DNA of 64,000 nt from a virus, in IMG/VR virus record IMGVR_UViG_3300022698_000267, positions 163,575 to 227,574 of that record; one strand, written 5' to 3'. Position numbers and translations under genes: made by a program. This document shows positions 1 to 64,000 of the stretch, piece by piece. The stretch's first letter is position 1, and every line of letters begins with the position of its first letter. The notes beneath the pieces are model-generated. The model worked only from the letters and a program-made list of their open reading frames with translations. It was not told where the DNA came from and did not search any database.

Positions 1-392
1 TTGAGGACGTATTTGCAGGATGAGTAGAGGTCGCTGTCGATGTGTAGGAAAGCAACTTTATTGGGGTGTGTTTTTTTCCATTTGGGTAGGGTGTCTTGGA
101 AGAGGCCGACGTGTAGTTTTACGTTGTTTTCGACTTTGGGGATTTTAGTTTTGAAGTGGCCTTTTTTTAAACCCCAGCCGTCGAGGATCCAGTCTTCTGG
201 GAGTCCTTCGAAAGAGTCGAAGCCGTGGAAGGTTATATCTTTGCGGTCTCGAGCTAAGAGGTTTAGTGATACACCTTCGGAGACACCGAATTCCATGAAG
301 TATCCTTCGATTCTAGCCGATTTTAGGGCTGTTCTGAGGTTTAATCCTCTGTTGAGGGGTTGAACGTTTTTGAAAGTTTTATAGTTAAGCAT
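1..392 (-). CDS. TylF/FkbM-like SAM-dependent methyltransferase (3' end cut off)
   Basis: The reading frame starts at the ATG at 392 and runs off the left edge, so about 130 residues are visible. It shows a class I methyltransferase pattern: a glycine-containing SAM-binding strand (MEFGVSEGVSLN), then FHGFDSFEGLPEDW and HIDSDLYSS, the acidic motifs typical of the macrocin O-methyltransferase (TylF) group that methylates sugar hydroxyls. Its start overlaps the end of the upstream glycosyltransferase by 8 bases, so the two are probably translationally coupled. With the glycosyltransferase and the next methyltransferase it forms a small glycan-modification operon. The substrate is unknown. Codons here end in C more often than in most of the window. 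Confidence 0.75.
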   Translation of the reverse strand, partial: MLNYKTFKNVQPLNRGLNLRTALKSARIEGYFMEFGVSEGVSLNLLARDRKDITFHGFDSFEGLPEDWILDGWGLKKGHFKTKIPKVENNVKLHVGLFQDTLPKWKKTHPNKVAFLHIDSDLYSSCKYVL

Positions 393-1296
393 TGTTTTTC
401 CACCATTCTTCAACTTTTTTCATATTGACAGGATGTACATATGGTTTATCGTAATATTTTAGTTCCGGGGGTTGACAGTCGTCACTTCCGTATCTTATAA
501 AGTGGTTATGTTCTGAATGTAGGTGTCTGAAGCCCGCTTTTTCGTACCATGTTCCTTCTTTTGAGTACATTTGAGCGTTTAGAGGGTTTTTTGGGACTGT
601 AATATTCTTTAGTTTAAGATCTTTGACAGCTCTACCCATTCTTGTTTCGCAGTTTCCGAATTCTTGGGTAGTTCTTTCATAGGTTTTTAGAGGAATGAAA
701 TTTTCTTCGAAATGATCCATCATTTTTATGATAGCTTCTGTTCTACCAAGGAAGCCTAAAGAGTTGAAGCTTGTACTATTTTTGCGTTCCCAATAACCGG
801 TGGATAGAAGATCTCCGTCCTTCTCTTTTAATTCTTCCAGGAGCTCTAGTATGCCTTCTGGTTTTTCTATGATACAATCTCCATTTGTGCAATAGAGGTA
901 CTTGAATTCTCGCATGGTATTTACACCAAGTCTGATTAGCCAGAAGTATGGATATAGAACTCCGCTCCATCTGCTTCTGGGACCCATTACAAGAGCATTT
1001 ATTTTAGGGATTATTTCCGGATTTGGCATTTTTGAATCCCATGTGGTTTTAGGATTTACATCAAAATGGTTGTCATATGCCAATGTAATCCATGATTTTA
1101 ATTTAGAATGTGTTTCGATTGAAGCTTTAAGGAATCCTCTGTTTCCTGGATGAGAGACAATGACTATTCCAAGGTCTCTTAGATAGGGAAAAGCAATATT
1201 TTTATCACACCAAGTGTAGCGACGGGATAGATTTCTATAATCTTCCCTGCTCTTTTTATTCGTTATTGTCCTTAGATCTATTCTTCTAAATCCCAT
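385..1296 (-). CDS. Putative GT-A-like glycosyltransferase
   Basis: A 303-residue protein. Seen: a Rossmann-like start (LGIVIVSHPGNRGFLKASIETH), a central NGDCII segment after a hydrophobic stretch (FKYLYCTNGDCII) that could be the metal/nucleotide-sugar site of a GT-A fold, and a basic, aromatic C-terminus. The middle region resembles short family 2-like glycosyltransferases but no signature is clean enough to name a donor or acceptor. It abuts the CmcI-like methyltransferase upstream and overlaps the TylF-like methyltransferase downstream, so a role in building or decorating a glycan (virion, host surface or DNA) is inferred from context. Confidence 0.5.
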   Translation of the reverse strand: MGFRRIDLRTITNKKSREDYRNLSRRYTWCDKNIAFPYLRDLGIVIVSHPGNRGFLKASIETHSKLKSWITLAYDNHFDVNPKTTWDSKMPNPEIIPKINALVMGPRSRWSGVLYPYFWLIRLGVNTMREFKYLYCTNGDCIIEKPEGILELLEELKEKDGDLLSTGYWERKNSTSFNSLGFLGRTEAIIKMMDHFEENFIPLKTYERTTQEFGNCETRMGRAVKDLKLKNITVPKNPLNAQMYSKEGTWYEKAGFRHLHSEHNHFIRYGSDDCQPPELKYYDKPYVHPVNMKKVEEWWKNNA

Positions 1297-1926
1297 TTAA
1301 ATCCTCTTAAGATATCCATCAGGGTTGAAAGTGAATTCCAGTTTTTCGCATTTTTTGTCTGCTTCAAATTCCGTATTGTCTTTCATAAACGTTTTTAGTG
1401 CTTCCATCGGTCCCAAATCTTTGTATGCCCATGGAACAGGATTCCAAACATGGGTATCTTCAACGATAAGATAGGAACCAGTGGTAACCATTCTAGAGTA
1501 GATACTAAGTTCTTTCAGTACGTAGTCTTCTGAGTGCCAGGAATCCAGAAGAACCATTACAGACCCTTCTAATTTCTCTTCAACGGTTTTGACTATATTT
1601 GGATCTACACTTTCCCCTGTTAGGAAAGTTATTCTTTCGCTGGTGGGAATTGTATCGATTATGTCAGATTTCAAATTGCTTGAATCTTTGTCGATAGATA
1701 TAACTTGTCCATTTCCAATTAATTCGCAAATAGAAGCAAAGAATAAAGCAGAACCTCCATACCTTGTTCCTGTTTCTACTATAAAATCTGGACGAACTTT
1801 GGTAATTAATTCCTGAATAATCACCAAGTCACATGGATTCTTTTGAACATTAACTCCGAGCCAGTATGTATGTTCCCATAGTCTATTTTCCTCATAATAG
1901 ATGTGATATTCATCAGATACACTCAT
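1297..1926 (-). CDS. CmcI/rhamnosyl-type O-methyltransferase family protein
   Basis: A 209-residue class I SAM-dependent methyltransferase. The glycine motif VETGTRYGGSALFF followed by VISIDKDSSN, then MVLLDSWHSEDYVLKEL and YLIVEDTHVWNP, is the pattern of the cephalosporin hydroxylase/CmcI family, which includes sugar O-methyltransferases. Metal-binding acidic residues (D of LLDSWHS, ED of VEDTH) are present. It is the first gene of the leftward three-gene glycan operon, with a GGAG-type ribosome site upstream. Which hydroxyl it methylates cannot be read from sequence. Confidence 0.75.
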   Translation of the reverse strand: MSVSDEYHIYYEENRLWEHTYWLGVNVQKNPCDLVIIQELITKVRPDFIVETGTRYGGSALFFASICELIGNGQVISIDKDSSNLKSDIIDTIPTSERITFLTGESVDPNIVKTVEEKLEGSVMVLLDSWHSEDYVLKELSIYSRMVTTGSYLIVEDTHVWNPVPWAYKDLGPMEALKTFMKDNTEFEADKKCEKLEFTFNPDGYLKRI

Positions 1927-2106
1927 TATTTATCTCCTGTATGGACAATTCCATCAATGATTTAAGTATGATTTGCCAAATTAGATAGAAAACATTAATT
2001 AATGACAAAGACTGTTTATAAAGTTTTATTAAAAACATAGTGGAAAGGATTTTATTTTTCATTTTTCATCTTTCAGGGGAATATGAATGTTTCTATTAGA
2101 GGGAAG

Positions 2107-2129
2107 AAAGGTTAATATCTAACCTTTTT
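2107..2129 (+). terminator. Hairpin with T-tract in the leader of the ADP-ribosyltransferase-like gene
   Basis: AAAGGTTA (2107-2114) and TAACCTTT (2120-2127) pair perfectly over 8 bp around a 5-base loop, and the 3' arm runs into TTTTT. It looks like an intrinsic terminator but lies only 12 bases before the ATG at 2142, with leftward genes behind it, so it may act as an attenuator or leader structure. Confidence 0.45.
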
Positions 2130-2141
2130 GAATAGGATGAT

Positions 2142-3041
2142 ATGGCTACTAGAAAAAAATTGTCACCAAAGGTTGAAAAGGTTATGAAAAAGACAGATGA
2201 ATCACCGGATATTGAAAGAAATGTTGTTTGGGATGGTGATAATTCCCAAGAAATCCCTCAAAATCCAGAATTTACTGTTCAAATAACCTCTGAAGAGTCC
2301 AGAAAGGCATTAGTACAGCTTTTGGAGGCTGATTTTCATATTGGAGACAGGAAACAATGGACATACAATGAATATTCCAGGAAATTTCCTGGAATGCAAG
2401 GATTAACAAGTCTGGAAAAGGATGTTATACAAGATTACATCGATGAAATAGGTTTCAGAGACATTCTTAACAGTTCGATAAAGACTCCTGGATTTAATGA
2501 AGAAGATGTAGCTTCTATGGATTCCGCTATAAATAAATCGGAAGGTATCTCTACAAGATTGACGGTGTATAAAGGGATACAAGTAGACTTTCATGACATA
2601 ATTGATAGGAAATTGAGAGTTGGAGAGACCTTTATGGATTTAGGCTTTGCTTCTGTAGCTTTAAAACCAGATGCAGTGACCAATCTTATGTGGAAAAACA
2701 ATTCAGAAACAAATATGTTAGAATTTGGCACCATTTTTAAGATAGATTTGCCAGTAGGTACGAAAGTTCTTGCTATTAACTCCTCTGATTTCGAATTACT
2801 TCTTCCTAGAGAAATGGAATTTGAGGTTCTTGAGAACATGATAATAGACATACGAGAAAAGAGAGATTTGGTACCAAGAAGAATATTCGAATATTTGAAG
2901 ATGTTGGAAATGAAAATGGGTGGAGTTGTTCCAGAAGATGCATCAAAAATGCGTTTACTATATCTTCGGGCACTACCAAATGATAATCAATTGACTAAGG
3001 ACTTTTATTCTAAAAAAATAAGGCCACGAGGTCAATTCTAG
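2142..3041 (+). CDS. ADP-ribosyltransferase-like protein with altered catalytic triad
   Basis: A 299-residue protein whose middle matches the ADP-ribosyltransferase exoenzyme fold (PF03496-type, R-S-E class): STRLTVYKGI (first motif near residue 144), ETFMDLGFASVALKP (S motif, S171) and SSDFELLLPREMEFEV (E motif, E218 followed by the usual LLPR). These enzymes transfer ADP-ribose from NAD+ to proteins. Here the usual Arg of the first motif is Lys144, S-T-S reads S-V-A, and E-x-E reads D216-F-E218, so only the invariant catalytic Glu is clearly kept. It may be a divergent enzyme or an inactive relative. The N-terminal 50 residues are polar and probably flexible. Phage ARTs such as T4 Alt or Mod modify host proteins, but no target can be inferred here. 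Confidence 0.6.
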   Translation: MATRKKLSPKVEKVMKKTDESPDIERNVVWDGDNSQEIPQNPEFTVQITSEESRKALVQLLEADFHIGDRKQWTYNEYSRKFPGMQGLTSLEKDVIQDYIDEIGFRDILNSSIKTPGFNEEDVASMDSAINKSEGISTRLTVYKGIQVDFHDIIDRKLRVGETFMDLGFASVALKPDAVTNLMWKNNSETNMLEFGTIFKIDLPVGTKVLAINSSDFELLLPREMEFEVLENMIIDIREKRDLVPRRIFEYLKMLEMKMGGVVPEDASKMRLLYLRALPNDNQLTKDFYSKKIRPRGQF

Positions 3042-3048
3042 GAGATAC

Positions 3049-3249
3049 ATGATGTGGCAGAACACTTACTCAAGATTTATGTGGGATGATGAAGAGATGT
3101 TGGTTTTTGGTCAATGTTCTGATTGCATAAAGAAGTTTCCTGATAAGCTTGGGTGTGAACCATTTTCAGAATCTATTCCTGCCAAGTACAAAGGGCCTGT
3201 TGACTTTGAACCATGTCCTCATTTTAACAATGGAATTTTCCATATTTAG
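3049..3249 (+). CDS. Small Cys-containing protein of unknown function
   Basis: A 66-residue protein following the ART-like gene by 7 bases, with a GGAG site. Its CSDC pair, later GCEP and PCPH motifs give four cysteines and a histidine that could bind zinc. I do not recognise the family. The ATG at 3049 is preceded by AGGAGATAC and is the natural start. Confidence 0.55.
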   Translation: MMWQNTYSRFMWDDEEMLVFGQCSDCIKKFPDKLGCEPFSESIPAKYKGPVDFEPCPHFNNGIFHI

Positions 3250-3255
3250 GAGACT

Positions 3256-3402
3256 ATGATGTTGAGTTGGGTTTGTCCTGTTTGCAAAACTGTACATAAC
3301 TCCGAGTGTGATAGCCTTTCTAATTTTGATTTTCTTTGCTTGGAATGTAAAGAGAAATTTGAATCAGCAAAGGTGTTTTGGACTTACAAACCAAGGAAAT
3401 GA
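3256..3402 (+). CDS. Zinc-ribbon microprotein
   Basis: A 48-residue frame starting at the ATG at 3256, with AGGAGAC just upstream. Two CxxC knuckles (CPVC and CLEC, about 20 residues apart) plus an extra Cys make a classic small zinc ribbon. It is the last gene of the short rightward run that starts with the ART-like gene. Function unknown. Confidence 0.55.
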   Translation: MMLSWVCPVCKTVHNSECDSLSNFDFLCLECKEKFESAKVFWTYKPRK

Positions 3403-3492
3403 AAGCAATTCTATTGCAACCAATGACAATGGGTCCAATTGCTAATTGAATCGCCTACATTCCTTTCTACGTTGGTTACATGAGGAAATTAG
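3403..3492. other. Structured gap between convergent genes, possible third copy of a repeated element
   Basis: This 90-base gap separates convergent genes. It contains AGCAATT...AATTGCT and CAATTAGCAATTG inverted repeats that could terminate both transcripts. Read on the minus strand, 3445-3473 carries CCAACGTAGAAAGGAATG followed by TAGGCGATTC. This aligns with the loop and 3' arm of the element at 61735-61836, which has CCAACGTAGAAGGTGTTACA followed by GGCGTTTC. The match is partial, so homology is tentative. Confidence 0.35.
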
Positions 3493-3768
3493 TTAAGTTT
3501 CTTCACTTAAATCTTTTAGAATATCATGGAATAGCTCAGAAGATTCTTTGTCAATAAACTTGTCGTACTTAGAACATATAGAACATGACACCAATAAGCT
3601 CAGAGGAATTTTATCATCCTCTTCCATTGGGTCATTCATCAGAATTTGATTTAGGATTTGTCCATTACTAAGGAGTTGTAAACGCATTCCGATCACATGA
3701 GCACCACAAGCCTCTCCAACGCAAGGTCCTCCAACATCTGGACAGAATTTTATAAACCCTTTATTCAT
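3493..3768 (-). CDS. Small Cys-rich protein of unknown function
   Basis: A 91-residue protein at the end of a leftward three-gene run. Seven cysteines include GGPCVGEACGAH near the N-terminus and CSICSKYD near the middle, suggesting a zinc or metal site. The start overlaps the stop of the upstream frame by 8 bases, so translation is probably coupled. No family recognised. Confidence 0.5.
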   Translation of the reverse strand: MNKGFIKFCPDVGGPCVGEACGAHVIGMRLQLLSNGQILNQILMNDPMEEDDKIPLSLLVSCSICSKYDKFIDKESSELFHDILKDLSEET

Positions 3769-3961
3769 TTTCTTCCTTTTCTAATAATAGAAATAAAGGT
3801 CCACTTTCGTTTTCTCTTTTCGCACTTTTAATGAGAAAATTCAGCTCTTTATAAAGAATATTTATTCTTTCCTTTATTTCAGCATTGGTTTTCTTGAAAT
3901 TAAATCTATTCTTACTAATTAAGTAAACAAGTAGAAAGAATTTTTTAATTTTTAGGGTCAT
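3761..3961 (-). CDS. Small basic protein of unknown function
   Basis: About 66 residues from the ATG at 3961, lysine-rich with a hydrophobic start (KIKKFFLLVYLI) and an acidic end. An in-frame ATG at 3997 would add 12 residues, but the 3961 start overlaps the upstream stop by only 17 bases and fits coupled translation better. No good ribosome site precedes either. Unrecognised and could be weakly expressed. Confidence 0.35.
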   Translation of the reverse strand: MTLKIKKFFLLVYLISKNRFNFKKTNAEIKERINILYKELNFLIKSAKRENESGPLFLLLEKEENE

Positions 3962-4583
3962 CAACAATTTCTGGTTTAAGAACTTCTTTTTTATCATTAT
4001 CTTTGCTAGGCTTCTCGGCAGTTTTTGCTTTCTTTCCCTTTTCAGTAGACTTTTTGGAAGTTATGGGTTCAATAATTTCCGTTTTTTTCTTTGCTTCGAT
4101 TGGAGCTGGGGTTATAACATTTCTCATTTTTGTTTTTTCAATTTCTCTGTTTAGTCCATCAACAAAGTCAGACATTGGTGTGTTATTTGGGAATAGAAAA
4201 TGCATATGTCCATCTTCGAATTTCAAACATATCAAGCAATCTACTACTTTTCTTCCTTCACAGGCAGATGTTCCTTCCAAATCTAACACTCTATCTAACA
4301 TAAATTCTTTGATATTCATTGGCACCACCCTCCCATCTTCCATTGCACATGGAACTAAATGAAGAATATTACGTTCATGTTCAGGAATACTAATTAGAAC
4401 AGAGAAATTCCTGTCATTTTCGCCGATTAATCCTGGTCTTTCTCCAGATTTTAGAACCTCTTTTACCTCCTCCCAGATTTTTTGTATTTGTGGAGTATAT
4501 TTTGTTTCATACGTTCCAGATCCAAACCACCCTCCAAGAGGTTCGAAATACTCTAATTCAACAAATATAGCATTGTTTTCCAT
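3945..4583 (-). CDS. Hypothetical protein with Lys-rich disordered tail
   Basis: A 212-residue protein located just after gyrA in the leftward operon. Residues 1-155 look globular. The last 50 or so are rich in Lys, Glu, Pro and Thr and are probably disordered, as is common in nucleic-acid-associated phage proteins. Residue runs such as CLICLKFEDGHMHFLF suggest a beta-sandwich core. I do not recognise it. Position suggests co-transcription with gyrA. Confidence 0.55.
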   Translation of the reverse strand: MENNAIFVELEYFEPLGGWFGSGTYETKYTPQIQKIWEEVKEVLKSGERPGLIGENDRNFSVLISIPEHERNILHLVPCAMEDGRVVPMNIKEFMLDRVLDLEGTSACEGRKVVDCLICLKFEDGHMHFLFPNNTPMSDFVDGLNREIEKTKMRNVITPAPIEAKKKTEIIEPITSKKSTEKGKKAKTAEKPSKDNDKKEVLKPEIVDDPKN

Positions 4584-4597
4584 TTATTCGACTCCTT

Positions 4598-7048
4598 CTA
4601 AATAACATTTACATCACAAACTTCTCCATTGACGTTATCCTTATCATTCATATTCACAATTTTTGTACCAATAGAATATCTATTACGTATTGGTATATCT
4701 GAAATTTTCATCGACATTGTTGCATTTCCAGAAGTTAAGATTGTTACCCTGGAATCCTCTGTTACACACACGGCTCCTGCTATTTCTTTTTCTGGTTCAT
4801 CCACTTTTAATAATGATAAACCAACTGACCCTCTGTTGGCAATTTTGAATTGCTCAATTTTTACTCTTCTTCCAAATCCATTTCTGGATACAGAAAATAT
4901 TGAATGTTCATCGTCGTATACGACTTTTCCCATACTTATGATTTCATCACTGCCTTTCAAATTCATCCCTAAGAATCCCATAGCAGATCTGGTGGTTTTT
5001 ATCTCTTTTATTTTCCCACAATTTAGGATTAAAACCATTGAATTTCTACTAACAAACATTATGTAGTCAGAGTCTGTAACTTCTTCCACTCCTAATAATT
5101 TATCATTATCCCTTAATGTTATAGCTTCAAGTCCTTGAACTACTTTTTTGCCTCGAAATAATGACATTGGAGATTTCTTTATGTAGCCATTTTTTGTTGC
5201 AAAGAAAAGATTTGTATCTTTTGCCTCTTCTGGTTTATAATGGGTTATGGAAGTTACGAATTCGGAATTTGTTTCAAATGGGTTTTTTCCAACTTTTTGT
5301 ATATCGATTAAACCAGATATATGTTTTCCTTTAGCAGATCTACTCATTAGTGGAATATCTTCAACATTTAATATGAAGTATTTTCCAGTATTTGTAAATA
5401 GAAGTAGTTCATCATTTGAATCCACAGATATCATTGTTTTAATTAGATCTGAACCATGAACTATCCCTTTTCCACCCCTTTTTTGTGTTGGATACTCTGA
5501 AGCATTGGTGGTTTTAATATACCCTCTAGATGTTAGGGTAATTATTAATTTGGCAGAATCTAGTAATATTTTTTCTTTTTGGTCTTCAACTTCCTCTTCA
5601 TTTAGGATTTTGGTTCTTCTTGGTCTTCCGTACTCATTCTTTATTTCCAACATTTCATCATTTATGGTTTTATCTAATTGCTCTTCCTCATCAATAATAG
5701 AATTAAGTTCCTTAACTCTTTTTGTAGCATTTTCATGCTCTTCTTTTATCTTCTTGTTTTCTATTTTTGTGAGTCTTTGTAAGGAAAGTCCTAAGATGGC
5801 TTTTGTTTGTTTCTCACTGGTTTTAAATTTCTTTTGTATCTTTTGTTTTGCTATTTCAGAATCATCTGATTTTCTAACAATAGCAATAATTTCGTCAATA
5901 TTTTTTGCTGCAATCTGCAAACCTTCTAATATATGCATTCTTTGCTGCAATTTTCTGGCTTCAAAGGCAGATCTCCTAAGAATTATATCTCTTCTGTGAT
6001 CTATAAATGCTTCTATATAGTCTTTCAAATTTATTTGCTTTGGTTTATTGTCACTAACACATAGCATGTTAATGCTAAATGATGCTTCCAATGGAGTGTG
6101 TTTGTACAAACCATCTACGATGACTTTTTCCTGACTATTTCTCTTTAAACTAAGAACAATCCTGATTCCATTTCTATCCGATTCATCCCTAATCTCAGAA
6201 ATTTCGGAAATACCCTTCTCAGTTACATAATGTCCTATTTTTTCAATCAAAGTAGTTTTATTAACAGAATATGGAATTTCCTTTATAACAATAGACTTGG
6301 TTCCATCTGGATTTGTTTCTATGTTAACAACTCCATTGATTTTTATACTTCCACGTCCAGTTTTATATGTTTCTGAGATGGAGTCATTTACAAAAATAAC
6401 TCCTCCAGTTGGAAAGTCAGGACCCTTGACAATTTTGCATAAATCTTCTATTGTTATTGCAGGATTTTTAATAGTAGCTATTATTGCATCTACTAATTCA
6501 TTCAGGTTATGTGGTGGAATACTGGTGGCCATCCCTACTGCTATTCCAGAGGTTCCATTTAAAAGGAGATTAGGTATTCTGGTCGGAAGTATTTCTGGTT
6601 CTACAGTGCTACTATCGTAATTTTCTCTATAATCTACGGTTTCTTCGTTGAGATCCTTTGTAAATTCATCTGCTATTTTTTGTAATCTGCATTCAGTATA
6701 TCTCATTGCTGCAGGTTTATCACCATCTACAGACCCTATATTTCCTTGACCATCAACCAAGGCACTTTGCATGTTGAAATCTTGTGCCATTCGTATCAGG
6801 GCATCATATATGGCTCCGTCACTATGTGGATGGTATTTACCTATAACATCACCAACTATTCTAGCGGATTTTTTAAAAGGCTTGTCGTATCTATTGCCCA
6901 ATTCTGTCATTGCATAGATAATTCTTCTGTGTACTGGTTTTAACCCATCTCTAATACTTGGAATAGTCCTTCCTACAATTACATTCATCGAGTAGTTCAG
7001 ATACGATTTTTCAATTTCTTCTTTTATGTCGACGTCGGTACTAGGCAT
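4598..7048 (-). CDS. gyrA: DNA gyrase subunit A
   Basis: An 816-residue type IIA topoisomerase A subunit: winged-helix breakage-reunion domain with AMRYTE (catalytic Tyr117), tower and coiled-coil, then a C-terminal beta-pinwheel. The GyrA box TQKRGGKG (521-528) is present, which marks gyrase (negative supercoiling) rather than topoisomerase IV. The quinolone-binding stretch reads [10 protein letters not shown], so the residue aligned with E. coli Ser83 is Gly78, while the Asp87 equivalent (Asp82) is kept. It would act with the phage GyrB encoded at 15747, about 9 kb away on the opposite strand, during replication of a very long genome. An ATACTAAA motif lies about 45 bases upstream of the ATG. 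Confidence 0.95.
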
Positions 7049-7091
7049 TTTTGTCCCTTAATTTATACAACATTATCATTCTTTAATTGTT

Positions 7092-7099
7092 TTTAGTAT
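7092..7099 (-). promoter_or_regulatory. ATACTAAA promoter-like motif upstream of gyrA
   Basis: Minus-strand ATACTAAA, context AATATACTAAAAACAATT, overlapping the stop of the upstream gene and about 45 bases before the gyrA ATG. It is one of about 16 copies in the window. Confidence 0.45.
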
Positions 7100-8964
7100 A
7101 TTCCTTGATTAATCTGAAGATTATAGACTTGACCATTTTTAAGACTGGCTAGTTTCACTTCATCTGAGAAGTACATAGCTTGTATTGATTCTATAGTAAT
7201 TTCCTGCATTGTGTGAGCTGCCAACTTTAAGAATCCATTATCATCCACTTTATAAACTAGAAGTCCTGGTATAGATTCTAACACACAGTAAACAAGGTTT
7301 TGATAAGCATAGACTTTAATATAGTTATTGTTACCAGTACCTCCATCCCAAAGATTTGAATCTACAAATACTGGTCGTTTTGTAATTGAATCTATTTTGA
7401 ATGAAAATAGGCCTTGTTGTCCTCCTGCTATAAATAAGAAATGATTGGAAGTTGTCATATCCTTCGATTGAATTAGTCCATATGAGTATCCATTGTGTGC
7501 TTGCAATTCATATACTCCATTAGTACTTTCAACGTAGAAGGTGTGGATGTAATATCCTCCGTCTGATATTCTATATAGGAAACCTTCTACTGCAACATAC
7601 TTCTTTGCAGATGGATATGAATATGTCATTCTATTTGTGTTAAGAAGGCTTATCCCCCCATCTGGATAAGTTAAAAGGTGATGTATAAACGCATCTGAAG
7701 ATTCTATAAAAAATCTCGAACTATAATTTGCAATGGCAGAACTTGGCTTGCTACCAATGTCATATAAATCTAATGGTTCTAAGGTTCCATTGTTCGTTTG
7801 AAAAGTTAACAAACCTCCCCCATTAAACAAAGTCGTTGTCGTTTCGTAACCATGCCATAGTACAAAAACCATAGTATTTACTGTTAAAACATCTAGCATT
7901 TTAACATTTCCATATGACCTTTTAGCTTTAGGATGCTCTTGAATAAAATTTTTAATTTGTGTATTGTCTATTGTTGTAAGAGTGTTGTTAGTGTCTATTC
8001 TATGATAGATTAAATCTGCATCTCCTCCAGATATAGAAGAAGCTGCTAAAACATTTCTCCCATTACATTTGAATGTTTCTAATGTTTCAGTTGTCTCATC
8101 TATTAGCAATGTTCCATCGACTAGTTCTGCTGCTAATGTTCCATAGGGTGCTTCTAGACTAGCGCTTGAGCTTGCAGAACTACTTGATGTAGAAGAACTT
8201 GAACTACTTTTAGAAGAACTTGAACTACTTTTAGAAGAACTTGAACTACTTTTAGAAGAAGCAGAACTGCTTGAACTGCTTGATTTTGAAGAAGAACTAC
8301 TCGAGCTTGAAGAAGAACTACTTGACGGTACTATTATTTCTATTGGTACACATAATCCTACAAGTTCAGCATCTGACATTTCTAGTGGATTCCAAGGTCT
8401 CCCTGCAATTTTATCGTATGAACTGTCAGTTTCACAAACTTCTTTATACTCTAATTCTGCACCAGCAGTGCCCTTCTTCCACAGTCCTCCAAGCTTTCCA
8501 AGAAGATTAAGAGTAGTGAGAACCAATTGACAATTAAGTCCAGCCAGTGGAATGGGACAGTCTGCTTCTAAATCTGCTAAAACCCATGAATAAGGACAGG
8601 CTCCACCTTGCAATTTTGGACAAACTAGAGGATCATACTTATACACGGCATCCCCGTATATTATAGTTTCCAATCTTTGACATAAGGATACAAATCCTGC
8701 ATAAGGACATACGTGTTCTTTTCCAGGTAGTAAATCAATATTATAATCTTTTCTATTGTTTTGAACTGGACATTGTCCAAAACATGTTGATCTGCATCCT
8801 GGACAATGTTCACGACAGAAACCCATTTCTCCATATTCACCAAAACCCATACCAATGTTCCCATCGAAATCTACCATGGATCCACCAATGGGTCTAAAAC
8901 TACCTTTTTTTGTCAAAGACCATATAGGATAATTATCTTTGTGACTCCAGAACGAAAAAGGCAT
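7093..8964 (-). CDS. Cys-rich, poly-serine-linked beta-propeller protein
   Basis: A 623-residue modular protein. Residues 1-205 hold 13 cysteines (dense start CREHCPGCRSTCFGQC) and look disulfide- or metal-stabilised. Residues 213-269 are almost pure serine broken by Lys, Ala and Thr. Residues 275-623 form repeated blades with phrases such as NYIKVYAYQNLVYCVLE and HFLFIAGGQQGLFSF, typical of LVIVD or lactonase-like beta-propellers. No signal peptide is evident. Poly-serine linkers usually connect extracellular binding or catalytic modules, so a virion surface or adhesin role is plausible but inferred. The end of the gene carries the promoter-like motif of gyrA. Confidence 0.55.
   Translation of the reverse strand: MPFSFWSHKDNYPIWSLTKKGSFRPIGGSMVDFDGNIGMGFGEYGEMGFCREHCPGCRSTCFGQCPVQNNRKDYNIDLLPGKEHVCPYAGFVSLCQRLETIIYGDAVYKYDPLVCPKLQGGACPYSWVLADLEADCPIPLAGLNCQLVLTTLNLLGKLGGLWKKGTAGAELEYKEVCETDSSYDKIAGRPWNPLEMSDAELVGLCVPIEIIVPSSSSSSSSSSSSSKSSSSSSSASSKSSSSSSKSSSSSSKSSSSSSTSSSSASSSASLEAPYGTLAAELVDGTLLIDETTETLETFKCNGRNVLAASSISGGDADLIYHRIDTNNTLTTIDNTQIKNFIQEHPKAKRSYGNVKMLDVLTVNTMVFVLWHGYETTTTLFNGGGLLTFQTNNGTLEPLDLYDIGSKPSSAIANYSSRFFIESSDAFIHHLLTYPDGGISLLNTNRMTYSYPSAKKYVAVEGFLYRISDGGYYIHTFYVESTNGVYELQAHNGYSYGLIQSKDMTTSNHFLFIAGGQQGLFSFKIDSITKRPVFVDSNLWDGGTGNNNYIKVYAYQNLVYCVLESIPGLLVYKVDDNGFLKLAAHTMQEITIESIQAMYFSDEVKLASLKNGQVYNLQINQGIY
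8186..8257. repeat. 21-base tandem repeat encoding the poly-serine linker
   Basis: Three near-perfect 21-base units (GAACTTGAACTACTTTTAGAA on the plus strand) inside the poly-serine segment. Mixed TCT, TCA and AGT codons with repeated AAA suggest expansion by duplication of a unit rather than slippage of one codon. Confidence 0.8.
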
Positions 8965-9009
8965 TACAGTATAACACTCCTTATTATTCGTAATCTTTGT
9001 TAAAGGTTT

Positions 9010-9699
9010 TCAGAATGGAATTTCACTTCTAAGATCTTCTAAATCTATAATGCTATCAAATTCTTTCCCTGTTCTGTCGATCCATTCACCATCATGAAAT
9101 ATAGAAGTTATTGTTTCATGTGCATATGTTTGATAAAGATCTGCTAGATGTATATATTTGGTCAGAGGAAATTTTTCGATTGCTTCGCTTAAAGAAGCAC
9201 CAGTGGGATAGAAGAAATGAGTTCCCGTTTCATGTCGATTAGTATGCCATCTTATAGCACAAGCTTCTTCTGGAGTTACTTGTATATAATTTTGTAGCAT
9301 GTATAAACTCTTTTCTCCATGACCAAGAGGAACCATATCATTATGTCCCCAAACTTCAACTTCTTTCCATCTTCCATCAGGTTTTTGCCATTTCATTTGA
9401 ATTTCATACATTCCAACTTTACAAAGATCATGAAAGATTGAAACTAGGAATATAGTATCTGAACCTAATTCTTTAAATTCTTCTGGAGATCTCTTAAGAA
9501 GCATTTGCAATCTTTTATATACTCCCCATGAGTGTAGAAATAAACCTCCTGAGAAGGCTGCATGAAATTTGGTGGATGATGGGGCCGTGAAGAAATCAGA
9601 ACTTAATAAGAAATCAACGAATCCAATTGCATCACCTCTTTCTTTCAATAAATCTCTACAATCTCTAATCACTTTAATTGCACATTCTTGAGCATTCAT
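9010..9699 (-). CDS. HD-domain phosphohydrolase
   Basis: A 229-residue metal-dependent phosphohydrolase. The HD signature is visible: LHSWGVY (first His), SIFHDLCKVGMYE (HD pair), GHGEKSLYM and AIRWHTNRHE (further His ligands), ending with HLADLYQTY. HD enzymes cleave phosphoester bonds in nucleotides or nucleic acids. The sequence resembles short HD proteins common in phages and does not show the short DatZ form that goes with diaminopurine genomes. A GGAGG site precedes the ATG and an ATACTAAA motif lies 27 bases upstream. Confidence 0.75.
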   Translation of the reverse strand: MNAQECAIKVIRDCRDLLKERGDAIGFVDFLLSSDFFTAPSSTKFHAAFSGGLFLHSWGVYKRLQMLLKRSPEEFKELGSDTIFLVSIFHDLCKVGMYEIQMKWQKPDGRWKEVEVWGHNDMVPLGHGEKSLYMLQNYIQVTPEEACAIRWHTNRHETGTHFFYPTGASLSEAIEKFPLTKYIHLADLYQTYAHETITSIFHDGEWIDRTGKEFDSIIDLEDLRSEIPF

Positions 9700-9725
9700 C
9701 TTTTTCCTCCAGATATTTTTTATTA

Positions 9726-9733
9726 TTTAGTAT
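9726..9733 (-). promoter_or_regulatory. ATACTAAA promoter-like motif upstream of the HD gene
   Basis: Minus-strand TTGATACTAAATAATA in the divergent gap between the HD gene and the methyltransferase-glycosyltransferase gene, 27 bases before the HD start codon. Confidence 0.5.
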
Positions 9734-9788
9734 CAATATAAAACATTCTGAAAATCCTATTGTTTAAATTCTTTTGGAGGAGCTTCTC

Positions 9789-11522
9789 TTGAAATCTAAT
9801 CAATCTACCTGTCCAATTTGTAATAGCGATGATGTCATTTGTTACATGAAAAAAGATCTTTCGAAATGTCTGGAATGTGAACACGTTTGGCAATCGAGTT
9901 TAAACGTAACTCAGACTTACAACAAGGATTATTGTACCAAACGATATGACAATGAATCTTCTGATAAAATGGCATACTTACGAGCTGGTTTTGTTTTATC
10001 CTGTTCTTCTTTATTATCAGGAGCCAAAATTTCTAACACTCGTACTATCTGTGATATAGGTTATGGAATGGGTCATTTCTTGAAAACTATCGAGTGTTTT
10101 GATTTTAAAACTTATGGAATTGATGTCCATGGAGGAGATTTTGGGATACAGGAATGTAATTATGACTCAGATATTCACTTTTCTGTTGTTACAATGTTTG
10201 ATTCCTTAGAACATCTTGAGGATCCTCTTTTAATTTCTAAAATGTCCACTGATTTGTATATTGTGACATTGCCAAATACACCAATGGACATTGCAGATTT
10301 CATTACTTGGAAGCATTATAGGCCTGGAGAGCATCTCCACTACTTTTCCAGAAAATCTTTGGAAACAACATTAAATTCCAAAATTATTAGCGAGATTGAT
10401 TTAGAGGATGTTATAAGAAAGGGAGATATTGCACATAAAGGTGTTTTCGGAAATTCTAATACAATTACATTAATTTTAAAACCAAATGATAGGGAAGAAA
10501 AACCACTTTTTGTTTCGTCTAACTCTTTTGAAGTAGAAAAGCCAGTAGAAAAGGTTACACCTCCAAAAGAATTAGAAACTTTGACTGTTAAAACCATAGA
10601 TGGAGTTGGTGATGTTTGGTGGACTTATAATAGAGTAAAAGACCTTGCAGAAAAGATACATTTACAAATTTATATGAATACTTTTTCAAAAGAGAGGCGT
10701 GGACAAAGACTTGAGAGACCAAGAAGGGCTCATCAGTTGATAGAAATGCTTCCAAATGCTTCTTATGAGTACATGCCATGTACTGATGACGATTACTTGC
10801 GGGTCTACAAAGGCTGTGCACCAGCAACTCTTACACAATCACAATTGGTAGCAGCCCTTCGAAATGGCAGTGGTTATTCTGCTTGTGTAAACTCCCTTAT
10901 GGAGACTGGAATTCACTTACAAGATGTTTGGAAAATGCCTTTAAGTTATCATAAGTTGAGTTTGGAAAAAAATGCCAATCTGAAATTATTAGATTCCGTA
11001 AATCTTAAGAAATTGGTATTTTTACATGGAGCAACTTATGGAAATAGAAAAGTATGGGCAGATATGCCTCCTGATACCCTGGCATCTTTGGCAAAAGATC
11101 TATCCATTAATTTTGGTTTAGATATTGGTTTGATTGGAAGTGAGTATGATAACGTTGATTGGGATGTTTTAAAGAAGAAAGTTAGAAATGCTATTGGAAG
11201 ATCTCCCTTTATGTTAGTCGGTGAACACTTATCTACTTCATTGTTAGCAATTCATAGATCACTTGGTTGGGTTGGTCCCATATGTGGAGTTGGAATTGTT
11301 GCTTTAACAATGGGTGACCCAATTTTTGCCTTATGGCCTAAACATCATCATAGAATGGTCAATACAATTAGTAATCCTTCAATATCTCCAAATCCACCCT
11401 ATTTCCCATTTCTGTGCGAAAATTTCTATAAGGGAATTCCAACATCAGATGTTGTTTCTAAACTTCGATCTGATGTTCTTCGATGGGCAAAGAAGGCAGT
11501 CGATTACAGAAAACTCAGTTGA
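9789..11522 (+). CDS. Fused zinc-ribbon/SAM methyltransferase and GT9-like glycosyltransferase
   Basis: A 577-residue two-part enzyme. The N-terminus has a zinc knuckle pair (CPICNSD and CLECEH), then a methyltransferase core (TICDIGYGMGHFL, VTMFDSLEHLEDP) of the PF13489 type, including HYRPGEHLHYFS. From about residue 270 the protein resembles GT-B enzymes of the heptosyltransferase (GT9) kind: a strand FLHGATYGNRKVW and a C-terminal ADP-sugar-type loop SLLAIHRSLGWVGPICGVG. The start is taken as TTG at 9789 because GGAGGAG lies 6 bases upstream; an in-frame TTG at 9774 lacks this spacing. Together with the gene at 27051 it gives the phage two GT9-like enzymes. Substrates unknown. Confidence 0.65.
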   Translation: MKSNQSTCPICNSDDVICYMKKDLSKCLECEHVWQSSLNVTQTYNKDYCTKRYDNESSDKMAYLRAGFVLSCSSLLSGAKISNTRTICDIGYGMGHFLKTIECFDFKTYGIDVHGGDFGIQECNYDSDIHFSVVTMFDSLEHLEDPLLISKMSTDLYIVTLPNTPMDIADFITWKHYRPGEHLHYFSRKSLETTLNSKIISEIDLEDVIRKGDIAHKGVFGNSNTITLILKPNDREEKPLFVSSNSFEVEKPVEKVTPPKELETLTVKTIDGVGDVWWTYNRVKDLAEKIHLQIYMNTFSKERRGQRLERPRRAHQLIEMLPNASYEYMPCTDDDYLRVYKGCAPATLTQSQLVAALRNGSGYSACVNSLMETGIHLQDVWKMPLSYHKLSLEKNANLKLLDSVNLKKLVFLHGATYGNRKVWADMPPDTLASLAKDLSINFGLDIGLIGSEYDNVDWDVLKKKVRNAIGRSPFMLVGEHLSTSLLAIHRSLGWVGPICGVGIVALTMGDPIFALWPKHHHRMVNTISNPSISPNPPYFPFLCENFYKGIPTSDVVSKLRSDVLRWAKKAVDYRKLS

Positions 11523-11523
11523 A

Positions 11524-11556
11524 ATACTAAAACACCTCTGTGAGATACTAATTATA
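11524..11556 (+). promoter_or_regulatory. Two ATACTAAA-type motifs in tandem
   Basis: ATACTAAA at 11524-11531 immediately after the stop of the fused enzyme, and ATACTAATTATA at 11545-11556. Both lie within 65 bases of the next ATG at 11588. Confidence 0.5.
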
Positions 11557-11587
11557 TTTAAAGATAACCGCTCATGGAGGTATTTGT

Positions 11588-12073
11588 ATGTCTACACAAG
11601 ATGTTCCTGGTTTTGGTTGTGCAGTTCGTGATGAACTTGCAATTGGTGTCTGGGGTGAACATCCAGACGGTTCCCTTATTTTAATTGAAGGTGTTGAGCA
11701 AGGCAGAGTTGTATTTTCCATGTTTGATATGGAACCAACACCTCCCATCGAGTATCGAGATTCTCTTCCTGAAGATCAATTTAAACGTCAATTTTCATTC
11801 AGTTCCAGTGATAGTATTGTCAAAGATGGTTGGCAATGGCATGACAAAACTCAGTTTCCCTGGAACAAAATCATGGATAATTTCCCAGATGGAACCAGAT
11901 TCCCTTCCGCCGATGTTATCATGAATGAAGCTCAAAGACTGGCTAGAGTTCGTTCTCTCAAGGGTGGTGTAGTTAAAAGAGAGAATTATGAGCACATGAT
12001 TAAAAAAGTTGGAAGAAAGGGCAAAATCATTGTTGATAAAATTCAACGAGCAATTGGTGAATTGAGGATCTAA
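11588..12073 (+). CDS. Hypothetical protein
   Basis: 161 residues with a strong GGAGG site. The first half is beta-rich (ELAIGVWGEHPDGSLILIEG); the second half is basic and helical (LARVRSLKGGVVKRENYEHM), ending in IIVDKIQRAIGELRI. I do not recognise it. It heads a run of closely spaced small rightward genes behind two promoter-like motifs. Confidence 0.5.
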   Translation: MSTQDVPGFGCAVRDELAIGVWGEHPDGSLILIEGVEQGRVVFSMFDMEPTPPIEYRDSLPEDQFKRQFSFSSSDSIVKDGWQWHDKTQFPWNKIMDNFPDGTRFPSADVIMNEAQRLARVRSLKGGVVKRENYEHMIKKVGRKGKIIVDKIQRAIGELRI

Positions 12074-12074
12074 A

Positions 12075-12308
12075 ATGGCAGGGTCCTACCGTCATATCAC
12101 AGATTCGGAAAATAATTTTTGTGGTTTAGAATCTATCGATAATCTTGGTGATGCTGTCGAAGCCCTTGAAGAGTGTTACTATATGATTCTACAACTTGCA
12201 GATGGTAAGAAAGAAAAGATTCATGAGGCATGGCTTCATGGATATGCATTAAAATTCTTGCCAGAAAGTAATCAGGATCTTTTTACCTATGATCGTTTTT
12301 GGGAGTAA
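12075..12308 (+). CDS. Hypothetical small protein
   Basis: 77 residues starting 1 base after the previous stop, with GAGGATC as ribosome site. Acidic and helical (GDAVEALEECYYMILQLADG). No family recognised. Confidence 0.45.
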   Translation: MAGSYRHITDSENNFCGLESIDNLGDAVEALEECYYMILQLADGKKEKIHEAWLHGYALKFLPESNQDLFTYDRFWE

Positions 12309-12310
12309 CT

Positions 12311-12655
12311 ATGAATTTTATTCAAGCTTGTTGTAGAGGGAAAGAAGCAATTAATAAAATAGATGATTATGTTGATCAATGGCATGAAAATCATACCCAT
12401 GAGCCTTTACACATATTTTTGGGTATGACATACTTTGAATACAAAGTATGGTTAGAATCTAAAGATCCGGAGAATGTACTTTTGGAGGTTATTAAAAGTC
12501 ACAAGAGCACAGTAATCGTAAATGTCAAAAATTTTGAACAAGAAATCGAAATGTTCCAATCAACATCGATATATCAAAATAAATCAACAGGATATAAAAA
12601 TGGTTTTATCGATTGTGTTTCTTTATCAAAACAAATAATTGAAGAAAGATATTAA
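12311..12655 (+). CDS. Hypothetical small phage protein
   Basis: 114 residues from the ATG at 12311, which has GGGAG 5 bases upstream; an in-frame TTG at 12299 is less likely. The segment IDDYVDQWHENH followed by EPLHIFLGMTYFEYKVW is a pattern I associate with a family of uncharacterised phage proteins (short acidic helix, then LxxFLGMTxxEYxxW). Function unknown. It ends directly before the tRNA-like gene. Confidence 0.5.
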   Translation: MNFIQACCRGKEAINKIDDYVDQWHENHTHEPLHIFLGMTYFEYKVWLESKDPENVLLEVIKSHKSTVIVNVKNFEQEIEMFQSTSIYQNKSTGYKNGFIDCVSLSKQIIEERY

Positions 12656-12766
12656 TGTGGGTATAGCTTAAAGGTAAAGCGCCTGATCTAGTGAAAGAAT
12701 GTAATGGTTGGTCACCTTGCCCTTTCTCGGTCAGGAGAAAATGTTCGAATCATTTGCCCACAACCA
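12656..12766 (+). tRNA. tRNA-like gene with a greatly extended anticodon arm
   Basis: Canonical tRNA parts are visible at both ends. The acceptor TGTGGGT pairs with GCCCACA and is followed by A and an encoded CCA. The D-arm is GCTT-AAAGGTA-AAGC. The T-arm is AAATG-TTCGAAT-CATTT. Where a 17-base anticodon arm belongs, CCTGA and TCAGG are separated by 44 bases instead of 7. That insert can itself pair (GTGAAAG with CTTTCTC, one mismatch), giving one long hairpin. If the extra ~37 bases are removed next to the stem, a loop TTCTCGG (anticodon CTC, Glu) is possible. Oddities: three linker bases before the D-stem (or an 8-bp acceptor) and a 3-base variable loop. It may be an intron-bearing tRNA, a decoy or a degenerate gene. 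Confidence 0.6.
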
Positions 12767-12778
12767 AAGGAAACTTCT

Positions 12779-12991
12779 ATGGACAGTTCTTATAGAGATA
12801 TACCAATAGTCGAAGATGATATGGGTGAAGGTTTCAAAGATCCCATCGAAGAAAACGAAAGTGAAAAGGATAGGTCACAGAGGGAACATTACAAATTATT
12901 GGCTAAATTGAAAGATGCTGAAACACATAATCATGTGCTTGCGCATCTGACCAAGAATCAATTCTTTCCTGGAAAAAGGGGAAATCGTTAA
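12779..12991 (+). CDS. Hypothetical acidic protein
   Basis: About 70 residues starting at the ATG at 12779, chosen because AAAGGAAAC lies just upstream and because the earlier in-frame ATG at 12704 falls inside the tRNA-like gene. The N-terminus is acidic; the C-terminus is helical and basic (HVLAHLTKNQFFPGKRGNR). Function unknown. Confidence 0.45.
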   Translation: MDSSYRDIPIVEDDMGEGFKDPIEENESEKDRSQREHYKLLAKLKDAETHNHVLAHLTKNQFFPGKRGNR

Positions 12992-13001
12992 GGAGATTGC
13001 A

Positions 13002-13220
13002 ATGGCAACGGAATTAGCAAATGCAGTCAAAGTTTTATCTAATGCTCTGAAAGAGGATGAAGGATTATATATGGCATATCAATCAAATATTGCAGTAGCT
13101 TTTCAGGATGAATTTGCAAGAAGCACTCTTAAATATAAGAATAGAGAGGAAGTTCACCGAATTTCTAATGAGGCAGCAAAGAATTTTCTGAATACTCTGA
13201 TTTTTCTCAATAGAGGGTAA
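13002..13220 (+). CDS. Hypothetical small helical protein
   Basis: 72 residues with an AAGGAG site, predicted all-helical (TELANAVKVLSNALKEDEG). It sits between a small acidic protein and a zinc-ribbon protein in the same rightward run. Not recognised. Confidence 0.45.
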   Translation: MATELANAVKVLSNALKEDEGLYMAYQSNIAVAFQDEFARSTLKYKNREEVHRISNEAAKNFLNTLIFLNRG

Positions 13221-13221
13221 A

Positions 13222-13623
13222 ATGGCCGGCAAAAAAGTCTACTGTGAAAGTTGTCGAAAGTCGTATACAGCTAATAGCAAATTGAACGAAGATGGTGATT
13301 TAGTTAGAATATGTCCTCATTGTTTACGGGAAGATCCTGTTAAACCAATTCGAACTGACACTCATTGCACTGAATGTTCAAAGAACTTTATTTCAGAAGT
13401 AGACGTGACGATAAACGGGGATCATGTTGTAATTTGCCCTTATTGTGGACATGAACATTGTCGGGTGGTTGAAGATGGCGTTATTACCAGTGACAGATGG
13501 AGCACTAGATCTCATAGGAAAGATGTCTTTGCAAAAGTTTGGAAATCGAACAACTTTCCTATCCAAACTTCTACAGCCTCCCAGTTTCTTAGAGATAAGT
13601 GGCTTAGGGTCGGGGTACAATAA
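13222..13623 (+). CDS. Double zinc-ribbon protein
   Basis: 133 residues beginning one base after the previous stop. Four CxxC knuckles form two tandem zinc ribbons: CESC/CPHC (residues about 8-35) and CTEC/CPYC (about 50-75), each followed by a hydrophilic linker. The C-terminal third is basic (RSHRKDVFAKVWKS). Likely a nucleic-acid- or protein-binding adaptor; the exact role is unknown. Confidence 0.6.
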   Translation: MAGKKVYCESCRKSYTANSKLNEDGDLVRICPHCLREDPVKPIRTDTHCTECSKNFISEVDVTINGDHVVICPYCGHEHCRVVEDGVITSDRWSTRSHRKDVFAKVWKSNNFPIQTSTASQFLRDKWLRVGVQ

Positions 13624-13627
13624 TACG

Positions 13628-14266
13628 ATGATAAATTCAGGAACTGCAACGTCGATGTATTATGATACAGGAACAGCTTCTACAGCATATGATACAAATG
13701 CTTACGTTACTTTTACTACGTCAGATTCCATTGTTAGTACAGGTAGTGGAAGTGCACAAGTTGTTCAAATTCAGCATCATTACCCAGACATTCAAGAAAT
13801 GTTAGAGGATAATGGTGCTCGCATAGATTTCGCCACTAAATTAAAGATGAAAGACGGCTCTATTATTCATGTAGATAAAAAAGGTAACTTTCGAATTGAT
13901 GATAAAAATGCCAAGGTTATTTACAAGGGTAATAATATTCGAGAGTTTAATAGATACATTAATGCTTCCGATATTATAGAGGAGTTTATTCGATTCTTAG
14001 GTCAGGAATTTCATGTAAAACAGGAGCAAATTTTGCAGGTTCCATTGGAACTTTTTATCAATTTTCTCATTCTTAGAGCTAGTGAAGAAGATGGTGATAA
14101 TTGTGATAATGAAATCAAGGCTTTAACCATTGGTGCTAAGAAGAATAGATACTATAATCGTTGTAAATGGTGTGGTAAATTCATTCCAAAGAAGTTAATT
14201 GAGGCAGGAATACAATTCTGCAATCCAGAACACTATCAATTTAAATTAAGACAAATTAACTGCTAA
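13628..14266 (+). CDS. Hypothetical protein with C-terminal zinc finger
   Basis: 212 residues from the ATG at 13628, 4 bases after the previous stop; the frame is open further upstream but overlaps the zinc-ribbon gene. The N-terminal 50 residues are Ser/Thr/Gly-rich, the centre holds repeated short strands (DGSIIHVDKKGNFRIDD), and the C-terminus has CKWCGKFIP...FCNPEHY, a C-x2-C/C-x3-H zinc finger. The 3' end overlaps the convergent gene by 21 bases. Role unknown. Confidence 0.5.
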   Translation: MINSGTATSMYYDTGTASTAYDTNAYVTFTTSDSIVSTGSGSAQVVQIQHHYPDIQEMLEDNGARIDFATKLKMKDGSIIHVDKKGNFRIDDKNAKVIYKGNNIREFNRYINASDIIEEFIRFLGQEFHVKQEQILQVPLELFINFLILRASEEDGDNCDNEIKALTIGAKKNRYYNRCKWCGKFIPKKLIEAGIQFCNPEHYQFKLRQINC

Positions 14267-14572
14267 TTCCAATTTCTTTCCTTTTATGGAATAATCACTG
14301 GATAATTCGTAGGAAACTCCAGAATCAATATTAGTTACATATACGTTATGTATGTTTTTAAAACTAAGAAGATATGATATCATAGCTTTAGTTTTATTTT
14401 CTCTTGGTTTTGGATGTTGTGTAACACTAAGTATGAAGTCTCTTCTGGTTTCTGGAACGAATTTCAAGTCAATTGCTTTTGTTTTCGTTAAATCCCTCGA
14501 TTTTGGAATTATAACCCATATTTCCTCAATGTTATTATCCATCAAGATTTCTTTTAACTTTCCAGATTTCAT
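14246..14572 (-). CDS. Hypothetical protein
   Basis: 108 residues from the ATG at 14572, which has GAGGG 8 bases upstream; the longer TTG start at 14594-14596 lacks a site. Alternating strands and helices (EEIWVIIPKSRDL, NVYVTNIDSGVSYEL). It follows the exonuclease gene and is probably co-transcribed with it. Not recognised. Confidence 0.45.
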   Translation of the reverse strand: MKSGKLKEILMDNNIEEIWVIIPKSRDLTKTKAIDLKFVPETRRDFILSVTQHPKPRENKTKAMISYLLSFKNIHNVYVTNIDSGVSYELSSDYSIKGKKLELAVNLS

Positions 14573-14601
14573 TATATTTCCCTCATACTTTTTCAAATGT
14601 T

Positions 14602-15474
14602 TTACCGTTCGAATGCATTAATCCAGTCTTCGAAAACATGATGTCTTAAAAATGAAGCAAATTCATATCTATCGAAAACCTGTCTTAATTTTCTTCTGTC
14701 TATAGAATCCTGAGTCACATCATTTGTAATGTCAAATTTGCCTTCATGCAAAGGCAATTTTACCAATTCTAGGTTTCTTCTATAGATTTCCTTTCCTTCC
14801 TCTGATTCGATTCTTCCTTTTACGACACCACTTTTCATTTCACCTTTGATATATTTTATAGCTTTTATGGCACCAACACCCTCTATTCCTGGAACTTCGT
14901 CAGATTTGCACCCTCCTAAAGCTTTTACATCTACCCATTCTTGTGGTGTGACGTCTCGATACTTCTTAGCAAGATCTTTAATTCCAAATCTTTTCCCACC
15001 TTTTATTTTATACATTATGACATTCTCATCTAGTAGTTGATACAAATCTTCATCCGAACTCACAATGATATTTTTTCCTTCTAAACCTCTTGATAGATGA
15101 CAAATTAGATCATCTGCTTCATATCCAGTTTTCATAAAGGAGTTATTAAATCCAATTTCAGGAAGAACAGATTCTCGTATTTTTGATATTTGTTCATGTG
15201 TCATCATAATCCTGGCGAGATCTTCTGGTGATAGCTCCTTCTTCTTGTCTGATCGTTTCCTTTTATAGTCTGGAAACATTAATTTTCTATACGATTTTCT
15301 GGAATCCCAACAGAAATAGAAATTGTTGGTTTCGAATTTTTTAGATAATGCTAGTACTTGCTTCAAAAATCCATAAATTACACCGACCTCTTGGTCGTCT
15401 GTTGACATTTCTGGTAAAGCAAATGAACTAGACCAACAAACGTAATGACAATCCATAATGATATTCGTTTTCAA
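14602..15474 (-). CDS. 5'-3' exonuclease (FEN/PolI N-terminal type)
   Basis: A 290-residue flap-endonuclease-family protein, similar in size to T5 and T7 phage exonucleases. Acidic metal-binding residues are in the expected places: NIIMDCHYVCW, FCWDSRKSYRK, KTGYEADDLICHL, IIVSSDEDLYQLL, and the helix-hairpin-helix DEVPGIEGVGAIKAIKYI. It would remove RNA primers or 5' flaps, complementing the phage polymerase, which lacks this domain. It heads a leftward unit with a promoter-like motif about 30 bases upstream, divergent from gyrB. Confidence 0.88.
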   Translation of the reverse strand: MKTNIIMDCHYVCWSSSFALPEMSTDDQEVGVIYGFLKQVLALSKKFETNNFYFCWDSRKSYRKLMFPDYKRKRSDKKKELSPEDLARIMMTHEQISKIRESVLPEIGFNNSFMKTGYEADDLICHLSRGLEGKNIIVSSDEDLYQLLDENVIMYKIKGGKRFGIKDLAKKYRDVTPQEWVDVKALGGCKSDEVPGIEGVGAIKAIKYIKGEMKSGVVKGRIESEEGKEIYRRNLELVKLPLHEGKFDITNDVTQDSIDRRKLRQVFDRYEFASFLRHHVFEDWINAFER

Positions 15475-15496
15475 ATCAAACCCCCCTCTAAAATTT

Positions 15497-15511
15497 TACT
15501 AAATTTAGTAT
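15497..15511. promoter_or_regulatory. Palindrome containing head-to-head ATACTAAA-type motifs
   Basis: TACTAAATTTAGTA (15497-15510) is a perfect 14-base palindrome. Its minus-strand half is ATACTAAA at 15504-15511, 30 bases before the exonuclease start. It lies in the divergent gap before the gyrB operon, so it could serve as a promoter, an operator, or both. Confidence 0.45.
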
Positions 15512-15578
15512 TCAAAAGTGTTATTAAAACTTTAGTTATAGATTCAATATAGTTACATTCCTTTTAGATTTCAAAAAA

Positions 15579-15592
15579 ATACTAAAATTATA
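15579..15592 (+). promoter_or_regulatory. ATACTAAAATTATA promoter-like motif upstream of the gyrB unit
   Basis: Preceded by an A-run, this is the best match to the recurring motif. It is 9 bases before the ATG of a zinc-ribbon microprotein and about 155 bases before gyrB. Confidence 0.5.
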
Positions 15593-15600
15593 TAAAGAAA

Positions 15601-15777
15601 ATGCAAACAGAATATTCAAATAAATGTGACAAATGTAAAAAGATAACGGAAGCTAGGATTTTTTACATGCCAGTTTTGGATGGTGACTACCCGTATCTTT
15701 GTAAAGAATGTTGGAATAGGATTACTAAATTACTTGAAGAGGATAAATGGAAGAGCGATACGACGGAAATAACATAA
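15601..15777 (+). CDS. Zinc-ribbon microprotein
   Basis: 58 residues from the ATG at 15601. CDKC and CKEC knuckles about 25 residues apart make a zinc ribbon. Its end overlaps the start of gyrB by 31 bases. The ribosome site is weak, so expression is less certain than for other microproteins here. Function unknown. Confidence 0.45.
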   Translation: MQTEYSNKCDKCKKITEARIFYMPVLDGDYPYLCKECWNRITKLLEEDKWKSDTTEIT

Positions 15778-18107
15778 TTGTTTTAGAGGGTCTAGAAGCT
15801 GTCAAAAAGCGTCCAGCTATGTATATTGGCAGTACAGACTATCGTGGTGTTCATCATCTGGTTTATGAGGTTCTAGATAATAGTATTGATGAAACTATGG
15901 TTGGTTATTGTGATCATATAAAAGTTCTAATTCACAAAGACAACAGTATTACTGTAATAGATAATGGTCGAGGAATTCCGGTAGATAAACATCCTACTGA
16001 AAATATGTCATCTTTAGAAGTTGTTATGACAAAATTGCATGCAGGTGGAAAATTTGATCACAGAAGTTATAAAGTTTCTGGTGGACTTCATGGAGTTGGA
16101 ATTTCTGTAGTTAATGCACTTTCTGAACAATTAAAGGTTAGTGTTAGAAGGGATGGAAATTTATTTATACAGAATTATGAAAAAGGATTTCCTGTCACCG
16201 AATTAAAAAAAGGAAAAAAGACCAATAAAAGAGGAACTACCATAAAATTTCGACCAGATGAAGACATTTTTGGTTCGTACAAAATAGATTTTAATATGCT
16301 ATCCGAGAGGATGAAGGAACTAGCTTATTTAAATGGTGGTTTACAGTTAGAACTTTTTGATGAACGTACTGGTGCAGAATCTTCTTTTAAATTCGATGGT
16401 GGAGTTAATAGTCTACTTAAAAAGTTGAATGAAGGCAAGAGAAATGTGCATCCAATCATTTATGATTCGGATTCAATGGATTCTGGTCTTTGGATAGAAT
16501 TTTGTTTCCAATATACAGATGTTTCCAACACAAGAGTTCTATCTTTTTGCAATAACATTAAGACTCAAGAAGGTGGAACTCACCTCTCTGGTTTTAAAAC
16601 TGCTTTAACAAGAACATTTAACTCTTTTATACAAGGTAGTGATTCCGTTGCAAAAAGATTGAAGCAATTTAGAATTAATGGAGAGGACATTCTAGCAGGT
16701 TTGTCTGCTATCATTAATGTCAAAGTGCCGGATCCACAATTTGAAGGACAAACCAAGACAAAGTTGGGAAATAATGATGTTTCTGGAGAGGTTAGATCTT
16801 TCGTTGGGGGTAAATTAACCACTTATTTAAATGAGAACCCAAAACATGCAAAATCTATTGTAGAAAGATTAATTCAATCTACCAGAGAAAGAGAAGCAGC
16901 CAGAAAGGCTAAGGATATTATTAGAAAGAAATCAGGACTTTCACATCTTCTGATATCCAGTAAATTGGCTGATTGTCGTAGTAAAAATGTTAAAAAGCGA
17001 GAACTATTTATTGTTGAAGGTGATAGTGCTGGTGGTTCTGCTAAACAAGGTAGAAATCCAGAATTTCAGGCTATATTGCCATTAAGAGGTAAAGTTTTAA
17101 ATATTGAAAAAGCAGATACACACAAGATTATTAAAAACAAAGAGATTCAAAATTTAATTGCTAGTCTAGGTGTGGGTTTTGGTGATGACACTGATGTCAA
17201 TAAACTTCGATATGACAAAGTCATTATTATGACAGATGCTGATATTGATGGAGCTCATATTAGAACTTTGCTTCTAACTTTCTTTTTTAGGCAATTTGTT
17301 GAGATTATAGAGAATGGACATCTGTATATATCACAACCACCTTTATATAGAGTCTATAAGAAAGGATTTGAAAAATTTCTTTCTGATGAGGCTGATTTAG
17401 AAGAATTTCTATTGGAGGATTCTATAGATTTTCTTGCTGTAACAAATGGAAAAAAGACTTATACAAAGAAAACTTTACAAAATTTCTTACTTCGAATTAG
17501 AGAACTTATGAGACTTTTTTCTAGAGCATCCGATTTTGGTATACCAAAAGAATTGTTTAAACTGATTCTACTATATGAAGACCTTTCAGTTAATTTAAAT
17601 TCTAAATTTGAACCATTTAAGAAGTATATGAAAAAGAATGGTTTTTTTCTAGAATTAAAATCGAATGTTATAGAAGATGAAGATCTACCTTACTTTCTAT
17701 TACAATATGGAAGAAAGAAGGTTAAAATTCCAATTGATTTCTTCAGATCCAATTTGTATAGGAATTCCTACAAGATTTTGAGTCGAATAAAACTTGATAG
17801 TCCGACATTACAATTTAAACTTCCTTCAATAGAAGAAGAATTAAGTTACGAAGAATTGTACGTCAAAAGTTTAAATCTTCTGCGTTCTAAGTATTCTATT
17901 CAACGTTATAAAGGTTTGGGGGAAATGAATCCAGAACAGCTTTGGAAAACCACTATGAATGCAAGAACTAGAAATCTTCTACGAGTAACAATACCAGATG
18001 CAGAAGCAGCAGATAGATCTTTTAGTATGTTAATGGGTGGTAATGTTGAAATCAGGAGGAATTTCATTGAGAGCTACTCCTCCAATTTTGAATTTCTAGA
18101 TATTTAA
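15747..18107 (+). CDS. gyrB: DNA gyrase subunit B
   Basis: A 786-residue ATPase subunit. The GHKL ATP site is intact (VLDNSIDETMVGY, GRGIPVDKHP, SGGLHGVGISVVNALSE), followed by the transducer and the Toprim core (FIVEGDSAGGSAKQGR, MTDADIDGAHIRTLLL) and the C-terminal RYKGLGEMNPEQLW. After QPPLYRVYKKG there is a long insertion before the final motif, like that of Gram-negative GyrB (about 800 residues) rather than the 640-residue form. Partner of GyrA at 4598-7048. Having the two subunits in separate, oppositely oriented units means they are not co-transcribed. Confidence 0.95.
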   Translation: MEERYDGNNIIVLEGLEAVKKRPAMYIGSTDYRGVHHLVYEVLDNSIDETMVGYCDHIKVLIHKDNSITVIDNGRGIPVDKHPTENMSSLEVVMTKLHAGGKFDHRSYKVSGGLHGVGISVVNALSEQLKVSVRRDGNLFIQNYEKGFPVTELKKGKKTNKRGTTIKFRPDEDIFGSYKIDFNMLSERMKELAYLNGGLQLELFDERTGAESSFKFDGGVNSLLKKLNEGKRNVHPIIYDSDSMDSGLWIEFCFQYTDVSNTRVLSFCNNIKTQEGGTHLSGFKTALTRTFNSFIQGSDSVAKRLKQFRINGEDILAGLSAIINVKVPDPQFEGQTKTKLGNNDVSGEVRSFVGGKLTTYLNENPKHAKSIVERLIQSTREREAARKAKDIIRKKSGLSHLLISSKLADCRSKNVKKRELFIVEGDSAGGSAKQGRNPEFQAILPLRGKVLNIEKADTHKIIKNKEIQNLIASLGVGFGDDTDVNKLRYDKVIIMTDADIDGAHIRTLLLTFFFRQFVEIIENGHLYISQPPLYRVYKKGFEKFLSDEADLEEFLLEDSIDFLAVTNGKKTYTKKTLQNFLLRIRELMRLFSRASDFGIPKELFKLILLYEDLSVNLNSKFEPFKKYMKKNGFFLELKSNVIEDEDLPYFLLQYGRKKVKIPIDFFRSNLYRNSYKILSRIKLDSPTLQFKLPSIEEELSYEELYVKSLNLLRSKYSIQRYKGLGEMNPEQLWKTTMNARTRNLLRVTIPDAEAADRSFSMLMGGNVEIRRNFIESYSSNFEFLDI

Positions 18108-18119
18108 AGGAGGTTGTAA

Positions 18120-18386
18120 ATGAATGCGCTACATGAAGTTAAGATTGCTTTTGCAGAAGAGATTAATAAGCTTCCGGAAGAGTTGAAAAAGCAAACATTA
18201 AAAGAACTTGACCTTTTTGAGGGTCTTTTCAATCGAGATATTTTTGGAATCACTGACAATTCTGCAGTAGGACTTATTAACAAGAAGGAGGCCTGGTTTA
18301 TTTTTATGTTGGCAAAGATTTCTGCTAGGGTAAATTTCGTTGGGGATTGGTGTTCAAAGTTAGAAGAAAGTCTTGAGGAAAAATGA
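18120..18386 (+). CDS. Hypothetical small helical protein
   Basis: 88 residues with a strong AAAGGAGG site 13 bases after gyrB. All-helical and acidic, with leucine-rich stretches (FAEEINKLPEELKKQTLKEL). Not recognised. Likely translated from the gyrB transcript. Confidence 0.45.
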   Translation: MNALHEVKIAFAEEINKLPEELKKQTLKELDLFEGLFNRDIFGITDNSAVGLINKKEAWFIFMLAKISARVNFVGDWCSKLEESLEEK

Positions 18387-18685
18387 AGAAGTATCTTTTA
18401 TATCATCCAGTTGCAGGAATATTTCTTGGAATGTTTGGCAATGTTTCTTTATGGTCTGATTTGGATCCAATGGGTATAAGTTCTGCTTTTGTTTTTTCTT
18501 CTATTAAAGACTTAAACCATTTTGCCATAAGTCATATCCCACCAGAAAATTTAGAAGATCTGGTTTACTATGAAATAAAAACGGAAGAGGATTTTCAAGT
18601 TATTCCATATTGTGAAATCAAGAAATACTGTCCCACCTTACACCCTTGGAATCCAATGCACTCACCGATTCAAATTGTTCAATAA
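18383..18685 (+). CDS. Hypothetical protein
   Basis: 100 residues, overlapping the previous stop by 4 bases (ATGA). Contains a hydrophobic start (YLLYHPVAGIFLGMFGNVSLWS) and ends in proline-containing aromatic sequence. No transmembrane signature is convincing. Function unknown. Confidence 0.45.
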   Translation: MKKYLLYHPVAGIFLGMFGNVSLWSDLDPMGISSAFVFSSIKDLNHFAISHIPPENLEDLVYYEIKTEEDFQVIPYCEIKKYCPTLHPWNPMHSPIQIVQ

Positions 18686-18697
18686 AAGGAGGTTAAA

Positions 18698-18889
18698 ATG
18701 GCATTATTGGAAACTAATATTGTTCATAATCCTAGATCTGGAATGTTATTTGAAAGGGATGATCTTAAATGTAGCAATTGTCAAACTCTTGCCGTTATTC
18801 TACTGCAATTGGATTCAAAACACCTTTTATGTAAAAGTTGTTTATCAAATTTCATTAAGAAAATTGATGAAGCAATTCTTCAGTATTAA
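18698..18889 (+). CDS. Zinc-ribbon microprotein
   Basis: 63 residues with an AAAGGAGG site. CSNC and CKSC knuckles about 20 residues apart form a zinc ribbon (LKCSNCQTL and LLCKSCLSNF). Function unknown. Confidence 0.5.
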   Translation: MALLETNIVHNPRSGMLFERDDLKCSNCQTLAVILLQLDSKHLLCKSCLSNFIKKIDEAILQY

Positions 18890-18955
18890 AACATTAATCA
18901 TATATTTGCTAGTGTGTTCAGTGAATGATGTTTCTTAGAAGGAGGATTTTTATAC

Positions 18956-19456
18956 ATGTTAATTAGAAATTTGGAATATGAAATGATTTGCAGATTTACG
19001 CAGGCCAATGATTTCATGGATAGAGAAGTGGATATGCTTTCTAGTACGGCTGCTGTTACATCTGGAACAGCATTTACTACTGAACTTATCCACAATATTA
19101 TCCTTGGTTTGGCCACTTTGTCTAATCCTGGTTACGTAGCTAAGTTTATCGATACGGATGATACTGAATATACTTCTACATCTACCGTTGCAGATTTCTA
19201 CGAAACCGAAACAGACTTGATTTCAGAGTCTGTTATTACAAACTCTATTACTGTTACATCTGATTTGTACCTCAAGACTGGTATGATTTTGTTTAATAGA
19301 GGTGGTGCTCAAGACCTGTTAACTGTTTTGACTTCAACTCAATTACGGAATTTGGACATTTCTGTTTTGGATGGCACTTCTAAAGGCATACCGATTTTAA
19401 GTGCTGGAGGAAATCTTACTATTCAGACTAAGTTTCGTTTCATTGTTTCGAAATAG
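18956..19456 (+). CDS. Probable virion structural protein
   Basis: 166 residues with an AGAAGGAGG site. Ser/Thr-rich and strongly beta (SVITNSITVTSDLYLKTGMI, ISVLDGTSKGIPILSAGG), as in small tail or decoration proteins. This assignment rests on composition and on the neighbouring gene block, not on a recognised family. Confidence 0.4.
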   Translation: MLIRNLEYEMICRFTQANDFMDREVDMLSSTAAVTSGTAFTTELIHNIILGLATLSNPGYVAKFIDTDDTEYTSTSTVADFYETETDLISESVITNSITVTSDLYLKTGMILFNRGGAQDLLTVLTSTQLRNLDISVLDGTSKGIPILSAGGNLTIQTKFRFIVSK

Positions 19457-19485
19457 TTTTCTTTCTCATATGTGGAGGTTTTCGT

Positions 19486-20382
19486 ATGTCGTTAGATCCT
19501 GGTATTCCAGATGAACTGTCTTCTGAATCGATAAATTCTATTGCTAGAAAGTTAAAGCATTATTGGTCGAATATTTACACCATTAGCCCTGTTGAATTAG
19601 CTACATTCGTTAAAATAAAGAGTAACTTCCTTCGTCAAGGTATTGTTCTAGAAGAATCAGTATTAAATTCTTCAGTTTCTAACATTACCTCATGGTTAGA
19701 ACGAAAACTTCGTTCCACTAATTTCCTGTCTTCGAATAACATTGGAGATTTTCCAAGTAATGATAATTTGGATGGTTTGCTAAATGTTGATGTTGATTGT
19801 ATAGAATCAGAAAGACAGGAAATTAGAAAGCAGTTGTTTAATGAAGACATTAAAGTTCGAATTCAACAATCTGTCAAGAGTTTTAGTATTCAATGTAATA
19901 AGAAGATGACAGTTTGGGATATTCGAATTCCAGCCTCCTGGAATGTAAATGTTGAGCAATCTTTTCTGCTTAGTTTGTATGACAAAACCTTTCATAAAAA
20001 AGAGGAGAAACCAAAAGCTGATGTCACAAAGTTAGAGCCAGATTCCGTTGATGAGGAGTTGAATGAAAAGGATTTAACAGATTCTATTTCGAAATTTACT
20101 GGATCTATAATTCAAAAGTATAATGACTTTTCATTAATAAGGGCTGAGCTAGATTCTTTTCTGGCAGACAAGAAAAATTTAACTACTTTGGAGCTTGGTG
20201 AGGACATATTTGGTGATGATCTACCATTATCATCAATAATAATTTTAAAAGTCTTTTCAGATAAAATCATTGCTGGAAAGATTGATAAAACTGATGTTTT
20301 TAGAAAAATAGGTGTTAGAAGAAAGCGCTTATTAAAAAGACTGGAGGATTTTCTTTCAGCAAAACGCTCTTCTAAGAAATAG
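19486..20382 (+). CDS. Hypothetical protein, probably of the structural block
   Basis: 298 residues with a TGGAGG site. Mostly helical, charged and without cysteine clusters; it ends in a basic tail (RRKRLLKRLEDFLSAKRS). Gene order puts it between a beta-rich protein and the first amidoligase-like protein. I do not recognise it. Confidence 0.45.
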   Translation: MSLDPGIPDELSSESINSIARKLKHYWSNIYTISPVELATFVKIKSNFLRQGIVLEESVLNSSVSNITSWLERKLRSTNFLSSNNIGDFPSNDNLDGLLNVDVDCIESERQEIRKQLFNEDIKVRIQQSVKSFSIQCNKKMTVWDIRIPASWNVNVEQSFLLSLYDKTFHKKEEKPKADVTKLEPDSVDEELNEKDLTDSISKFTGSIIQKYNDFSLIRAELDSFLADKKNLTTLELGEDIFGDDLPLSSIIILKVFSDKIIAGKIDKTDVFRKIGVRRKRLLKRLEDFLSAKRSSKK

Positions 20383-20390
20383 GAAGCAAT

Positions 20391-23300
20391 ATGTCTGGTT
20401 TCTTTGGATTTTTCAGGGGTGCAGCTTCATATGGCCTTGGTAGTGAATCCAGGTTAGAAGGGTTTATTCATGGTTTAAATGACTTTGTTGAGAGTGGTTC
20501 TAATCCACTACCATATGCTAATAGAATTGTTACCCCAACAATTGATTTTGCATCTGGTCCTTCTGGATTCATTACTAAAATTTCGTTGGGAGATGCACGA
20601 AATTCACACCTTTTTCGTTCTGCTAAACTTGCTGCAATGAATTCTAACATTCCGACTATGCCTATGCAAGATGCCAGACTTGGAGAATTCTCTATTGTTA
20701 CAAATCCAGAAGCTTATGGGGGCAATTTAGAAGCTGCATCTATTGGTCATGCTTTAAATTCCTATATATCTGTTATGGGAATGCAAGATCCAAATCTAGC
20801 CACGTTTCTTACTGAAGGTTCTCTTAGAAATAAAACGCAGTTTAATCCGATACAGAATTTTTTGGCTTCTGAATTTCGTTGGCAGGATAGTTCTCAGAGT
20901 ATGCAAGATAGAAATTTATTCTACTCTAATCAATTTCTTGGAACGATGGATGTATACGGACATCCTAGTGGAGGTGAATTTCAAGGACAAAGAGCACATC
21001 CAGAGAGATGGGGTGATACTAATCTTCTACGGAGATTAAATCCTGGCATAAATGATCTAATAAATTCTATTTCAATTGATGATTCTGCTTCTGGTATTAA
21101 AGCTGGTTTTGAAAAACAAATGCTTCGTGTCAAACATTCGGCAGATAGTCAATACGAAAACATTCATGATTTTGCTACACCTAATACTATAATTTCAAGA
21201 AGTCAACTTTCAGGAACAGATTTTGATAGACCTGTACAGACTGATGCCGATGTTGAAGGAAGACCAGATGTAACACCCACCGATATTATCAATAGAAGTG
21301 GTGAAGGAATTGCTTCTGTACTTGCATCTACCACAGGAACGACACTCGATGTTTACAATTCAGAAACTGGTGAGCTTTTGCATACACAAAGTCCGTCAGG
21401 AACTACAAGACCATCGACAGAAGCTCCTACAGAAGGAAATGTTCCAAGTTCTGGTGAGGCAGCAAGTGGAAATATTTACGTTTTCGCTGATGGTTACATT
21501 CCAGATCCAGATTTTGCAGATGAAGAAGAATACATTAGGAATAGATATGGAGACGAAGCTGCAAATGCTTTTACTGAGGGTCGTTATGCCTCTTCTGTTG
21601 AAGATGCTGAAAGAATGTCTAGAGCTGGTGGACCAGAATCTTCAGAAGGTGTTCGACCTAGTGGAAATCCTGAAGTTAGACACACAGACACACATTCAAT
21701 AGACAATACTCCTCCCAGTTTACAAGATACACCTACTCAAAGAACAGGTCGTCCAGGTCCATTTTCTGAATCTGGTGGTTTCAATGTAAACTATGAGGAT
21801 TTTGATAGTGCAGCAAGGGCTCAGTATGATGAACGTAATGTTAACGTTGTTGATTCACCTTCTTCTATAGATACAAGTGCTATAAGAATCATATCAGAAG
21901 CAGAATATGATGCTCTTGAAAAGCGTTATCCTATTGGTGGAATTGGTCATCAGGAGGAAGGTTCACATTTAGTTAGCACACCAGATGCTGTGCATGCAGT
22001 AAATACCCTTCGTGACATTCAAAAGAGCTTTGGCTTGGCCAATGATTCTGACAGAAGATTTTATGAGAATATAGGGAAAAATGCTATAGGAGAAAGAAAT
22101 TTTTCGGTACATTCTGGTGAGTTGGACACAGTAACTAACAAAATTAAACGAAAGATGATGTTGGGTGGAGCTATAGTTGGAAGATCTGAAGAAGGTGGAC
22201 ATTTATGGTTAATGGATGAACCATTAAACAGTCTTTGGGAAGTGGGAAGTTCAATGAGTAATCGTCCACAAGATTTTCCACGTCCTAACTTTCGTACCAT
22301 ACAAGATACACCAATTCCAGAGATGGACCCAAATCCTGATAACTGGCGTATACGAAATATGGACATTAGTATGCGGGATGCTATGGGAAAGGGATACATC
22401 ATGCCGATTGGTGGGCGTGATGCCGTTTTTTTGCCTAGTTTTGCTAACCCAGATTTTAGTATGGGTGTAGAAATAGAATCATTTCTTACTAGACCAATTT
22501 CTGAAATCACTCGTGGAATTCAACAGAACTATGGTTATAATCTTAATCATATGGCTTTTAATGGAGAATTTAGTTCCCATAATGACCCATCCGTTTATGG
22601 TGGTGGTAAAGAATACATAACTCCGGTTATGTCTGGACTCAGAGCTTTTAAAGCAGGATATCTTCTTGGGGAACAGCTAAAGTCTCTTGGAGATGTTCCT
22701 CCAATACATAGAGGTCCAGATAGATTTGACACTTCAGGTTTACATGTAAATATAGGAACCATTCCAGCGTATAATAAAAAGAATGCTTTCAAATTTTCTA
22801 CTGATATGTTGCGATTACAGGAAGATGTAATAAAACGAATGTCAGAACCGGATGTCAGATACAATTACTATTCTAGACCAAGTACGGGAGGTCAGTATTC
22901 CCCTTATAATTCTACAATAAAACCTGAAAGACTTCCTCCAGATGCTCGTAGTTCTCCACATGAGGAACATGGAAGACAGTTTTGGTCTCAATCCATTTCT
23001 AAATTTAGGTCTGCTGGAAGAACGAATGAATATGATTACTACAGAAATAATGGAAAACATTATTCAAATGTAGCTCTTGAGATGTCAATGTCAGATGTTG
23101 GCAAATTGGCAAAGTACAAAACGTTTGGTATGCATAAACTTCAATTAATGGGTTTAATGGAATACAGGTCTCCAATGTATGTTCCTGGTGGTGATCATGT
23201 TTTAGCATCTATGGCAATGGGAACTAAATTAGCTGCAGACATTTTTCAAGCATCACAAAATCATGGTGCATTTGCTAGAACAAATAAATTGATTCCTCCT

Positions 23301-23471
23301 ATTGGTGGTTGGTTTAATGGTGATAAGAACGTGTTTAATAATATTGCTGAAAACTTCCTAAATATACGAAATCCAGTCAATCAGGAATTTATGTGGCAAA
23401 TGCATCAAAAATGTGGACAGGTTACAATGCCACCAGATGCAAATACTCTTAGAAGTCAAGGAATATATTAG
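20391..23471 (+). CDS. Large protein with C-terminal amidoligase-like domain
   Basis: 1026 residues. The first ~650 are low-complexity, rich in Gly, Ser, Asn and Pro, and resemble virion proteins. Residues ~690-930 carry the amidoligase (PF12224, glutamine synthetase/GCS-like COOH-NH2 ligase) pattern in order: MGVEIES (E694, E696), GGKEYITPVMSGL (E741), TSGLHVNIG (H785), LMEYRSP (E924, R926). Such enzymes form amide or isopeptide bonds using ATP. The neighbour at 23478 has the same motif order, so the pair arose by duplication or acts together. Size, position and N-terminal composition suggest a virion-associated enzyme modifying a protein or cell-wall peptide; the substrate is unknown. Start at ATG 20391 with GGAAGC. 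Confidence 0.65.
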   Translation: MSGFFGFFRGAASYGLGSESRLEGFIHGLNDFVESGSNPLPYANRIVTPTIDFASGPSGFITKISLGDARNSHLFRSAKLAAMNSNIPTMPMQDARLGEFSIVTNPEAYGGNLEAASIGHALNSYISVMGMQDPNLATFLTEGSLRNKTQFNPIQNFLASEFRWQDSSQSMQDRNLFYSNQFLGTMDVYGHPSGGEFQGQRAHPERWGDTNLLRRLNPGINDLINSISIDDSASGIKAGFEKQMLRVKHSADSQYENIHDFATPNTIISRSQLSGTDFDRPVQTDADVEGRPDVTPTDIINRSGEGIASVLASTTGTTLDVYNSETGELLHTQSPSGTTRPSTEAPTEGNVPSSGEAASGNIYVFADGYIPDPDFADEEEYIRNRYGDEAANAFTEGRYASSVEDAERMSRAGGPESSEGVRPSGNPEVRHTDTHSIDNTPPSLQDTPTQRTGRPGPFSESGGFNVNYEDFDSAARAQYDERNVNVVDSPSSIDTSAIRIISEAEYDALEKRYPIGGIGHQEEGSHLVSTPDAVHAVNTLRDIQKSFGLANDSDRRFYENIGKNAIGERNFSVHSGELDTVTNKIKRKMMLGGAIVGRSEEGGHLWLMDEPLNSLWEVGSSMSNRPQDFPRPNFRTIQDTPIPEMDPNPDNWRIRNMDISMRDAMGKGYIMPIGGRDAVFLPSFANPDFSMGVEIESFLTRPISEITRGIQQNYGYNLNHMAFNGEFSSHNDPSVYGGGKEYITPVMSGLRAFKAGYLLGEQLKSLGDVPPIHRGPDRFDTSGLHVNIGTIPAYNKKNAFKFSTDMLRLQEDVIKRMSEPDVRYNYYSRPSTGGQYSPYNSTIKPERLPPDARSSPHEEHGRQFWSQSISKFRSAGRTNEYDYYRNNGKHYSNVALEMSMSDVGKLAKYKTFGMHKLQLMGLMEYRSPMYVPGGDHVLASMAMGTKLAADIFQASQNHGAFARTNKLIPPIGGWFNGDKNVFNNIAENFLNIRNPVNQEFMWQMHQKCGQVTMPPDANTLRSQGIY

Positions 23472-23477
23472 TTTACT

Positions 23478-24923
23478 ATGGATCTTCAGAGAATAGCTTC
23501 TTATACCAAAGATCTTTTAGACAAACATGGTGTTTACCTTAATGTTGACCCAGATGTTTTGGCATCTGTTTCACGTTCTGATCCGAGTGAAGTAAAAAAG
23601 ATTTCGCAGAAGGAGACATTCGAAGCACCTGGAGGCTTAGATTTTAAGATTCCTAGACAAGCTACATCTGTTCCATTTATAACTGGAATAAATGGAAATA
23701 ATCTAAGTTTGATGACCTATCAACCTGGTTTTAAACAATATAGACCAGAATCTTGGGCATTTGGCCCTTCTACACATGGGGCTATGACACCAACCAGATT
23801 ACATGACTTTAGATCTGAAGTAAATAGAATCAATAGAAGCCGGTTTCCAAATGGTTTGAATATTGATAGTATGAATTTAATTAATATTAGAAATGAACCA
23901 TTTGACAGAGAGGGCTTGCAAAGGGTTCTTCAACATGGAGCAATAGTACCTTTAAGCTCTAATAGAGGAGCCTTCATTCCTAATTTTGGAATATCATCAA
24001 ACTTTTTTTCCTATGAATATGAAGGTCGATTTAAAACTGATCTTGATCTTGGTTATGGACCATCTGAACAAGGAAAATTCGATTCTTTAGTGACCAATCC
24101 AATTGAAAAGAATTTTGGAGTTAATGTAAAAAATCTTCTCCCCTATGATTTTGGAAGCCAGAACTCTTACAAAGCATACAATGATGGTTCTATTTCTGAG
24201 AAACCTGGTAGAAAATCACAGGAGGTTGTAGTTGGATCTGCTCCAATGTCTAATCTACTAATGGCTTCTGATATGATGTTTGGTGCTTGGCAGAAGGAAG
24301 GAATGTTACATCCAGATGACATACCAATGGATAGGTCTGCTGGAATGCACATTAGTACAACATTGCCTAATCTTGCTGGTAGTGGAGCTTATGAAGTACA
24401 AAAAGGCATGTCTAATTACTTAAACAATGTTGGTTTAGTTTTTGATATGTTAGGAAGACATGCTGATAGATGGAAAAGTACAGCACATCTTGGAGTGGCC
24501 GAAAATTATAGTTCTAATCGTAACAATTACAGAATAGATACTGGAACTAGAAGACTTGAATTTCGGCATCCAGGACCAATACCTAGTACAGCTTATATAG
24601 CTTCGCAACTTTCTATAGTTGGAAAATTATCAAATGATTTGATTGGATTTGGAAAAGAAGGATTAGTAGAACTTGGACAAAGATCTCACTCAGAAGCCTA
24701 TGGTAATTTAAAGCTTTCTAGTCGCAGAGGATCAGCTTACCAGAAAAGTCCATTCTTTCCTTTACATGAACAAATGGCTGGAGGAAGTCATCCCGCTGCA
24801 GCAGAAATGCAAGATTGGTTTAATTCCTTTACAGATCAAGTAGGAATAACAGATCCTGCTCAGAAAAAATTCTTATTAATGATGAATAAATCTTGTATAA
24901 AAACACAATCCAGTTACTTCTAA
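23478..24923 (+). CDS. Second amidoligase-like protein
   Basis: 481 residues, 6 bases after its paralogue. The same ordered motifs are seen: YEYEGRF (E180, E182), SQEVVVGSAP (E249), SAGMHIST (H291), RRLEFRHPGP (E361, R363). The extreme C-terminus resembles that of the upstream protein (KKFLLMMNKSCIK beside EFMWQMHQKCGQ), supporting common descent. Lacking the long N-terminal region of its partner, it could be the catalytic partner or a second half of a heteromer. Family assignment is from motif order; activity is inferred. Confidence 0.6.
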   Translation: MDLQRIASYTKDLLDKHGVYLNVDPDVLASVSRSDPSEVKKISQKETFEAPGGLDFKIPRQATSVPFITGINGNNLSLMTYQPGFKQYRPESWAFGPSTHGAMTPTRLHDFRSEVNRINRSRFPNGLNIDSMNLINIRNEPFDREGLQRVLQHGAIVPLSSNRGAFIPNFGISSNFFSYEYEGRFKTDLDLGYGPSEQGKFDSLVTNPIEKNFGVNVKNLLPYDFGSQNSYKAYNDGSISEKPGRKSQEVVVGSAPMSNLLMASDMMFGAWQKEGMLHPDDIPMDRSAGMHISTTLPNLAGSGAYEVQKGMSNYLNNVGLVFDMLGRHADRWKSTAHLGVAENYSSNRNNYRIDTGTRRLEFRHPGPIPSTAYIASQLSIVGKLSNDLIGFGKEGLVELGQRSHSEAYGNLKLSSRRGSAYQKSPFFPLHEQMAGGSHPAAAEMQDWFNSFTDQVGITDPAQKKFLLMMNKSCIKTQSSYF

Positions 24924-24935
24924 AGGAAGAAAAGT

Positions 24936-25412
24936 ATGGTTACAGATTTTCCAAACACACGACAGTCAACAGGTGCACATAAAAACTGTGATTATCTTCT
25001 TTTTAATGACTTTTATATCTTACCTACGTGTGTTTCAACTGTTCAGAAAAAACCAATGAAATTAATATCAACATACTTTAAAAAATCTGAAGCTTCTTTA
25101 CATGTTGATTTTTCACAATGGCTTATAGAGCTTAATATCCCTTTCGAGCAGATGGATCAATTACAAGATTCAGAAATAGAATATGAAATGTTATCTCTTT
25201 TTAAAGATTTAGATCGGCAACATGTACTAGTAACCAAATTGTTCCCTTATGGGTTTCAATTCAATGAGCATAATTGGAATTACATTTCTAGTAGACTAAA
25301 AGAGGTCGTTAGTAGGAAAAGAGGTGTGGATCAAAAATTCATAACTTTAGATGCTTTTGATGTACATTCAGATTTATTTTCTTCTAACTTTGAAGATTTA
25401 TTGAGGATATAA
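24936..25412 (+). CDS. Hypothetical protein
   Basis: 158 residues with an AAAGGAAG site after the amidoligase-like pair. No cysteine cluster or membrane segment; mixed helix and strand. Its stop overlaps the next start by one base. Probably part of the same transcription unit. Not recognised. Confidence 0.45.
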   Translation: MVTDFPNTRQSTGAHKNCDYLLFNDFYILPTCVSTVQKKPMKLISTYFKKSEASLHVDFSQWLIELNIPFEQMDQLQDSEIEYEMLSLFKDLDRQHVLVTKLFPYGFQFNEHNWNYISSRLKEVVSRKRGVDQKFITLDAFDVHSDLFSSNFEDLLRI

Positions 25413-25933
25413 TGGCTTCGGTTTTATTGAAAGAGCAATTTCCAGTTTCGTTAGTCCAACAGGCAGAAGAAATACTTCCAAATTCTTATCTTTCTAAAGA
25501 CTTGTATTTTTTGATCTACTATCTGGAAGGACATTTACTTTCAACTCTTAAAGATCCATTTAATTTTTCAAGATACTTCTGGAGACAAGAAGTTCAATAC
25601 TTTCCAGAAAATGTGATGAACGATCCAGCTCTTTGGCTTTACTATACTATTCAAGATGTTGGCACAGATATATCTAAGGCATTTGTATACTCCAGATTAC
25701 GAGATAAGAAGAATCTTGAAAGATTTCTTTCTGATGCCTCTTTCTTGTTATTTGTAGAAGGAAGTGTTTTAAACGAAGATATTGTGTTTGGACACTGCAA
25801 AATTTCCGATTATGGTTATTTGAAGTCTGTTCTATCCAATTCTGGAATTAACAAATTGGAAGTAGATTCTTTGATTAAAATAATGCTGCAAAGATCTAAT
25901 ACTATGGAAGCACAGAAAATCAGATTCTTATAA
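25412..25933 (+). CDS. Hypothetical protein
   Basis: 173 residues starting at an ATG that shares a base with the previous stop (TAATG). Helical, with aromatic-rich segments (LYFLIYYLEGHLLSTLKD). It overlaps the convergent gene by 6 bases at its 3' end. Function unknown; context suggests a structural or assembly role. Confidence 0.45.
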   Translation: MASVLLKEQFPVSLVQQAEEILPNSYLSKDLYFLIYYLEGHLLSTLKDPFNFSRYFWRQEVQYFPENVMNDPALWLYYTIQDVGTDISKAFVYSRLRDKKNLERFLSDASFLLFVEGSVLNEDIVFGHCKISDYGYLKSVLSNSGINKLEVDSLIKIMLQRSNTMEAQKIRFL

Positions 25934-26953
25934 TTTATCGCTTAGATACTGTTCCTTCAAAAAAAGCAAGTCATCTTCAGAAATATCCAATGTTCCCTTC
26001 TTTAACTTTTGTTTTATGAATCTTCCAATTTTTAGGAGTGATCTTTCGGTGGATGTATAGAGTGCATCTGTACTAATGTCTATCTGTTGTAAGATTTTGG
26101 AGAGGATACTTTTTAATCTAACTTGTCTTCCTTCTTCACCTTCATTTTCTATTAGAATATCTTCTGGACTTTTTTCTTCATCCGTTACTACTTGTTCACC
26201 AGTTTCCTTCTCTAATCTTTGTATTTCTTCCAGTTTTTTTAATCTATTGTGTACAACGGCTTCAGAATTTGTTCTAATATCCTTGACCTTTTTCTTGTAA
26301 TCCTGTCTAGAATTCACTGGTATGGATAATGTTCCTCTATCCATATCTACTTCTAAATTGCAAGTGGTTGTTAGTTGTTTTCGAATCTCTCCAATTATAG
26401 ATAAACCACATAACCAAAATGCCTGATAGTAGTAAACTGAACACCTGGTTTTATTTGCATCAAATTTCAATCGATTTAATAATTGTATTGTCACTTCATT
26501 AAATTTTGAAGTAAACTTCTGTGAATAGTGCATCCATCCATAAAATCTGGATTTCATAACTGATCCATACATTAGAAACATGAAATTGGCCATATAAGTA
26601 ACTAATGCTGCCTTTTGCCTTTCGATAGCTTCCAATGTAGTGATTATAACATCTAGACAACCAGAATTAATACCAATGTCTTCACAACAGCTCTCTTTTA
26701 TTGTAGATCGAAGATACATTTCAGAATATACTAAATACTCATATTGTCGATAAAGAATATCCCAGAACGGATCAATTTCTTTGGGATGTGTATAATCTTT
26801 TATTTTTCCGGTTACCAGAACATGCATAACCCTTTCTCTGGTTGGCAGTGTGCATTTATGTGTTTTCTTTCCAGCTCTTTTTCTTCGTTTATTGTTTGTT
26901 ACAGTCTGTATAAATATGAATCTTTGATCACCGTCTGGTCCAGGTTTTCTCAT
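25928..26953 (-). CDS. Hypothetical protein
   Basis: 341 residues, the only leftward gene in this region. A basic N-terminus (TNNKRRKRAGKKTHKC), a helical core with aromatic residues (FYGWMHYSQKFTSKFNEV) and a long charged coiled-coil-like stretch (RLKKLEEIQRLEKETGEQ) before an acidic C-terminus. The basic start could contact nucleic acid. It divides two rightward blocks and may have its own promoter in the AT-rich divergent gap at 26954-27050. Not recognised. Confidence 0.45.
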   Translation of the reverse strand: MRKPGPDGDQRFIFIQTVTNNKRRKRAGKKTHKCTLPTRERVMHVLVTGKIKDYTHPKEIDPFWDILYRQYEYLVYSEMYLRSTIKESCCEDIGINSGCLDVIITTLEAIERQKAALVTYMANFMFLMYGSVMKSRFYGWMHYSQKFTSKFNEVTIQLLNRLKFDANKTRCSVYYYQAFWLCGLSIIGEIRKQLTTTCNLEVDMDRGTLSIPVNSRQDYKKKVKDIRTNSEAVVHNRLKKLEEIQRLEKETGEQVVTDEEKSPEDILIENEGEEGRQVRLKSILSKILQQIDISTDALYTSTERSLLKIGRFIKQKLKKGTLDISEDDLLFLKEQYLSDKL

Positions 26954-27050
26954 TTTATCTCTCCTTATAACAACTCGAAAAAGTTTTGGAAAAAAGCTTC
27001 TTGTATTATATATGTAAATTCTTTTGGTACTTTTGTCAATAGTTCAAATT

Positions 27051-27848
27051 ATGAGAAAAAGAATTCTAGCTTATAGAGATGCTTTTGGTATAGGTGATTG
27101 GATTATGACAATGTCTGTTTTAAAGATGTTGCAAATTACATATCCACAATTCGAGATTTCTATTAATATGAGTGGGAAATTAGGAACTGCATCAAGATTT
27201 ATATATGAGATTGTTAATGGATTTGACGTAGAATTCTCTGAAATTCTTTGTACAAATCTTAAACTTATACAACAGAATTACGATATAATTACAGGACATA
27301 TTGTTTACACTATGAGAACTAATGAAAATTTGATTTTTAGTATGCTAAGCAATTTGAATAACAAAACGGACCTAGCTGTAGAGTATATTCCAAATTTTTA
27401 CTCCACTTATGTTGGAAATATTCAGAAGTTAACCGTTCCGGATAATTACATTTTAATGCCATCTTGTGGAAAAGAAACAAAATTATCCAAACGTAAGGAT
27501 TGGGGATTCGATAATTTTAATTCTTTGTGCACTTTGTTGGTGGAATCTGGTTATTCTGTAGTACAAATTGGAGTTTCAACTGATCCTAGATTAGAAAAAG
27601 CTAGTTTTGTTTATTTCAATGTATCTTTGTCACAGTTACATTTTTTAATGATTAATTGCTCATTTTTTATTGGATTACTAAATGGTTTGACAGTTTATGC
27701 TGGACATCATGGTATAAAGACATTTCTATTACATTATCAAAATCGTTCATCTTTTGATGCAACTAACTACGACAAACAGTTTTCAATAGACGTTACCACT
27801 TTAAAACCCTTTGATGTAGTTGAGTACATTAGAAGGACTGAATGTTAA
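27051..27848 (+). CDS. GT9/heptosyltransferase-like glycosyltransferase
   Basis: 265 residues from the ATG at 27051 (an in-frame TTG at 27024 exists; neither has a clear ribosome site). The N-terminal ILAYRDAFGIGDWIMTMSVLKML is the glycine-rich start of GT-B heptosyltransferases, and the second half has the NYILMPSCGKETKLSKRKDW region and a C-terminal donor loop (FFIGLLNGLTVYAGHHG). It probably transfers a nucleotide-activated sugar; donor and acceptor are unknown. It stands apart from the glycan genes at the left edge. Confidence 0.6.
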   Translation: MRKRILAYRDAFGIGDWIMTMSVLKMLQITYPQFEISINMSGKLGTASRFIYEIVNGFDVEFSEILCTNLKLIQQNYDIITGHIVYTMRTNENLIFSMLSNLNNKTDLAVEYIPNFYSTYVGNIQKLTVPDNYILMPSCGKETKLSKRKDWGFDNFNSLCTLLVESGYSVVQIGVSTDPRLEKASFVYFNVSLSQLHFLMINCSFFIGLLNGLTVYAGHHGIKTFLLHYQNRSSFDATNYDKQFSIDVTTLKPFDVVEYIRRTEC

Positions 27849-27881
27849 AACATTGATAAATTACTTCATTGGAGGTTTTGA

Positions 27882-28280
27882 ATGGCAAAAAAAGGTGGTA
27901 AGAAAAAGATTGAAAAGTTAGTTCCAGTGAAGAAGGCTGTTACTAAACCTGAGCAAGGAACATTTCAGCAGACTTTTTACATTGACCCAAAGAAGAAAAA
28001 GCCTAAAGAGAAAGATCCTGCAAAACCAGATGAAACTAGTTCTGGAAGGACCAAACATCCAGATGAAACTAGTTCTGGAAGGACCAAACATCCAAATGAC
28101 GCTGAGGGAAATAGAACTGCTAGATCACGCGAGGAATCTTCTGAGATTGGGAGAAAATCAGACAAAGATAGAATGATTCCAGAGGACACAAATCCACATA
28201 AAGATATCAAAGACTTTGAGGATTTCGGAAAAAAGGGAATTGATCCAGATTCCGCCAAACAATTTTTCTGTAATATGTGA
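27882..28280 (+). CDS. Lys-rich low-complexity protein with internal repeat
   Basis: 132 residues with a TGGAGG site. Highly charged and probably disordered, containing two perfect copies of PDETSSGRTKH. Its stop overlaps the ribosome-proximal start region of the next gene. Could be a scaffold or DNA-binding virion protein; this is inference from composition. Confidence 0.45.
   Translation: MAKKGGKKKIEKLVPVKKAVTKPEQGTFQQTFYIDPKKKKPKEKDPAKPDETSSGRTKHPDETSSGRTKHPNDAEGNRTARSREESSEIGRKSDKDRMIPEDTNPHKDIKDFEDFGKKGIDPDSAKQFFCNM
28026..28091 (+). repeat. 33-base perfect direct repeat in coding sequence
   Basis: Two identical 33-base units at 28026-28058 and 28059-28091, in frame and encoding an 11-residue unit. 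A third, degraded start of the unit follows. A recent duplication or assembly-sensitive repeat. Confidence 0.85.
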
Positions 28281-28282
28281 TT

Positions 28283-29977
28283 ATGCCTGAAGATCTTTTA
28301 AAAGGTTTTGACCCTTCCAGTCCGGGATTAGTTCCAGTTCTTAGAGCTGTTAGAGGTCCAAATGGTGTTTTTGTCAGAAAGTATCATGTAGATTTAGATA
28401 AAGTCAAGAAGATGATACAAGAGGCAGAGCTGAATGTAATTCCTTATTTGACTAGAATTCCAGGAAATAAATTCTTGAAGAGCTATTTGGAGACACAGAA
28501 TATAAAAGAACTTCTTCAAAATCTATTTGCTAAAAGTCCCAGAGGGATTTATGTTATCTACAACAGATATAGTAGAGCTGATCGTATAGAAACTTATCAA
28601 CATACAAGACAAAGATTCTTTCAGAATCTTTACGCTTATTACTTAACAAAAAGCAAGTTTGTAGAATTAACTTTAAAATCGTATATGCAGCCATCTTTAA
28701 AGTATATGCAGGATGTGCATGAAGAATCAGTTTCTTCTAAATCTGAACGTATTAATGAGCAAGTTGTTTTTAGAAAAGCTACTCGTAAAAAAACTCAGAG
28801 GAATAGACCTTGGAAAATTTCTCAAAGTCCTCTATCTGGTGATTACTTAAAACCAAAATCGTTGTCAAATACTATAGCAAATTTAGAGCCTTCAGAAGAT
28901 TTAGGTAAAGCAGTTACCTATAGACAAAAATCAGTCAGAAAAGAAGATCATCCTAAATTTGCCGGACAATTATCTAGACTACTAAACTATTTACATTTGA
29001 ATTCTAAAAAAGCAATTCTTATGGTTTCTAAAACCCTTCTATTTGGAGGATTAGCAGATAAAGATTACTTGCTTAGTAATTTGACATTGCTTCCAAATAT
29101 GTTGTATCCGACCAAATCTGATTACTGGTCAATGATAATTTCAAGAACAATCTTAAATACAGGAAGTTTGTTTCGGCAGTCCAGTTTGTGTGATACTGAC
29201 AAAAGATTCTATCAGTACTTGTTATTACAAAATATAGACGCAGATTCTTTTGATTCTGTGTGTGCTGTTATTCCACCACCATTTAAAATTCCAGATTCTT
29301 TAGATAGTAGTTGGGATAGCTATTCTGTTAATCAAAGAATGTACATCCTGGCTGCTAGAGCTGAATATGGAGAGTTTGAAAAGCAAGTTCTTCAAAATAC
29401 GCAGGATTTAGATGAATTTATTCGTTATCTTTCCGCTTTAGCTCCACTTCTAACTTCCAATGAGACTTTTGAAGTGATAGAATCTAGATATCCAGATATT
29501 TTGGATTTAGAAACTATTCTATACAATATTAAATCTGTTCAAACCGGAGAAAAGGAACCAGATTTTTTGTACTTTTTAATTCAGTTATTTGGCTCCAAAT
29601 TATTTAAACATCATTATCTTCCATACGATAGAATTGGTGATACTAAACATGGACCATTTTCACCCTACTTGAGTTTGCAATTGAGGAATCAATTTATTTC
29701 AAGAGTCAAAAAAGAATTAATACAATCTATTTCATCTTCTAATTCTAGTGGTTCAAATACAACGAATATTATTCTTCCAATCCCATCTATTAGACCATTA
29801 GATAGACAGTTATTTGTAAGGGCAGAGCCTTTAATGGCTGTTTTTCCAGAAGATTCTAATATTGAAGGCATTAAACTATCTATACCAACTGATAGAATCG
29901 TATATTCCTTCAAAGATTGTCTAATAGTTGGAGATCTTATTAAATCTATTCAGTCCAAATCATCTGAAGCATACTAA
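28283..29977 (+). CDS. Hypothetical large protein, probable structural or assembly
   Basis: 564 residues from the ATG at 28283 (in-frame GTG at 28277). Mixed helical protein with a basic central region (RKATRKKTQRNRPWKIS) and no recognised enzyme motif. Its stop codon lies inside an ATACTAAATTATA motif. Length and place after a low-complexity protein suggest a virion component such as a portal-, baseplate- or vertex-associated protein, but there is no direct support. Confidence 0.45.
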   Translation: MPEDLLKGFDPSSPGLVPVLRAVRGPNGVFVRKYHVDLDKVKKMIQEAELNVIPYLTRIPGNKFLKSYLETQNIKELLQNLFAKSPRGIYVIYNRYSRADRIETYQHTRQRFFQNLYAYYLTKSKFVELTLKSYMQPSLKYMQDVHEESVSSKSERINEQVVFRKATRKKTQRNRPWKISQSPLSGDYLKPKSLSNTIANLEPSEDLGKAVTYRQKSVRKEDHPKFAGQLSRLLNYLHLNSKKAILMVSKTLLFGGLADKDYLLSNLTLLPNMLYPTKSDYWSMIISRTILNTGSLFRQSSLCDTDKRFYQYLLLQNIDADSFDSVCAVIPPPFKIPDSLDSSWDSYSVNQRMYILAARAEYGEFEKQVLQNTQDLDEFIRYLSALAPLLTSNETFEVIESRYPDILDLETILYNIKSVQTGEKEPDFLYFLIQLFGSKLFKHHYLPYDRIGDTKHGPFSPYLSLQLRNQFISRVKKELIQSISSSNSSGSNTTNIILPIPSIRPLDRQLFVRAEPLMAVFPEDSNIEGIKLSIPTDRIVYSFKDCLIVGDLIKSIQSKSSEAY

Positions 29978-29983
29978 ATTATA
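29971..29983 (+). promoter_or_regulatory. ATACTAAATTATA promoter-like motif
   Basis: Matches the best consensus closely and overlaps the stop of the 28283 gene, 60 bases before the next ATG at 30043. It marks the border between the probable structural block and the replication block. Confidence 0.5.
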
Positions 29984-30042
29984 GATATTCATAATGAAAG
30001 ATTCATACGATTTGGATAACTAGGAAAAGAGGTTACTGAAAC

Positions 30043-30396
30043 ATGATTTACACATCTTATTTTGGAAATTGGAGAAATTTTCCAGATGATTTTAAGTTGA
30101 TTGCTATTTGTAATGATCTTCCATTTTGGTCTAAAGAGTATGAATTATGTGAATTTGAAGAGGTTAGACCTTTTAAGATGTTGGTAACCTCTTATAAATC
30201 TGGAGATATCACAGAGGATTTGTATGAAGAATACTACTTACAATGTTTGAAGGATTTAAATATTGAAGAATTCATCAGAAAGTATGAAAAATCTATCCTT
30301 CTCTGTTATGAGAAGCCTACATTTTTTTGTCATAGACATTTACTTCGTAGATTCATAAATAATGCACTGGGAAAAGAGGTTATAAGGGAACTTTAA
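30043..30396 (+). CDS. DUF488-like protein
   Basis: 117 residues with an AGAGG site. The end ILLCYEKPTFFCHRHLLRRFI matches the C-terminal signature of DUF488 proteins (LLC-x-E-x-CHR), and the N-terminal IYTSYFGNWRNFP fits their start. The family is widespread and of unknown activity. It opens the replication block behind a promoter-like motif. Confidence 0.6.
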   Translation: MIYTSYFGNWRNFPDDFKLIAICNDLPFWSKEYELCEFEEVRPFKMLVTSYKSGDITEDLYEEYYLQCLKDLNIEEFIRKYEKSILLCYEKPTFFCHRHLLRRFINNALGKEVIREL

Positions 30397-31026
30397 ATGT
30401 TAGTACAAGACTTAGATAGAGAAGAACTGCTAAGATTACTAGATTTTTCTATGAAAAATCTTTCCAACCGTGCTTTGCCTGTCGTATATAATAGTAAACT
30501 TGTTATGTTGGAATTGAATTTAGGTAAAGCATTGTTAGAATTCTATAGAAGTTTAATCAATGTAGGTGCAGAAATCTACCAAGAACATTTTGGAACTATA
30601 CAAAAGAAAATAATTGAATTAAAGCGTTTGGCTTTGGATAGTGGTAGATGTATGGCCCTTCCTCTAGAGGAAGATATAGAAGATCCAAGTGAAGAGTTGG
30701 TTGATATTTTCAAACGTTATTGTATGAGTAATCATCCTGACATATCTCCAAAGAATGAAACTTCATTCAGAGAAATGAAACATCTTTATGATGAAGGGAA
30801 GTTTTTCGATTTTTTAGACAATTGTGATTCAGAAATTGCAGGGGTTCTGTATTTAAAATGGGTTCATTTACAAAAGGAATTGGATACAATTAAGGCAAAA
30901 ATTGAGGTAAAATTAGCACTTACTAAAGGAAAGGATCCATTACAATATTCTAAATTGATAAGTGCAGAATGGAAATTACAGCGTAAGAAATTAGCAGAAG
31001 TTATACAACTGCTTAATAATGGGTGA
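30397..31026 (+). CDS. Hypothetical protein with a J-domain-like HPD motif
   Basis: 209 residues, mostly helical. Around residues 101-135 the segment LVDIFKRYCMSNHPDISPKN followed by a second helix (SFREMKHLYDEG) looks like helices II and III of a DnaJ J-domain with its HPD loop (113-115). It could recruit DnaK, but the helices flanking the motif are weakly conserved. It overlaps the helicase gene by 8 bases. Confidence 0.4.
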   Translation: MLVQDLDREELLRLLDFSMKNLSNRALPVVYNSKLVMLELNLGKALLEFYRSLINVGAEIYQEHFGTIQKKIIELKRLALDSGRCMALPLEEDIEDPSEELVDIFKRYCMSNHPDISPKNETSFREMKHLYDEGKFFDFLDNCDSEIAGVLYLKWVHLQKELDTIKAKIEVKLALTKGKDPLQYSKLISAEWKLQRKKLAEVIQLLNNG

Positions 31027-32383
31027 AATGGCAGAATTAAAAATAGAGGTTGTTGATCCAGTTATTTGTAAGTTGCATGGAGATCAGAAGTCTATTAGAT
31101 CTTGCATGCGTTACGAATCCGATTATTGGGTTAGAGGACCAAAGAGAAATTACAGAAAAGCAAAAGTTCGATATGCTATTGTTCGAAAGAAGTTTCATAC
31201 TGGATTACTTCCTAGAGTTCTTGCATATTGTAAAAGAAATAATATTCCTATTGAAGTAGAGGCTGATGATTGGCATTTAAAACCAGATAATCCTGAACCA
31301 TTTCTTCCTGGAATTACCTTTCGACCAGATCAATTAGAATCTATACATGCAGCTGTAAAGCATCAAAGGGGTTTAATCATTGCTCCAACCGGTTCTGGAA
31401 AAACCATTGTAGCTTTTGGTATTTCTTCAATGTTTCCAGATGCCAGGATTTTGGTTTTATGTCATAACAAATCAATCATTAGACAAACGTTTAAAAAAGC
31501 TGCAAAATATAATTTTGATGATATTTCTCTTTTTGGTGGTGGCAGTAGGGATATTAGTGGTAAGATTGCTTTTGGAACTATTCAAACCCTCACTAATATG
31601 GATCCAAAAGATTATGGAGCAGAATTCGATATTGTAATAATTGACGAGTGTCATCATGTTGCTCCAGATGGTCAATATGAGAATGTGCTTTCTAAAATGT
31701 TAGCTCCAATTCGAATTGGTTTTACAGCTACTAGACCAAAGGATCCTCTTAGAGAATTGGTTTTAGAAGGTCTTACTGGTCCAATAATCGGTGAATTAAC
31801 TATTCAGGAGGGAATAGAATTGAATATCTTGGCACATCCAACAATAACTTTAGTTCCAGTTCCTTTTAATAGAACTCTAGATGATAAGTGTCGATCCTAT
31901 CAAGATTATTATCAAAGATGCATTGTTAGTAATAGGGCTAGAAACAGACTTATCGTTAACGCGGCAAATTCTAGAGTTGAACAGGGAAAAAGTGTTCTTA
32001 TTATGATAAAGGAATTGCTTCAGGGTGATAATTTAATTGCAATGGCTAAGAATTTATATGGGATGAACATTGCTTTTGTACAAGGTGCTACAGAAGATGA
32101 TGCAAGGGAGGAACTTCAGGAAGCTTTAAATGCTAAAGAAATAAAATGTGTGATAAGCAGTGCTGTTTGGCGTGAAGGTATTGATATTCCATCTTTGAAT
32201 TCTGTAATCTATGCATCTGGAGGAAGAAGTGATACAATGACTCTTCAGATCATTGGTCGTGGACTTAGAAGAACTGATGAGAAGGATCAAGTGGAGATTG
32301 TTGATTTTTTAGACTCCTACCGCTATCTTTCAGCTCATACTGTCGATAGAATAAAGACTTATGTTGAGTCTGGCTGGCTTTAA
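31019..32383 (+). CDS. UvsW-like superfamily 2 DNA helicase
   Basis: 454 residues. Motif I APTGSGKTIVAFG, motif II DECHH, motif III FTATRP, and motifs V/VI near SSAVWREGIDIPSLNSV and QIIGRGLRRTDEKD are all present. This is the UvsW/T5 D10 type of phage helicase, which unwinds branched DNA and helps switch replication mode and restart. It directly precedes primase and the replicative helicase and may be coupled to the gene before it. Start at ATG 31019; an ATG three codons later is also possible. Confidence 0.85.
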   Translation: MGEMAELKIEVVDPVICKLHGDQKSIRSCMRYESDYWVRGPKRNYRKAKVRYAIVRKKFHTGLLPRVLAYCKRNNIPIEVEADDWHLKPDNPEPFLPGITFRPDQLESIHAAVKHQRGLIIAPTGSGKTIVAFGISSMFPDARILVLCHNKSIIRQTFKKAAKYNFDDISLFGGGSRDISGKIAFGTIQTLTNMDPKDYGAEFDIVIIDECHHVAPDGQYENVLSKMLAPIRIGFTATRPKDPLRELVLEGLTGPIIGELTIQEGIELNILAHPTITLVPVPFNRTLDDKCRSYQDYYQRCIVSNRARNRLIVNAANSRVEQGKSVLIMIKELLQGDNLIAMAKNLYGMNIAFVQGATEDDAREELQEALNAKEIKCVISSAVWREGIDIPSLNSVIYASGGRSDTMTLQIIGRGLRRTDEKDQVEIVDFLDSYRYLSAHTVDRIKTYVESGWL

Positions 32384-32389
32384 TTTAAA

Positions 32390-32400
32390 ATACTAAAATT
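32390..32400 (+). promoter_or_regulatory. ATACTAAAATT promoter-like motif upstream of the primase gene
   Basis: Located 7 bases after the helicase stop and 30 bases before the primase ATG. Preceded by TTTAAA. Confidence 0.5.
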
Positions 32401-32429
32401 AAAGGGTTGGAGGGACTAAGAGGGTTGGA

Positions 32430-33347
32430 ATGCTAGAATTCTTTGATGTTTATTCGTACTTAAACGATAGATCTATAGACTACAGTGAAAGTGGAACTAA
32501 CACCTCTTTTGGTTGGGTCAATATCGAGTGTCCATTCCCATATTGTGATGATCATTCAAATCATCTTGGAATAAATTTGGAATCCAAAGTTTTTCATTGT
32601 TGGAAATGTGGAACAAAAGGAGGCATAACCAAATTAATACAAGAATTAGAGTCTTGTTCTTATAAACAGGCAAGTAGAATTGTTGAAGAATTTCAAGACA
32701 TTGATTCTATAGCTTCATACTCGAAGTCAAGAAAAGAAGCAACAGTTCCAAGCAGATCCAATTTTATATATCCACCGAAAGGTTGTGTAAAAGAATTTCC
32801 AGAAGTGCATTTGCAATATCTACGAAGTAGGGATTTTGATCCATCTATTATTATTCCAAAATATGAGTTAATGGCTTGTCATACTGCTGGTGATTTTAAA
32901 TTTAGAATCATCATCCCAATTATAGAAGATGGTGAGGTTGTTAATTTTACAACCAGAACTGTTATAAAGGATATGGAGCCAAGATATAAAATGGCTTCTA
33001 TCAATAAGTACAATCCTATTACAGACATTTACGATTTGCTTTACAATTTTGATTCAGTACAAGAAAGAGCTTTTATTTTAGAGGGTCCTACAGATGTCTG
33101 GCGAATGGGAGATGGAAGTACTTGTACATTCGGTACAGCATTAAGCAAACCACAGATTTTAAAACTAGCATCTTTAGAATTAGCAGTTTTAATTTTCGAT
33201 TCTGAAGCAGAAGAAGATGCAAGAAGACTTGAATATCAAATTCGACCCTTTACTGATACAGAAATAATCTTGTTAGATCCTGGATTAGATCCAGCACAGT
33301 TGAGACAAGATGAAGTTGAAGAGTTGAAAAGGGAATTTTCAATATGA
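32430..33347 (+). CDS. DNA primase (zinc ribbon plus Toprim)
   Basis: 305 residues. A CHC2-like zinc ribbon (CPFPYCDDHSNH and FHCWKCGTKGG, residues ~30-65) and a Toprim core with FILEGPTDVWRM and LIFDSEAEEDARR. The length matches compact phage primases that lack a separate helicase domain. It overlaps the DnaB-type helicase gene by 4 bases, so the two are produced together and presumably interact on the lagging strand. Confidence 0.85.
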   Translation: MLEFFDVYSYLNDRSIDYSESGTNTSFGWVNIECPFPYCDDHSNHLGINLESKVFHCWKCGTKGGITKLIQELESCSYKQASRIVEEFQDIDSIASYSKSRKEATVPSRSNFIYPPKGCVKEFPEVHLQYLRSRDFDPSIIIPKYELMACHTAGDFKFRIIIPIIEDGEVVNFTTRTVIKDMEPRYKMASINKYNPITDIYDLLYNFDSVQERAFILEGPTDVWRMGDGSTCTFGTALSKPQILKLASLELAVLIFDSEAEEDARRLEYQIRPFTDTEIILLDPGLDPAQLRQDEVEELKREFSI

Positions 33348-34960
33348 GTGATGCCATTAGCCGTTTTAGGAGAGGTAAGAAAGGTAATGTAGATACAGAC
33401 TTATCTTCTGAAAAATTAATGTTATCTGCTGCAATACTCTCCACTAATTTTTGTAGAACTGTCTTTAGAAAGTATAAACCTGAATTTATACAAAATGAAT
33501 TCATTAGAGATAGTATGAATTGGTGTATGGACTATTTTCGTGAATTCGATAAAGCACCAAAATCCGATATTGAAAGAGTATTTGAGTATAAATCTTCTAA
33601 GTTAGATCCATCTAGTAAAGAACTTATTGAATATCTTCTATTTTCCATATCACAGGATTCTAAGGGTTTAGTTGTAAGCGATCATAACTATGTTCTAAAA
33701 GAAACTTTAAAGTATTTCAGGAAAAGACACTTAGATATAGCTTTGATGAAGTCTAGAGCTCTTTTAGATTCTGGAAATGTAGATAAGGCAGTAGAGTCTA
33801 TTGCTGGTGAAAATTTTCAGGAAGACCTAGCTTACGAAGGAAGATTAGAAGATATTTTTGACAGAGAAAGTATAGAATCTGCTTGGTCTAAGGTTGATAC
33901 TGAGCACGTTTTTGCTTTTAGTGGAGGAGCAGCAACATTAAATAAACTAGTTGGTTACATTAAGAAGGGTTGGTTGATGGCTTTTTTAGCTCCTCCAAAG
34001 AGGGGTAAGACCAGTTGGTTATTAGAAACTGCCTGTCAAGCAATGTCTTATGGTGCAAAAGTCCTTTTTGTTAGTTTGGAAATGAATTCCAAAGCAATAA
34101 GACAGAGATTCTATTCCAGATTTTTGAATAAACCTTACGGTTCATTCCAAAGTGAAAGAAATTTTAAAACAGGTCCTGGAGGAGAACTGCTTTCTAGGAT
34201 TCCATATATAGACTGTGAACACAATAAAAGTAATTCTTGTAAAAGAGAGGAAAGGACAAAATATAAGACAGAACATTACCCATCTGATGATGTGGAAGAT
34301 ACTGAAGCGCCTTGCTTTGGTTGCATCTACAGTCCAGAGTCTGATTTTTCTTTTAGTGTTGAGTCCATATGGGTTGAAGTTAATTCAAATTCTTATGAAG
34401 CAGATCACAGAAGCTTGTTTGCTATAGGAAGGCATCTAAAAAGGTATCTTAGATTAGTCACTTATCCCAGTTTTCTTGGTGGGATTGATGATATACAACA
34501 GGATTTAGAGGTTGCAAAATCTCAAGGGTTTCGACCTGATGTGATTATAATAGATTATGCCGATATTCTAAAGCCACCAGGATTTGGAGGTGGTGATCCA
34601 AGACATAATCTGGATTTAATTTGGAAGACTCTAAAAGGTTTGGCGGAGGCAACTAATTCTGTAGTTATAACTGCTAGTCAGACTAATAGAAAGGCTGTAG
34701 AGGAGAGGAGAATAGGACAAAAGCATGTTGCTGAAGATTTTAGAAAACTCGCACATGTTGATGTTTTTATGGCTATAAATCAAAACGATTTTGAAAAGGA
34801 TATTGGAATAAAAAGAATTAATGTTATAGCCCATAGGCATAAAGATTTTTCTGAGAATGTAGAGTTGAATTTAACTGAAGCTTTACATATGGGTCAGGTT
34901 TGTGTTAGTTCCATTATTCCACCCAGAAAGAAGAAAAAGGAGGAAGATGAAGATGAGTAA
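33344..34960 (+). CDS. DnaB-type replicative DNA helicase with Cys-rich insertion
   Basis: 538 residues. Helical N-terminal domain, then a RecA-like core: Walker A APPKRGKTS (216-224), FVSLEMNSK, VIIIDYADIL (Walker B) and VVITASQTNRKA. Between the early core motifs and Walker B a stretch with DCEHNKSNSC and APCFGC (four cysteines) is inserted, which is unusual for DnaB and may bind zinc or a partner. It ends in a basic/acidic tail that overlaps the start of the QueD gene. Confidence 0.88.
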   Translation: MSDAISRFRRGKKGNVDTDLSSEKLMLSAAILSTNFCRTVFRKYKPEFIQNEFIRDSMNWCMDYFREFDKAPKSDIERVFEYKSSKLDPSSKELIEYLLFSISQDSKGLVVSDHNYVLKETLKYFRKRHLDIALMKSRALLDSGNVDKAVESIAGENFQEDLAYEGRLEDIFDRESIESAWSKVDTEHVFAFSGGAATLNKLVGYIKKGWLMAFLAPPKRGKTSWLLETACQAMSYGAKVLFVSLEMNSKAIRQRFYSRFLNKPYGSFQSERNFKTGPGGELLSRIPYIDCEHNKSNSCKREERTKYKTEHYPSDDVEDTEAPCFGCIYSPESDFSFSVESIWVEVNSNSYEADHRSLFAIGRHLKRYLRLVTYPSFLGGIDDIQQDLEVAKSQGFRPDVIIIDYADILKPPGFGGGDPRHNLDLIWKTLKGLAEATNSVVITASQTNRKAVEERRIGQKHVAEDFRKLAHVDVFMAINQNDFEKDIGIKRINVIAHRHKDFSENVELNLTEALHMGQVCVSSIIPPRKKKKEEDEDE

Positions 34961-35912
34961 ATCCATATGTCCGATTTGCGAGGAGAGATTCAGTGATGTT
35001 CTGTCCCATATACTTTCAACAGATGATCAAGCACATGCAGATATTATAGCTAGTGTGCATGAGGTCATAGATGCTTTGGTTAACACCAGAACATATGTTG
35101 GTGAAGTGGTAGAAATACTTAAGGCCAAAGATCCAAGATTTTGGTTTGTAACATATGGTTTTGTTGCAAATTATGTGAAGAAAAAGATTGGTTCAGACAG
35201 AGTTCATGGCTTTTTGGATAGTGCAAAAGAAAAACAACCAACTCCAGAATTTCTTGCAACGATGGAAGAAAGTGTAGAAGATTTGAAAGCTTTGTGGATA
35301 CCTGGAAGTTATGCTAAAGTATTATCTCAGATTTTGTCAGCAACTAGTGCTAATCCCACTGCTTATCTTTCACATTTCCAAGATTTGAGTTTTTGTAGTA
35401 TTTGTGGATCTAATAAAGATGTTAGAGCAACATTTGTCGATGAGGATAGCCAGAATATCCTAATTTCAAACATGGAACCTTTATGTTCCGATTGTAAATC
35501 ATTAGAAATTTTAGAAGGCGTCCTTCCATTTGCTACAATAAGTAAAGATTTTTCTTTTGCTGGAGCTCATAAACTTCCAGACTATGATGGCGATTGTAAC
35601 TTCTTGCATGGACATGAATGGAAATTTACGGTATCTGTTCGAAAAAGAATTAATCCTATCACCGGAATGATAATTGATTTCAAGAAATTAAAAGCAATTG
35701 TTAATGCGAATATTGTTGATCTTCTTGACCATTCTTATCTCAATGACTTTTTTCCAAATCCTACTGCTGAGAACATTGTGGTATGGATGTGGGAGAGGTT
35801 GATGTTTGATGGTTTACTTAAAGGGTTGGAATCTATTAGACTATGGGAAAGTCCAACTAGTTTTATAACACTTACTAAACAAGATATGTTATCAGTCTTT
35901 GGGAGGATGTAA
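34953..35912 (+). CDS. queD: 6-carboxy-tetrahydropterin synthase (QueD) with N-terminal extension
   Basis: 319 residues from the ATG at 34953 (GGAGG 9 bases upstream). The last ~130 residues are QueD/PTPS: FSFAGAHKLPDY, FLHGHEWKFTV (zinc His residues), MIIDFKKLKAIV, LLDHSYLNDFFPNPTAEN and LWESPTSF. QueD converts 7,8-dihydroneopterin triphosphate to carboxytetrahydropterin, the second step to preQ0. The N-terminal ~190 residues (CPICEERF zinc knuckle, helices, second CSICGS/CSDC ribbon) are not part of normal QueD and may tether it to DNA or partners. Confidence 0.88.
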   Translation: MSKSICPICEERFSDVLSHILSTDDQAHADIIASVHEVIDALVNTRTYVGEVVEILKAKDPRFWFVTYGFVANYVKKKIGSDRVHGFLDSAKEKQPTPEFLATMEESVEDLKALWIPGSYAKVLSQILSATSANPTAYLSHFQDLSFCSICGSNKDVRATFVDEDSQNILISNMEPLCSDCKSLEILEGVLPFATISKDFSFAGAHKLPDYDGDCNFLHGHEWKFTVSVRKRINPITGMIIDFKKLKAIVNANIVDLLDHSYLNDFFPNPTAENIVVWMWERLMFDGLLKGLESIRLWESPTSFITLTKQDMLSVFGRM

Positions 35913-36586
35913 TGTTTTCACTTTATAGCATTTTTGATTCAATCGATGGAGAAGTAAATGCTTTTCATCAAGGAGTTCTTACCACTTTTATTAGATTTTC
36001 TCAGTGTAATTTATCATGTAAGTGGTGTGATACACAATATGCCGCAAAGAGATCAGATGGTATGGAAATTAGTTTGTCTAATCTTTTAGAGGATCTCTTT
36101 GCTTCCAGAGGGGAAAAATTAAAGAAAGTGACAATTACTGGTGGTGAGCCTTTACTACAAGAGGAGTTATCTACTCTATTGCAGGAATTAGTTGCTAGAG
36201 ATATTAAAGTTTCAATAGAAACTAATGGAACTTTAGAACCGATTCAACAATTCGTAGGTATTCCAGAAGTTTGTTGGGTCTATGATTTTAAGTTGAAGAA
36301 TTCTGGGCAGCGTAATAGAATGAATTTAAATGCTTTTGGATTCCTTTCGAAAAATGATTTTGTAAAGTTTGTTGTTGGGAGTTCTGATGATGTTAAAGAA
36401 GCTATGGATGTAGGAAAGGTTCTAAGAGAAAATGGTTGTGAAGCAAAGTTTGCATTTTCTCCAGTACATGACGAATTTACTCCACAACAGCTTTTAAGGG
36501 AGATTGAAATTTATGGTACTGGAGATGAAATTATAAACCTCCAATTACATAAGTACATTTGGGGAATAACGAAGGAAGAACACTAG
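35912..36586 (+). CDS. queE: 7-carboxy-7-deazaguanine synthase (QueE), radical SAM
   Basis: 224 residues. The radical-SAM cluster motif is CNLSCKWCDT with RFSQ before it, followed by VTITGGEPLLQ (SAM binding) and VSIETNGTLE. QueE rearranges carboxytetrahydropterin to 7-carboxy-7-deazaguanine. It overlaps QueD by one base, so the two are made together. Confidence 0.92.
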   Translation: MFSLYSIFDSIDGEVNAFHQGVLTTFIRFSQCNLSCKWCDTQYAAKRSDGMEISLSNLLEDLFASRGEKLKKVTITGGEPLLQEELSTLLQELVARDIKVSIETNGTLEPIQQFVGIPEVCWVYDFKLKNSGQRNRMNLNAFGFLSKNDFVKFVVGSSDDVKEAMDVGKVLRENGCEAKFAFSPVHDEFTPQQLLREIEIYGTGDEIINLQLHKYIWGITKEEH

Positions 36587-36603
36587 AGGGGAGGAATTTA
36601 AAA

Positions 36604-37311
36604 ATGGTTAGAGCACTGATTCGAGAATCTTATCAAGCTTTATTGGAAACAAAATTGGTTCCAGGTGTAGAATCGAAAGAATTTGATATGGAGAACGATG
36701 ATTTACAGAAGCTATGTGACAGTTTTCTAGACTCTGTTGAATTGGTTCCTATTGAAAAGGAACAATTAATTCCACCAAAAGTTATTGATTTATACAATGA
36801 CATTGTGGATGGAATAGTTGTGGTTACTGAAACTTCTACGGCTGCTGAGCCATCAAAAGAGGAAGAGAAGAAGCCAGAGGTATCAGAGGAGGATGAAAAG
36901 TTGATCTCTTCTGCTCAAGAGAAAGTTGCTAAAGAACTTCTTGAAGATAAAGATGGATCAAAACCTGAACCAAAGAAGGCTGAATCAAAGAAGGCTGAAT
37001 CAAAACCTGAACCAAAGAAGGCTGAATCAAAACCTGAACCAAAGAAGGCTGAATCCGATTCTGACACTGGTATTAATATTTTTGGTAGAAGAAAGAATAG
37101 CAAGTACGGATTCATTGATGAAAAGCTTTTAGAAGGCATTACAATGGATAGTTTGGTTTCTATAGTTTCCGAGAAATTTGATATGGATCCAAAGAAAACG
37201 TTGGGAACTATAAAAGCTCATATTCGAAATGTCACAAATAAAAGAAACGAAGCCGATTGTTTGGAGGAAGAGGATGGAATTCTTCGTTTCGTCCAGAAGG
37301 AGGCTTCATAA
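36604..37311 (+). CDS. Hypothetical protein with PEPK/KAES repeats
   Basis: 235 residues from the ATG at 36604 (GGGGAGG upstream); the open frame extends back to 36559. The middle consists of KPEPKKAES repeats (DNA repeat at 36961-37056), a disordered linker. The C-terminal ~75 residues look globular (GFIDEKLLEGITMDSLVSIV), possibly a small helical or winged domain. Located inside the 7-deazaguanine operon between QueE and FolE2, so a linked role is possible. Confidence 0.5.
   Translation: MVRALIRESYQALLETKLVPGVESKEFDMENDDLQKLCDSFLDSVELVPIEKEQLIPPKVIDLYNDIVDGIVVVTETSTAAEPSKEEEKKPEVSEEDEKLISSAQEKVAKELLEDKDGSKPEPKKAESKKAESKPEPKKAESKPEPKKAESDSDTGINIFGRRKNSKYGFIDEKLLEGITMDSLVSIVSEKFDMDPKKTLGTIKAHIRNVTNKRNEADCLEEEDGILRFVQKEAS
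36961..37056 (+). repeat. In-frame repeats coding KPEPKKAES
   Basis: Three copies of a 27-base unit (AAACCTGAACCAAAGAAGGC plus TGAATCA) with an extra AAGAAGGCTGAATCA half unit. They form a Lys/Glu/Pro linker like that of the SSB at 48107. Confidence 0.8.
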
Positions 37312-38114
37312 TGGATGAGTTGATGGACGTACAAAAAACTAAACCTATTCATCAAATACCAATAGATTTTGTTGGGATTGGTGGATTCAAACTTCCAATT
37401 TGTGTTAGCACAAAGGCAGGACCATATCAAAATACCATTGCAGATGTTACTGTGTATGGAAATCTTCCAGCAGACAAAAAAGGGATTGATATGAGTAGAA
37501 TCCCAATAGCTATACAAAAGTTTTCTGGTCAAAGATTAGATGTCAGTGTAACGAATGAAGTGGCCGAACATATACGAAGAAAGTTGGAAGTAGATTTGTG
37601 TAAAGTGACTTACAAATTCCCTTATTTTCTACAAAAGATTGCACCTGTGAGTAGAGAGCCCGGAATAGTATCTTATGATGTAACATTTCATCTAATAAAG
37701 ACAGAAGACTCTTCTGATTTTTATATGTCTATAGTTGTCTTTGGCACTAGTTTGTGTCCATGTAGTAAAGAAATCAGTGAAAATTCGGCGCATAATCAAA
37801 GGGTTCGGGTTAAAGTAGGTTTAAAACCATTTGCTGATCAATTCATATGGATAGAGGATATTATAACTCTTGTTGAGGCTTCATGCTCTGGACAAATGTA
37901 CAGTGTTTTAAAAAGAGTGGATGAAAAGCATGTCACTGAAACAATGTACGATAATCCAAAATTTGTAGAAGATATTATACGGGAATGTGCTTTCCGACTA
38001 TCTTTAGAAAAGTCAGTGGAAAAGTACAATATTACTGTAAGTTCTCAAGAAAGTATTCATCAACATGATGCAATTGCTATTGTGTCTGGAAAGAATGGGG
38101 TCGATAATGACTGA
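37311..38114 (+). CDS. folE2: GTP cyclohydrolase IB (FolE2)
   Basis: 267 residues from the ATG at 37311, with AAGGAGG 7 bases upstream. The hallmark TSLCPCSKEISENSAHNQR of FolE2/MptA cyclohydrolases is intact. It converts GTP to 7,8-dihydroneopterin triphosphate, the entry step to 7-deazaguanines. FolE2 (metal-flexible) instead of FolE is notable. It overlaps the preceding stop by one base and the following methyltransferase by 8 bases. Confidence 0.93.
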   Translation: MDELMDVQKTKPIHQIPIDFVGIGGFKLPICVSTKAGPYQNTIADVTVYGNLPADKKGIDMSRIPIAIQKFSGQRLDVSVTNEVAEHIRRKLEVDLCKVTYKFPYFLQKIAPVSREPGIVSYDVTFHLIKTEDSSDFYMSIVVFGTSLCPCSKEISENSAHNQRVRVKVGLKPFADQFIWIEDIITLVEASCSGQMYSVLKRVDEKHVTETMYDNPKFVEDIIRECAFRLSLEKSVEKYNITVSSQESIHQHDAIAIVSGKNGVDND

Positions 38115-38736
38115 ATGGAAAAGTGAGGTTCGAATTGAAAATTCACTTCCTGTACAAGGTTTGAAACTTCATGTTGGTTGTGGCAGAAGAATTCTGGAAG
38201 ACTATATAAATATTGATATAACCAGAACGCTTTTGAAAGACTTAGATCTTTTCCTTTCCGATTCTGAAGTCAATTACATAAATCAAAGTTTTATTGAATG
38301 CTCATCTGATGATATGCCTCTACCAGACGAATGTGCTGCTGAGATTCTATGTGAACATACTCTAGAACATCAAACTCCAGAAGAGATATATGAAACTCTA
38401 TGGGAGTTTGCCAGAGTATTAAAGCCTGATGGTATACTAACTGTTTCTGGTCCAAATTTCGCACACTTTGCTAAGACATTCGATAAGTACAAAAACAACT
38501 ATCTGGATTCCATTGATGTTATGTATGCAATTCTTTGTAATACCAGAAATGTTAAAAGAATGTCACCCCATAGAAGTTTATTGTGGGCAGAGTTTCTGGT
38601 TCCATTGGTTAGAAGGAGTGGTTTTACTATCCTGGAGGTTATAGAAAATGATGAACTGAAAATTATAGCTTCTAGAGATAGTGATCGAGTTGTTAGGGTC
38701 CTTAATGTCCAAGGAGGTGAAAAAGATGAAAGTTAG
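38107..38736 (+). CDS. SAM-dependent methyltransferase
   Basis: 209 residues from the ATG at 38107. The class I motif KLHVGCGRRILEDYINIDI, then EILCEHTLEHQTPEEI and RVLKPDGILTVSGPN are typical of small-molecule or nucleotide methyltransferases. It lies between FolE2 and QueC, overlapping both by short stretches. It could modify a 7-deazaguanine or pterin intermediate, or an unrelated glycan; the operon position is the only evidence for the former. Confidence 0.7.
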   Translation: MTEWKSEVRIENSLPVQGLKLHVGCGRRILEDYINIDITRTLLKDLDLFLSDSEVNYINQSFIECSSDDMPLPDECAAEILCEHTLEHQTPEEIYETLWEFARVLKPDGILTVSGPNFAHFAKTFDKYKNNYLDSIDVMYAILCNTRNVKRMSPHRSLLWAEFLVPLVRRSGFTILEVIENDELKIIASRDSDRVVRVLNVQGGEKDES

Positions 38737-39688
38737 AAACTTTGCAAAAACCATAATGACAAATTTTAGTTATGGTGTACAAGAGATTTCAACTGATATT
38801 GATTTAGATCAAGCTTCGGAAATCTTAAATTGTATGATTGATATTAAGGAAAAACCGGAAGGTTTTGTTCCAAAATTGAATACTATGGATTTGAAGAGTC
38901 TGGGGTTGAATGAACGTGCTGACTTTGTTCTTCTGCTAACTGGAGGGTTAGATAGTACACTAGCCTACTTTCGTCTACTAGATGAAGGTTACAAATCTAT
39001 TTTTCCAATCTACGTAGATTTTGGACACCCTTATGCAGAGAAAGAAATTAAGGCTTTGCATAAATTGAAAATAGATTTTTTCTATTACAAAGAAATTGTT
39101 CCAGTTCGATATGATGGTCCTTGGGAACATATTATCCCAGCCAGAAATTTATATCTTCTTGGAATAGCATCTGAAATAGCCAGAGACGGTGGTGAAATTT
39201 GGATATCTTCCGTTGCCGGAGAGACACCAGAATATGGTGGAGACAAATCTTTGACCTTTTACAAACAAGCTCATGATTTGATAAAAACAACTTCTGGGAA
39301 AGATATTTCCATAAAATGTATGAATGAAAGAACAAAGTCCGGTTGGGTTTCATGGTTTTTAAATGAATGCCTGATGGATGAATTGACATACGAAGATAAG
39401 GTGGGAATTTTAAAAACCACAGTTTCTTGTTTTTCAGGGCACAGTCATTTGAATTGTGGGAAATGTAGAGCTTGTCTTAGAAAATGGATATGTCTAACAT
39501 ACAATGATGTAGATTGTGACGATATGTTTGAAGTTCATCCATATCATGGTGCTGGTGAGTTAGTACAAGAGTACAAAGACAGAATGAGCGTTGCTTTACA
39601 AAACAGCGATTTCTCATACTTTACTAAAAATAGGTGTAAAGAGACTTTGTCGGTTTTCAAAAGATTTGAAGAAGGACTTCTTTCTTAA
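38726..39688 (+). CDS. queC: 7-cyano-7-deazaguanine synthase (QueC-like)
   Basis: 320 residues from the ATG at 38726 (AAGGAGGTG upstream). PP-loop LLTGGLDSTLA, PIYVDFGHPYAEKE and the zinc motif CGKCRACLRKW define QueC, which makes preQ0 from carboxy-deazaguanine with ATP and ammonia. It has an extra N-terminal ~65 residues and a C-terminal extension, so it is longer than typical QueC (about 230 residues). Confidence 0.88.
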   Translation: MKVRNFAKTIMTNFSYGVQEISTDIDLDQASEILNCMIDIKEKPEGFVPKLNTMDLKSLGLNERADFVLLLTGGLDSTLAYFRLLDEGYKSIFPIYVDFGHPYAEKEIKALHKLKIDFFYYKEIVPVRYDGPWEHIIPARNLYLLGIASEIARDGGEIWISSVAGETPEYGGDKSLTFYKQAHDLIKTTSGKDISIKCMNERTKSGWVSWFLNECLMDELTYEDKVGILKTTVSCFSGHSHLNCGKCRACLRKWICLTYNDVDCDDMFEVHPYHGAGELVQEYKDRMSVALQNSDFSYFTKNRCKETLSVFKRFEEGLLS

Positions 39689-39714
39689 AATAAAAGATTT
39701 GGAGGGTTTTTCCT

Positions 39715-40845
39715 ATGAGTAAGAAAATAAAAATTGCAATTATGGGCCTTGGAAACTGTTCGTGTTCTCTCATCCAAGGCATTCACTACTATTCGAAAGA
39801 TGAACATATGCCAAAAAATCCAGAAGATCCAAAAGATTTTGTACCTGGATTAATGCATTGGGATTTGGCTGGTTACAAACCAGGTGACATTGAAGTGGTT
39901 GCAGCATTTGATGTTGACAGACGAAAGGTTGGTCGTGACGTATCGGAAGCTATTTTTCAAAGACCTAATTGCACGAAGGTTTTTGAGCCAGATATTCCTG
40001 AGTATGGGGTTACAGTTCATATGGGTGTAATTTTGGATGGAGTTGCTCCACATATGGCAAATTATCCAGAAGATTGTGCATTTTCCACGGCTAATGAAAT
40101 ACAACCTTCTAAAGAGCAGATAGTTGAGATTCTAAAAAAATCTGAAGCTGATATTGTCGTAAATTACCTTCCAGTTGGTTCCCAAAAAGCTGTAGAATTC
40201 TATGCTGAATGTACATTAGAAGCTGGTTGTGGTTTTGTGAACTGCATACCAGTTTTTATTGCAAGTGATCCAGAATGGGAAGAAAAGTTTGCTAAAGCAA
40301 ATTTGCCCATTGTTGGTGACGATATCAAGTCTCAGGTTGGAGCTACGATTGTACATAGAATTCTTACAGATCTTTTCAAGAAACGTGGTGTTCCTTTGGA
40401 CACGACTTACCAGATAAATTTTGGTGGAAATACAGACTTCTTAAATATGTTGAATCGAGATAGACTGGTTAGCAAGAAAATCTCGAAGACAGAAGCTGTA
40501 CAATGTCAAGCAAAACACAGATTGTCCGATAGAAATATTCATGTTGGACCAAGCGATTATATTCCATGGTTAGATGACAATAAGATCTGTAATATTAAGA
40601 TGAATGGTCGTCTATTTGGGGATGTTCCAATGGATATCGAACTTCGGCTTTCAGTGGAAGATTCACCAAATTCTGCTGGTGTGGTAATCGATGCTGTTCG
40701 TTGCTGTAAATTGGCTCTGGACAGGGAAACAGGTGGATGTGTGTATCCAGCTAGTGCTTATTTCATGAAACATCCACCCAAACAATATCAGGACGATGTT
40801 GCTTACCGATTGGTAGAATCGTTCATTATAGGAGGAACAGAGTGA
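39715..40845 (+). CDS. ino1: Myo-inositol-1-phosphate synthase, actinobacterial/archaeal type
   Basis: 376 residues, matching the ~365-residue short prokaryotic INO1. NAD+-binding start AIMGLGNCSCSLIQG, then VPGLMHWDLAGY, VAAFDVDRRKVGRDV, the active-site block GDDIKSQVGATIVHRIL, NFGGNTDFLNML and VEDSPNSAGVVIDAVRC follow mycobacterial Ino1 closely. It converts glucose-6-phosphate to inositol-1-phosphate with NAD+ as cofactor. It sits between QueC and DpdA, 26 bases after the former and overlapping the latter by 4, so it is part of that operon. An inositol synthase in a phage is highly unusual. Confidence 0.9.
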   Translation: MSKKIKIAIMGLGNCSCSLIQGIHYYSKDEHMPKNPEDPKDFVPGLMHWDLAGYKPGDIEVVAAFDVDRRKVGRDVSEAIFQRPNCTKVFEPDIPEYGVTVHMGVILDGVAPHMANYPEDCAFSTANEIQPSKEQIVEILKKSEADIVVNYLPVGSQKAVEFYAECTLEAGCGFVNCIPVFIASDPEWEEKFAKANLPIVGDDIKSQVGATIVHRILTDLFKKRGVPLDTTYQINFGGNTDFLNMLNRDRLVSKKISKTEAVQCQAKHRLSDRNIHVGPSDYIPWLDDNKICNIKMNGRLFGDVPMDIELRLSVEDSPNSAGVVIDAVRCCKLALDRETGGCVYPASAYFMKHPPKQYQDDVAYRLVESFIIGGTE

Positions 40846-41609
40846 ACTTTTTCTTAGATAGTGGTGCCTTTTCTGCTTTTACTCAAGGTTCAGCCATAGA
40901 TCTAGATTCATACATCTCTTTTATCAAACAAAATGAAAAGGATGTGACAGTTTACGCAAATTTGGATGTTATTGGTGACGTCGAGGCCTCTTGGGAAAAT
41001 CAACGATATATGGAAAGCAAAGGATTAACTCCATTGCCAGTTTTTCACGTTGAAGATCCAATAGAATATCTATACAAATGTATGGATTATGATTATTTCT
41101 GTCTTGGTGGTATGGCTTCTGCTACAATGGACCTTCGAATTAACTTTTTAGATAAATGCTGGTATATTATCTGTGATACACCAGACAACATGCCAAAAAA
41201 CAAAGTGCATGGTTTTGGTATGACCGCACATAAATTGATGTTTCGATATCCATGGTATTCTGTAGATAGTACTAGTTGGTCGCAGACTGCAGGATTTGGA
41301 AACATTTTTGTTCCAAGAAAAACGGTGAATGCTGAATTTGATTTCACAGAACCTCCTTTCAAAATATCTGTTTCAGATGAAAGTCCCAGTAAATCCGAAT
41401 ACGATATTCATATTGAAACTGCAACTGATGCTGCTAGAGAACACATCTTGAAATACTTTGATTTGATAGGTATAACTGAAATTGGTGTGAAAACCAGTCA
41501 TTGGAATAGACGATATGTGAATGTCACTTTCTTTACTGGTGTTGCTAAGGCACTAACTTGGCCAAGGCCATTCAAACCAAAGTTGATTAATAAAGGCTTT
41601 GGTCTCTAG
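40842..41609 (+). CDS. dpdA: DpdA-like TGT-family DNA transglycosylase
   Basis: 255 residues, GTG start at 40842 overlapping the previous stop (GTGA), AGGAGGAAC upstream. The TIM-barrel TGT pattern is compact: FFLDSGAFSAF (base-binding Asp), VYANLDVIGD, YFCLGGMASA, GFGMTAHKLMF and SVDSTSWSQ (candidate nucleophile Asp). This fits short phage DpdA proteins that exchange guanine in DNA for preQ0-type bases, rather than bacterial tRNA Tgt (about 370 residues). With FolE2, QueD, QueE and QueC it completes a route to 7-deazaguanine in DNA. Confidence 0.78.
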   Translation: MNFFLDSGAFSAFTQGSAIDLDSYISFIKQNEKDVTVYANLDVIGDVEASWENQRYMESKGLTPLPVFHVEDPIEYLYKCMDYDYFCLGGMASATMDLRINFLDKCWYIICDTPDNMPKNKVHGFGMTAHKLMFRYPWYSVDSTSWSQTAGFGNIFVPRKTVNAEFDFTEPPFKISVSDESPSKSEYDIHIETATDAAREHILKYFDLIGITEIGVKTSHWNRRYVNVTFFTGVAKALTWPRPFKPKLINKGFGL

Positions 41610-41621
41610 GAGGAATTTCAA

Positions 41622-41861
41622 ATGATTATGTATTTTGTAACGGATTTTAATCCAAAGGATGCCGATTTATTTCATAGAGCCGGATCTGAAGACATTCTGG
41701 TTTCTTACTGGGTTTTGCAAAGTGGAAGGGATCCTGAGGGGAAAATCAAGGCCTTTTATGATCAGCTACATGGGTTAAAAGAACCAAAATTGCAATACAC
41801 TGAAACTGGGGAAGTAATAAAGTCTAAAAGGGGGAATTCAGATGAAATCGAAGACGATTGA
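41622..41861 (+). CDS. Hypothetical small protein
   Basis: 79 residues with an AGGAGG site after dpdA. N-terminal MIMYFVTDFNPKDADLFHR suggests a short alpha/beta fold; the acidic C-terminus overlaps the next start. Unrecognised. Confidence 0.4.
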   Translation: MIMYFVTDFNPKDADLFHRAGSEDILVSYWVLQSGRDPEGKIKAFYDQLHGLKEPKLQYTETGEVIKSKRGNSDEIEDD

Positions 41862-42021
41862 AGAAATTCGTAAAGAGATTCGTGAGCTTGAAGAATTAAG
41901 AGATTCTGGAAATCCTCCTTCTGATGAAATTTTTGAAAAATTGGATTCTTTATACAATCAAGAACTGAAACTGTTGGCTACACATATTGATAAGAAGGAG
42001 GATAGTTCTAATGAAAGTTAA
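41842..42021 (+). CDS. Small coiled-coil protein
   Basis: 59 residues from the ATG at 41842, with AAAGGGGG upstream. Charged and heptad-like (IEEIRKEIRELEELRDSG), a likely coiled coil. It overlaps the following clamp gene by 11 bases. Confidence 0.45.
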   Translation: MKSKTIEEIRKEIRELEELRDSGNPPSDEIFEKLDSLYNQELKLLATHIDKKEDSSNES

Positions 42022-43042
42022 GGACTTGAAAAGCATATGTCAGAAGTTACGTCCTGGTTTAGATAGACAGAAGTCTTTGATAGAGCATTTCAGACATATC
42101 TGTTTTACTGGAAAACGAATTATTACATTCAATGAAAGAATCTGTGTTGCATATCCATTTGAAACAAGTTTTTCATGTTCGGTTTCTGGACACGATTTTA
42201 TTAATATGATTTCTAATCTTCCTCAGAATGAAGACATAGTTATTCGAATGGTCAAAGATATGCTGCGAATTCGTGGTGAAGGCACTAGTATTAAGATGTC
42301 TACTTACAATGACCAGAAACTTTCAGGTATATATGAAGATGCTTTCAATAAAGATTTTGAATGGCTGCCTCTTCCAGAAGATTTTATGGAAGCAATTAAC
42401 CTATGTCATTTCACAGTTGCCAAAGATTTAACCAGGCAATATCTTAACTACATCAAAATATCTGCTTCTGATGTAACAAGTTCTGATAATTTAAGAATTT
42501 CTAAATATAACTTAAAATCTGCAGTAGAAAAAGACTTTTTTATCCCAGGTAACGTTTGTAAACCTCTGCTACAGTACAAGGTTACTTCTTTTTGTATATC
42601 CGAGCCTTGGTTAGGATTTAAGACCGACGATGATATTGAATTCTTTTGCAGAACTTCTGATATTGAATATCCAGATGTTTCTGCTCTATTTGAATTCGAA
42701 GGTGAAACTTTTAATCTGCCCACCGAATTAAAAGCCATAGTTGAATCATTAACAGTTGTAACAGAGGAGGATTTTTTAACGGACAGACACATGACGGTGA
42801 CTATAAAGGACAATATAGTATCCTGTTTTGTCGAGAAAGAGACTGTGTCGGCAAATAGGTGGGTTGAAACCGATATTAACAGGGAATTGTCATTTGTAAT
42901 TAACCCAGTATTCTTCAATGAAATATTGGAGAAAACCCGAACCATAAAGATTTCAGAAGGGAGAGCTCTCTTTATGGCGGGTAATTTCAATCATCTTCTA
43001 GCGCTTCCGGTTAAGAGTAAAGGAGAAAGTAATGATTCTTAG
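42011..43042 (+). CDS. dnaN: DNA polymerase sliding clamp (DnaN-like)
   Basis: 343 residues from the ATG at 42011 (AAGGAGGA 9 bases upstream). Three clamp-like repeats are visible: RIITFNERICVAYPF, FCISEPWLGFKTDDD and FVINPVFFNEILEKT, with the C-terminal ALFMAGNFNHLLALPV that matches the end of beta clamps. A ring that tethers the polymerase. It is followed directly by the polymerase and clamp loader, a complete processivity set. Confidence 0.75.
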   Translation: MKVKDLKSICQKLRPGLDRQKSLIEHFRHICFTGKRIITFNERICVAYPFETSFSCSVSGHDFINMISNLPQNEDIVIRMVKDMLRIRGEGTSIKMSTYNDQKLSGIYEDAFNKDFEWLPLPEDFMEAINLCHFTVAKDLTRQYLNYIKISASDVTSSDNLRISKYNLKSAVEKDFFIPGNVCKPLLQYKVTSFCISEPWLGFKTDDDIEFFCRTSDIEYPDVSALFEFEGETFNLPTELKAIVESLTVVTEEDFLTDRHMTVTIKDNIVSCFVEKETVSANRWVETDINRELSFVINPVFFNEILEKTRTIKISEGRALFMAGNFNHLLALPVKSKGESNDS

Positions 43043-45773
43043 TACTGAAGGTTTCTTCTTTAAAGAACCAACCTTGGCGGAGAAAAAAGCGGCTAGGAAG
43101 AGGGATTACAGTAAAGGTAATTCATCCAAGCCAAAGAAAAAAAGAGCAGCTTCTGGAAGTACAAAAACTGTTGATCAAAAATTGAAAGATAATCCTTGTG
43201 AAGTTTGTGGTCTTTACAAGAAAGGATGTGAATCTCCATTCATGCAGTATACAGGAGAAGGAAGAACAAAAGCCCTTATTATTGGGGAAGCTCCAGGTGC
43301 TGCAGAAGACGCAAAGTGGAAAAAATTGGGATATGATGTTCCAACTCAGTTTATTGGTGATGCTGGACAACTTCTTAGAAAGGAACTTCGTCTTCTTGGG
43401 TATAATCTGGATAAAGATTTTTGGAAGGTAAATGCTTGTAATTGTAGACCTCCTGGGAATGCCACACCAACTACCAAACAATTGAAAGCCTGTTGGAATT
43501 TCATAGTAGAACCAACCATTAAAAAGTTGAAACCAAAGGTCATTTTTCTAATGGGAGGAGCAGCAGTTGCTCAATACTTTGCAAAAATCTCTGGAAGTAA
43601 GAATGTTCTTGGTATAAATAGATGGAGAAGGCTTTGTATTCCAGATTTGGATTACGATGTTTGGGTAGTTCCTCTATTTCATCCGTCTTTCATTTTAAGG
43701 AAAAGAAATGATGCAAATCTAAAATCGGTTTATCAAAGAGATTTAAAATTTGCAATTTCTGCCATTTCTAAACCAAAGATTGAAAGAATTGATTATGAAT
43801 CTAAAGTAGAAATTGTAAAAGATTTTGATAGAGTCTGTGAGGTTTTAATAGAAGCTAGAAAACAGAAGTTTATAGTTTTCGATTTTGAAACCTCTGGAAA
43901 GAAACCTTATGATTCTAAACATAGAATATGGTCTATGTCTTTAGCTTGGAACAGAGAAAAGGCCTATTCTTTTGCTTATCAATATCCTGGATGTTGGACA
44001 GATGAGCAATTAAAAACAATTCAGATATTAGTTGCTGAATTATTAAATGATGAAAATGTTTTAAAAGGTGCACACAACCTGAAGTTCGAGCATCTTTGGT
44101 CTTGTAAATTCTTTACGGAACCGAAGAATTGGATTTGGTGTACTATGTTAACTGCTCATATTTTAGATAATAGGGGTGGTATTAGTGGATTAAAATTTCA
44201 GGTTTTCTATAGATATGGAATTCCAGATTATGGAGCTAGTCTACATCAACTTATGATAAAGAAGGATCAGAATGGATTAAATCTATTGTATAAAGCTGAT
44301 CTGGATGAATTGCTATTATATGGTGGATTAGACAGTTTGTTCACTTTCATGCTGTTTGAGGATCAAAAATTAGAGCTCAGACGTTATAAGAATACGTTAA
44401 ATATGGCTCATCCATTTTTTCATAAAGGCATTCTGGCTTTAGCAAGGGCTGAAATGAATGGATTTAATGTATCCATGGATTTTTATGAAGAAAAAGATGG
44501 AGAGCTTGCTGACCAGATTGCAGAAATAGAGCATCGATTAGTTAATGGAGATTATGGTTCCAAATTTAGAGAGATAGAAGGAAAGGATATAAATCCCAGA
44601 TCTACTTCCGATATTAAAAAGTTATTCTTTGATATTCTAAATATGAAACCTTTGAGAATGACTGACAAAGGGAATCCTGCTTTAGATAAATCTTGTATGG
44701 AAGAATGGAATCTACCATTTACCAATGACATTCTACAGTTGAGGATGTTGGAGAAGATAAAAGGGACATATCTGGCTCAGTTTAAAAGAGAGGTTAATGA
44801 AGATGGAAGAATACACCCAAACTTTAATCTTCACATTCCAAGGACTTATAGATCTAGCTCCAATGAACCAAATTTTCAGAACATTCCGGTTCGCAGCAAA
44901 TTAGCAAAGGAAGTTACTAGAGGAGGAATAATTCCAAGTCCTGGTAACAGACTAATGGAAGGTGACTTTGGTAGCCTTGAAGTTAGAATTTCTGCTTGTT
45001 ATCATAAAGATCCCAATATGTTAACGTACATCAATGATCCCACTACTGATATGCATAGGGATAGTGCAGCTGATATTTGGCTGCTAGAAACAGATGAAGT
45101 TTCAAAAGATATTCGATTTTATGCTAAAAATGGTTGGGTTTTCCCACAGTTCTATGGTGATTGGTATGATTCTTGTGCAAGGGGATTATGGGGTAATTGC
45201 TTAGAATTACAAACGGAAAGAAATATAAGTTTATATGATCATATTAGGTCTAAAGGAATTAAAAATCTGGAAGATTTTATTGCTCATTGTAAAGATGTGG
45301 AAGACAAATTTTGGAACGTTCGTTTTAAAGTCTATAAAAAATGGAAGGATAAGATTAATAAGCAGTATAGAGATCAGGGTTACATAGAAACATACTTTGG
45401 TTTTCGTCTCGGTGGATACATGGGGAAGAAGGATGTTACTAATTATCCTATACAAAGCAGTGCTTTCCATTGTCTTCTATGGTCATTCATTAGGGCAGAT
45501 GAAATAGCTCGTAAAGAAAGATGGAAGAGTAAGTTGATTGGTCAAATTCATGATAGTATTATAGCCGATTTGCATCCTGATGAAACGTATCATGTCATTG
45601 ACACTTTGAATAATATTATGAATGTTCAAATGCGAGAAGAGCTTCCCTGGATTATTGTTCCTTTGGAAGTGGACTTTGAACTAACTGGAATAGATCAACC
45701 ATGGTCAACGAAGGACGATTTTGATCTATCGCAATTATCAATTAAAAAAGAGGAAGAGGAGATGATGCTATGA
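43032..45773 (+). CDS. Family A DNA polymerase fused to an N-terminal family-4-like uracil-DNA glycosylase
   Basis: 913 residues. Residues ~50-245 carry Fe-S UDG motifs: CEVC (C56, C59), IIGEAPGAAED, NACNCRPPGN, a later Cys in LKACW and PLFHPSF (H217). A DEDDy-type 3'-5' exonuclease follows (FIVFDFETSG, D284 and E286; AHNLKFEHLW). The polymerase core has RSSSNEPNFQNIPVR, MEGDFGSLEVR (D645) and QIHDSIIADLH (D841). There is no 5'-3' exonuclease, which is supplied separately at 14602. It overlaps the clamp gene by 11 bases and the clamp loader by 4. Fusion of UDG and polymerase suggests surveillance for uracil at the fork. Confidence 0.88.
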   Translation: MILSTEGFFFKEPTLAEKKAARKRDYSKGNSSKPKKKRAASGSTKTVDQKLKDNPCEVCGLYKKGCESPFMQYTGEGRTKALIIGEAPGAAEDAKWKKLGYDVPTQFIGDAGQLLRKELRLLGYNLDKDFWKVNACNCRPPGNATPTTKQLKACWNFIVEPTIKKLKPKVIFLMGGAAVAQYFAKISGSKNVLGINRWRRLCIPDLDYDVWVVPLFHPSFILRKRNDANLKSVYQRDLKFAISAISKPKIERIDYESKVEIVKDFDRVCEVLIEARKQKFIVFDFETSGKKPYDSKHRIWSMSLAWNREKAYSFAYQYPGCWTDEQLKTIQILVAELLNDENVLKGAHNLKFEHLWSCKFFTEPKNWIWCTMLTAHILDNRGGISGLKFQVFYRYGIPDYGASLHQLMIKKDQNGLNLLYKADLDELLLYGGLDSLFTFMLFEDQKLELRRYKNTLNMAHPFFHKGILALARAEMNGFNVSMDFYEEKDGELADQIAEIEHRLVNGDYGSKFREIEGKDINPRSTSDIKKLFFDILNMKPLRMTDKGNPALDKSCMEEWNLPFTNDILQLRMLEKIKGTYLAQFKREVNEDGRIHPNFNLHIPRTYRSSSNEPNFQNIPVRSKLAKEVTRGGIIPSPGNRLMEGDFGSLEVRISACYHKDPNMLTYINDPTTDMHRDSAADIWLLETDEVSKDIRFYAKNGWVFPQFYGDWYDSCARGLWGNCLELQTERNISLYDHIRSKGIKNLEDFIAHCKDVEDKFWNVRFKVYKKWKDKINKQYRDQGYIETYFGFRLGGYMGKKDVTNYPIQSSAFHCLLWSFIRADEIARKERWKSKLIGQIHDSIIADLHPDETYHVIDTLNNIMNVQMREELPWIIVPLEVDFELTGIDQPWSTKDDFDLSQLSIKKEEEEMML

Positions 45774-46714
45774 GCGAAGGACCATTACAGATTTCGTGTC
45801 GACCAGATACTTTCGAAGATTTTGCAGGAAACAAGGGAACTGTTGCTTCTTTAAAAAGCGTATTAGAAAGAGAAGAAGGAAAAATCCCAAAATGTCTTTT
45901 ATTTCATGGTCCTAGTGGTTGTGGAAAAACTACTTTAGTTCGAATTATTAGGGACAAAATTGGAACTCACGTAGACGATTTTGTGGAAATTAATGCCGCT
46001 CAGAATAGAGGCATTAATGAGATGAAACAGATATTGGTCGAAGCTCCCTATTTTCCATTGCATGGTAAAAGTAAAATATACATGTTTGATGAAGCACATA
46101 TGCTTACCCCAGAGGCCCAAAATAGTTTACTGAAATTTTTGGAAGAGCCTCCCAAACATGTCTATATAGCTTTATGTACTACTGAACCTCAAAAGCTATT
46201 AAAAACCATGCGAACTAGAAGTACGGCTTTTGTGGTTAAAAAGCAACCACTTCCAACAATAATGAAATTGTTAATGTGGGCTTGTAAAAGAAATGATCTT
46301 GCTATTTCAAAGGTTATTCTTAGAAAGATAGCAACTGTTGCTGATGGTTGTCCAAGACAGGCACTTGTGATTTTAGATTCTATCTATTCTTTGACAGATG
46401 AAGAACAAATTTTGGATGTAATCGAGACTTATAGCGAAGTTGGAGAGCTTTTGTCTGCTAATACCCTAGAACTTTGTCAAGCCTTACTGGCGCAAAGAAA
46501 GTGGGATGTTGTTTCAAAAATACTAAATAATGTTGAGGGGGAACCAGAAAATATCCGTTATGGAATTCTAGCCTATATGACTAAAGTTTTGCTTGGTGGA
46601 GATGAGCCACTAGCAGCTGCAGTTATTGAACAATGTAGAGGATCTTATATGTACACAAAGAAAGCAGGATTAGTGTACGATTGCTATATGATTACTACTC
46701 TTGGAGATGAATAA
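45770..46714 (+). CDS. AAA+ clamp loader subunit
   Basis: 314 residues. Walker A GPSGCGKTT (47-55), Walker B IYMFDEAHML, sensor-1 region CTTEPQKLLKTMRTRS and a helical C-terminal domain resemble DnaX/RFC small subunits. It would open the phage clamp at 42011. No second subunit is seen in the window, so it may be a homo-oligomer or use another subunit elsewhere. ATGA overlap with the polymerase gene. Confidence 0.85.
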   Translation: MSEGPLQISCRPDTFEDFAGNKGTVASLKSVLEREEGKIPKCLLFHGPSGCGKTTLVRIIRDKIGTHVDDFVEINAAQNRGINEMKQILVEAPYFPLHGKSKIYMFDEAHMLTPEAQNSLLKFLEEPPKHVYIALCTTEPQKLLKTMRTRSTAFVVKKQPLPTIMKLLMWACKRNDLAISKVILRKIATVADGCPRQALVILDSIYSLTDEEQILDVIETYSEVGELLSANTLELCQALLAQRKWDVVSKILNNVEGEPENIRYGILAYMTKVLLGGDEPLAAAVIEQCRGSYMYTKKAGLVYDCYMITTLGDE

Positions 46715-46715
46715 A

Positions 46716-47270
46716 GTGGCAGATGTTGACACAGATTCCTACGAATTTATGCAAACTACCTATAAAGAAGATCTCTTTATAGATAAGTATAATTTAGATA
46801 TCGAGTGGTTGAAACAGCCTATGTTATTTGTTAAATGGGCTGAAAGGTGGGCGGAGGCTGTAGAAAGGAGGGATAGAGCCAAGCAGTACTTAGAAGTTAT
46901 TAAAGCGGAGATGTATACGAAGATCAAGAAAGATCCAGATGTGTATGGACTTCCGGATAAACCAACGGAAGGTGCAACTAATGCAATAGTTACCAAAAGT
47001 AAAAAATACAGATCAGCCTTCGAAGATTATTTGGATCTAAATGGTCAGGTTAATGTTTTGGCTAGCGCAAAAGAAGCTATGAACCATAAGAAAAGGGCTT
47101 TGGAATACGTTAGTCAATTGATGCTCGGAGGCTTTTATTCAAATCCGAATATTAAAGCCGAAGCAAGACAAAAAGTAGAAAATGAGAAAGGTTCAGAAAT
47201 TAGAGGGCACATCAAAGACTCGAATAGGATGCAGGCGCGAAGCCAATTAACCGATACCGAGAATGAATAG
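46716..47270 (+). CDS. Hypothetical recombination-associated protein
   Basis: 184 residues from the GTG at 46716 (GGAG 9 bases upstream); ATG 46707 is an alternative. Helical, with VKWAERWAEAVERRDRAKQYL and NVLASAKEAMNHKKRAL repeated heptads. Similar uncharacterised proteins occur next to phage SSB and UvsX genes, and a UvsY-like mediator role has been suggested to me by position only. It precedes the SSB gene by 47 bases. Confidence 0.45.
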   Translation: MADVDTDSYEFMQTTYKEDLFIDKYNLDIEWLKQPMLFVKWAERWAEAVERRDRAKQYLEVIKAEMYTKIKKDPDVYGLPDKPTEGATNAIVTKSKKYRSAFEDYLDLNGQVNVLASAKEAMNHKKRALEYVSQLMLGGFYSNPNIKAEARQKVENEKGSEIRGHIKDSNRMQARSQLTDTENE

Positions 47271-47317
47271 TGTCTAGAAATTAGAAGAACCGAGAATTTT
47301 GAATAGGAGGTGCTACT

Positions 47318-48343
47318 ATGGCATCAATTAGAGAAAAAATGAAGGAAAAGCTCGCCAATCGTGTAAAACAATCTTACAATAGAAGGGAAGGGCAAAATAA
47401 GTCCTACTTCAAATCAGACATTGACGCTAGCTTTTGGAAGGTGTCAGAGGATGATCATATTATTGATATTATCCCTTATCTGGCAGGTGAATTCGATCCA
47501 TTAACCAAACCTGGCGATCCAACCTATGCATTGGAAATTTATGCTCATCAGGGTGTTGGCACAGATGAACGTGCAATGATTTGCATGTTGGAAAATTATG
47601 GCAAACCTTGTCCAATCTGTGAGCATCGAAAGGAACTGAGAAATCAGTATCCAGATGACAAAGATATGTGGAAACATTTGTATCCCAAACGTAGAATGGT
47701 TTACAATATTGTTTGTTACGACTCCAGAAAAGAAGAGGACAAGGGTGTTCAAATTTGGGAAGTGGCTTGGTGGTTCACTGAAAGGCACTTTGTTAAACTG
47801 GCCAGAGAATCGAAGAGACCGGGACATGGCGACACTACTTATATTCCTTTCGCTGATCCAGATGATGGAAAAATGATCTCCTTTAGTCGTGAAGGTCAGG
47901 GTGCTCAAAATACTTCATTTGTTGCTCATAAATTTGTTGATAGAGATGTTCCAATTTCCAATGAGATTTTGGATGCAGCACATATCTTGGATGAACTTTT
48001 GTATCTACCAACTTACGAAGAAGTTTATGAGTTGTATTACCAACAACCCCCTCCTTCTTCTAAAGAGGAAGAAAAACCAGATGGTCCAACTAGGGGAGGT
48101 TCTGTGAAACCTGAACCGAAACCTGAACCGAAACCTGAACCGAAACCTGAACCGAAACCTGAACCGAAACCTGAACCAAAACCGGAACCGGAACAGAAAT
48201 CTGAATCTACAACTTCCGATGGTGAAGAAATTCCTCAATGTCCTGGTGGAGGGGAGTTTGGAGTTCACACTGATGAACTAGATGCTTGTGAGAATTGTAG
48301 CCTCTGGCCACCTTGTGCGAAGAAGAACGATCAGAACTCATAA
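47318..48343 (+). CDS. gp32-like single-stranded DNA-binding protein
   Basis: 341 residues, AGGAGG site. The core (FWKVSEDDHIIDIIPYLAG, CPICEH, YNIVCYDSRKEEDKG, ISFSREGQG) matches gp32-type SSBs, including a zinc-like CPIC. After a KPEP repeat linker (from ~264) there is an extra C-terminal metal motif CPGGGEFG...CENCSLWPPC instead of the usual acidic tail. It protects replicating ssDNA and coordinates with the recombinase at 49292. Confidence 0.75.
   Translation: MASIREKMKEKLANRVKQSYNRREGQNKSYFKSDIDASFWKVSEDDHIIDIIPYLAGEFDPLTKPGDPTYALEIYAHQGVGTDERAMICMLENYGKPCPICEHRKELRNQYPDDKDMWKHLYPKRRMVYNIVCYDSRKEEDKGVQIWEVAWWFTERHFVKLARESKRPGHGDTTYIPFADPDDGKMISFSREGQGAQNTSFVAHKFVDRDVPISNEILDAAHILDELLYLPTYEEVYELYYQQPPPSSKEEEKPDGPTRGGSVKPEPKPEPKPEPKPEPKPEPKPEPKPEPEQKSESTTSDGEEIPQCPGGGEFGVHTDELDACENCSLWPPCAKKNDQNS
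48107..48190 (+). repeat. 12-base tandem repeat encoding KPEP
   Basis: Seven units of AAACCTGAACCG (the last two slightly changed), making a Lys-Pro-Glu-Pro linker in the SSB. Length is likely variable between related phages. Confidence 0.9.
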
Positions 48344-48358
48344 TTTCAAATGTTCTGA

Positions 48359-48367
48359 ATACTAAAT
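48359..48367 (+). promoter_or_regulatory. ATACTAAAT promoter-like motif upstream of the metacaspase gene
   Basis: CTGAATACTAAATAAATGG, 15 bases after the SSB stop and 64 bases before the metacaspase ATG. Confidence 0.45.
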
Positions 48368-48371
48368 AAAT

Positions 48372-48408
48372 GGTGATATGTCTATTTTGCGTATCACCAT
48401 TTTTATTT
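48372..48408 (+). terminator. Intrinsic terminator-like hairpin in the metacaspase leader
   Basis: GGTGATA (48372-48378) pairs with TATCACC (48392-48398), loop 13 bases, followed by ATTTTTATTT. It could end the SSB transcript, or attenuate transcription entering the metacaspase gene because a promoter-like motif lies just before it. Confidence 0.65.
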
Positions 48409-48422
48409 ACGGGGGAATTACG

Positions 48423-49283
48423 ATGAAAAAGGCATTATTAGTTGGTATAAACGAATATCAAGGGTCTCCTTTAAAGGGGTGTGTCAACGATTGTTTGTTG
48501 ATGTATAAAATGCTCACCGAAGAATTTGATTTTGAAACCAAGGACATTAAACTGCTTACAGACCATGAGGCCACACAAGACAGAATATTGCTTGGTTTGT
48601 CAGCTTTGACGAGTGATGTACAACCAGGCGACACTATATACTTCCATTACAGTGGACATGGTTCTCAGGTGGCAGTAAATGATTGGACAGATAACTTTGA
48701 ACCTGATGGAAGGGATGAGATTTTATGTCCTGTGAATTTAAATTGGGATTTTCCTCTTAGAGACCAGATGGTTGGCAGTTTTTTCAAAGATTTACCAAAG
48801 GAAGTAAATGTGGTTGTTGTTTTGGATTGTTGTCATTCTGGTACTGGTCTCAGGGCTCCAATTAATTCAAATTTAGATGGACCAAAGTGGTTAGCAAACC
48901 GGTTTTTGCCACCTCCCCCATCTAAACTTCTTTCTAATCCATTAATTCGAGTTGATGCAGACATGAATTTTATACTTCCAGAACCAACTGAGGATCTTAG
49001 ATCTATAAAGCGTCCTTTCTTGGTTGATACAGTAGAACAGGGACATGTCATTTTAATTACTGGTTGTCAAGACAATCAGACTAGTGCAGACGCATATCTA
49101 GCAGGTACTTATCGTGGAGCTTTAACTTATTGTCTATACTACGTCCTTTCAAAAAGGAAATTTAACATGAGTTATGAAAAACTAGTCATAGAGATCAATC
49201 GTTTGTTAGATAATAAACGATATGACCAAAATCCACAATTAGAATGTCTTCCTGAATACAAAAACAGAAAATTTTTGGGATAG
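48423..49283 (+). CDS. Metacaspase-like cysteine peptidase (caspase fold, C14)
   Basis: 286 residues from the ATG at 48423, with GGGGG upstream; the in-frame ATG at 48378 lies inside the terminator-like hairpin. The caspase fold starts KKALLVGINEYQGSPLKGC, has the catalytic His in FHYSGHGSQ (H79), the acidic P1 pocket around EPDGRDEILCP, and the catalytic Cys in VVLDCCHSGTG (C137). This is a type I metacaspase without prodomain, expected to cut after Arg or Lys. It lies between SSB and RecA in a replication operon. Phage metacaspases are rare; roles could be maturation proteolysis or interference with host cell death. Confidence 0.88.
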   Translation: MKKALLVGINEYQGSPLKGCVNDCLLMYKMLTEEFDFETKDIKLLTDHEATQDRILLGLSALTSDVQPGDTIYFHYSGHGSQVAVNDWTDNFEPDGRDEILCPVNLNWDFPLRDQMVGSFFKDLPKEVNVVVVLDCCHSGTGLRAPINSNLDGPKWLANRFLPPPPSKLLSNPLIRVDADMNFILPEPTEDLRSIKRPFLVDTVEQGHVILITGCQDNQTSADAYLAGTYRGALTYCLYYVLSKRKFNMSYEKLVIEINRLLDNKRYDQNPQLECLPEYKNRKFLG

Positions 49284-49291
49284 GAGGACTC

Positions 49292-50446
49292 ATGGCAGAA
49301 TCTAAATTAAAAAGAGATAAAAGGCAGAAGTTAAAAGAAGGCTTAGCCGGAGCAGAGGAAGTGACTAAAAAAGAAGAAGCTAAAGCAAAAGCGGCTATTG
49401 ACAAAAAGACCAAAGAACAAATGCAAGAAATTGTTGATGAAGTCATTGAAACTTCTATCGAACAAGACATCAGCGATTTAAACGAACCCATACCTTTGGA
49501 AGAAGATTACTTAGTTTCTACTGGATCCACTTTATTGGATCTTAATATTTGTGGAAGTAGGATTAGAGGTGGGGGAATACCTGCAGGTATTCTATGTGAA
49601 TTCTTCGGTCCAAGTGGATGTGGAAAAACAGCTGTTCTTTCTGAAATAGCTACTAGTACACAAGTTAGAGGTGGAAGTGTACTTTATGCTGATCCAGAAG
49701 CTCGTTTGGATAGAAATTATGCTGAAACGTATGGGTTGAAAATCAATGAAGATGAGTATTCACGTCCAGATACGGTTTCACAACTCTTCGAAGTTCTTTG
49801 GGGTTGGAAGCCAAAGAATCCGAATGTGATAAATACGATTGCTTCAGATTCTCTTGCAGCTCTTTCCACAGAATTAGAAATGGATTCAGCAGACAAAATG
49901 GGGATGAGAAGAGCAAAAGAGTTCTCAGAAGGTCTTAGAAAGACGTGTAGGATCATTAAGAACAAAAAGTATATCATAGCATGCTCGAATCAAATTCGGG
50001 GTGGTACAGGGGGTACAGTAACTCCAGGAGGAAATGCAGTGCCTTTCTATGCTTCACTTCGAGTTTCCATGTGGCCTTTACATTCTGAGAAAGTGCAAAT
50101 AACCAAGGAACTTCCTAGCGGAAAAAGGGTTCCCAGAGTTATTGGTATTAAATCTTCCTGCGAAATTATTAAATCTTCAATTGATAATCCTTTTAGGACA
50201 TGCGACATTTACATTATTTTTAATCATGGAATTGATGACATTCGAGGAAATTTACAATGGAGGAAAGATGTTACTGGTGATACCAAGTATGATGTCTTCG
50301 ATAAAGGTTATGTAGCAATGAATGATGCTATTAGATACATCGAAGCTCAGGATTATGAAGACAAACTTAGAGAGGAGGTGATAGATCTTTGGGAAGAAAT
50401 TGAAAAGAAATTTGTGATTACTCGGAAGAAAAAGAAACGTAGATAG
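49292..50446 (+). CDS. RecA/UvsX-family recombinase
   Basis: 384 residues, GGAGG site. An acidic/basic N-terminal extension of ~70 residues, then GSTLLDLNICGS, Walker A GPSGCGKT (106-113), ASDSLAALST and CSNQIRGGTGGTVTPGG (L2-like loop), and a basic C-terminus (VITRKKKKRR). It catalyses strand exchange and recombination-dependent replication with the SSB and UvsW-like helicase. It follows the metacaspase gene by 8 bases. Confidence 0.9.
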   Translation: MAESKLKRDKRQKLKEGLAGAEEVTKKEEAKAKAAIDKKTKEQMQEIVDEVIETSIEQDISDLNEPIPLEEDYLVSTGSTLLDLNICGSRIRGGGIPAGILCEFFGPSGCGKTAVLSEIATSTQVRGGSVLYADPEARLDRNYAETYGLKINEDEYSRPDTVSQLFEVLWGWKPKNPNVINTIASDSLAALSTELEMDSADKMGMRRAKEFSEGLRKTCRIIKNKKYIIACSNQIRGGTGGTVTPGGNAVPFYASLRVSMWPLHSEKVQITKELPSGKRVPRVIGIKSSCEIIKSSIDNPFRTCDIYIIFNHGIDDIRGNLQWRKDVTGDTKYDVFDKGYVAMNDAIRYIEAQDYEDKLREEVIDLWEEIEKKFVITRKKKKRR

Positions 50447-50491
50447 AAGTATGCAATCGACGGTACTTCAAAGATTGAGAAGGAGTTGATT

Positions 50492-50947
50492 ATGGCAGTG
50501 TTTGGAATTGGTGCAAGATACGATACTCAGTGGGTTCACGAAGATTTTATTAGGAACAATATTGCATGTATCGGTCATGAAGAAGAAAATGCTCCAGAAA
50601 TATATCGAGATTTTCGAAGGATTACCAATGGTGATATCATATACATGAAGTCATTGGGTCCTAGATCCGATAAATTGTGTATCATGGGAGTAGGAATTGT
50701 TACAAACTCTAAAGTTCAAGAATTTTATGAGGGCAAAGGCAAAGATAAAATCTACTGGGGAAATGGTGTTAAGGTCTGGTGGATTTGGACAGAAGAGATT
50801 TACTTTAAAACAAATCCAGAACGTGATTATCATTGGCATAGGCGATTAGGCACTTTTTATGAAGAATGTAACCCTAAAATTCATCGTAAAGTGATCCGAC
50901 TTCTTTTAAAACCAAGAGGTCAATGTCCTAAAGGCTTATTCACCTAG
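50492..50947 (+). CDS. Hypothetical protein, possibly EVE/PUA-like
   Basis: 151 residues from the ATG at 50492 (AGAAGGAG 7 bases upstream). The start MAVFGIGARYDTQWVHEDF and the block NGDIIYMKSLGPRSDKLCIM resemble EVE/PUA-like folds that read modified bases, but the match is by eye only. The structured repeat element follows it. Confidence 0.4.
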   Translation: MAVFGIGARYDTQWVHEDFIRNNIACIGHEEENAPEIYRDFRRITNGDIIYMKSLGPRSDKLCIMGVGIVTNSKVQEFYEGKGKDKIYWGNGVKVWWIWTEEIYFKTNPERDYHWHRRLGTFYEECNPKIHRKVIRLLLKPRGQCPKGLFT

Positions 50948-50949
50948 AA

Positions 50950-51050
50950 CAGTAACTAGCCTGTACGTCATTACAACAAATGTAAAGGACGTACAGGCGT
51001 TTCCGTGTACAGAGGTATGTCATGGTATGGGGATAGTTACAAACTCTAAT
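50950..51050 (+). ncRNA. Structured intergenic element, copy A
   Basis: GCCTGTACGTC (50959-50969) pairs perfectly with GACGTACAGGC (50988-50998), an 11-bp hairpin with an 18-base loop. It is followed by GTTTCCGTGTACAGAGGTAT, which matches copy B at 61735-61836. Conserved structure with different stem sequence plus a conserved flank argues for a functional RNA or 3' element. A promoter-like motif follows at 51065. Confidence 0.5.
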
Positions 51051-51064
51051 AGAAATGGATTCTA

Positions 51065-51073
51065 ATACTAAAA
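51065..51073 (+). promoter_or_regulatory. ATACTAAAA promoter-like motif
   Basis: Directly after structured element A and 51 bases before the nuclease ATG at 51116. Confidence 0.4.
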
Positions 51074-51115
51074 CCTTTTGAAAGAATTTCTTGTAATACT
51101 TCAATGGAGTTTCTG

Positions 51116-51679
51116 ATGGCTAAAGGTGGACAATTTGAACGTGATGTTTGTAAAGAACTTTCATTATGGTGGACAGAAGGGGAAAGAGATGATATATTTT
51201 GGAGAACATCAGGTTCCGGTGCAAGGGCAAAAACTAGATCTAGACAGCAGAATAAAACCACAGCCTATTCATATGGGGATGTAACTTTTACCGATCCAAT
51301 TGGTCAACCACTCATTGCTAAATGTATATTAGAACTTAAAAGAGGTTATGGTAAGTGGTCACCTTTGGATCTGGTGGATAGACCAAAAATGCGTAAAAAT
51401 GCTAAGAAAATGCCGTTACAAACTCTGGAATCTTTTATAGAACAGGTTATGGAGGATGTAACAAATGCTGGAGGCTTTCATCATCCCATTTTAATTTGTA
51501 GAAGAGATGGAAGAAGGAAGTTTATAGGAATTACAGACAGATTATTTCGAGCAATGGTAAATATGTTTGGATATCCTGAAACAACAATACTTAGAATTAA
51601 CACCAATCCATCTTTTCGATTTATGTCCTACCGATTTTTTCTTGATTGGTGTCATCCAGATTTTTTCAAATCCTGTTAA
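51116..51679 (+). CDS. PD-(D/E)XK-like nuclease (possible Holliday junction resolvase)
   Basis: 187 residues from the ATG at 51116 (TGGAG site); an ATG at 51104 lacks one. GGQFERDVCKELSLWW (E), TSGSGARAKTR, YGDVTF (D) and ILELKRG (E-x-K) outline a PD-(D/E)XK active site like phage resolvases and RusA/Hjc types. The C-terminal half contributes basic and aromatic residues. It sits between recombinase and ligase genes, which supports a junction or branch nuclease. Confidence 0.55.
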   Translation: MAKGGQFERDVCKELSLWWTEGERDDIFWRTSGSGARAKTRSRQQNKTTAYSYGDVTFTDPIGQPLIAKCILELKRGYGKWSPLDLVDRPKMRKNAKKMPLQTLESFIEQVMEDVTNAGGFHHPILICRRDGRRKFIGITDRLFRAMVNMFGYPETTILRINTNPSFRFMSYRFFLDWCHPDFFKSC

Positions 51680-51720
51680 AAACATTCATATAATACTTGA
51701 AATAACAATAAAATTCTGTT

Positions 51721-51731
51721 ATACTAAAATT
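51721..51731 (+). promoter_or_regulatory. ATACTAAAATT promoter-like motif upstream of the ligase gene
   Basis: CTGTTATACTAAAATTAAG, 41 bases upstream of the ligase ATG at 51762. Confidence 0.5.
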
Positions 51732-51761
51732 AAGTTATAAATATAAATGGAGGTTTTATTG

Positions 51762-53633
51762 ATGGGTATACATGAGAGTGTGTTACAAAATATGAGTGTA
51801 GAGCAACTAAGGGAAGAAATTAAAAAACACGACAATCTTTATTGGAAAGAACAGAATCCCATTATTTCTGATCCAGATTATGACAGATTAGTCCGAAGAC
51901 TACAAGAATTAGAACCGGATGACTCTTTGGTTAGTGAGTTTAAAGAAGAGGAAGTAACTTCTTCTGGAAAAATTGAACATGAAAATCCGATGTTAAGTTT
52001 GGATAAAGTCTACACTTCGGAAGAAGTTTTGAAATGGTGTAGAAAAGTAGCCAGAACAGTTAATGAGTGTTTTCTGCTACAAATTAAGTACGATGGTTGT
52101 TCTGCAGAACTTGATAATGACATTCTTTCCACTAGAGGTGATGGTCATATTGGAGAAGATATTTCAGATAAAATTCCACACATTCGAATTTTGACAGGAC
52201 CAGATTTTATTCCAGCTATTGGATTTGAAGGCAAAATTAGGGGAGAATTGGTTTTACAAAAATCTGTTTTCTTACAATACAAAGATATTCTAAAGAGAAA
52301 AAGTGGAGAGCCTTATAAAAATTCCAGAAATGCTTGTGCAGGAATTTTAAATACCGATGATTTTGTCAGTCCTGTGAAAGAACCATTTTTAACCTTTGTT
52401 CCATTCGATAATTACACAATGTATAAGACTCTAAAGCAAATGGAGGATTTTATACTTAGTGGAGAATGGGATAAATTCGTTAAAGATTCTGAAAATCTAG
52501 ATTATCCAGCAGATGGATTGGTTATAAAACTGGAAGATCAGTCTTATTGTAAAGAATTGGGAATGACCAAACATCATAGAAAATCAGAACTTGCTTTCAA
52601 ATTTGCAAATCCGTCAGCTAAAACTGTTCTTAAAGGTGTGACTCTTAGTTGTGGTAAAGGTTGTGTTACACCAATTGGCAATGTTGAACCTGTTGAACTT
52701 GGTGGAGTTACAGTTAGCAATGTAAATCTTCACAATTGGAAAAATATCTTGGATATGGGAATCTTCATTGGTGACACTTTGATAGTGGAAAGGGCGGGAG
52801 ATGTAATCCCTTACGTTGTTGGAGTTATTCCAGCTCAACATAGAGTTGCAATAGAAATGGATTACTGTCCAGTTTGTCATGGACCATTGACATATGAAGA
52901 ACCTGTAAAAGTTTGTAAAAATCCTGAATGTGGTGGATCTAATCTTAGAAAATTGTCTGATTCCGTTGTACGAATCGGGATTGAAAGATTAGGTCGACCC
53001 ACCCTTAAAGATATGATGAAAATTATAGGTGTTGTAAATTTGATCGATATCTTCCATCTTACAGAAGACGATTTATTAAGACTTCCTAGATTTGGAAAAA
53101 GGAAGGCACAGAATCTACTTGAAGAAATAGACAAAGTTAAAAAGAATGGAGTGTACGAATGGCAGATTCTTTCAGCCATGAATATTCCTGGAATTGGCAG
53201 TACACTAAGTGAAAAAATACTGGAAGTTTATAATCTCAGAGATCTTATCTTTTTGTGTAGAACAGAACCTGCAATTTCCGAATTAACTTCTTTAGATGGA
53301 ATAGAGGTTGAAAGAGCCAGTATTTTAGTAGATGGTGTTTTGGATAATAAAGGATACCTTTTGAAATTGCTTTCTATTCTTCCTATTAAAGAACCGAAGA
53401 AGAAAGATTCGAAAGTTGTAAAGATTTGTTTCAGTGGTAAATTTCCTGATAAAAAGAAAGTATACTACCAGATGTTGGAAGGTAAAAATTTCGAGATTAT
53501 GGAAAAAGTTGATAAAACCTTGGATATTCTAGTTGTAGCAGATTCAACAAAAAATAGTGGTAAGCAGCAAAAAGCTGAAAAATTAGGAATTAAGGTCTTA
53601 GAACTAGACTCCCTACTAACTTCAATTAAGTAG
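51762..53633 (+). CDS. ligA: NAD+-dependent DNA ligase
   Basis: 623 residues from the ATG at 51762 (TGGAGG). Ia domain YWKEQNPIISDPDYDRL, nucleotidyltransferase KYDGCSAELD (K109 adenylated), OB fold with LIVERAGDVIPYVVG, zinc finger CPVC...CKNPEC, helix-hairpin-helix repeats and a C-terminal BRCT (VVKICFSGKFPDKKK). All LigA domains are present. It seals nicks and uses NAD+, tying replication to NAD+ supply. Confidence 0.95.
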   Translation: MGIHESVLQNMSVEQLREEIKKHDNLYWKEQNPIISDPDYDRLVRRLQELEPDDSLVSEFKEEEVTSSGKIEHENPMLSLDKVYTSEEVLKWCRKVARTVNECFLLQIKYDGCSAELDNDILSTRGDGHIGEDISDKIPHIRILTGPDFIPAIGFEGKIRGELVLQKSVFLQYKDILKRKSGEPYKNSRNACAGILNTDDFVSPVKEPFLTFVPFDNYTMYKTLKQMEDFILSGEWDKFVKDSENLDYPADGLVIKLEDQSYCKELGMTKHHRKSELAFKFANPSAKTVLKGVTLSCGKGCVTPIGNVEPVELGGVTVSNVNLHNWKNILDMGIFIGDTLIVERAGDVIPYVVGVIPAQHRVAIEMDYCPVCHGPLTYEEPVKVCKNPECGGSNLRKLSDSVVRIGIERLGRPTLKDMMKIIGVVNLIDIFHLTEDDLLRLPRFGKRKAQNLLEEIDKVKKNGVYEWQILSAMNIPGIGSTLSEKILEVYNLRDLIFLCRTEPAISELTSLDGIEVERASILVDGVLDNKGYLLKLLSILPIKEPKKKDSKVVKICFSGKFPDKKKVYYQMLEGKNFEIMEKVDKTLDILVVADSTKNSGKQQKAEKLGIKVLELDSLLTSIK

Positions 53634-53651
53634 ACAAGGAGGTGTTTTTAC

Positions 53652-53987
53652 GTGATTAATTTAGATAAAAATGATGATATCGATATTAAGGTTTCGATTA
53701 TTGGTTTACCACAGAGTGGGAAGTCCACAATAATTTATCTGCTAACAAGAGCATTACAGGATATTGGGATGAAAGTGACTGCTTATGATTCAGAACCATT
53801 AAAAAATCATGATTCCAATATTCATTTGAAATGTGAAGCTCTAAGAGGAAAAAAGATTTCTATTCATACCATAGCTTTGAAAAGCAAGGATTTTAGTAGC
53901 ATGGCACCGGAAATGCAAGGTGTAGAGGCTCTTCGTGAAAGAGTTCGAGATTCTAAACGTAGAAGGGGTCCAACTGATACTTTTTAA
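53652..53987 (+). CDS. Small P-loop protein
   Basis: 111 residues, GTG start with AGGAGG 7-8 bases upstream. Walker A IIGLPQSGKST and little else of an NTPase core; the C-terminus is basic (RDSKRRRGPTDTF). It is similar in plan to the 83-residue protein at 55029 (P-loop, CEAL/CEAI motif after Walker A). Function unknown. Confidence 0.5.
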   Translation: MINLDKNDDIDIKVSIIGLPQSGKSTIIYLLTRALQDIGMKVTAYDSEPLKNHDSNIHLKCEALRGKKISIHTIALKSKDFSSMAPEMQGVEALRERVRDSKRRRGPTDTF

Positions 53988-54028
53988 AAAGAACAGGTTA
54001 CTTTAACTATTGATTCTGGGGGGACAAA

Positions 54029-54982
54029 TTGGGAAAAAACAATGGTAGAATTCTAAAAATTATTGATGGTTCAGCTAATACTCCTTTGGTTGATGACATC
54101 TGTTTCAATTCTAATTTAATTGGTTCGGAAGTCAAAGATGTTGTTAGTACATTTTCCGATAAAGAAACTCAAATAGAAATCGAAGAAAATATGCGAGGTT
54201 GTGATGTATTTGTGATTCAACCTACTTCTTCACCAGCCAATGAACATTTGATGCAATTATATTTCATACTAGATGCTTTAAAAAGAAGTAATTGTTGGCG
54301 GGTTACGGCAGTTATTCCTTACTATGGTTATGGAAGACAGGATAAAAAGTTGAAGCCCAGAGTTCCAATCTCTGCCAAATCTGTAGCCAGTTTAATTGAG
54401 TTTGGTGGAGTTAATAGAGTCCTCACTATGGATCTTCATGCTAATCAAATTCAAGGATTTTTTAATTGTCCAGTTGACAATTTATTTGCATCTTCCATAT
54501 TTTTGCCTTATATGCGTAAGCATGTAGACCCAAATTCTGTGATAGTATCACCAGATGAAGGTGGAATTGCCAGGGCGGTTCATTACTCTAAAGCTTTAGG
54601 ACTTCCTGCAGCAATGATTCATAAATCAAGACTCATAGCAAATGAAGTTGACAAGATGATACTATTAGGTTCTGTAAGAAATATGCACGCAATCATTATC
54701 GATGATATGTGTGATACAGCAACCACACTTTGTAAAGGTGCTGCTATTTTAAAAGATGCTGGAGCATTAAGTGTGGAAGCTTTTGTAACACATGGTGTAT
54801 TTTCCGGTAAGGCTTACGAAAAAATAGCAGATTCTGCCTTCGAGGTTGTTAATGTGACAGATTCAATAAAACAGTCGACTATTTACACAGAAAAAATCAA
54901 TGTCATCTCTTGTGCAGACCTTTTTGCAAAAGCAATTTTGAATATTCATGATGAAACTTCAGTTAGTTGTCTCTTCGAGTAA
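54029..54982 (+). CDS. prs: Ribose-phosphate pyrophosphokinase (PRPP synthetase)
   Basis: 317 residues, TTG start at 54029 with GGGGGG 7 bases upstream. FSDKETQIEIEENMRG, VIPYYGYGRQDKK (ATP/metal loop), VLTMDLHANQIQGFF and the PRPP loop IIIDDMCDTATTL are all in place, with SPDEGG. It makes PRPP from ribose-5-phosphate and ATP, the substrate of nicotinate phosphoribosyltransferase at 61940 and of purine synthesis. Confidence 0.93.
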   Translation: MGKNNGRILKIIDGSANTPLVDDICFNSNLIGSEVKDVVSTFSDKETQIEIEENMRGCDVFVIQPTSSPANEHLMQLYFILDALKRSNCWRVTAVIPYYGYGRQDKKLKPRVPISAKSVASLIEFGGVNRVLTMDLHANQIQGFFNCPVDNLFASSIFLPYMRKHVDPNSVIVSPDEGGIARAVHYSKALGLPAAMIHKSRLIANEVDKMILLGSVRNMHAIIIDDMCDTATTLCKGAAILKDAGALSVEAFVTHGVFSGKAYEKIADSAFEVVNVTDSIKQSTIYTEKINVISCADLFAKAILNIHDETSVSCLFE

Positions 54983-54988
54983 CAAAAA

Positions 54989-55003
54989 ATACTAAAATTT
55001 ATA
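54989..55003 (+). promoter_or_regulatory. ATACTAAAATTTATA promoter-like motif
   Basis: Preceded by an A-run and 26 bases upstream of the ATG at 55029. One of the two fullest matches to the consensus. Confidence 0.5.
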
Positions 55004-55028
55004 GAAATTAATTTCAATGGAGGGTAGC

Positions 55029-55280
55029 ATGGGGAAAAAGGAGTTACAAATACTGATAATTGGAGAAGCTGGTAGAGGTAAATCTACAATGGCTAGAATT
55101 ATTCAACATGCTTTACAAGATCGTGAGTTTGATGATGTAACTATTAAAGATGAAATTGTAGAAGGTGTTCCAGATTCTTTCAATGAGGACGTCAGTATGA
55201 ATCTTCGTTGTGAGGCTATAAAGGATCTTTCAGTACTCATTAAAACCAAACAGTCGGTGAAAGGAGGATTCAATGTTTAG
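55029..55280 (+). CDS. Small P-loop protein (paralogue of 53652)
   Basis: 83 residues from the ATG at 55029 (GGAGGG site). Walker A IIGEAGRGKSTMARIIQHAL, then MNLRCEAIKDLSVLI, mirroring the 53652 protein. Only the P-loop half-domain is present, too short for a normal NTPase, so they may act as adaptors or dimerise to complete a site. Confidence 0.5.
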   Translation: MGKKELQILIIGEAGRGKSTMARIIQHALQDREFDDVTIKDEIVEGVPDSFNEDVSMNLRCEAIKDLSVLIKTKQSVKGGFNV

Positions 55281-55944
55281 AAAATTTGTTACAAGCAATA
55301 CATTTATAGCTATAGTTTTAACTGTTATAGCTATGGGAGTCTTTGCAGTAATGGATTTTTTCCCACGATTGAGTGCTTCAGTTTCTGAGAATTCTATTGA
55401 GAGACCTGACATGCTCTCAGAGGTTTTTTTTGAATCAGAGGTTCCATTTAGGCAAATTGGACCTCTTAGACAACCAGAAACGGATGATCAGAAAATAATA
55501 CGTTTTTCCTCTATTATAGAAAAAAGGCAGCCTCGTTTGGATCCAGCTATAGCAGAACAGATTGCTAAGTGTACATTGATATCTTCCAAACGTTATGGAT
55601 TCCCTCCGGAAATGATTCTTGCTTTGATGAAAAGGGAATCTACATTTATTCCAACTTTAGTTTCTAGTGCAGGTTGTAAAGGTTTGATGCAAGTGTACCC
55701 TGAAAAGCATCTGAAGAAATTAAAAAGAAGAGGGATTTCTAAAGATTCACCAAAGATTTTTTACATCGCTCCAAATATTGATATTGGATGCGAAATTCTT
55801 AGGGAGTATTATGATTCTGCAAAAGGGAATGTTAAACAAGCCCTAAAACAGTATGTTGGTGGGAAACATGATACGTATCTAACCGATGTCACTGTGGAAT
55901 TTACTTCCTTAATGTTGGAAAAGTTTGATTCTTCCAACATGTAA
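55273..55944 (+). CDS. Membrane-anchored SLT-type lytic transglycosylase
   Basis: 223 residues overlapping the previous gene by 8 bases. Residues ~10-27 form one transmembrane helix (TFIAIVLTVIAMGVFAVM). The SLT goose-type core has ALMKRESTFIPT (catalytic Glu in KRES) and SAGCKGLMQVYP. It would cleave peptidoglycan at the membrane, for lysis or injection. No holin or spanin gene is visible beside it. Confidence 0.8.
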   Translation: MFRKFVTSNTFIAIVLTVIAMGVFAVMDFFPRLSASVSENSIERPDMLSEVFFESEVPFRQIGPLRQPETDDQKIIRFSSIIEKRQPRLDPAIAEQIAKCTLISSKRYGFPPEMILALMKRESTFIPTLVSSAGCKGLMQVYPEKHLKKLKRRGISKDSPKIFYIAPNIDIGCEILREYYDSAKGNVKQALKQYVGGKHDTYLTDVTVEFTSLMLEKFDSSNM

Positions 55945-55956
55945 TAGGAGAAAATC

Positions 55957-56274
55957 ATGAATACCGATCGTATGACAAAAGATGAGAAGTCAATTCTTCT
56001 ATATCTAGAATCCTGTGCAACCGATGATATTGGTAGAATAGATTCTAGAAAGATTAATGATATCGATCTGGAAATAATGAAAAAATGGAATAAAAGTGGT
56101 TTTATTTCATTTGGAAGATTAAGATCTGCCGATATTAAATCTGGGAGTTTCAAAGCCACATGGGTTAAACTGTCTGATGAAGCTTGGGAAACTGCTTTCA
56201 AATTGCGAAAGGAAAGAGCTTTAAGGATGGAGAAGAATTACCCTTATGAAAGGAAAGAGATAGGTGTTCTATAA
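55957..56274 (+). CDS. Hypothetical winged-helix-like protein
   Basis: 105 residues, GGAG site. Helical with a basic centre (KKWNKSGFISFGRLRSADI) that could form a winged helix and a long charged C-terminal helix. It overlaps the HD gene by 11 bases. Not recognised with certainty. Confidence 0.4.
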   Translation: MNTDRMTKDEKSILLYLESCATDDIGRIDSRKINDIDLEIMKKWNKSGFISFGRLRSADIKSGSFKATWVKLSDEAWETAFKLRKERALRMEKNYPYERKEIGVL

Positions 56275-56746
56275 CACACCAGAAAAATTGGAACCTCTAC
56301 TTTGGGCTGTGGAACAGACATGGGAAATAACTCAAAGAGAGGATTATCATCCCGAAATTTATGTGCATCTGCACCTTCTACAATGTTTCTATATAGCTGT
56401 TAAGGAAACCAGAGACATAGATATTATAGTTGCTGCCCTAGTTCATGATGTTGGAAAAGTTGGTGGTAGCCATGGACATGAAAAACGTTCTGTTGATATG
56501 CTGGAATGTCACTGTTCTGAGAAGACCCTTTGGTTAATCGAACAACATATTAAAATTTGGTCTCTTTTAACAGGACAAATGAAGAAAAGGTCAAAGGTTC
56601 AGAATCTAATGTCACATCCATGGTTTCTAGATTTAATACTTCTGGCTAGAATTGATAAGATGGGAAGGAATTTGGGCAGGACAGTTTACTATGATAAAGA
56701 AGAGATTATCAACACCATCCTAGAAGCAAAAATCCATAATTCTTAG
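56264..56746 (+). CDS. HD-domain phosphohydrolase
   Basis: 160 residues, GTG start overlapping the previous gene. HLHLLQCFYIA, IVAALVHDVGKVGGSHGHE (HD motif) and LIEQHIKIWS give the HD ligand set. Smaller than the HD protein at 9010 and of a different subfamily. Substrate unknown; likely a nucleotide or cyclic-nucleotide phosphoester. Confidence 0.65.
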   Translation: MFYNTPEKLEPLLWAVEQTWEITQREDYHPEIYVHLHLLQCFYIAVKETRDIDIIVAALVHDVGKVGGSHGHEKRSVDMLECHCSEKTLWLIEQHIKIWSLLTGQMKKRSKVQNLMSHPWFLDLILLARIDKMGRNLGRTVYYDKEEIINTILEAKIHNS

Positions 56747-56781
56747 TGAATTCAAAAAATATTTGAATTAAATTCAAAAAA

Positions 56782-56790
56782 ATACTATAT
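56782..56790 (+). promoter_or_regulatory. ATACTATAT promoter-like motif upstream of rtcB
   Basis: A-run followed by ATACTATAT, 27 bases before the rtcB ATG at 56817. Confidence 0.5.
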
Positions 56791-56816
56791 TTCTATAAAA
56801 TAAATGGAGAATAAGA

Positions 56817-58001
56817 ATGTTAACTTATCGAGATAAACCAAAAGACTATAAAATATTTGGAATTCCAGGTGTGGATTTTGAGTACGAAGCTCTTGAACAG
56901 ATGAATAAAGTTATGTCCATTCCTGTTAGCTTAGAAGGGGCTGTAATGCCTGACGCTCACGTTGGATATGGTATGCCTATTGGTGGAGTAGCTGCTTTAA
57001 AGGATGCAGTAAGTCCCAATTTCGTGGGATATGATATAGCTTGTCGAATGACTCTTACTATTTTGGATATTGACATTCCAGAACTTTTAAAGAATCGAGA
57101 ACTTATAGCTGGACATATGTTAGCTTCTTCAAGTTTTGGGGTAGGATCTATTTCTAATCGAAGAACAGATCATCCAGTTATGTATTCTCCTCTATGGAAA
57201 GAGCTTTCACATCTTAAAGAGTTGCAGTCTTTGGCTGAGGAACAATTGGGAACCAGTGGATCTGGAAATCATTTCTTCAATGCTATGATAGGTCAGGTAG
57301 TAAATGAAGCAGATTGGTTACCTTTGAATGTTGGTGACAAATTTGTTGCTATTATGACACATTCTGGAAGTCGTGGAGTTGGTCATAAATTAGCTACTCA
57401 TTATATTAAATTAGCAAAACAAGAAACTAAGGCTATTGCCAAAGGAATTCCAAGAGATTATGAGTGGTTAGATATCAGAAAAGATTCTGGTCGTGAATAT
57501 TTGAAAGTAATGTCTTTAATGGGTGAATACGCGGAAGCAAATCATCAGATTATTCACGATTCTTTTCTGAAAAAGTCAGGATTAAAACAGATTGTTCGTT
57601 ATCAAAATCATCATAATTTTGCTTGGGAAGGACCTAATGGAATAGTTATACATCGTAAGGGTGCAACCCCTGCTCAATTAGGACAGATTGGAATAATTCC
57701 AGGTTCAAGTGGAACAGCTTCTTATCTTGTTGAAGGAAGAGGAGAGGTCACTGGTTTATGTTCCTCAAGTCATGGTGCTGGTAGAAAGTTCAGTAGGAAT
57801 GAAGCAAAGGCAAAGTATAAAAAGCATATTGTCGATGCTCATATGAAAGATTACGATATTCTTGGTATTGGGATAAACAAAGATGAAACTTTGATGGCTT
57901 ATAAGGATATTGAGCACGTTATGGATTTACAAAAAGATCTTGTTTCTCCAGTAGCAAGAATGCTTCCAAAGGTTGTCATCATGGCTGGAAAAAGAAATTA
58001 G
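56817..58001 (+). CDS. rtcB: RNA-splicing ligase RtcB
   Basis: 394 residues, close to E. coli RtcB (408). Metal and active-site motifs are present: PDAHVGYGMPIGG, GYDIACRM (metal Asp and Cys), GSGNHF, THSGSRGVGHKLA, and HRKGATPAQ with the guanylated His (H279). RtcB joins RNA 2',3'-cyclic phosphate or 3'-phosphate ends to 5'-OH ends using GTP and Mn2+, repairing tRNAs or rRNA cut by nucleases. It has its own promoter-like motif. A GGQ release-factor-like gene is 3.4 kb downstream. Confidence 0.95.
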   Translation: MLTYRDKPKDYKIFGIPGVDFEYEALEQMNKVMSIPVSLEGAVMPDAHVGYGMPIGGVAALKDAVSPNFVGYDIACRMTLTILDIDIPELLKNRELIAGHMLASSSFGVGSISNRRTDHPVMYSPLWKELSHLKELQSLAEEQLGTSGSGNHFFNAMIGQVVNEADWLPLNVGDKFVAIMTHSGSRGVGHKLATHYIKLAKQETKAIAKGIPRDYEWLDIRKDSGREYLKVMSLMGEYAEANHQIIHDSFLKKSGLKQIVRYQNHHNFAWEGPNGIVIHRKGATPAQLGQIGIIPGSSGTASYLVEGRGEVTGLCSSSHGAGRKFSRNEAKAKYKKHIVDAHMKDYDILGIGINKDETLMAYKDIEHVMDLQKDLVSPVARMLPKVVIMAGKRN

Positions 58002-58039
58002 ATTTTTTTTCAATAATTACCCGATTAAGTAAGTGAAAA

Positions 58040-58051
58040 ATACTATATATA
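58040..58051 (+). promoter_or_regulatory. ATACTATATATA promoter-like motif
   Basis: In the AT-rich gap after rtcB, 52 bases before the ATG at 58103. Confidence 0.5.
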
Positions 58052-58102
58052 GAATATAGATTTTTTATTTACTATTTTAAATGTAAACGAAAGGAGAGAA
58101 TC

Positions 58103-58486
58103 ATGGAAGAAAAAGACAAAAATGGAGCAGTAGCAACCAGCAATCCCTCAGCAGTAGTGGAGGTTCCCGGTGCCTTTATGTATTCCTTGAAAAGGAACAA
58201 CAAGCAGATTCGGGATGACAGGGCCATGGCCATCGCTGAGGACACTCAGCTTATCTACAAGCGGACCATGGAAGACCTGGAAGTCGCATTGAAGAGAATG
58301 CGACGGGAACAGGAAAATATGCTGGATTTGTCACCCACCGACGCCCGGAGCCTGGTTTTGGCAAGCGATTTCGATTCCAAGGAATACGTCAACAAAGACG
58401 TGGAATTGGGAGTAAAAATCCGCAATACCGAAATCAAATTGGAAATTGCCAAGGCCCGATATGAATACCTGTTCGGCGAAGTGTAA
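58103..58486 (+). CDS. Hypothetical coiled-coil protein in a GC-richer patch
   Basis: 127 residues, AAAGGAGAG site. Predicted coiled coil (RTMEDLEVALKRMRREQEN) with an unstructured N-terminus. Its codons are clearly more GC-rich than its neighbours (many GCC, CCC, GAC, CTG), suggesting recent transfer or strong expression selection. Not recognised. Confidence 0.5.
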   Translation: MEEKDKNGAVATSNPSAVVEVPGAFMYSLKRNNKQIRDDRAMAIAEDTQLIYKRTMEDLEVALKRMRREQENMLDLSPTDARSLVLASDFDSKEYVNKDVELGVKIRNTEIKLEIAKARYEYLFGEV

Positions 58487-58490
58487 ACCA

Positions 58491-58634
58491 ATGAAACCTT
58501 TTCGCAACATTCTCATAAAGTTCAAAGAGTTTGTTGCGAAAAAGTGGTTTCAATTTCGTTGTCCACATCAACATTTGCATGTATGGCCTCATATGTATGT
58601 ATGTGATCGGTGTGGAAAAACTTTTAAAGATTAA
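58491..58634 (+). CDS. Zinc-finger microprotein
   Basis: 47 residues from the ATG at 58491. A basic amphipathic N-terminus, then CPHQHLHVW...CDRCGK, a C/H-rich zinc knuckle. Base composition returns to the AT-rich norm. It precedes the VWA protein by 14 bases. Confidence 0.4.
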   Translation: MKPFRNILIKFKEFVAKKWFQFRCPHQHLHVWPHMYVCDRCGKTFKD

Positions 58635-58648
58635 AAAGGAGGATTAAA

Positions 58649-59518
58649 ATGGGTGGTGGAACATATTCATCAACAGCCAGAGCTACCAGGGCATTTCATT
58701 CTGGATATCATACGAAGTCGGCCCAAGAAATTTTTACCCAAAGAAACATCAACAATGCCATGAGCCCCTATGGTCTTGGGATTCGGGAATCCAGGGATTC
58801 AGAAGAGCATCCAAAATCATATCCGATTATACTAGGTCTTGACGTAACTGGATCGATGGGAAGCGTTCCTCATTTTCTGGTAAAGGAAGGTCTTCCGAAA
58901 ATCATGGATGGTATTATTGAAGCCGGAATTCCTGATCCTCAGGTTTTGTTTTTGGGGATTGGTGATCATCAAGTCGATGATGCTCCAATTCAAGTCGGCC
59001 AATTTGAAAGTTCGGATGAACTTCTGGATAAATGGTTGACCGATATTTATTTGGAAGGTGGGGGTGGTGCAAATGCCGGTGAAAGTTACTTTTTGGCCTG
59101 GTACGTTGCAGCCAAACACACTGAAACGGACAGTTTTATAAAACGTCAACAGAAGGGCATCCTTTTCACAATCGGTGATGAGCCAGATCTGCGTACTTTT
59201 TCTGGAAAGTCTGCAAAAAATATATTTGGTGCTGGTGAATATGCCAAAGAGTATTCGGACTTTGCATTGTTGGAAGAAGCAATGTTGACTTACAATGTAT
59301 TCCATATCAATATCAATGAAACCAGTTCCGGTTCCAGAAGAATGGTCCAAGATGGATGGAAACAAATTCTGGCAGACAACGCTTTATTTGCGAATCGGAG
59401 GGAAGATGTTGTTGGAATCATTACCGATAAGATTGTCGAAATTTACAAGGCCACAGAAACGGCGCCGACCATTGTACCGGAAGAGTACGTCGAAACATCA
59501 GTAGAGGAAATGCTGTGA
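58649..59518 (+). CDS. von Willebrand factor A (VWA) domain protein
   Basis: 289 residues, AAAGGAGG site. Gly-rich start, then LGLDVTGSMGSVPHF, a D-x-T-x-S MIDAS metal site, GGGGANAGESYFLAWY and FTIGDEPDLRTF (the third MIDAS element). VWA domains bind protein partners through a divalent metal. It overlaps the following PurA-like gene by 4 bases. A structural or chaperone-adaptor role is possible; partner unknown. Confidence 0.75.
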   Translation: MGGGTYSSTARATRAFHSGYHTKSAQEIFTQRNINNAMSPYGLGIRESRDSEEHPKSYPIILGLDVTGSMGSVPHFLVKEGLPKIMDGIIEAGIPDPQVLFLGIGDHQVDDAPIQVGQFESSDELLDKWLTDIYLEGGGGANAGESYFLAWYVAAKHTETDSFIKRQQKGILFTIGDEPDLRTFSGKSAKNIFGAGEYAKEYSDFALLEEAMLTYNVFHININETSSGSRRMVQDGWKQILADNALFANRREDVVGIITDKIVEIYKATETAPTIVPEEYVETSVEEML

Positions 59519-60666
59519 TATCAAAAGCCGTTATTGATTGCGGATTTGGAGATGCTGGCAAAGGAAAAGTTGTAAGTTACCTTTGTCAGCATTTCAGTAA
59601 TCCTTTGGTAATTCGTTTTTCTGGTGGACAGCAGGCTGCTCATCATGTCGTGCTGCCTGACGGTCCAGACCACGTTTTTTCCAATTTTGGTAGTGGTACC
59701 CTCCAGGGAGTTCCCACCTATTGGGCTAAATATTGTACAGTGGATCCAGTAGGAATTTTAAATGAATTAGACGTTCTGAAAGAAAAAGGCATTGAACCGA
59801 AATTATACATTGATAGTCTTTGTCCTGTGACAACTCCGTTTGAGAAGTATTTGAATGTTGTTCAAAATCGGAGAAACGAACATGGCAGTTGTCAAGTCGG
59901 TGTTGGACCAACTTATCAACGAGAAGAGGACTTTTTTCATTTGCAGTTCAGGGATCTTTTCAATCCTACTGTTCTCAAAATCAAATTGGATATGTTTCAG
60001 AAACATTACTATCCAATGTCCAGATATGCCCATTCTACATTACAGGCTGATGATTTTAAAAAAGCTGAAATTGAATTTTTCAGTTGTGTAGAAGAGTTGG
60101 TAAATTGTCCTAATGTAATTCGTGTTAGTCATTTTCCAAGTGGCTATGAAGATTACATTTTTGAATCTTCTCAAGGTCTTCTTTTGGATCAACATATTGG
60201 TTTTTTTCCTCATGTATCTAGGGGTAACTTTGGAACTAAAAATATACTGAATATGGGGTTTAATAGTTTTTCAGTAACTTTGGTTACAAGGGCATATCAG
60301 ACCCGTCATGGAAATGGACCAATGACCAATGAGGACATTCCTCATAAAATAAAGGTAAATCCGTATGAAGAAAATCCCGATGACAATGCTCAAGGCAAAT
60401 TTAGGATTTCTTTACTAGATTTGGATTTACTAAAGTATTCTATATACAGTGACCCTTACATTTTGAGTTTTAGAACTGAAGTAGATTTAATAATTACCTG
60501 TTTGGACTTGATTGATGAAGATTACAGACTTACAGTAGATGGGAAAGTTTGTGAATTTAAAAATGAAAGGGATTTTGTTCAGTGTATAAAGTCTGAACTT
60601 GCGATTGACAAAGTGCGTCTCAGTAGGACACCATTTCCAGAAGTGGAGCTTTTCGACTCTTTATAA
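59515..60666 (+). CDS. Divergent adenylosuccinate synthetase (PurA-like)
   Basis: 383 residues, GTG start. The GTP loop is FGDAGKGKVV (canonical GDEGKGK), then FSGGQQAAHHVVL in place of GGHNAGHT, and QVGVGPTYQREE in place of TTGRGIGPAY. The catalytic Asp and His equivalents are kept, while several substrate-contact residues differ. PurA joins IMP and aspartate with GTP. PurZ of diaminopurine phages replaces the Asp, which is not the case here. This may be a purine enzyme with altered substrate or a base-modifying ligase; the substrate is unknown. Confidence 0.7.
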   Translation: MISKAVIDCGFGDAGKGKVVSYLCQHFSNPLVIRFSGGQQAAHHVVLPDGPDHVFSNFGSGTLQGVPTYWAKYCTVDPVGILNELDVLKEKGIEPKLYIDSLCPVTTPFEKYLNVVQNRRNEHGSCQVGVGPTYQREEDFFHLQFRDLFNPTVLKIKLDMFQKHYYPMSRYAHSTLQADDFKKAEIEFFSCVEELVNCPNVIRVSHFPSGYEDYIFESSQGLLLDQHIGFFPHVSRGNFGTKNILNMGFNSFSVTLVTRAYQTRHGNGPMTNEDIPHKIKVNPYEENPDDNAQGKFRISLLDLDLLKYSIYSDPYILSFRTEVDLIITCLDLIDEDYRLTVDGKVCEFKNERDFVQCIKSELAIDKVRLSRTPFPEVELFDSL

Positions 60667-60680
60667 GGAGGGGGTTTTTA

Positions 60681-60833
60681 ATGGCGACAGCATGTGATTT
60701 CACATGGGATTTTTTAATCAAGGAACTTAAACCAATCTTTGGGAATAGAAAAAATTGGAAAAGGTTCTATGCTGTAGCTTCACGATTACATTGGAAAGCA
60801 TACACCTCCACTCTTTTTCTAACCAAAATATAA
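60681..60833 (+). CDS. Hypothetical microprotein
   Basis: 50 residues from the ATG at 60681, preceded by AGGAGGGGG, a very strong site. Basic and aromatic (FGNRKNWKRFYAVASRLHWK). Not recognised. Confidence 0.5.
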   Translation: MATACDFTWDFLIKELKPIFGNRKNWKRFYAVASRLHWKAYTSTLFLTKI

Positions 60834-60852
60834 AATAATAGAGGATTTTACT

Positions 60853-61161
60853 ATGGCTGGTATTATCTGTGACGTTTGTGGTAAAGATGACCTTGACACA
60901 TTCGTTTGTTCCTGTTCTTTGGGAGCAGCAAGTTTTGCATACTGTGGAGTCTGTTCTGCTATGGGAGCTGAACCACGTGCTGTAGTAGAAGGCACTGTTG
61001 GAATAGCGGGAGGTTTAGAGCATATACATGAGAATTGTCAATTAACCTATTACGATCAATCATCTGATTCTTATATCGATATGAGAGAAGGACCCCAAAA
61101 CATTAAATTAAAGGACGGTACGGAGGTTAAAACCAGATCAGAAGTAATAAAACTCATATAG
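60853..61161 (+). CDS. Cys-rich small protein
   Basis: 102 residues, AGAGG site. N-terminal CDVCGKDD...CSCSL...CGVC suggests a zinc-binding domain; the remainder is beta-rich (QNIKLKDGTEVKTRSEV). Unknown function. Confidence 0.45.
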   Translation: MAGIICDVCGKDDLDTFVCSCSLGAASFAYCGVCSAMGAEPRAVVEGTVGIAGGLEHIHENCQLTYYDQSSDSYIDMREGPQNIKLKDGTEVKTRSEVIKLI

Positions 61162-61173
61162 AAGGATGATAAA

Positions 61174-61392
61174 ATGTCACATGGAGCTAGATTTCATAAA
61201 TGCACTTGTCCAAGGTGTGGAGAAGAACACAAAAGCAGAATTCATTGGACCTCCAAAAACAAACCCAGAATTTATTGCAAAAGTTGTAAAGGAATTGTGG
61301 AAAGAGCAGGAAGTTCTATGGGACCTTCCAATTATATTACACATGGAAGGATGATTCATTCAGGAAATAGAACAGTATTGGATTCAAAATGA
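61174..61392 (+). CDS. Zinc-ribbon microprotein
   Basis: 72 residues from the ATG at 61174 (AGAAGGATG upstream). CTCPRCGEEH and YCKSCKG are the two knuckles of a zinc ribbon; the rest is basic. Its stop overlaps the next ATG (ATGA). Translation coupling with the GGQ protein suggests joint function. Confidence 0.5.
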   Translation: MSHGARFHKCTCPRCGEEHKSRIHWTSKNKPRIYCKSCKGIVERAGSSMGPSNYITHGRMIHSGNRTVLDSK

Positions 61393-61727
61393 GAAAGAAA
61401 CCACTTCTAACATTGACAAAGAAAGATTTTCGAATAGACACTTTTACTTCTGGTGGAAAAGGTGGACAACACCAAAATAAAGTGGCTACTGGAGTTCGAA
61501 TTACTCATATTGAATCTGGGATTTCAGCAGAAGCAAGGGATACCAGGAGCCAAAAACGAAATAAAGATAATGCTTTTCGCCGTCTTGTGAATAAACCTGA
61601 ATTTAAGAATTGGTTAAAAGTTGAAAGTATTCACAAGACGGAATTGGAAAAAAAGGTTGATGAACTGATGTCTCCTGAGAATCTTCTAATTGAAGTTCAA
61701 AAAGGAAACGATTGGGTCTCATTGTAA
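61389..61727 (+). CDS. RF-1 domain (GGQ) peptidyl-tRNA hydrolase-like protein, PrfH/ArfB-like
   Basis: 112 residues. TSGGKGGQHQNKVATGVRIT carries the GGQ (residues 25-27) with the conserved downstream Asn-Lys, and ARDTRSQKRNKDNAF is the typical RxQ helix. Only the catalytic domain is present, without the codon-recognition domains of RF1/2 and without the basic tail of ArfB. It would release nascent chains from stalled or damaged ribosomes. In bacteria the related PrfH is encoded with RtcB2 to repair colicin E3-type damage; this phage also encodes RtcB. Adjacent zinc-ribbon protein overlaps its start. Confidence 0.82.
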   Translation: MRKKPLLTLTKKDFRIDTFTSGGKGGQHQNKVATGVRITHIESGISAEARDTRSQKRNKDNAFRRLVNKPEFKNWLKVESIHKTELEKKVDELMSPENLLIEVQKGNDWVSL

Positions 61728-61734
61728 GTGCTTA

Positions 61735-61836
61735 ACTTTCACGTCTGTACATCTTTCTGCCAACGTAGAAGGTGTTACAGGCGTTTCTGTGTATGAAGGT
61801 ATATTCCTGTATTGGGAATATGAATTATAGATTACA
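61735..61836 (+). ncRNA. Structured intergenic element, copy B
   Basis: TCTGTACATCTTTCT (about 61744-61758) pairs with AGAAGGTGTTACAGG (61767-61781) with a small internal loop, then GCGTTTCTGTGTATGAAGGTAT matches copy A (50950-51050). A second hairpin ATATTCC/GGAATAT follows (61801-61821). It lies 3' of the GGQ gene and 5' of a promoter-like motif, as does copy A relative to its neighbours. Confidence 0.5.
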
Positions 61837-61896
61837 AAGAATATTTGACACTAGAGTGAACATGAAAATCTCAAAAATTTTATTCGAAGGATGAAT

Positions 61897-61910
61897 ATAC
61901 TAATATACTA
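61897..61910 (+). promoter_or_regulatory. Two overlapping ATACTA motifs
   Basis: ATACTAATATACTA then ATATTAT, 30 bases before the pncB ATG at 61940. Confidence 0.5.
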
Positions 61911-61939
61911 ATATTATTTAAACTTTTCTGGAGATTTTT

Positions 61940-63115
61940 ATGAAATCCTTTATTAAAAGCAAATTAGACAACGATGCCTACATTTTTACCATGGCACAAG
62001 CTATCCTCCATAATTATCCAAATGTGGAAGTTGAATATGAATATGTTTGTCGTAACTTCGATGAGACTTTTGGAAAATATGAAATAGATCCTCATAAACT
62101 TAGGAAACTCATTATTCCACAATTGGATCATTTAGCAGGATTATCAATGTCTTCATCCCAAAAAAGTTGGATGAATAATATTAGATATTACAAACCAGAC
62201 TTTGTGCAATTCGTTTACGATTTGAAATTAAAGCCACAATTGTATATTACCTGCGTTGTTTGGGATGATCAATTAAAGATTAATATCAAAGGTCCATGGA
62301 TACAAACTATTTGGTTTGAAGTTCCTGTTTTGGCTATAATTAGTGAGAGTTATACTAGATTAATACATGAACGTGGGAATACAGAGGCTCTCTATAAAAA
62401 TTTGGAAGATAAAATAAATTTGTATCGTGGAAAGTATAGTCATTTTTTCTTTGGTGACATGGGTACCAGAAGAAGAGATAGTTTCGAATTTCAACATCAT
62501 GTTTGTAAAAGACTGAAAGGGATTCGAACTTTCACTGGAACTTCTAATATGCATATAGCTCATGCTTTAAGACTTAAAGCTCTTGGAACAATTGCACACC
62601 AATGGTTTCAAGCTCATCAACAACTTGCTCCATTAAAAGATAGCCAAAAAGTAGCTTTAGAAATTTGGGCTCAAGAATTTCGTGGAGATCTTGGAATAGC
62701 ATTGTCAGATACTTTAGGATTCGATCAATTCCTAATTGATTTTGATATGTACTTCGCAAAATTATTCGATGGGTGTCGACATGATTCAGGTGATCCATAT
62801 GAATGGACCGAGAAACTTATTCAACACTATCAACAATTAGGAATTGATCCTAGAACTAAAAAAGCAATTTACAGCGATGGATTAAATTTTGAAGAGGCCA
62901 ATAAGATATACGAAGCTTTTCGAGGATCAATTCAAACTTCATTTGGAATAGGAACCTGGTTAACCAACGATGGCATCATTACACCTTTACAAATTGTCAT
63001 TAAAATGATTAGATGTGCTGGTGGTCCGGTTGCTAAGATATCAGATAATCCCATTAAGAAGATTTGTGTTGATGAAAATTACTATAAATATCTTTGCAAT
63101 ACCTTTGTCAAATAG
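61940..63115 (+). CDS. pncB: Nicotinate phosphoribosyltransferase
   Basis: 391 residues, close to the 400 of E. coli PncB. KSKLDNDAYIFTMAQAI, VPVLAIISE, FGDMGTRRRDSFE, FTGTSNMHIAHAL, DGCRHDSGDPYEW and TSFGIGTWLTND are family hallmarks. The catalytic His that is phosphorylated is expected in the FQHHV region. It makes nicotinate mononucleotide from nicotinate and PRPP, the first step of the Preiss-Handler NAD+ route, using PRPP from the Prs at 54029. Confidence 0.93.
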   Translation: MKSFIKSKLDNDAYIFTMAQAILHNYPNVEVEYEYVCRNFDETFGKYEIDPHKLRKLIIPQLDHLAGLSMSSSQKSWMNNIRYYKPDFVQFVYDLKLKPQLYITCVVWDDQLKINIKGPWIQTIWFEVPVLAIISESYTRLIHERGNTEALYKNLEDKINLYRGKYSHFFFGDMGTRRRDSFEFQHHVCKRLKGIRTFTGTSNMHIAHALRLKALGTIAHQWFQAHQQLAPLKDSQKVALEIWAQEFRGDLGIALSDTLGFDQFLIDFDMYFAKLFDGCRHDSGDPYEWTEKLIQHYQQLGIDPRTKKAIYSDGLNFEEANKIYEAFRGSIQTSFGIGTWLTNDGIITPLQIVIKMIRCAGGPVAKISDNPIKKICVDENYYKYLCNTFVK

Positions 63116-63124
63116 GAGAAAATA

Positions 63125-63598
63125 ATGAATCATCTTCAAACTTATTGTGGAGCATACTTACGGTTAGATTTGAATGTTCGAGAAATTTCAGTAGAAGATT
63201 ATCGATATTGTCCAGAACATTCGAAACATAAGATTCTTGACACCATGATGTTATTTTGTCCCTTCTGTGCAAAAAAATTGGAAATAAAATATAAAAGAAA
63301 ATTGGAACTTCCAAAGTACTGGCAATTAAAACCAAAGAATTTTCCATCCGATGAATGGGAACAATTAGTCACAGTTCTTACGAAAGAAAACAGAATTATT
63401 TTAATCAGTGAACATGATCTTTTTAACAAAGAATTCTCTGATGATAAAGAGATTTGTAAAGAAATAGATTCCAAATCTATAGAAGTAGCGAAATTTAACT
63501 TTCGAAATATTTATATGAATATTATGGAAGCTTTAGATACTTGTGGAGCAGTAGAAACCTTTTCTCTTCGGTTCGGAATCATACAATACTGGAATTAA
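63125..63598 (+). CDS. Hypothetical Cys-containing protein
   Basis: 157 residues, AGGAG site. CPEHSKHK and CPFCAKKL suggest a zinc ribbon in the first half; the rest is mixed helix and strand. It follows pncB by 9 bases. Unknown. Confidence 0.45.
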   Translation: MNHLQTYCGAYLRLDLNVREISVEDYRYCPEHSKHKILDTMMLFCPFCAKKLEIKYKRKLELPKYWQLKPKNFPSDEWEQLVTVLTKENRIILISEHDLFNKEFSDDKEICKEIDSKSIEVAKFNFRNIYMNIMEALDTCGAVETFSLRFGIIQYWN

Positions 63599-63615
63599 AA
63601 GAATAGGATTTTAAA

Positions 63616-63624
63616 ATACTAAAT
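63616..63624 (+). promoter_or_regulatory. ATACTAAAT promoter-like motif
   Basis: TTTTAAAATACTAAATAG, 39 bases before the ATG of the SbcC/Rad50-like gene. Confidence 0.5.
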
Positions 63625-63662
63625 AGAAATGGACCATTTTATCTATTTTTAATAGGATTACT

Positions 63663-64000
63663 ATGATTAAAGAAATTGAAATTAAAAATTTTCAGTCACA
63701 TGTATATTCAAAAATTCAATTACATCCTGGAGTCAACGTTATTACTGGATCTACAGATTCTGGTAAATCTTCTGTAATACGTGCGTCTAAATGGCTTATT
63801 CAAAATAGACTAAAGAAAGGTATAAAATTATACAGATCTCATCTTGCAGGGAAATCTGAACCAATGAGTGTTACTATGACTTTTTCAGATGGCACAAAAA
63901 TAGAAAGACACTCATCTACAGCTATGAATGCTTATATCATACATCCACATGAACCTCTAAAAGCTATTCGAAGTGAAGTTCCACAAGAGGTTTTCACAGC
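63663..64000 (+). CDS. SbcC/Rad50/SMC-like ATPase, N-terminal fragment
   Basis: The frame begins at ATG 63663 (AGGAT site) and runs off the right edge; about 112 residues are visible. IKEIEIKNFQSHVYSKIQL and the Walker A GSTDSGKSSVIRA are the start of the Rad50/SbcC (T4 gp46) ATPase head. With a nuclease subunit it would process DNA ends for recombination. The partner (gp47/SbcD-like) is not in the window. Confidence 0.75.
   Translation, partial: MIKEIEIKNFQSHVYSKIQLHPGVNVITGSTDSGKSSVIRASKWLIQNRLKKGIKLYRSHLAGKSEPMSVTMTFSDGTKIERHSSTAMNAYIIHPHEPLKAIRSEVPQEVFT

Follow-up and report, generated by a model that had tools for sequence, protein, structure and literature searches.

A stand-alone metacaspase gene, maintained by purifying selection, in the replication operon of a jumbo phage

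Work on metacaspases in plants, fungi, protists and bacteria has centred mostly on stress and cell death, and a gene of this type lying between two recombination genes of a phage raises the question of what such a protease does during infection. The gene was found in a 64,000-nucleotide stretch of DNA (the window) that covers bases 163575-227574 of a virus record 273,563 bases long. Among the products of this record is a T4-type major capsid protein (Gp23), which assigns it to a tailed jumbo phage and agrees with the phage setting proposed in an earlier note on this DNA.

48423..49283, + strand, metacaspase (C14B family), 286 aa, identified from motifs, Pfam and PDB matches, alignment and an AlphaFold2 model

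The open reading frame starts with ATG, and a ribosome-binding-site-like motif (GGGGGA) lies just 5' of it; an alternative in-frame ATG at 48378, which would give a protein of 301 aa, falls within a hairpin. The product matched Pfam Peptidase_C14 (E 1.3e-28, 100.7 bits vs. a cut-off of 21.4) and was the sole C14 protein of the 273.6-kb record. Its top PDB sequence matches were Metacaspase-1 (C. glabrata, yeast) and T. brucei MCA2 (E 1e-30 to 1e-23). The AlphaFold2 model, built from 26 homologues (pLDDT 82, pTM 0.84), was placed by Foldseek closest to plant metacaspases 9 and 4, followed by C. glabrata/yeast MCA1, GSU0716 and TbMCA2, so that its closest PDB folds were all metacaspases. Computationally, the protein is a metacaspase with a p20-then-p10 layout, as had been proposed:

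residues about 1-150, p20-like part, with D23, S77, H79, D95/D98/E99, D135 and C137
residues about 150-205, linker, with a conserved R160 followed by a Pro-rich stretch
residues about 206-286, p10-like part, with GCQDNQTSAD at 214-223

The two motifs highlighted in the earlier note (His in YSGHGSQ and Cys in DCCHSG) were both found in the protein, the catalytic dyad being H79 (in FHYSGHGSQ) and C137 (in LDCCHSG). Loss of this dyad in relatives had been named as evidence that would count against the proposal; no loss was detected in the 82 readable viral homologues, all of which had both residues intact, and the one gap corresponded to a truncated contig (L203). Conservation was counted over 84 aligned rows (the window protein and 83 viral homologues): D135 and S139 were retained in every readable row, position 99 was acidic throughout, D23 was retained in 80 rows (the remaining 4 being gaps), D223 in 81 and Q269 in all 84. 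D23 and D135, which from work on TbMCA2 we take to form the acidic S1 pocket accommodating Arg/Lys at P1, were present by alignment in the window protein, and its predicted specificity is accordingly for Arg or Lys at P1.

The protein also carried EPDGRDE in the p20 and GCQDNQTSADA in the p10-like part. An acidic, calcium-linked p10 motif sets metacaspases apart from orthocaspases (PMC7965980), and the presence of the calcium-type motif GCxDNQTSAD ruled out an orthocaspase. An N-terminal pro-domain was absent: the protein begins at the first caspase strand, with room for an upstream extension of at most 15 aa. Of the earlier designation “type I metacaspase”, the second word was borne out but the strict eukaryotic type I label was not, because the pro-domain is missing and the top structural matches were plant type II enzymes. 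The window protein shares with type I metacaspases (yeast/Candida MCA1, T. brucei MCA2) the p20-p10 order, the His/Cys dyad, the S1 acids and the DG.DE/DD and GC.DNQTSAD motifs, but differs from them in the lack of a pro-domain, in being encoded by a phage and in its linker (R followed by a Pro-rich stretch). It resembles the plant type II enzymes in fold, Foldseek having ranked Arabidopsis MC4 and MC9 first for the model (E about 1e-20), but its linker has only ~55 residues, part of them modelled at low confidence, and its sequence is more similar to type I. Judged by its sequence, the window metacaspase is probably a catalytically competent, stand-alone enzyme.

The gene lies in an operon of replication and recombination genes:

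43032..45773, + strand, family A DNA polymerase (PolA) with an N-terminal uracil-DNA-glycosylase-type domain
45770..46714, + strand, clamp loader subunit, operon context
47318..48343, + strand, gp32-type single-strand DNA-binding protein (SSB) with a Pro/Lys/Glu repeat linker (Pfam E 3e-12)
49292..50446, + strand, RecA/UvsX recombinase (Pfam E 5.8e-30)
50486..50947, + strand, uncharacterised 153-aa protein, with homologues near the metacaspase in contigs L003 and L005
51104..51679, + strand, PDDEXK/RusA-like nuclease, whose orthologue lies directly 5' of the metacaspase in contig L209

The order in the window was beta-clamp, PolA, clamp loader, a gene of 186-189 aa, SSB, metacaspase, RecA, the 153-aa gene, the PDDEXK nuclease and ligase; the location between SSB and RecA reported earlier was thus confirmed by two flanking genes identified with Pfam. 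The related phage contig L003 had the same gene order from the clamp through the 153-aa gene, with about 65-75% identity to the window in the replication neighbours and 55% in the metacaspase. Vibrio phage SSP002, whose replication proteins are about 25-30% identical to those of the window, had the order clamp, PolA, thymidylate synthase, clamp loader, two hypothetical genes, SSB, thymidylate kinase and RecA. The place between SSB and RecA is taken by a metacaspase in the window and L003 and by a thymidylate kinase in SSP002, and is therefore a slot for varying accessory genes; the metacaspase is an optional insert in this gap and not a fixed component of recombination. A distant phage (L209) also had its metacaspase in the recombination region, immediately after the PDDEXK gene. 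Of the 21 phages having both genes, 3 had the metacaspase within 5 kb of RecA, where chance would give 1.4; the window phage and its sister L003 account for two of the 3. Phage metacaspases thus do not generally lie in a recombination setting: the SSB-RecA linkage held for the window and L003 but not across phages. This, together with the optional position, lends no support to a recombination-specific role. A specific link between the metacaspase and the gene at 50486, which recurs in L005, was discarded, as only three other homologues of the latter appeared in the scan, too few to judge.

The gap between SSB and the metacaspase contained one structural element:

48368..48402, + strand, hairpin of 35 bases with a 14-bp stem and a T-rich tail

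None of 200 shuffled sequences folded equally well (z -4.5), and the corresponding gap of L003 also held a hairpin, though one unrelated in sequence (z -6.6). The hairpin described in the earlier note is therefore real, and is probably a terminator or a 3'-end stabiliser of the SSB transcript. The promoter ascribed to the gene in the same note was not recovered: there was no sigma-70-like promoter on the + strand of the gap, and promoter-like matches across the region were only moderately in excess (55 vs. 39.9 in shuffles, sd 6.0). The gap may hold an unusual phage promoter that is not sigma-70-like.

Several other genes of the window were noted. An adenylosuccinate-synthetase-like gene (59515-60666) matched a PHROG family labelled 2-aminoadenylosuccinate synthetase (E 1.8e-47), and its product matched NCBIfam PurZ weakly (E 6e-4 vs. 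6e-32 for PurA); 2-aminoadenine DNA may be involved. Genes of the 7-deazaguanine type (34902-41609: QueD-like at 34902, QueC-like at 38681, TGT-like at 40842) suggest modification of DNA or tRNA. An inositol-3-phosphate-synthase-like gene (39715-40845), unusual in phages, was 45% identical to Stenotrophomonas phage proteins. The two topoisomerase II subunit genes were on opposite strands, about 8.7 kb apart (4598-7048, - strand; 15747-18107, + strand), and genes for PRPP synthetase (54029-54982) and nicotinate phosphoribosyltransferase (61940-63115) form a possible phage NAD supply pathway.

Relatives of the metacaspase were almost absent from annotated phage records (1 of 50,697: LR745208, 485 kb, itself unannotated), but a profile-based scan of IMG/VR found them in 119 contigs of up to 485 kb, 80 of which were kept. 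A tailed-phage terminase exceeded the Pfam cut-off in 17 of 50 of these records, phage status being individually proven for those 17 alone. Many metacaspase-bearing viral contigs are fragments of large phages, and annotated collections miss the family almost wholly. BFVD gave 24 fold matches at E below 0.001, none of them a bacteriophage protein and all from viruses of eukaryotes; Medusavirus, HaV01, Clandestinovirus and Fadolivirus encode the same metacaspase fold as the window gene, but infect eukaryotes. Virus metacaspases have been described in eukaryotic giant viruses (PMC6450098), and caspases go unmentioned in the main text of a survey covering 224 jumbo phages (Iyer et al. 2021, PMC7824862); the widespread phage set therefore appears to have been overlooked. 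Metacaspases were reported earlier in phage-related operons of Clostridium botulinum (PMC3501461), which were inferred from bacterial genomes and are likened to the window protein by description only.

The tree, which had 119 rows, placed the window protein in a clade of six sequences, all viral (support 100/99), and in a group of 25, likewise all viral (90/88). Metacaspases of Bacteroidota (L022-L024) and Herpetosiphon (L026, L032), also stand-alone, were similar in size and motifs (30-36% identity) but fell outside the all-virus clade of the window. Some cellular sequences, notably from Bacteroidota, nested within other viral branches; cellular sampling consisted of 80 loci from a narrow pattern scan, and host exchange may therefore be under-counted. 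Gene swapping, considered when a first tree grouped the window with L004/L005 and not with L003, was rejected: with denser sampling the window and L003 metacaspases were sisters, at modest support (99/67).

For the three pairs with the lowest divergence, Nei-Gojobori dN/dS was 0.059, 0.088 and 0.115; it was 0.18 between the window and L003 (where dS was saturated) and about 0.06-0.24 overall. These low values, together with the dyad kept in all readable relatives, indicate that the enzyme is maintained by selection: purifying selection retains the phage metacaspase.

Neighbours of the metacaspases in the clade of the window included hybrid sensor histidine kinases (L004, L135) and an HD_4-domain protein with PhoH (L132), which are signalling or stress-type genes unexpected in phage contigs. 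A C92 amidase was encoded near the metacaspase of L005. HNH genes, which are common mobile nucleases, recurred near several metacaspases.

A second protease was encoded by the same phage (G000), on the - strand and directly beside the terminase-like gene:

19956-20669 of G000:C1 (L212), - strand, ClpP-type protease with a complete-looking triad (GTIASMA, HQFRAG, ADAI)
20684-22756, terminase-like gene

The record had no match to an S77 or S78 protease. With a ClpP-type protease beside the terminase, head maturation has no obvious need for the metacaspase.

The reading that we favour, tentatively and at a little short of an even chance, is an accessory, host-directed Arg/Lys endoprotease acting in the replication phase. 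The metacaspase would be a cytosolic cysteine endoprotease cleaving after Arg or Lys; as an accessory gene among replication and recombination genes, it would probably be made early or in the middle of infection; selected proteins of the host in the infected cell would be its most likely substrates, and their cleavage would serve host takeover or the disabling of a defence or stress response. We infer the activity, the P1 specificity, the timing, the host substrate and the benefit to the phage. An accessory protease is favoured because the enzyme is intact, selection is strong, presence is patchy and the operons change. A host-directed one is favoured because of the ClpP-type protease beside the terminase, the signalling or stress-type neighbours in the clade of the window and the argument that jumbo-phage peptidases of patchy occurrence may target proteins of the host, with conserved ones tracking virion type (Iyer et al. 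2021, PMC7824862); the ClpP, ClpS and SprT of that survey are, like the window metacaspase, accessory protease genes of large phages. Against this reading, the window metacaspase had no recognisable defence gene or inhibitor partner next to it, genomic context cannot tell host from phage proteins as substrates, and the association of the sister clade with ClpX, Hsp20 and ClpS equally fits general protein turnover.

That association was found in a cluster with the order ClpX, (two unknown genes, YkuD-like), metacaspase, Hsp20, ClpS and SufBD-like; in L146, L149, L160, L161, L168, L174 and L176 the metacaspase was between ClpX and ClpS, mostly adjoining Hsp20. The operon itself (ClpX/Hsp20/ClpS/SufBD-like; L146:2143-9233 and its relatives L147, L149, L160, L161, L168, L174, L176 and L224-L252) is conserved in large phages. 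A role in quality control or turnover of phage proteins, in which the metacaspase would trim or unlock Clp substrates, possibly by creating new N-termini for ClpS, gains from this arrangement, from the ClpP-type protease of G000 and from the N-degrons proposed to be generated by metacaspases in plants (PMC8037982). A scan for ClpS, however, found the metacaspase in 9 of the 28 Clp operons with enough upstream DNA and not in the other 19, making it an optional insert there too; G000 lacked ClpS, the phage ClpX and Hsp20 models found nothing in it, and the window metacaspase is outside any Clp operon. We consider turnover rather unlikely.

Several bacterial defence systems are driven by caspase-like proteases, and the PADLOC “caspase” model matched 26 of 26 members of A5. 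The metacaspase could thus be a death trigger or guard, killing or arresting the cell (for example, to block superinfection) or activating or pre-empting a caspase-linked defence (gasdermin, CHAT-type). But the metacaspase was not accompanied by any gasdermin, sensor or adaptor gene, and it stands alone, whereas many cellular relatives are long enough to imply fused domains. Such a role is unlikely.

Processing of phage structural proteins during maturation, one of the functions raised in the earlier note, is improbable. Head protein processing is common in phages, and the metacaspases of L001 and L005 are close to structural-looking genes, but in G000 the protease adjoining the terminase is the ClpP-type one, with all three triad residues. 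The metacaspase (record position 211997) lies among replication genes, far from the capsid gene (8466-9569) in the record as given, and its patchy presence also argues against virion processing. Its caspase fold and its replication operon set it apart from phage prohead maturation proteases, which lie among head genes and have an S77, S78 or ClpP-type fold. An 858-aa gene upstream of the capsid gene was considered as a protease-scaffold fusion (GLSIRGG by eye) and rejected, since no family and no PDB entry matched it and no phage protein did so credibly.

Processing of the neighbouring recombination proteins, such as removal of a Lys-rich SSB linker or activation of RecA, is very improbable. 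Both in the window and in L003 the metacaspase has SSB and RecA as its neighbours, it occurs independently in the recombination operon of L209, and the SSB linker of the window is rich in lysines (repeated Lys-Pro-Glu-Pro units at 48100-48200), but the linker of L003 is Pro/Ala-rich and lacks lysines, SSP002 has the same module without a metacaspase, and only 3 of 21 phages had the metacaspase near RecA (1.4 expected). That the gene is passenger cargo, carried without a selected role in infection, might be suggested by the patchy distribution and varied contexts, but is largely refuted by dN/dS far below 1 and by catalytic residues universally kept over deep divergence, and is scarcely credible.

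A broader proposal, speculative and unlikely, is that large phages widely carry metacaspases as endoproteases for the infection phase and that in some lineages these, together with ClpX and ClpS encoded by the phage, “cut, then deliver”: cleavage after Arg/Lys would create N-termini, the suitable ones would be read by ClpS, and Clp would destroy the resulting fragments of host proteins. The roles of prokaryotic metacaspases are largely open, and the small, single-domain, intact enzymes of this large-phage clade would lend themselves to testing as compact proteins, with the benefit of a metacaspase measurable as phage yield or escape from defence.
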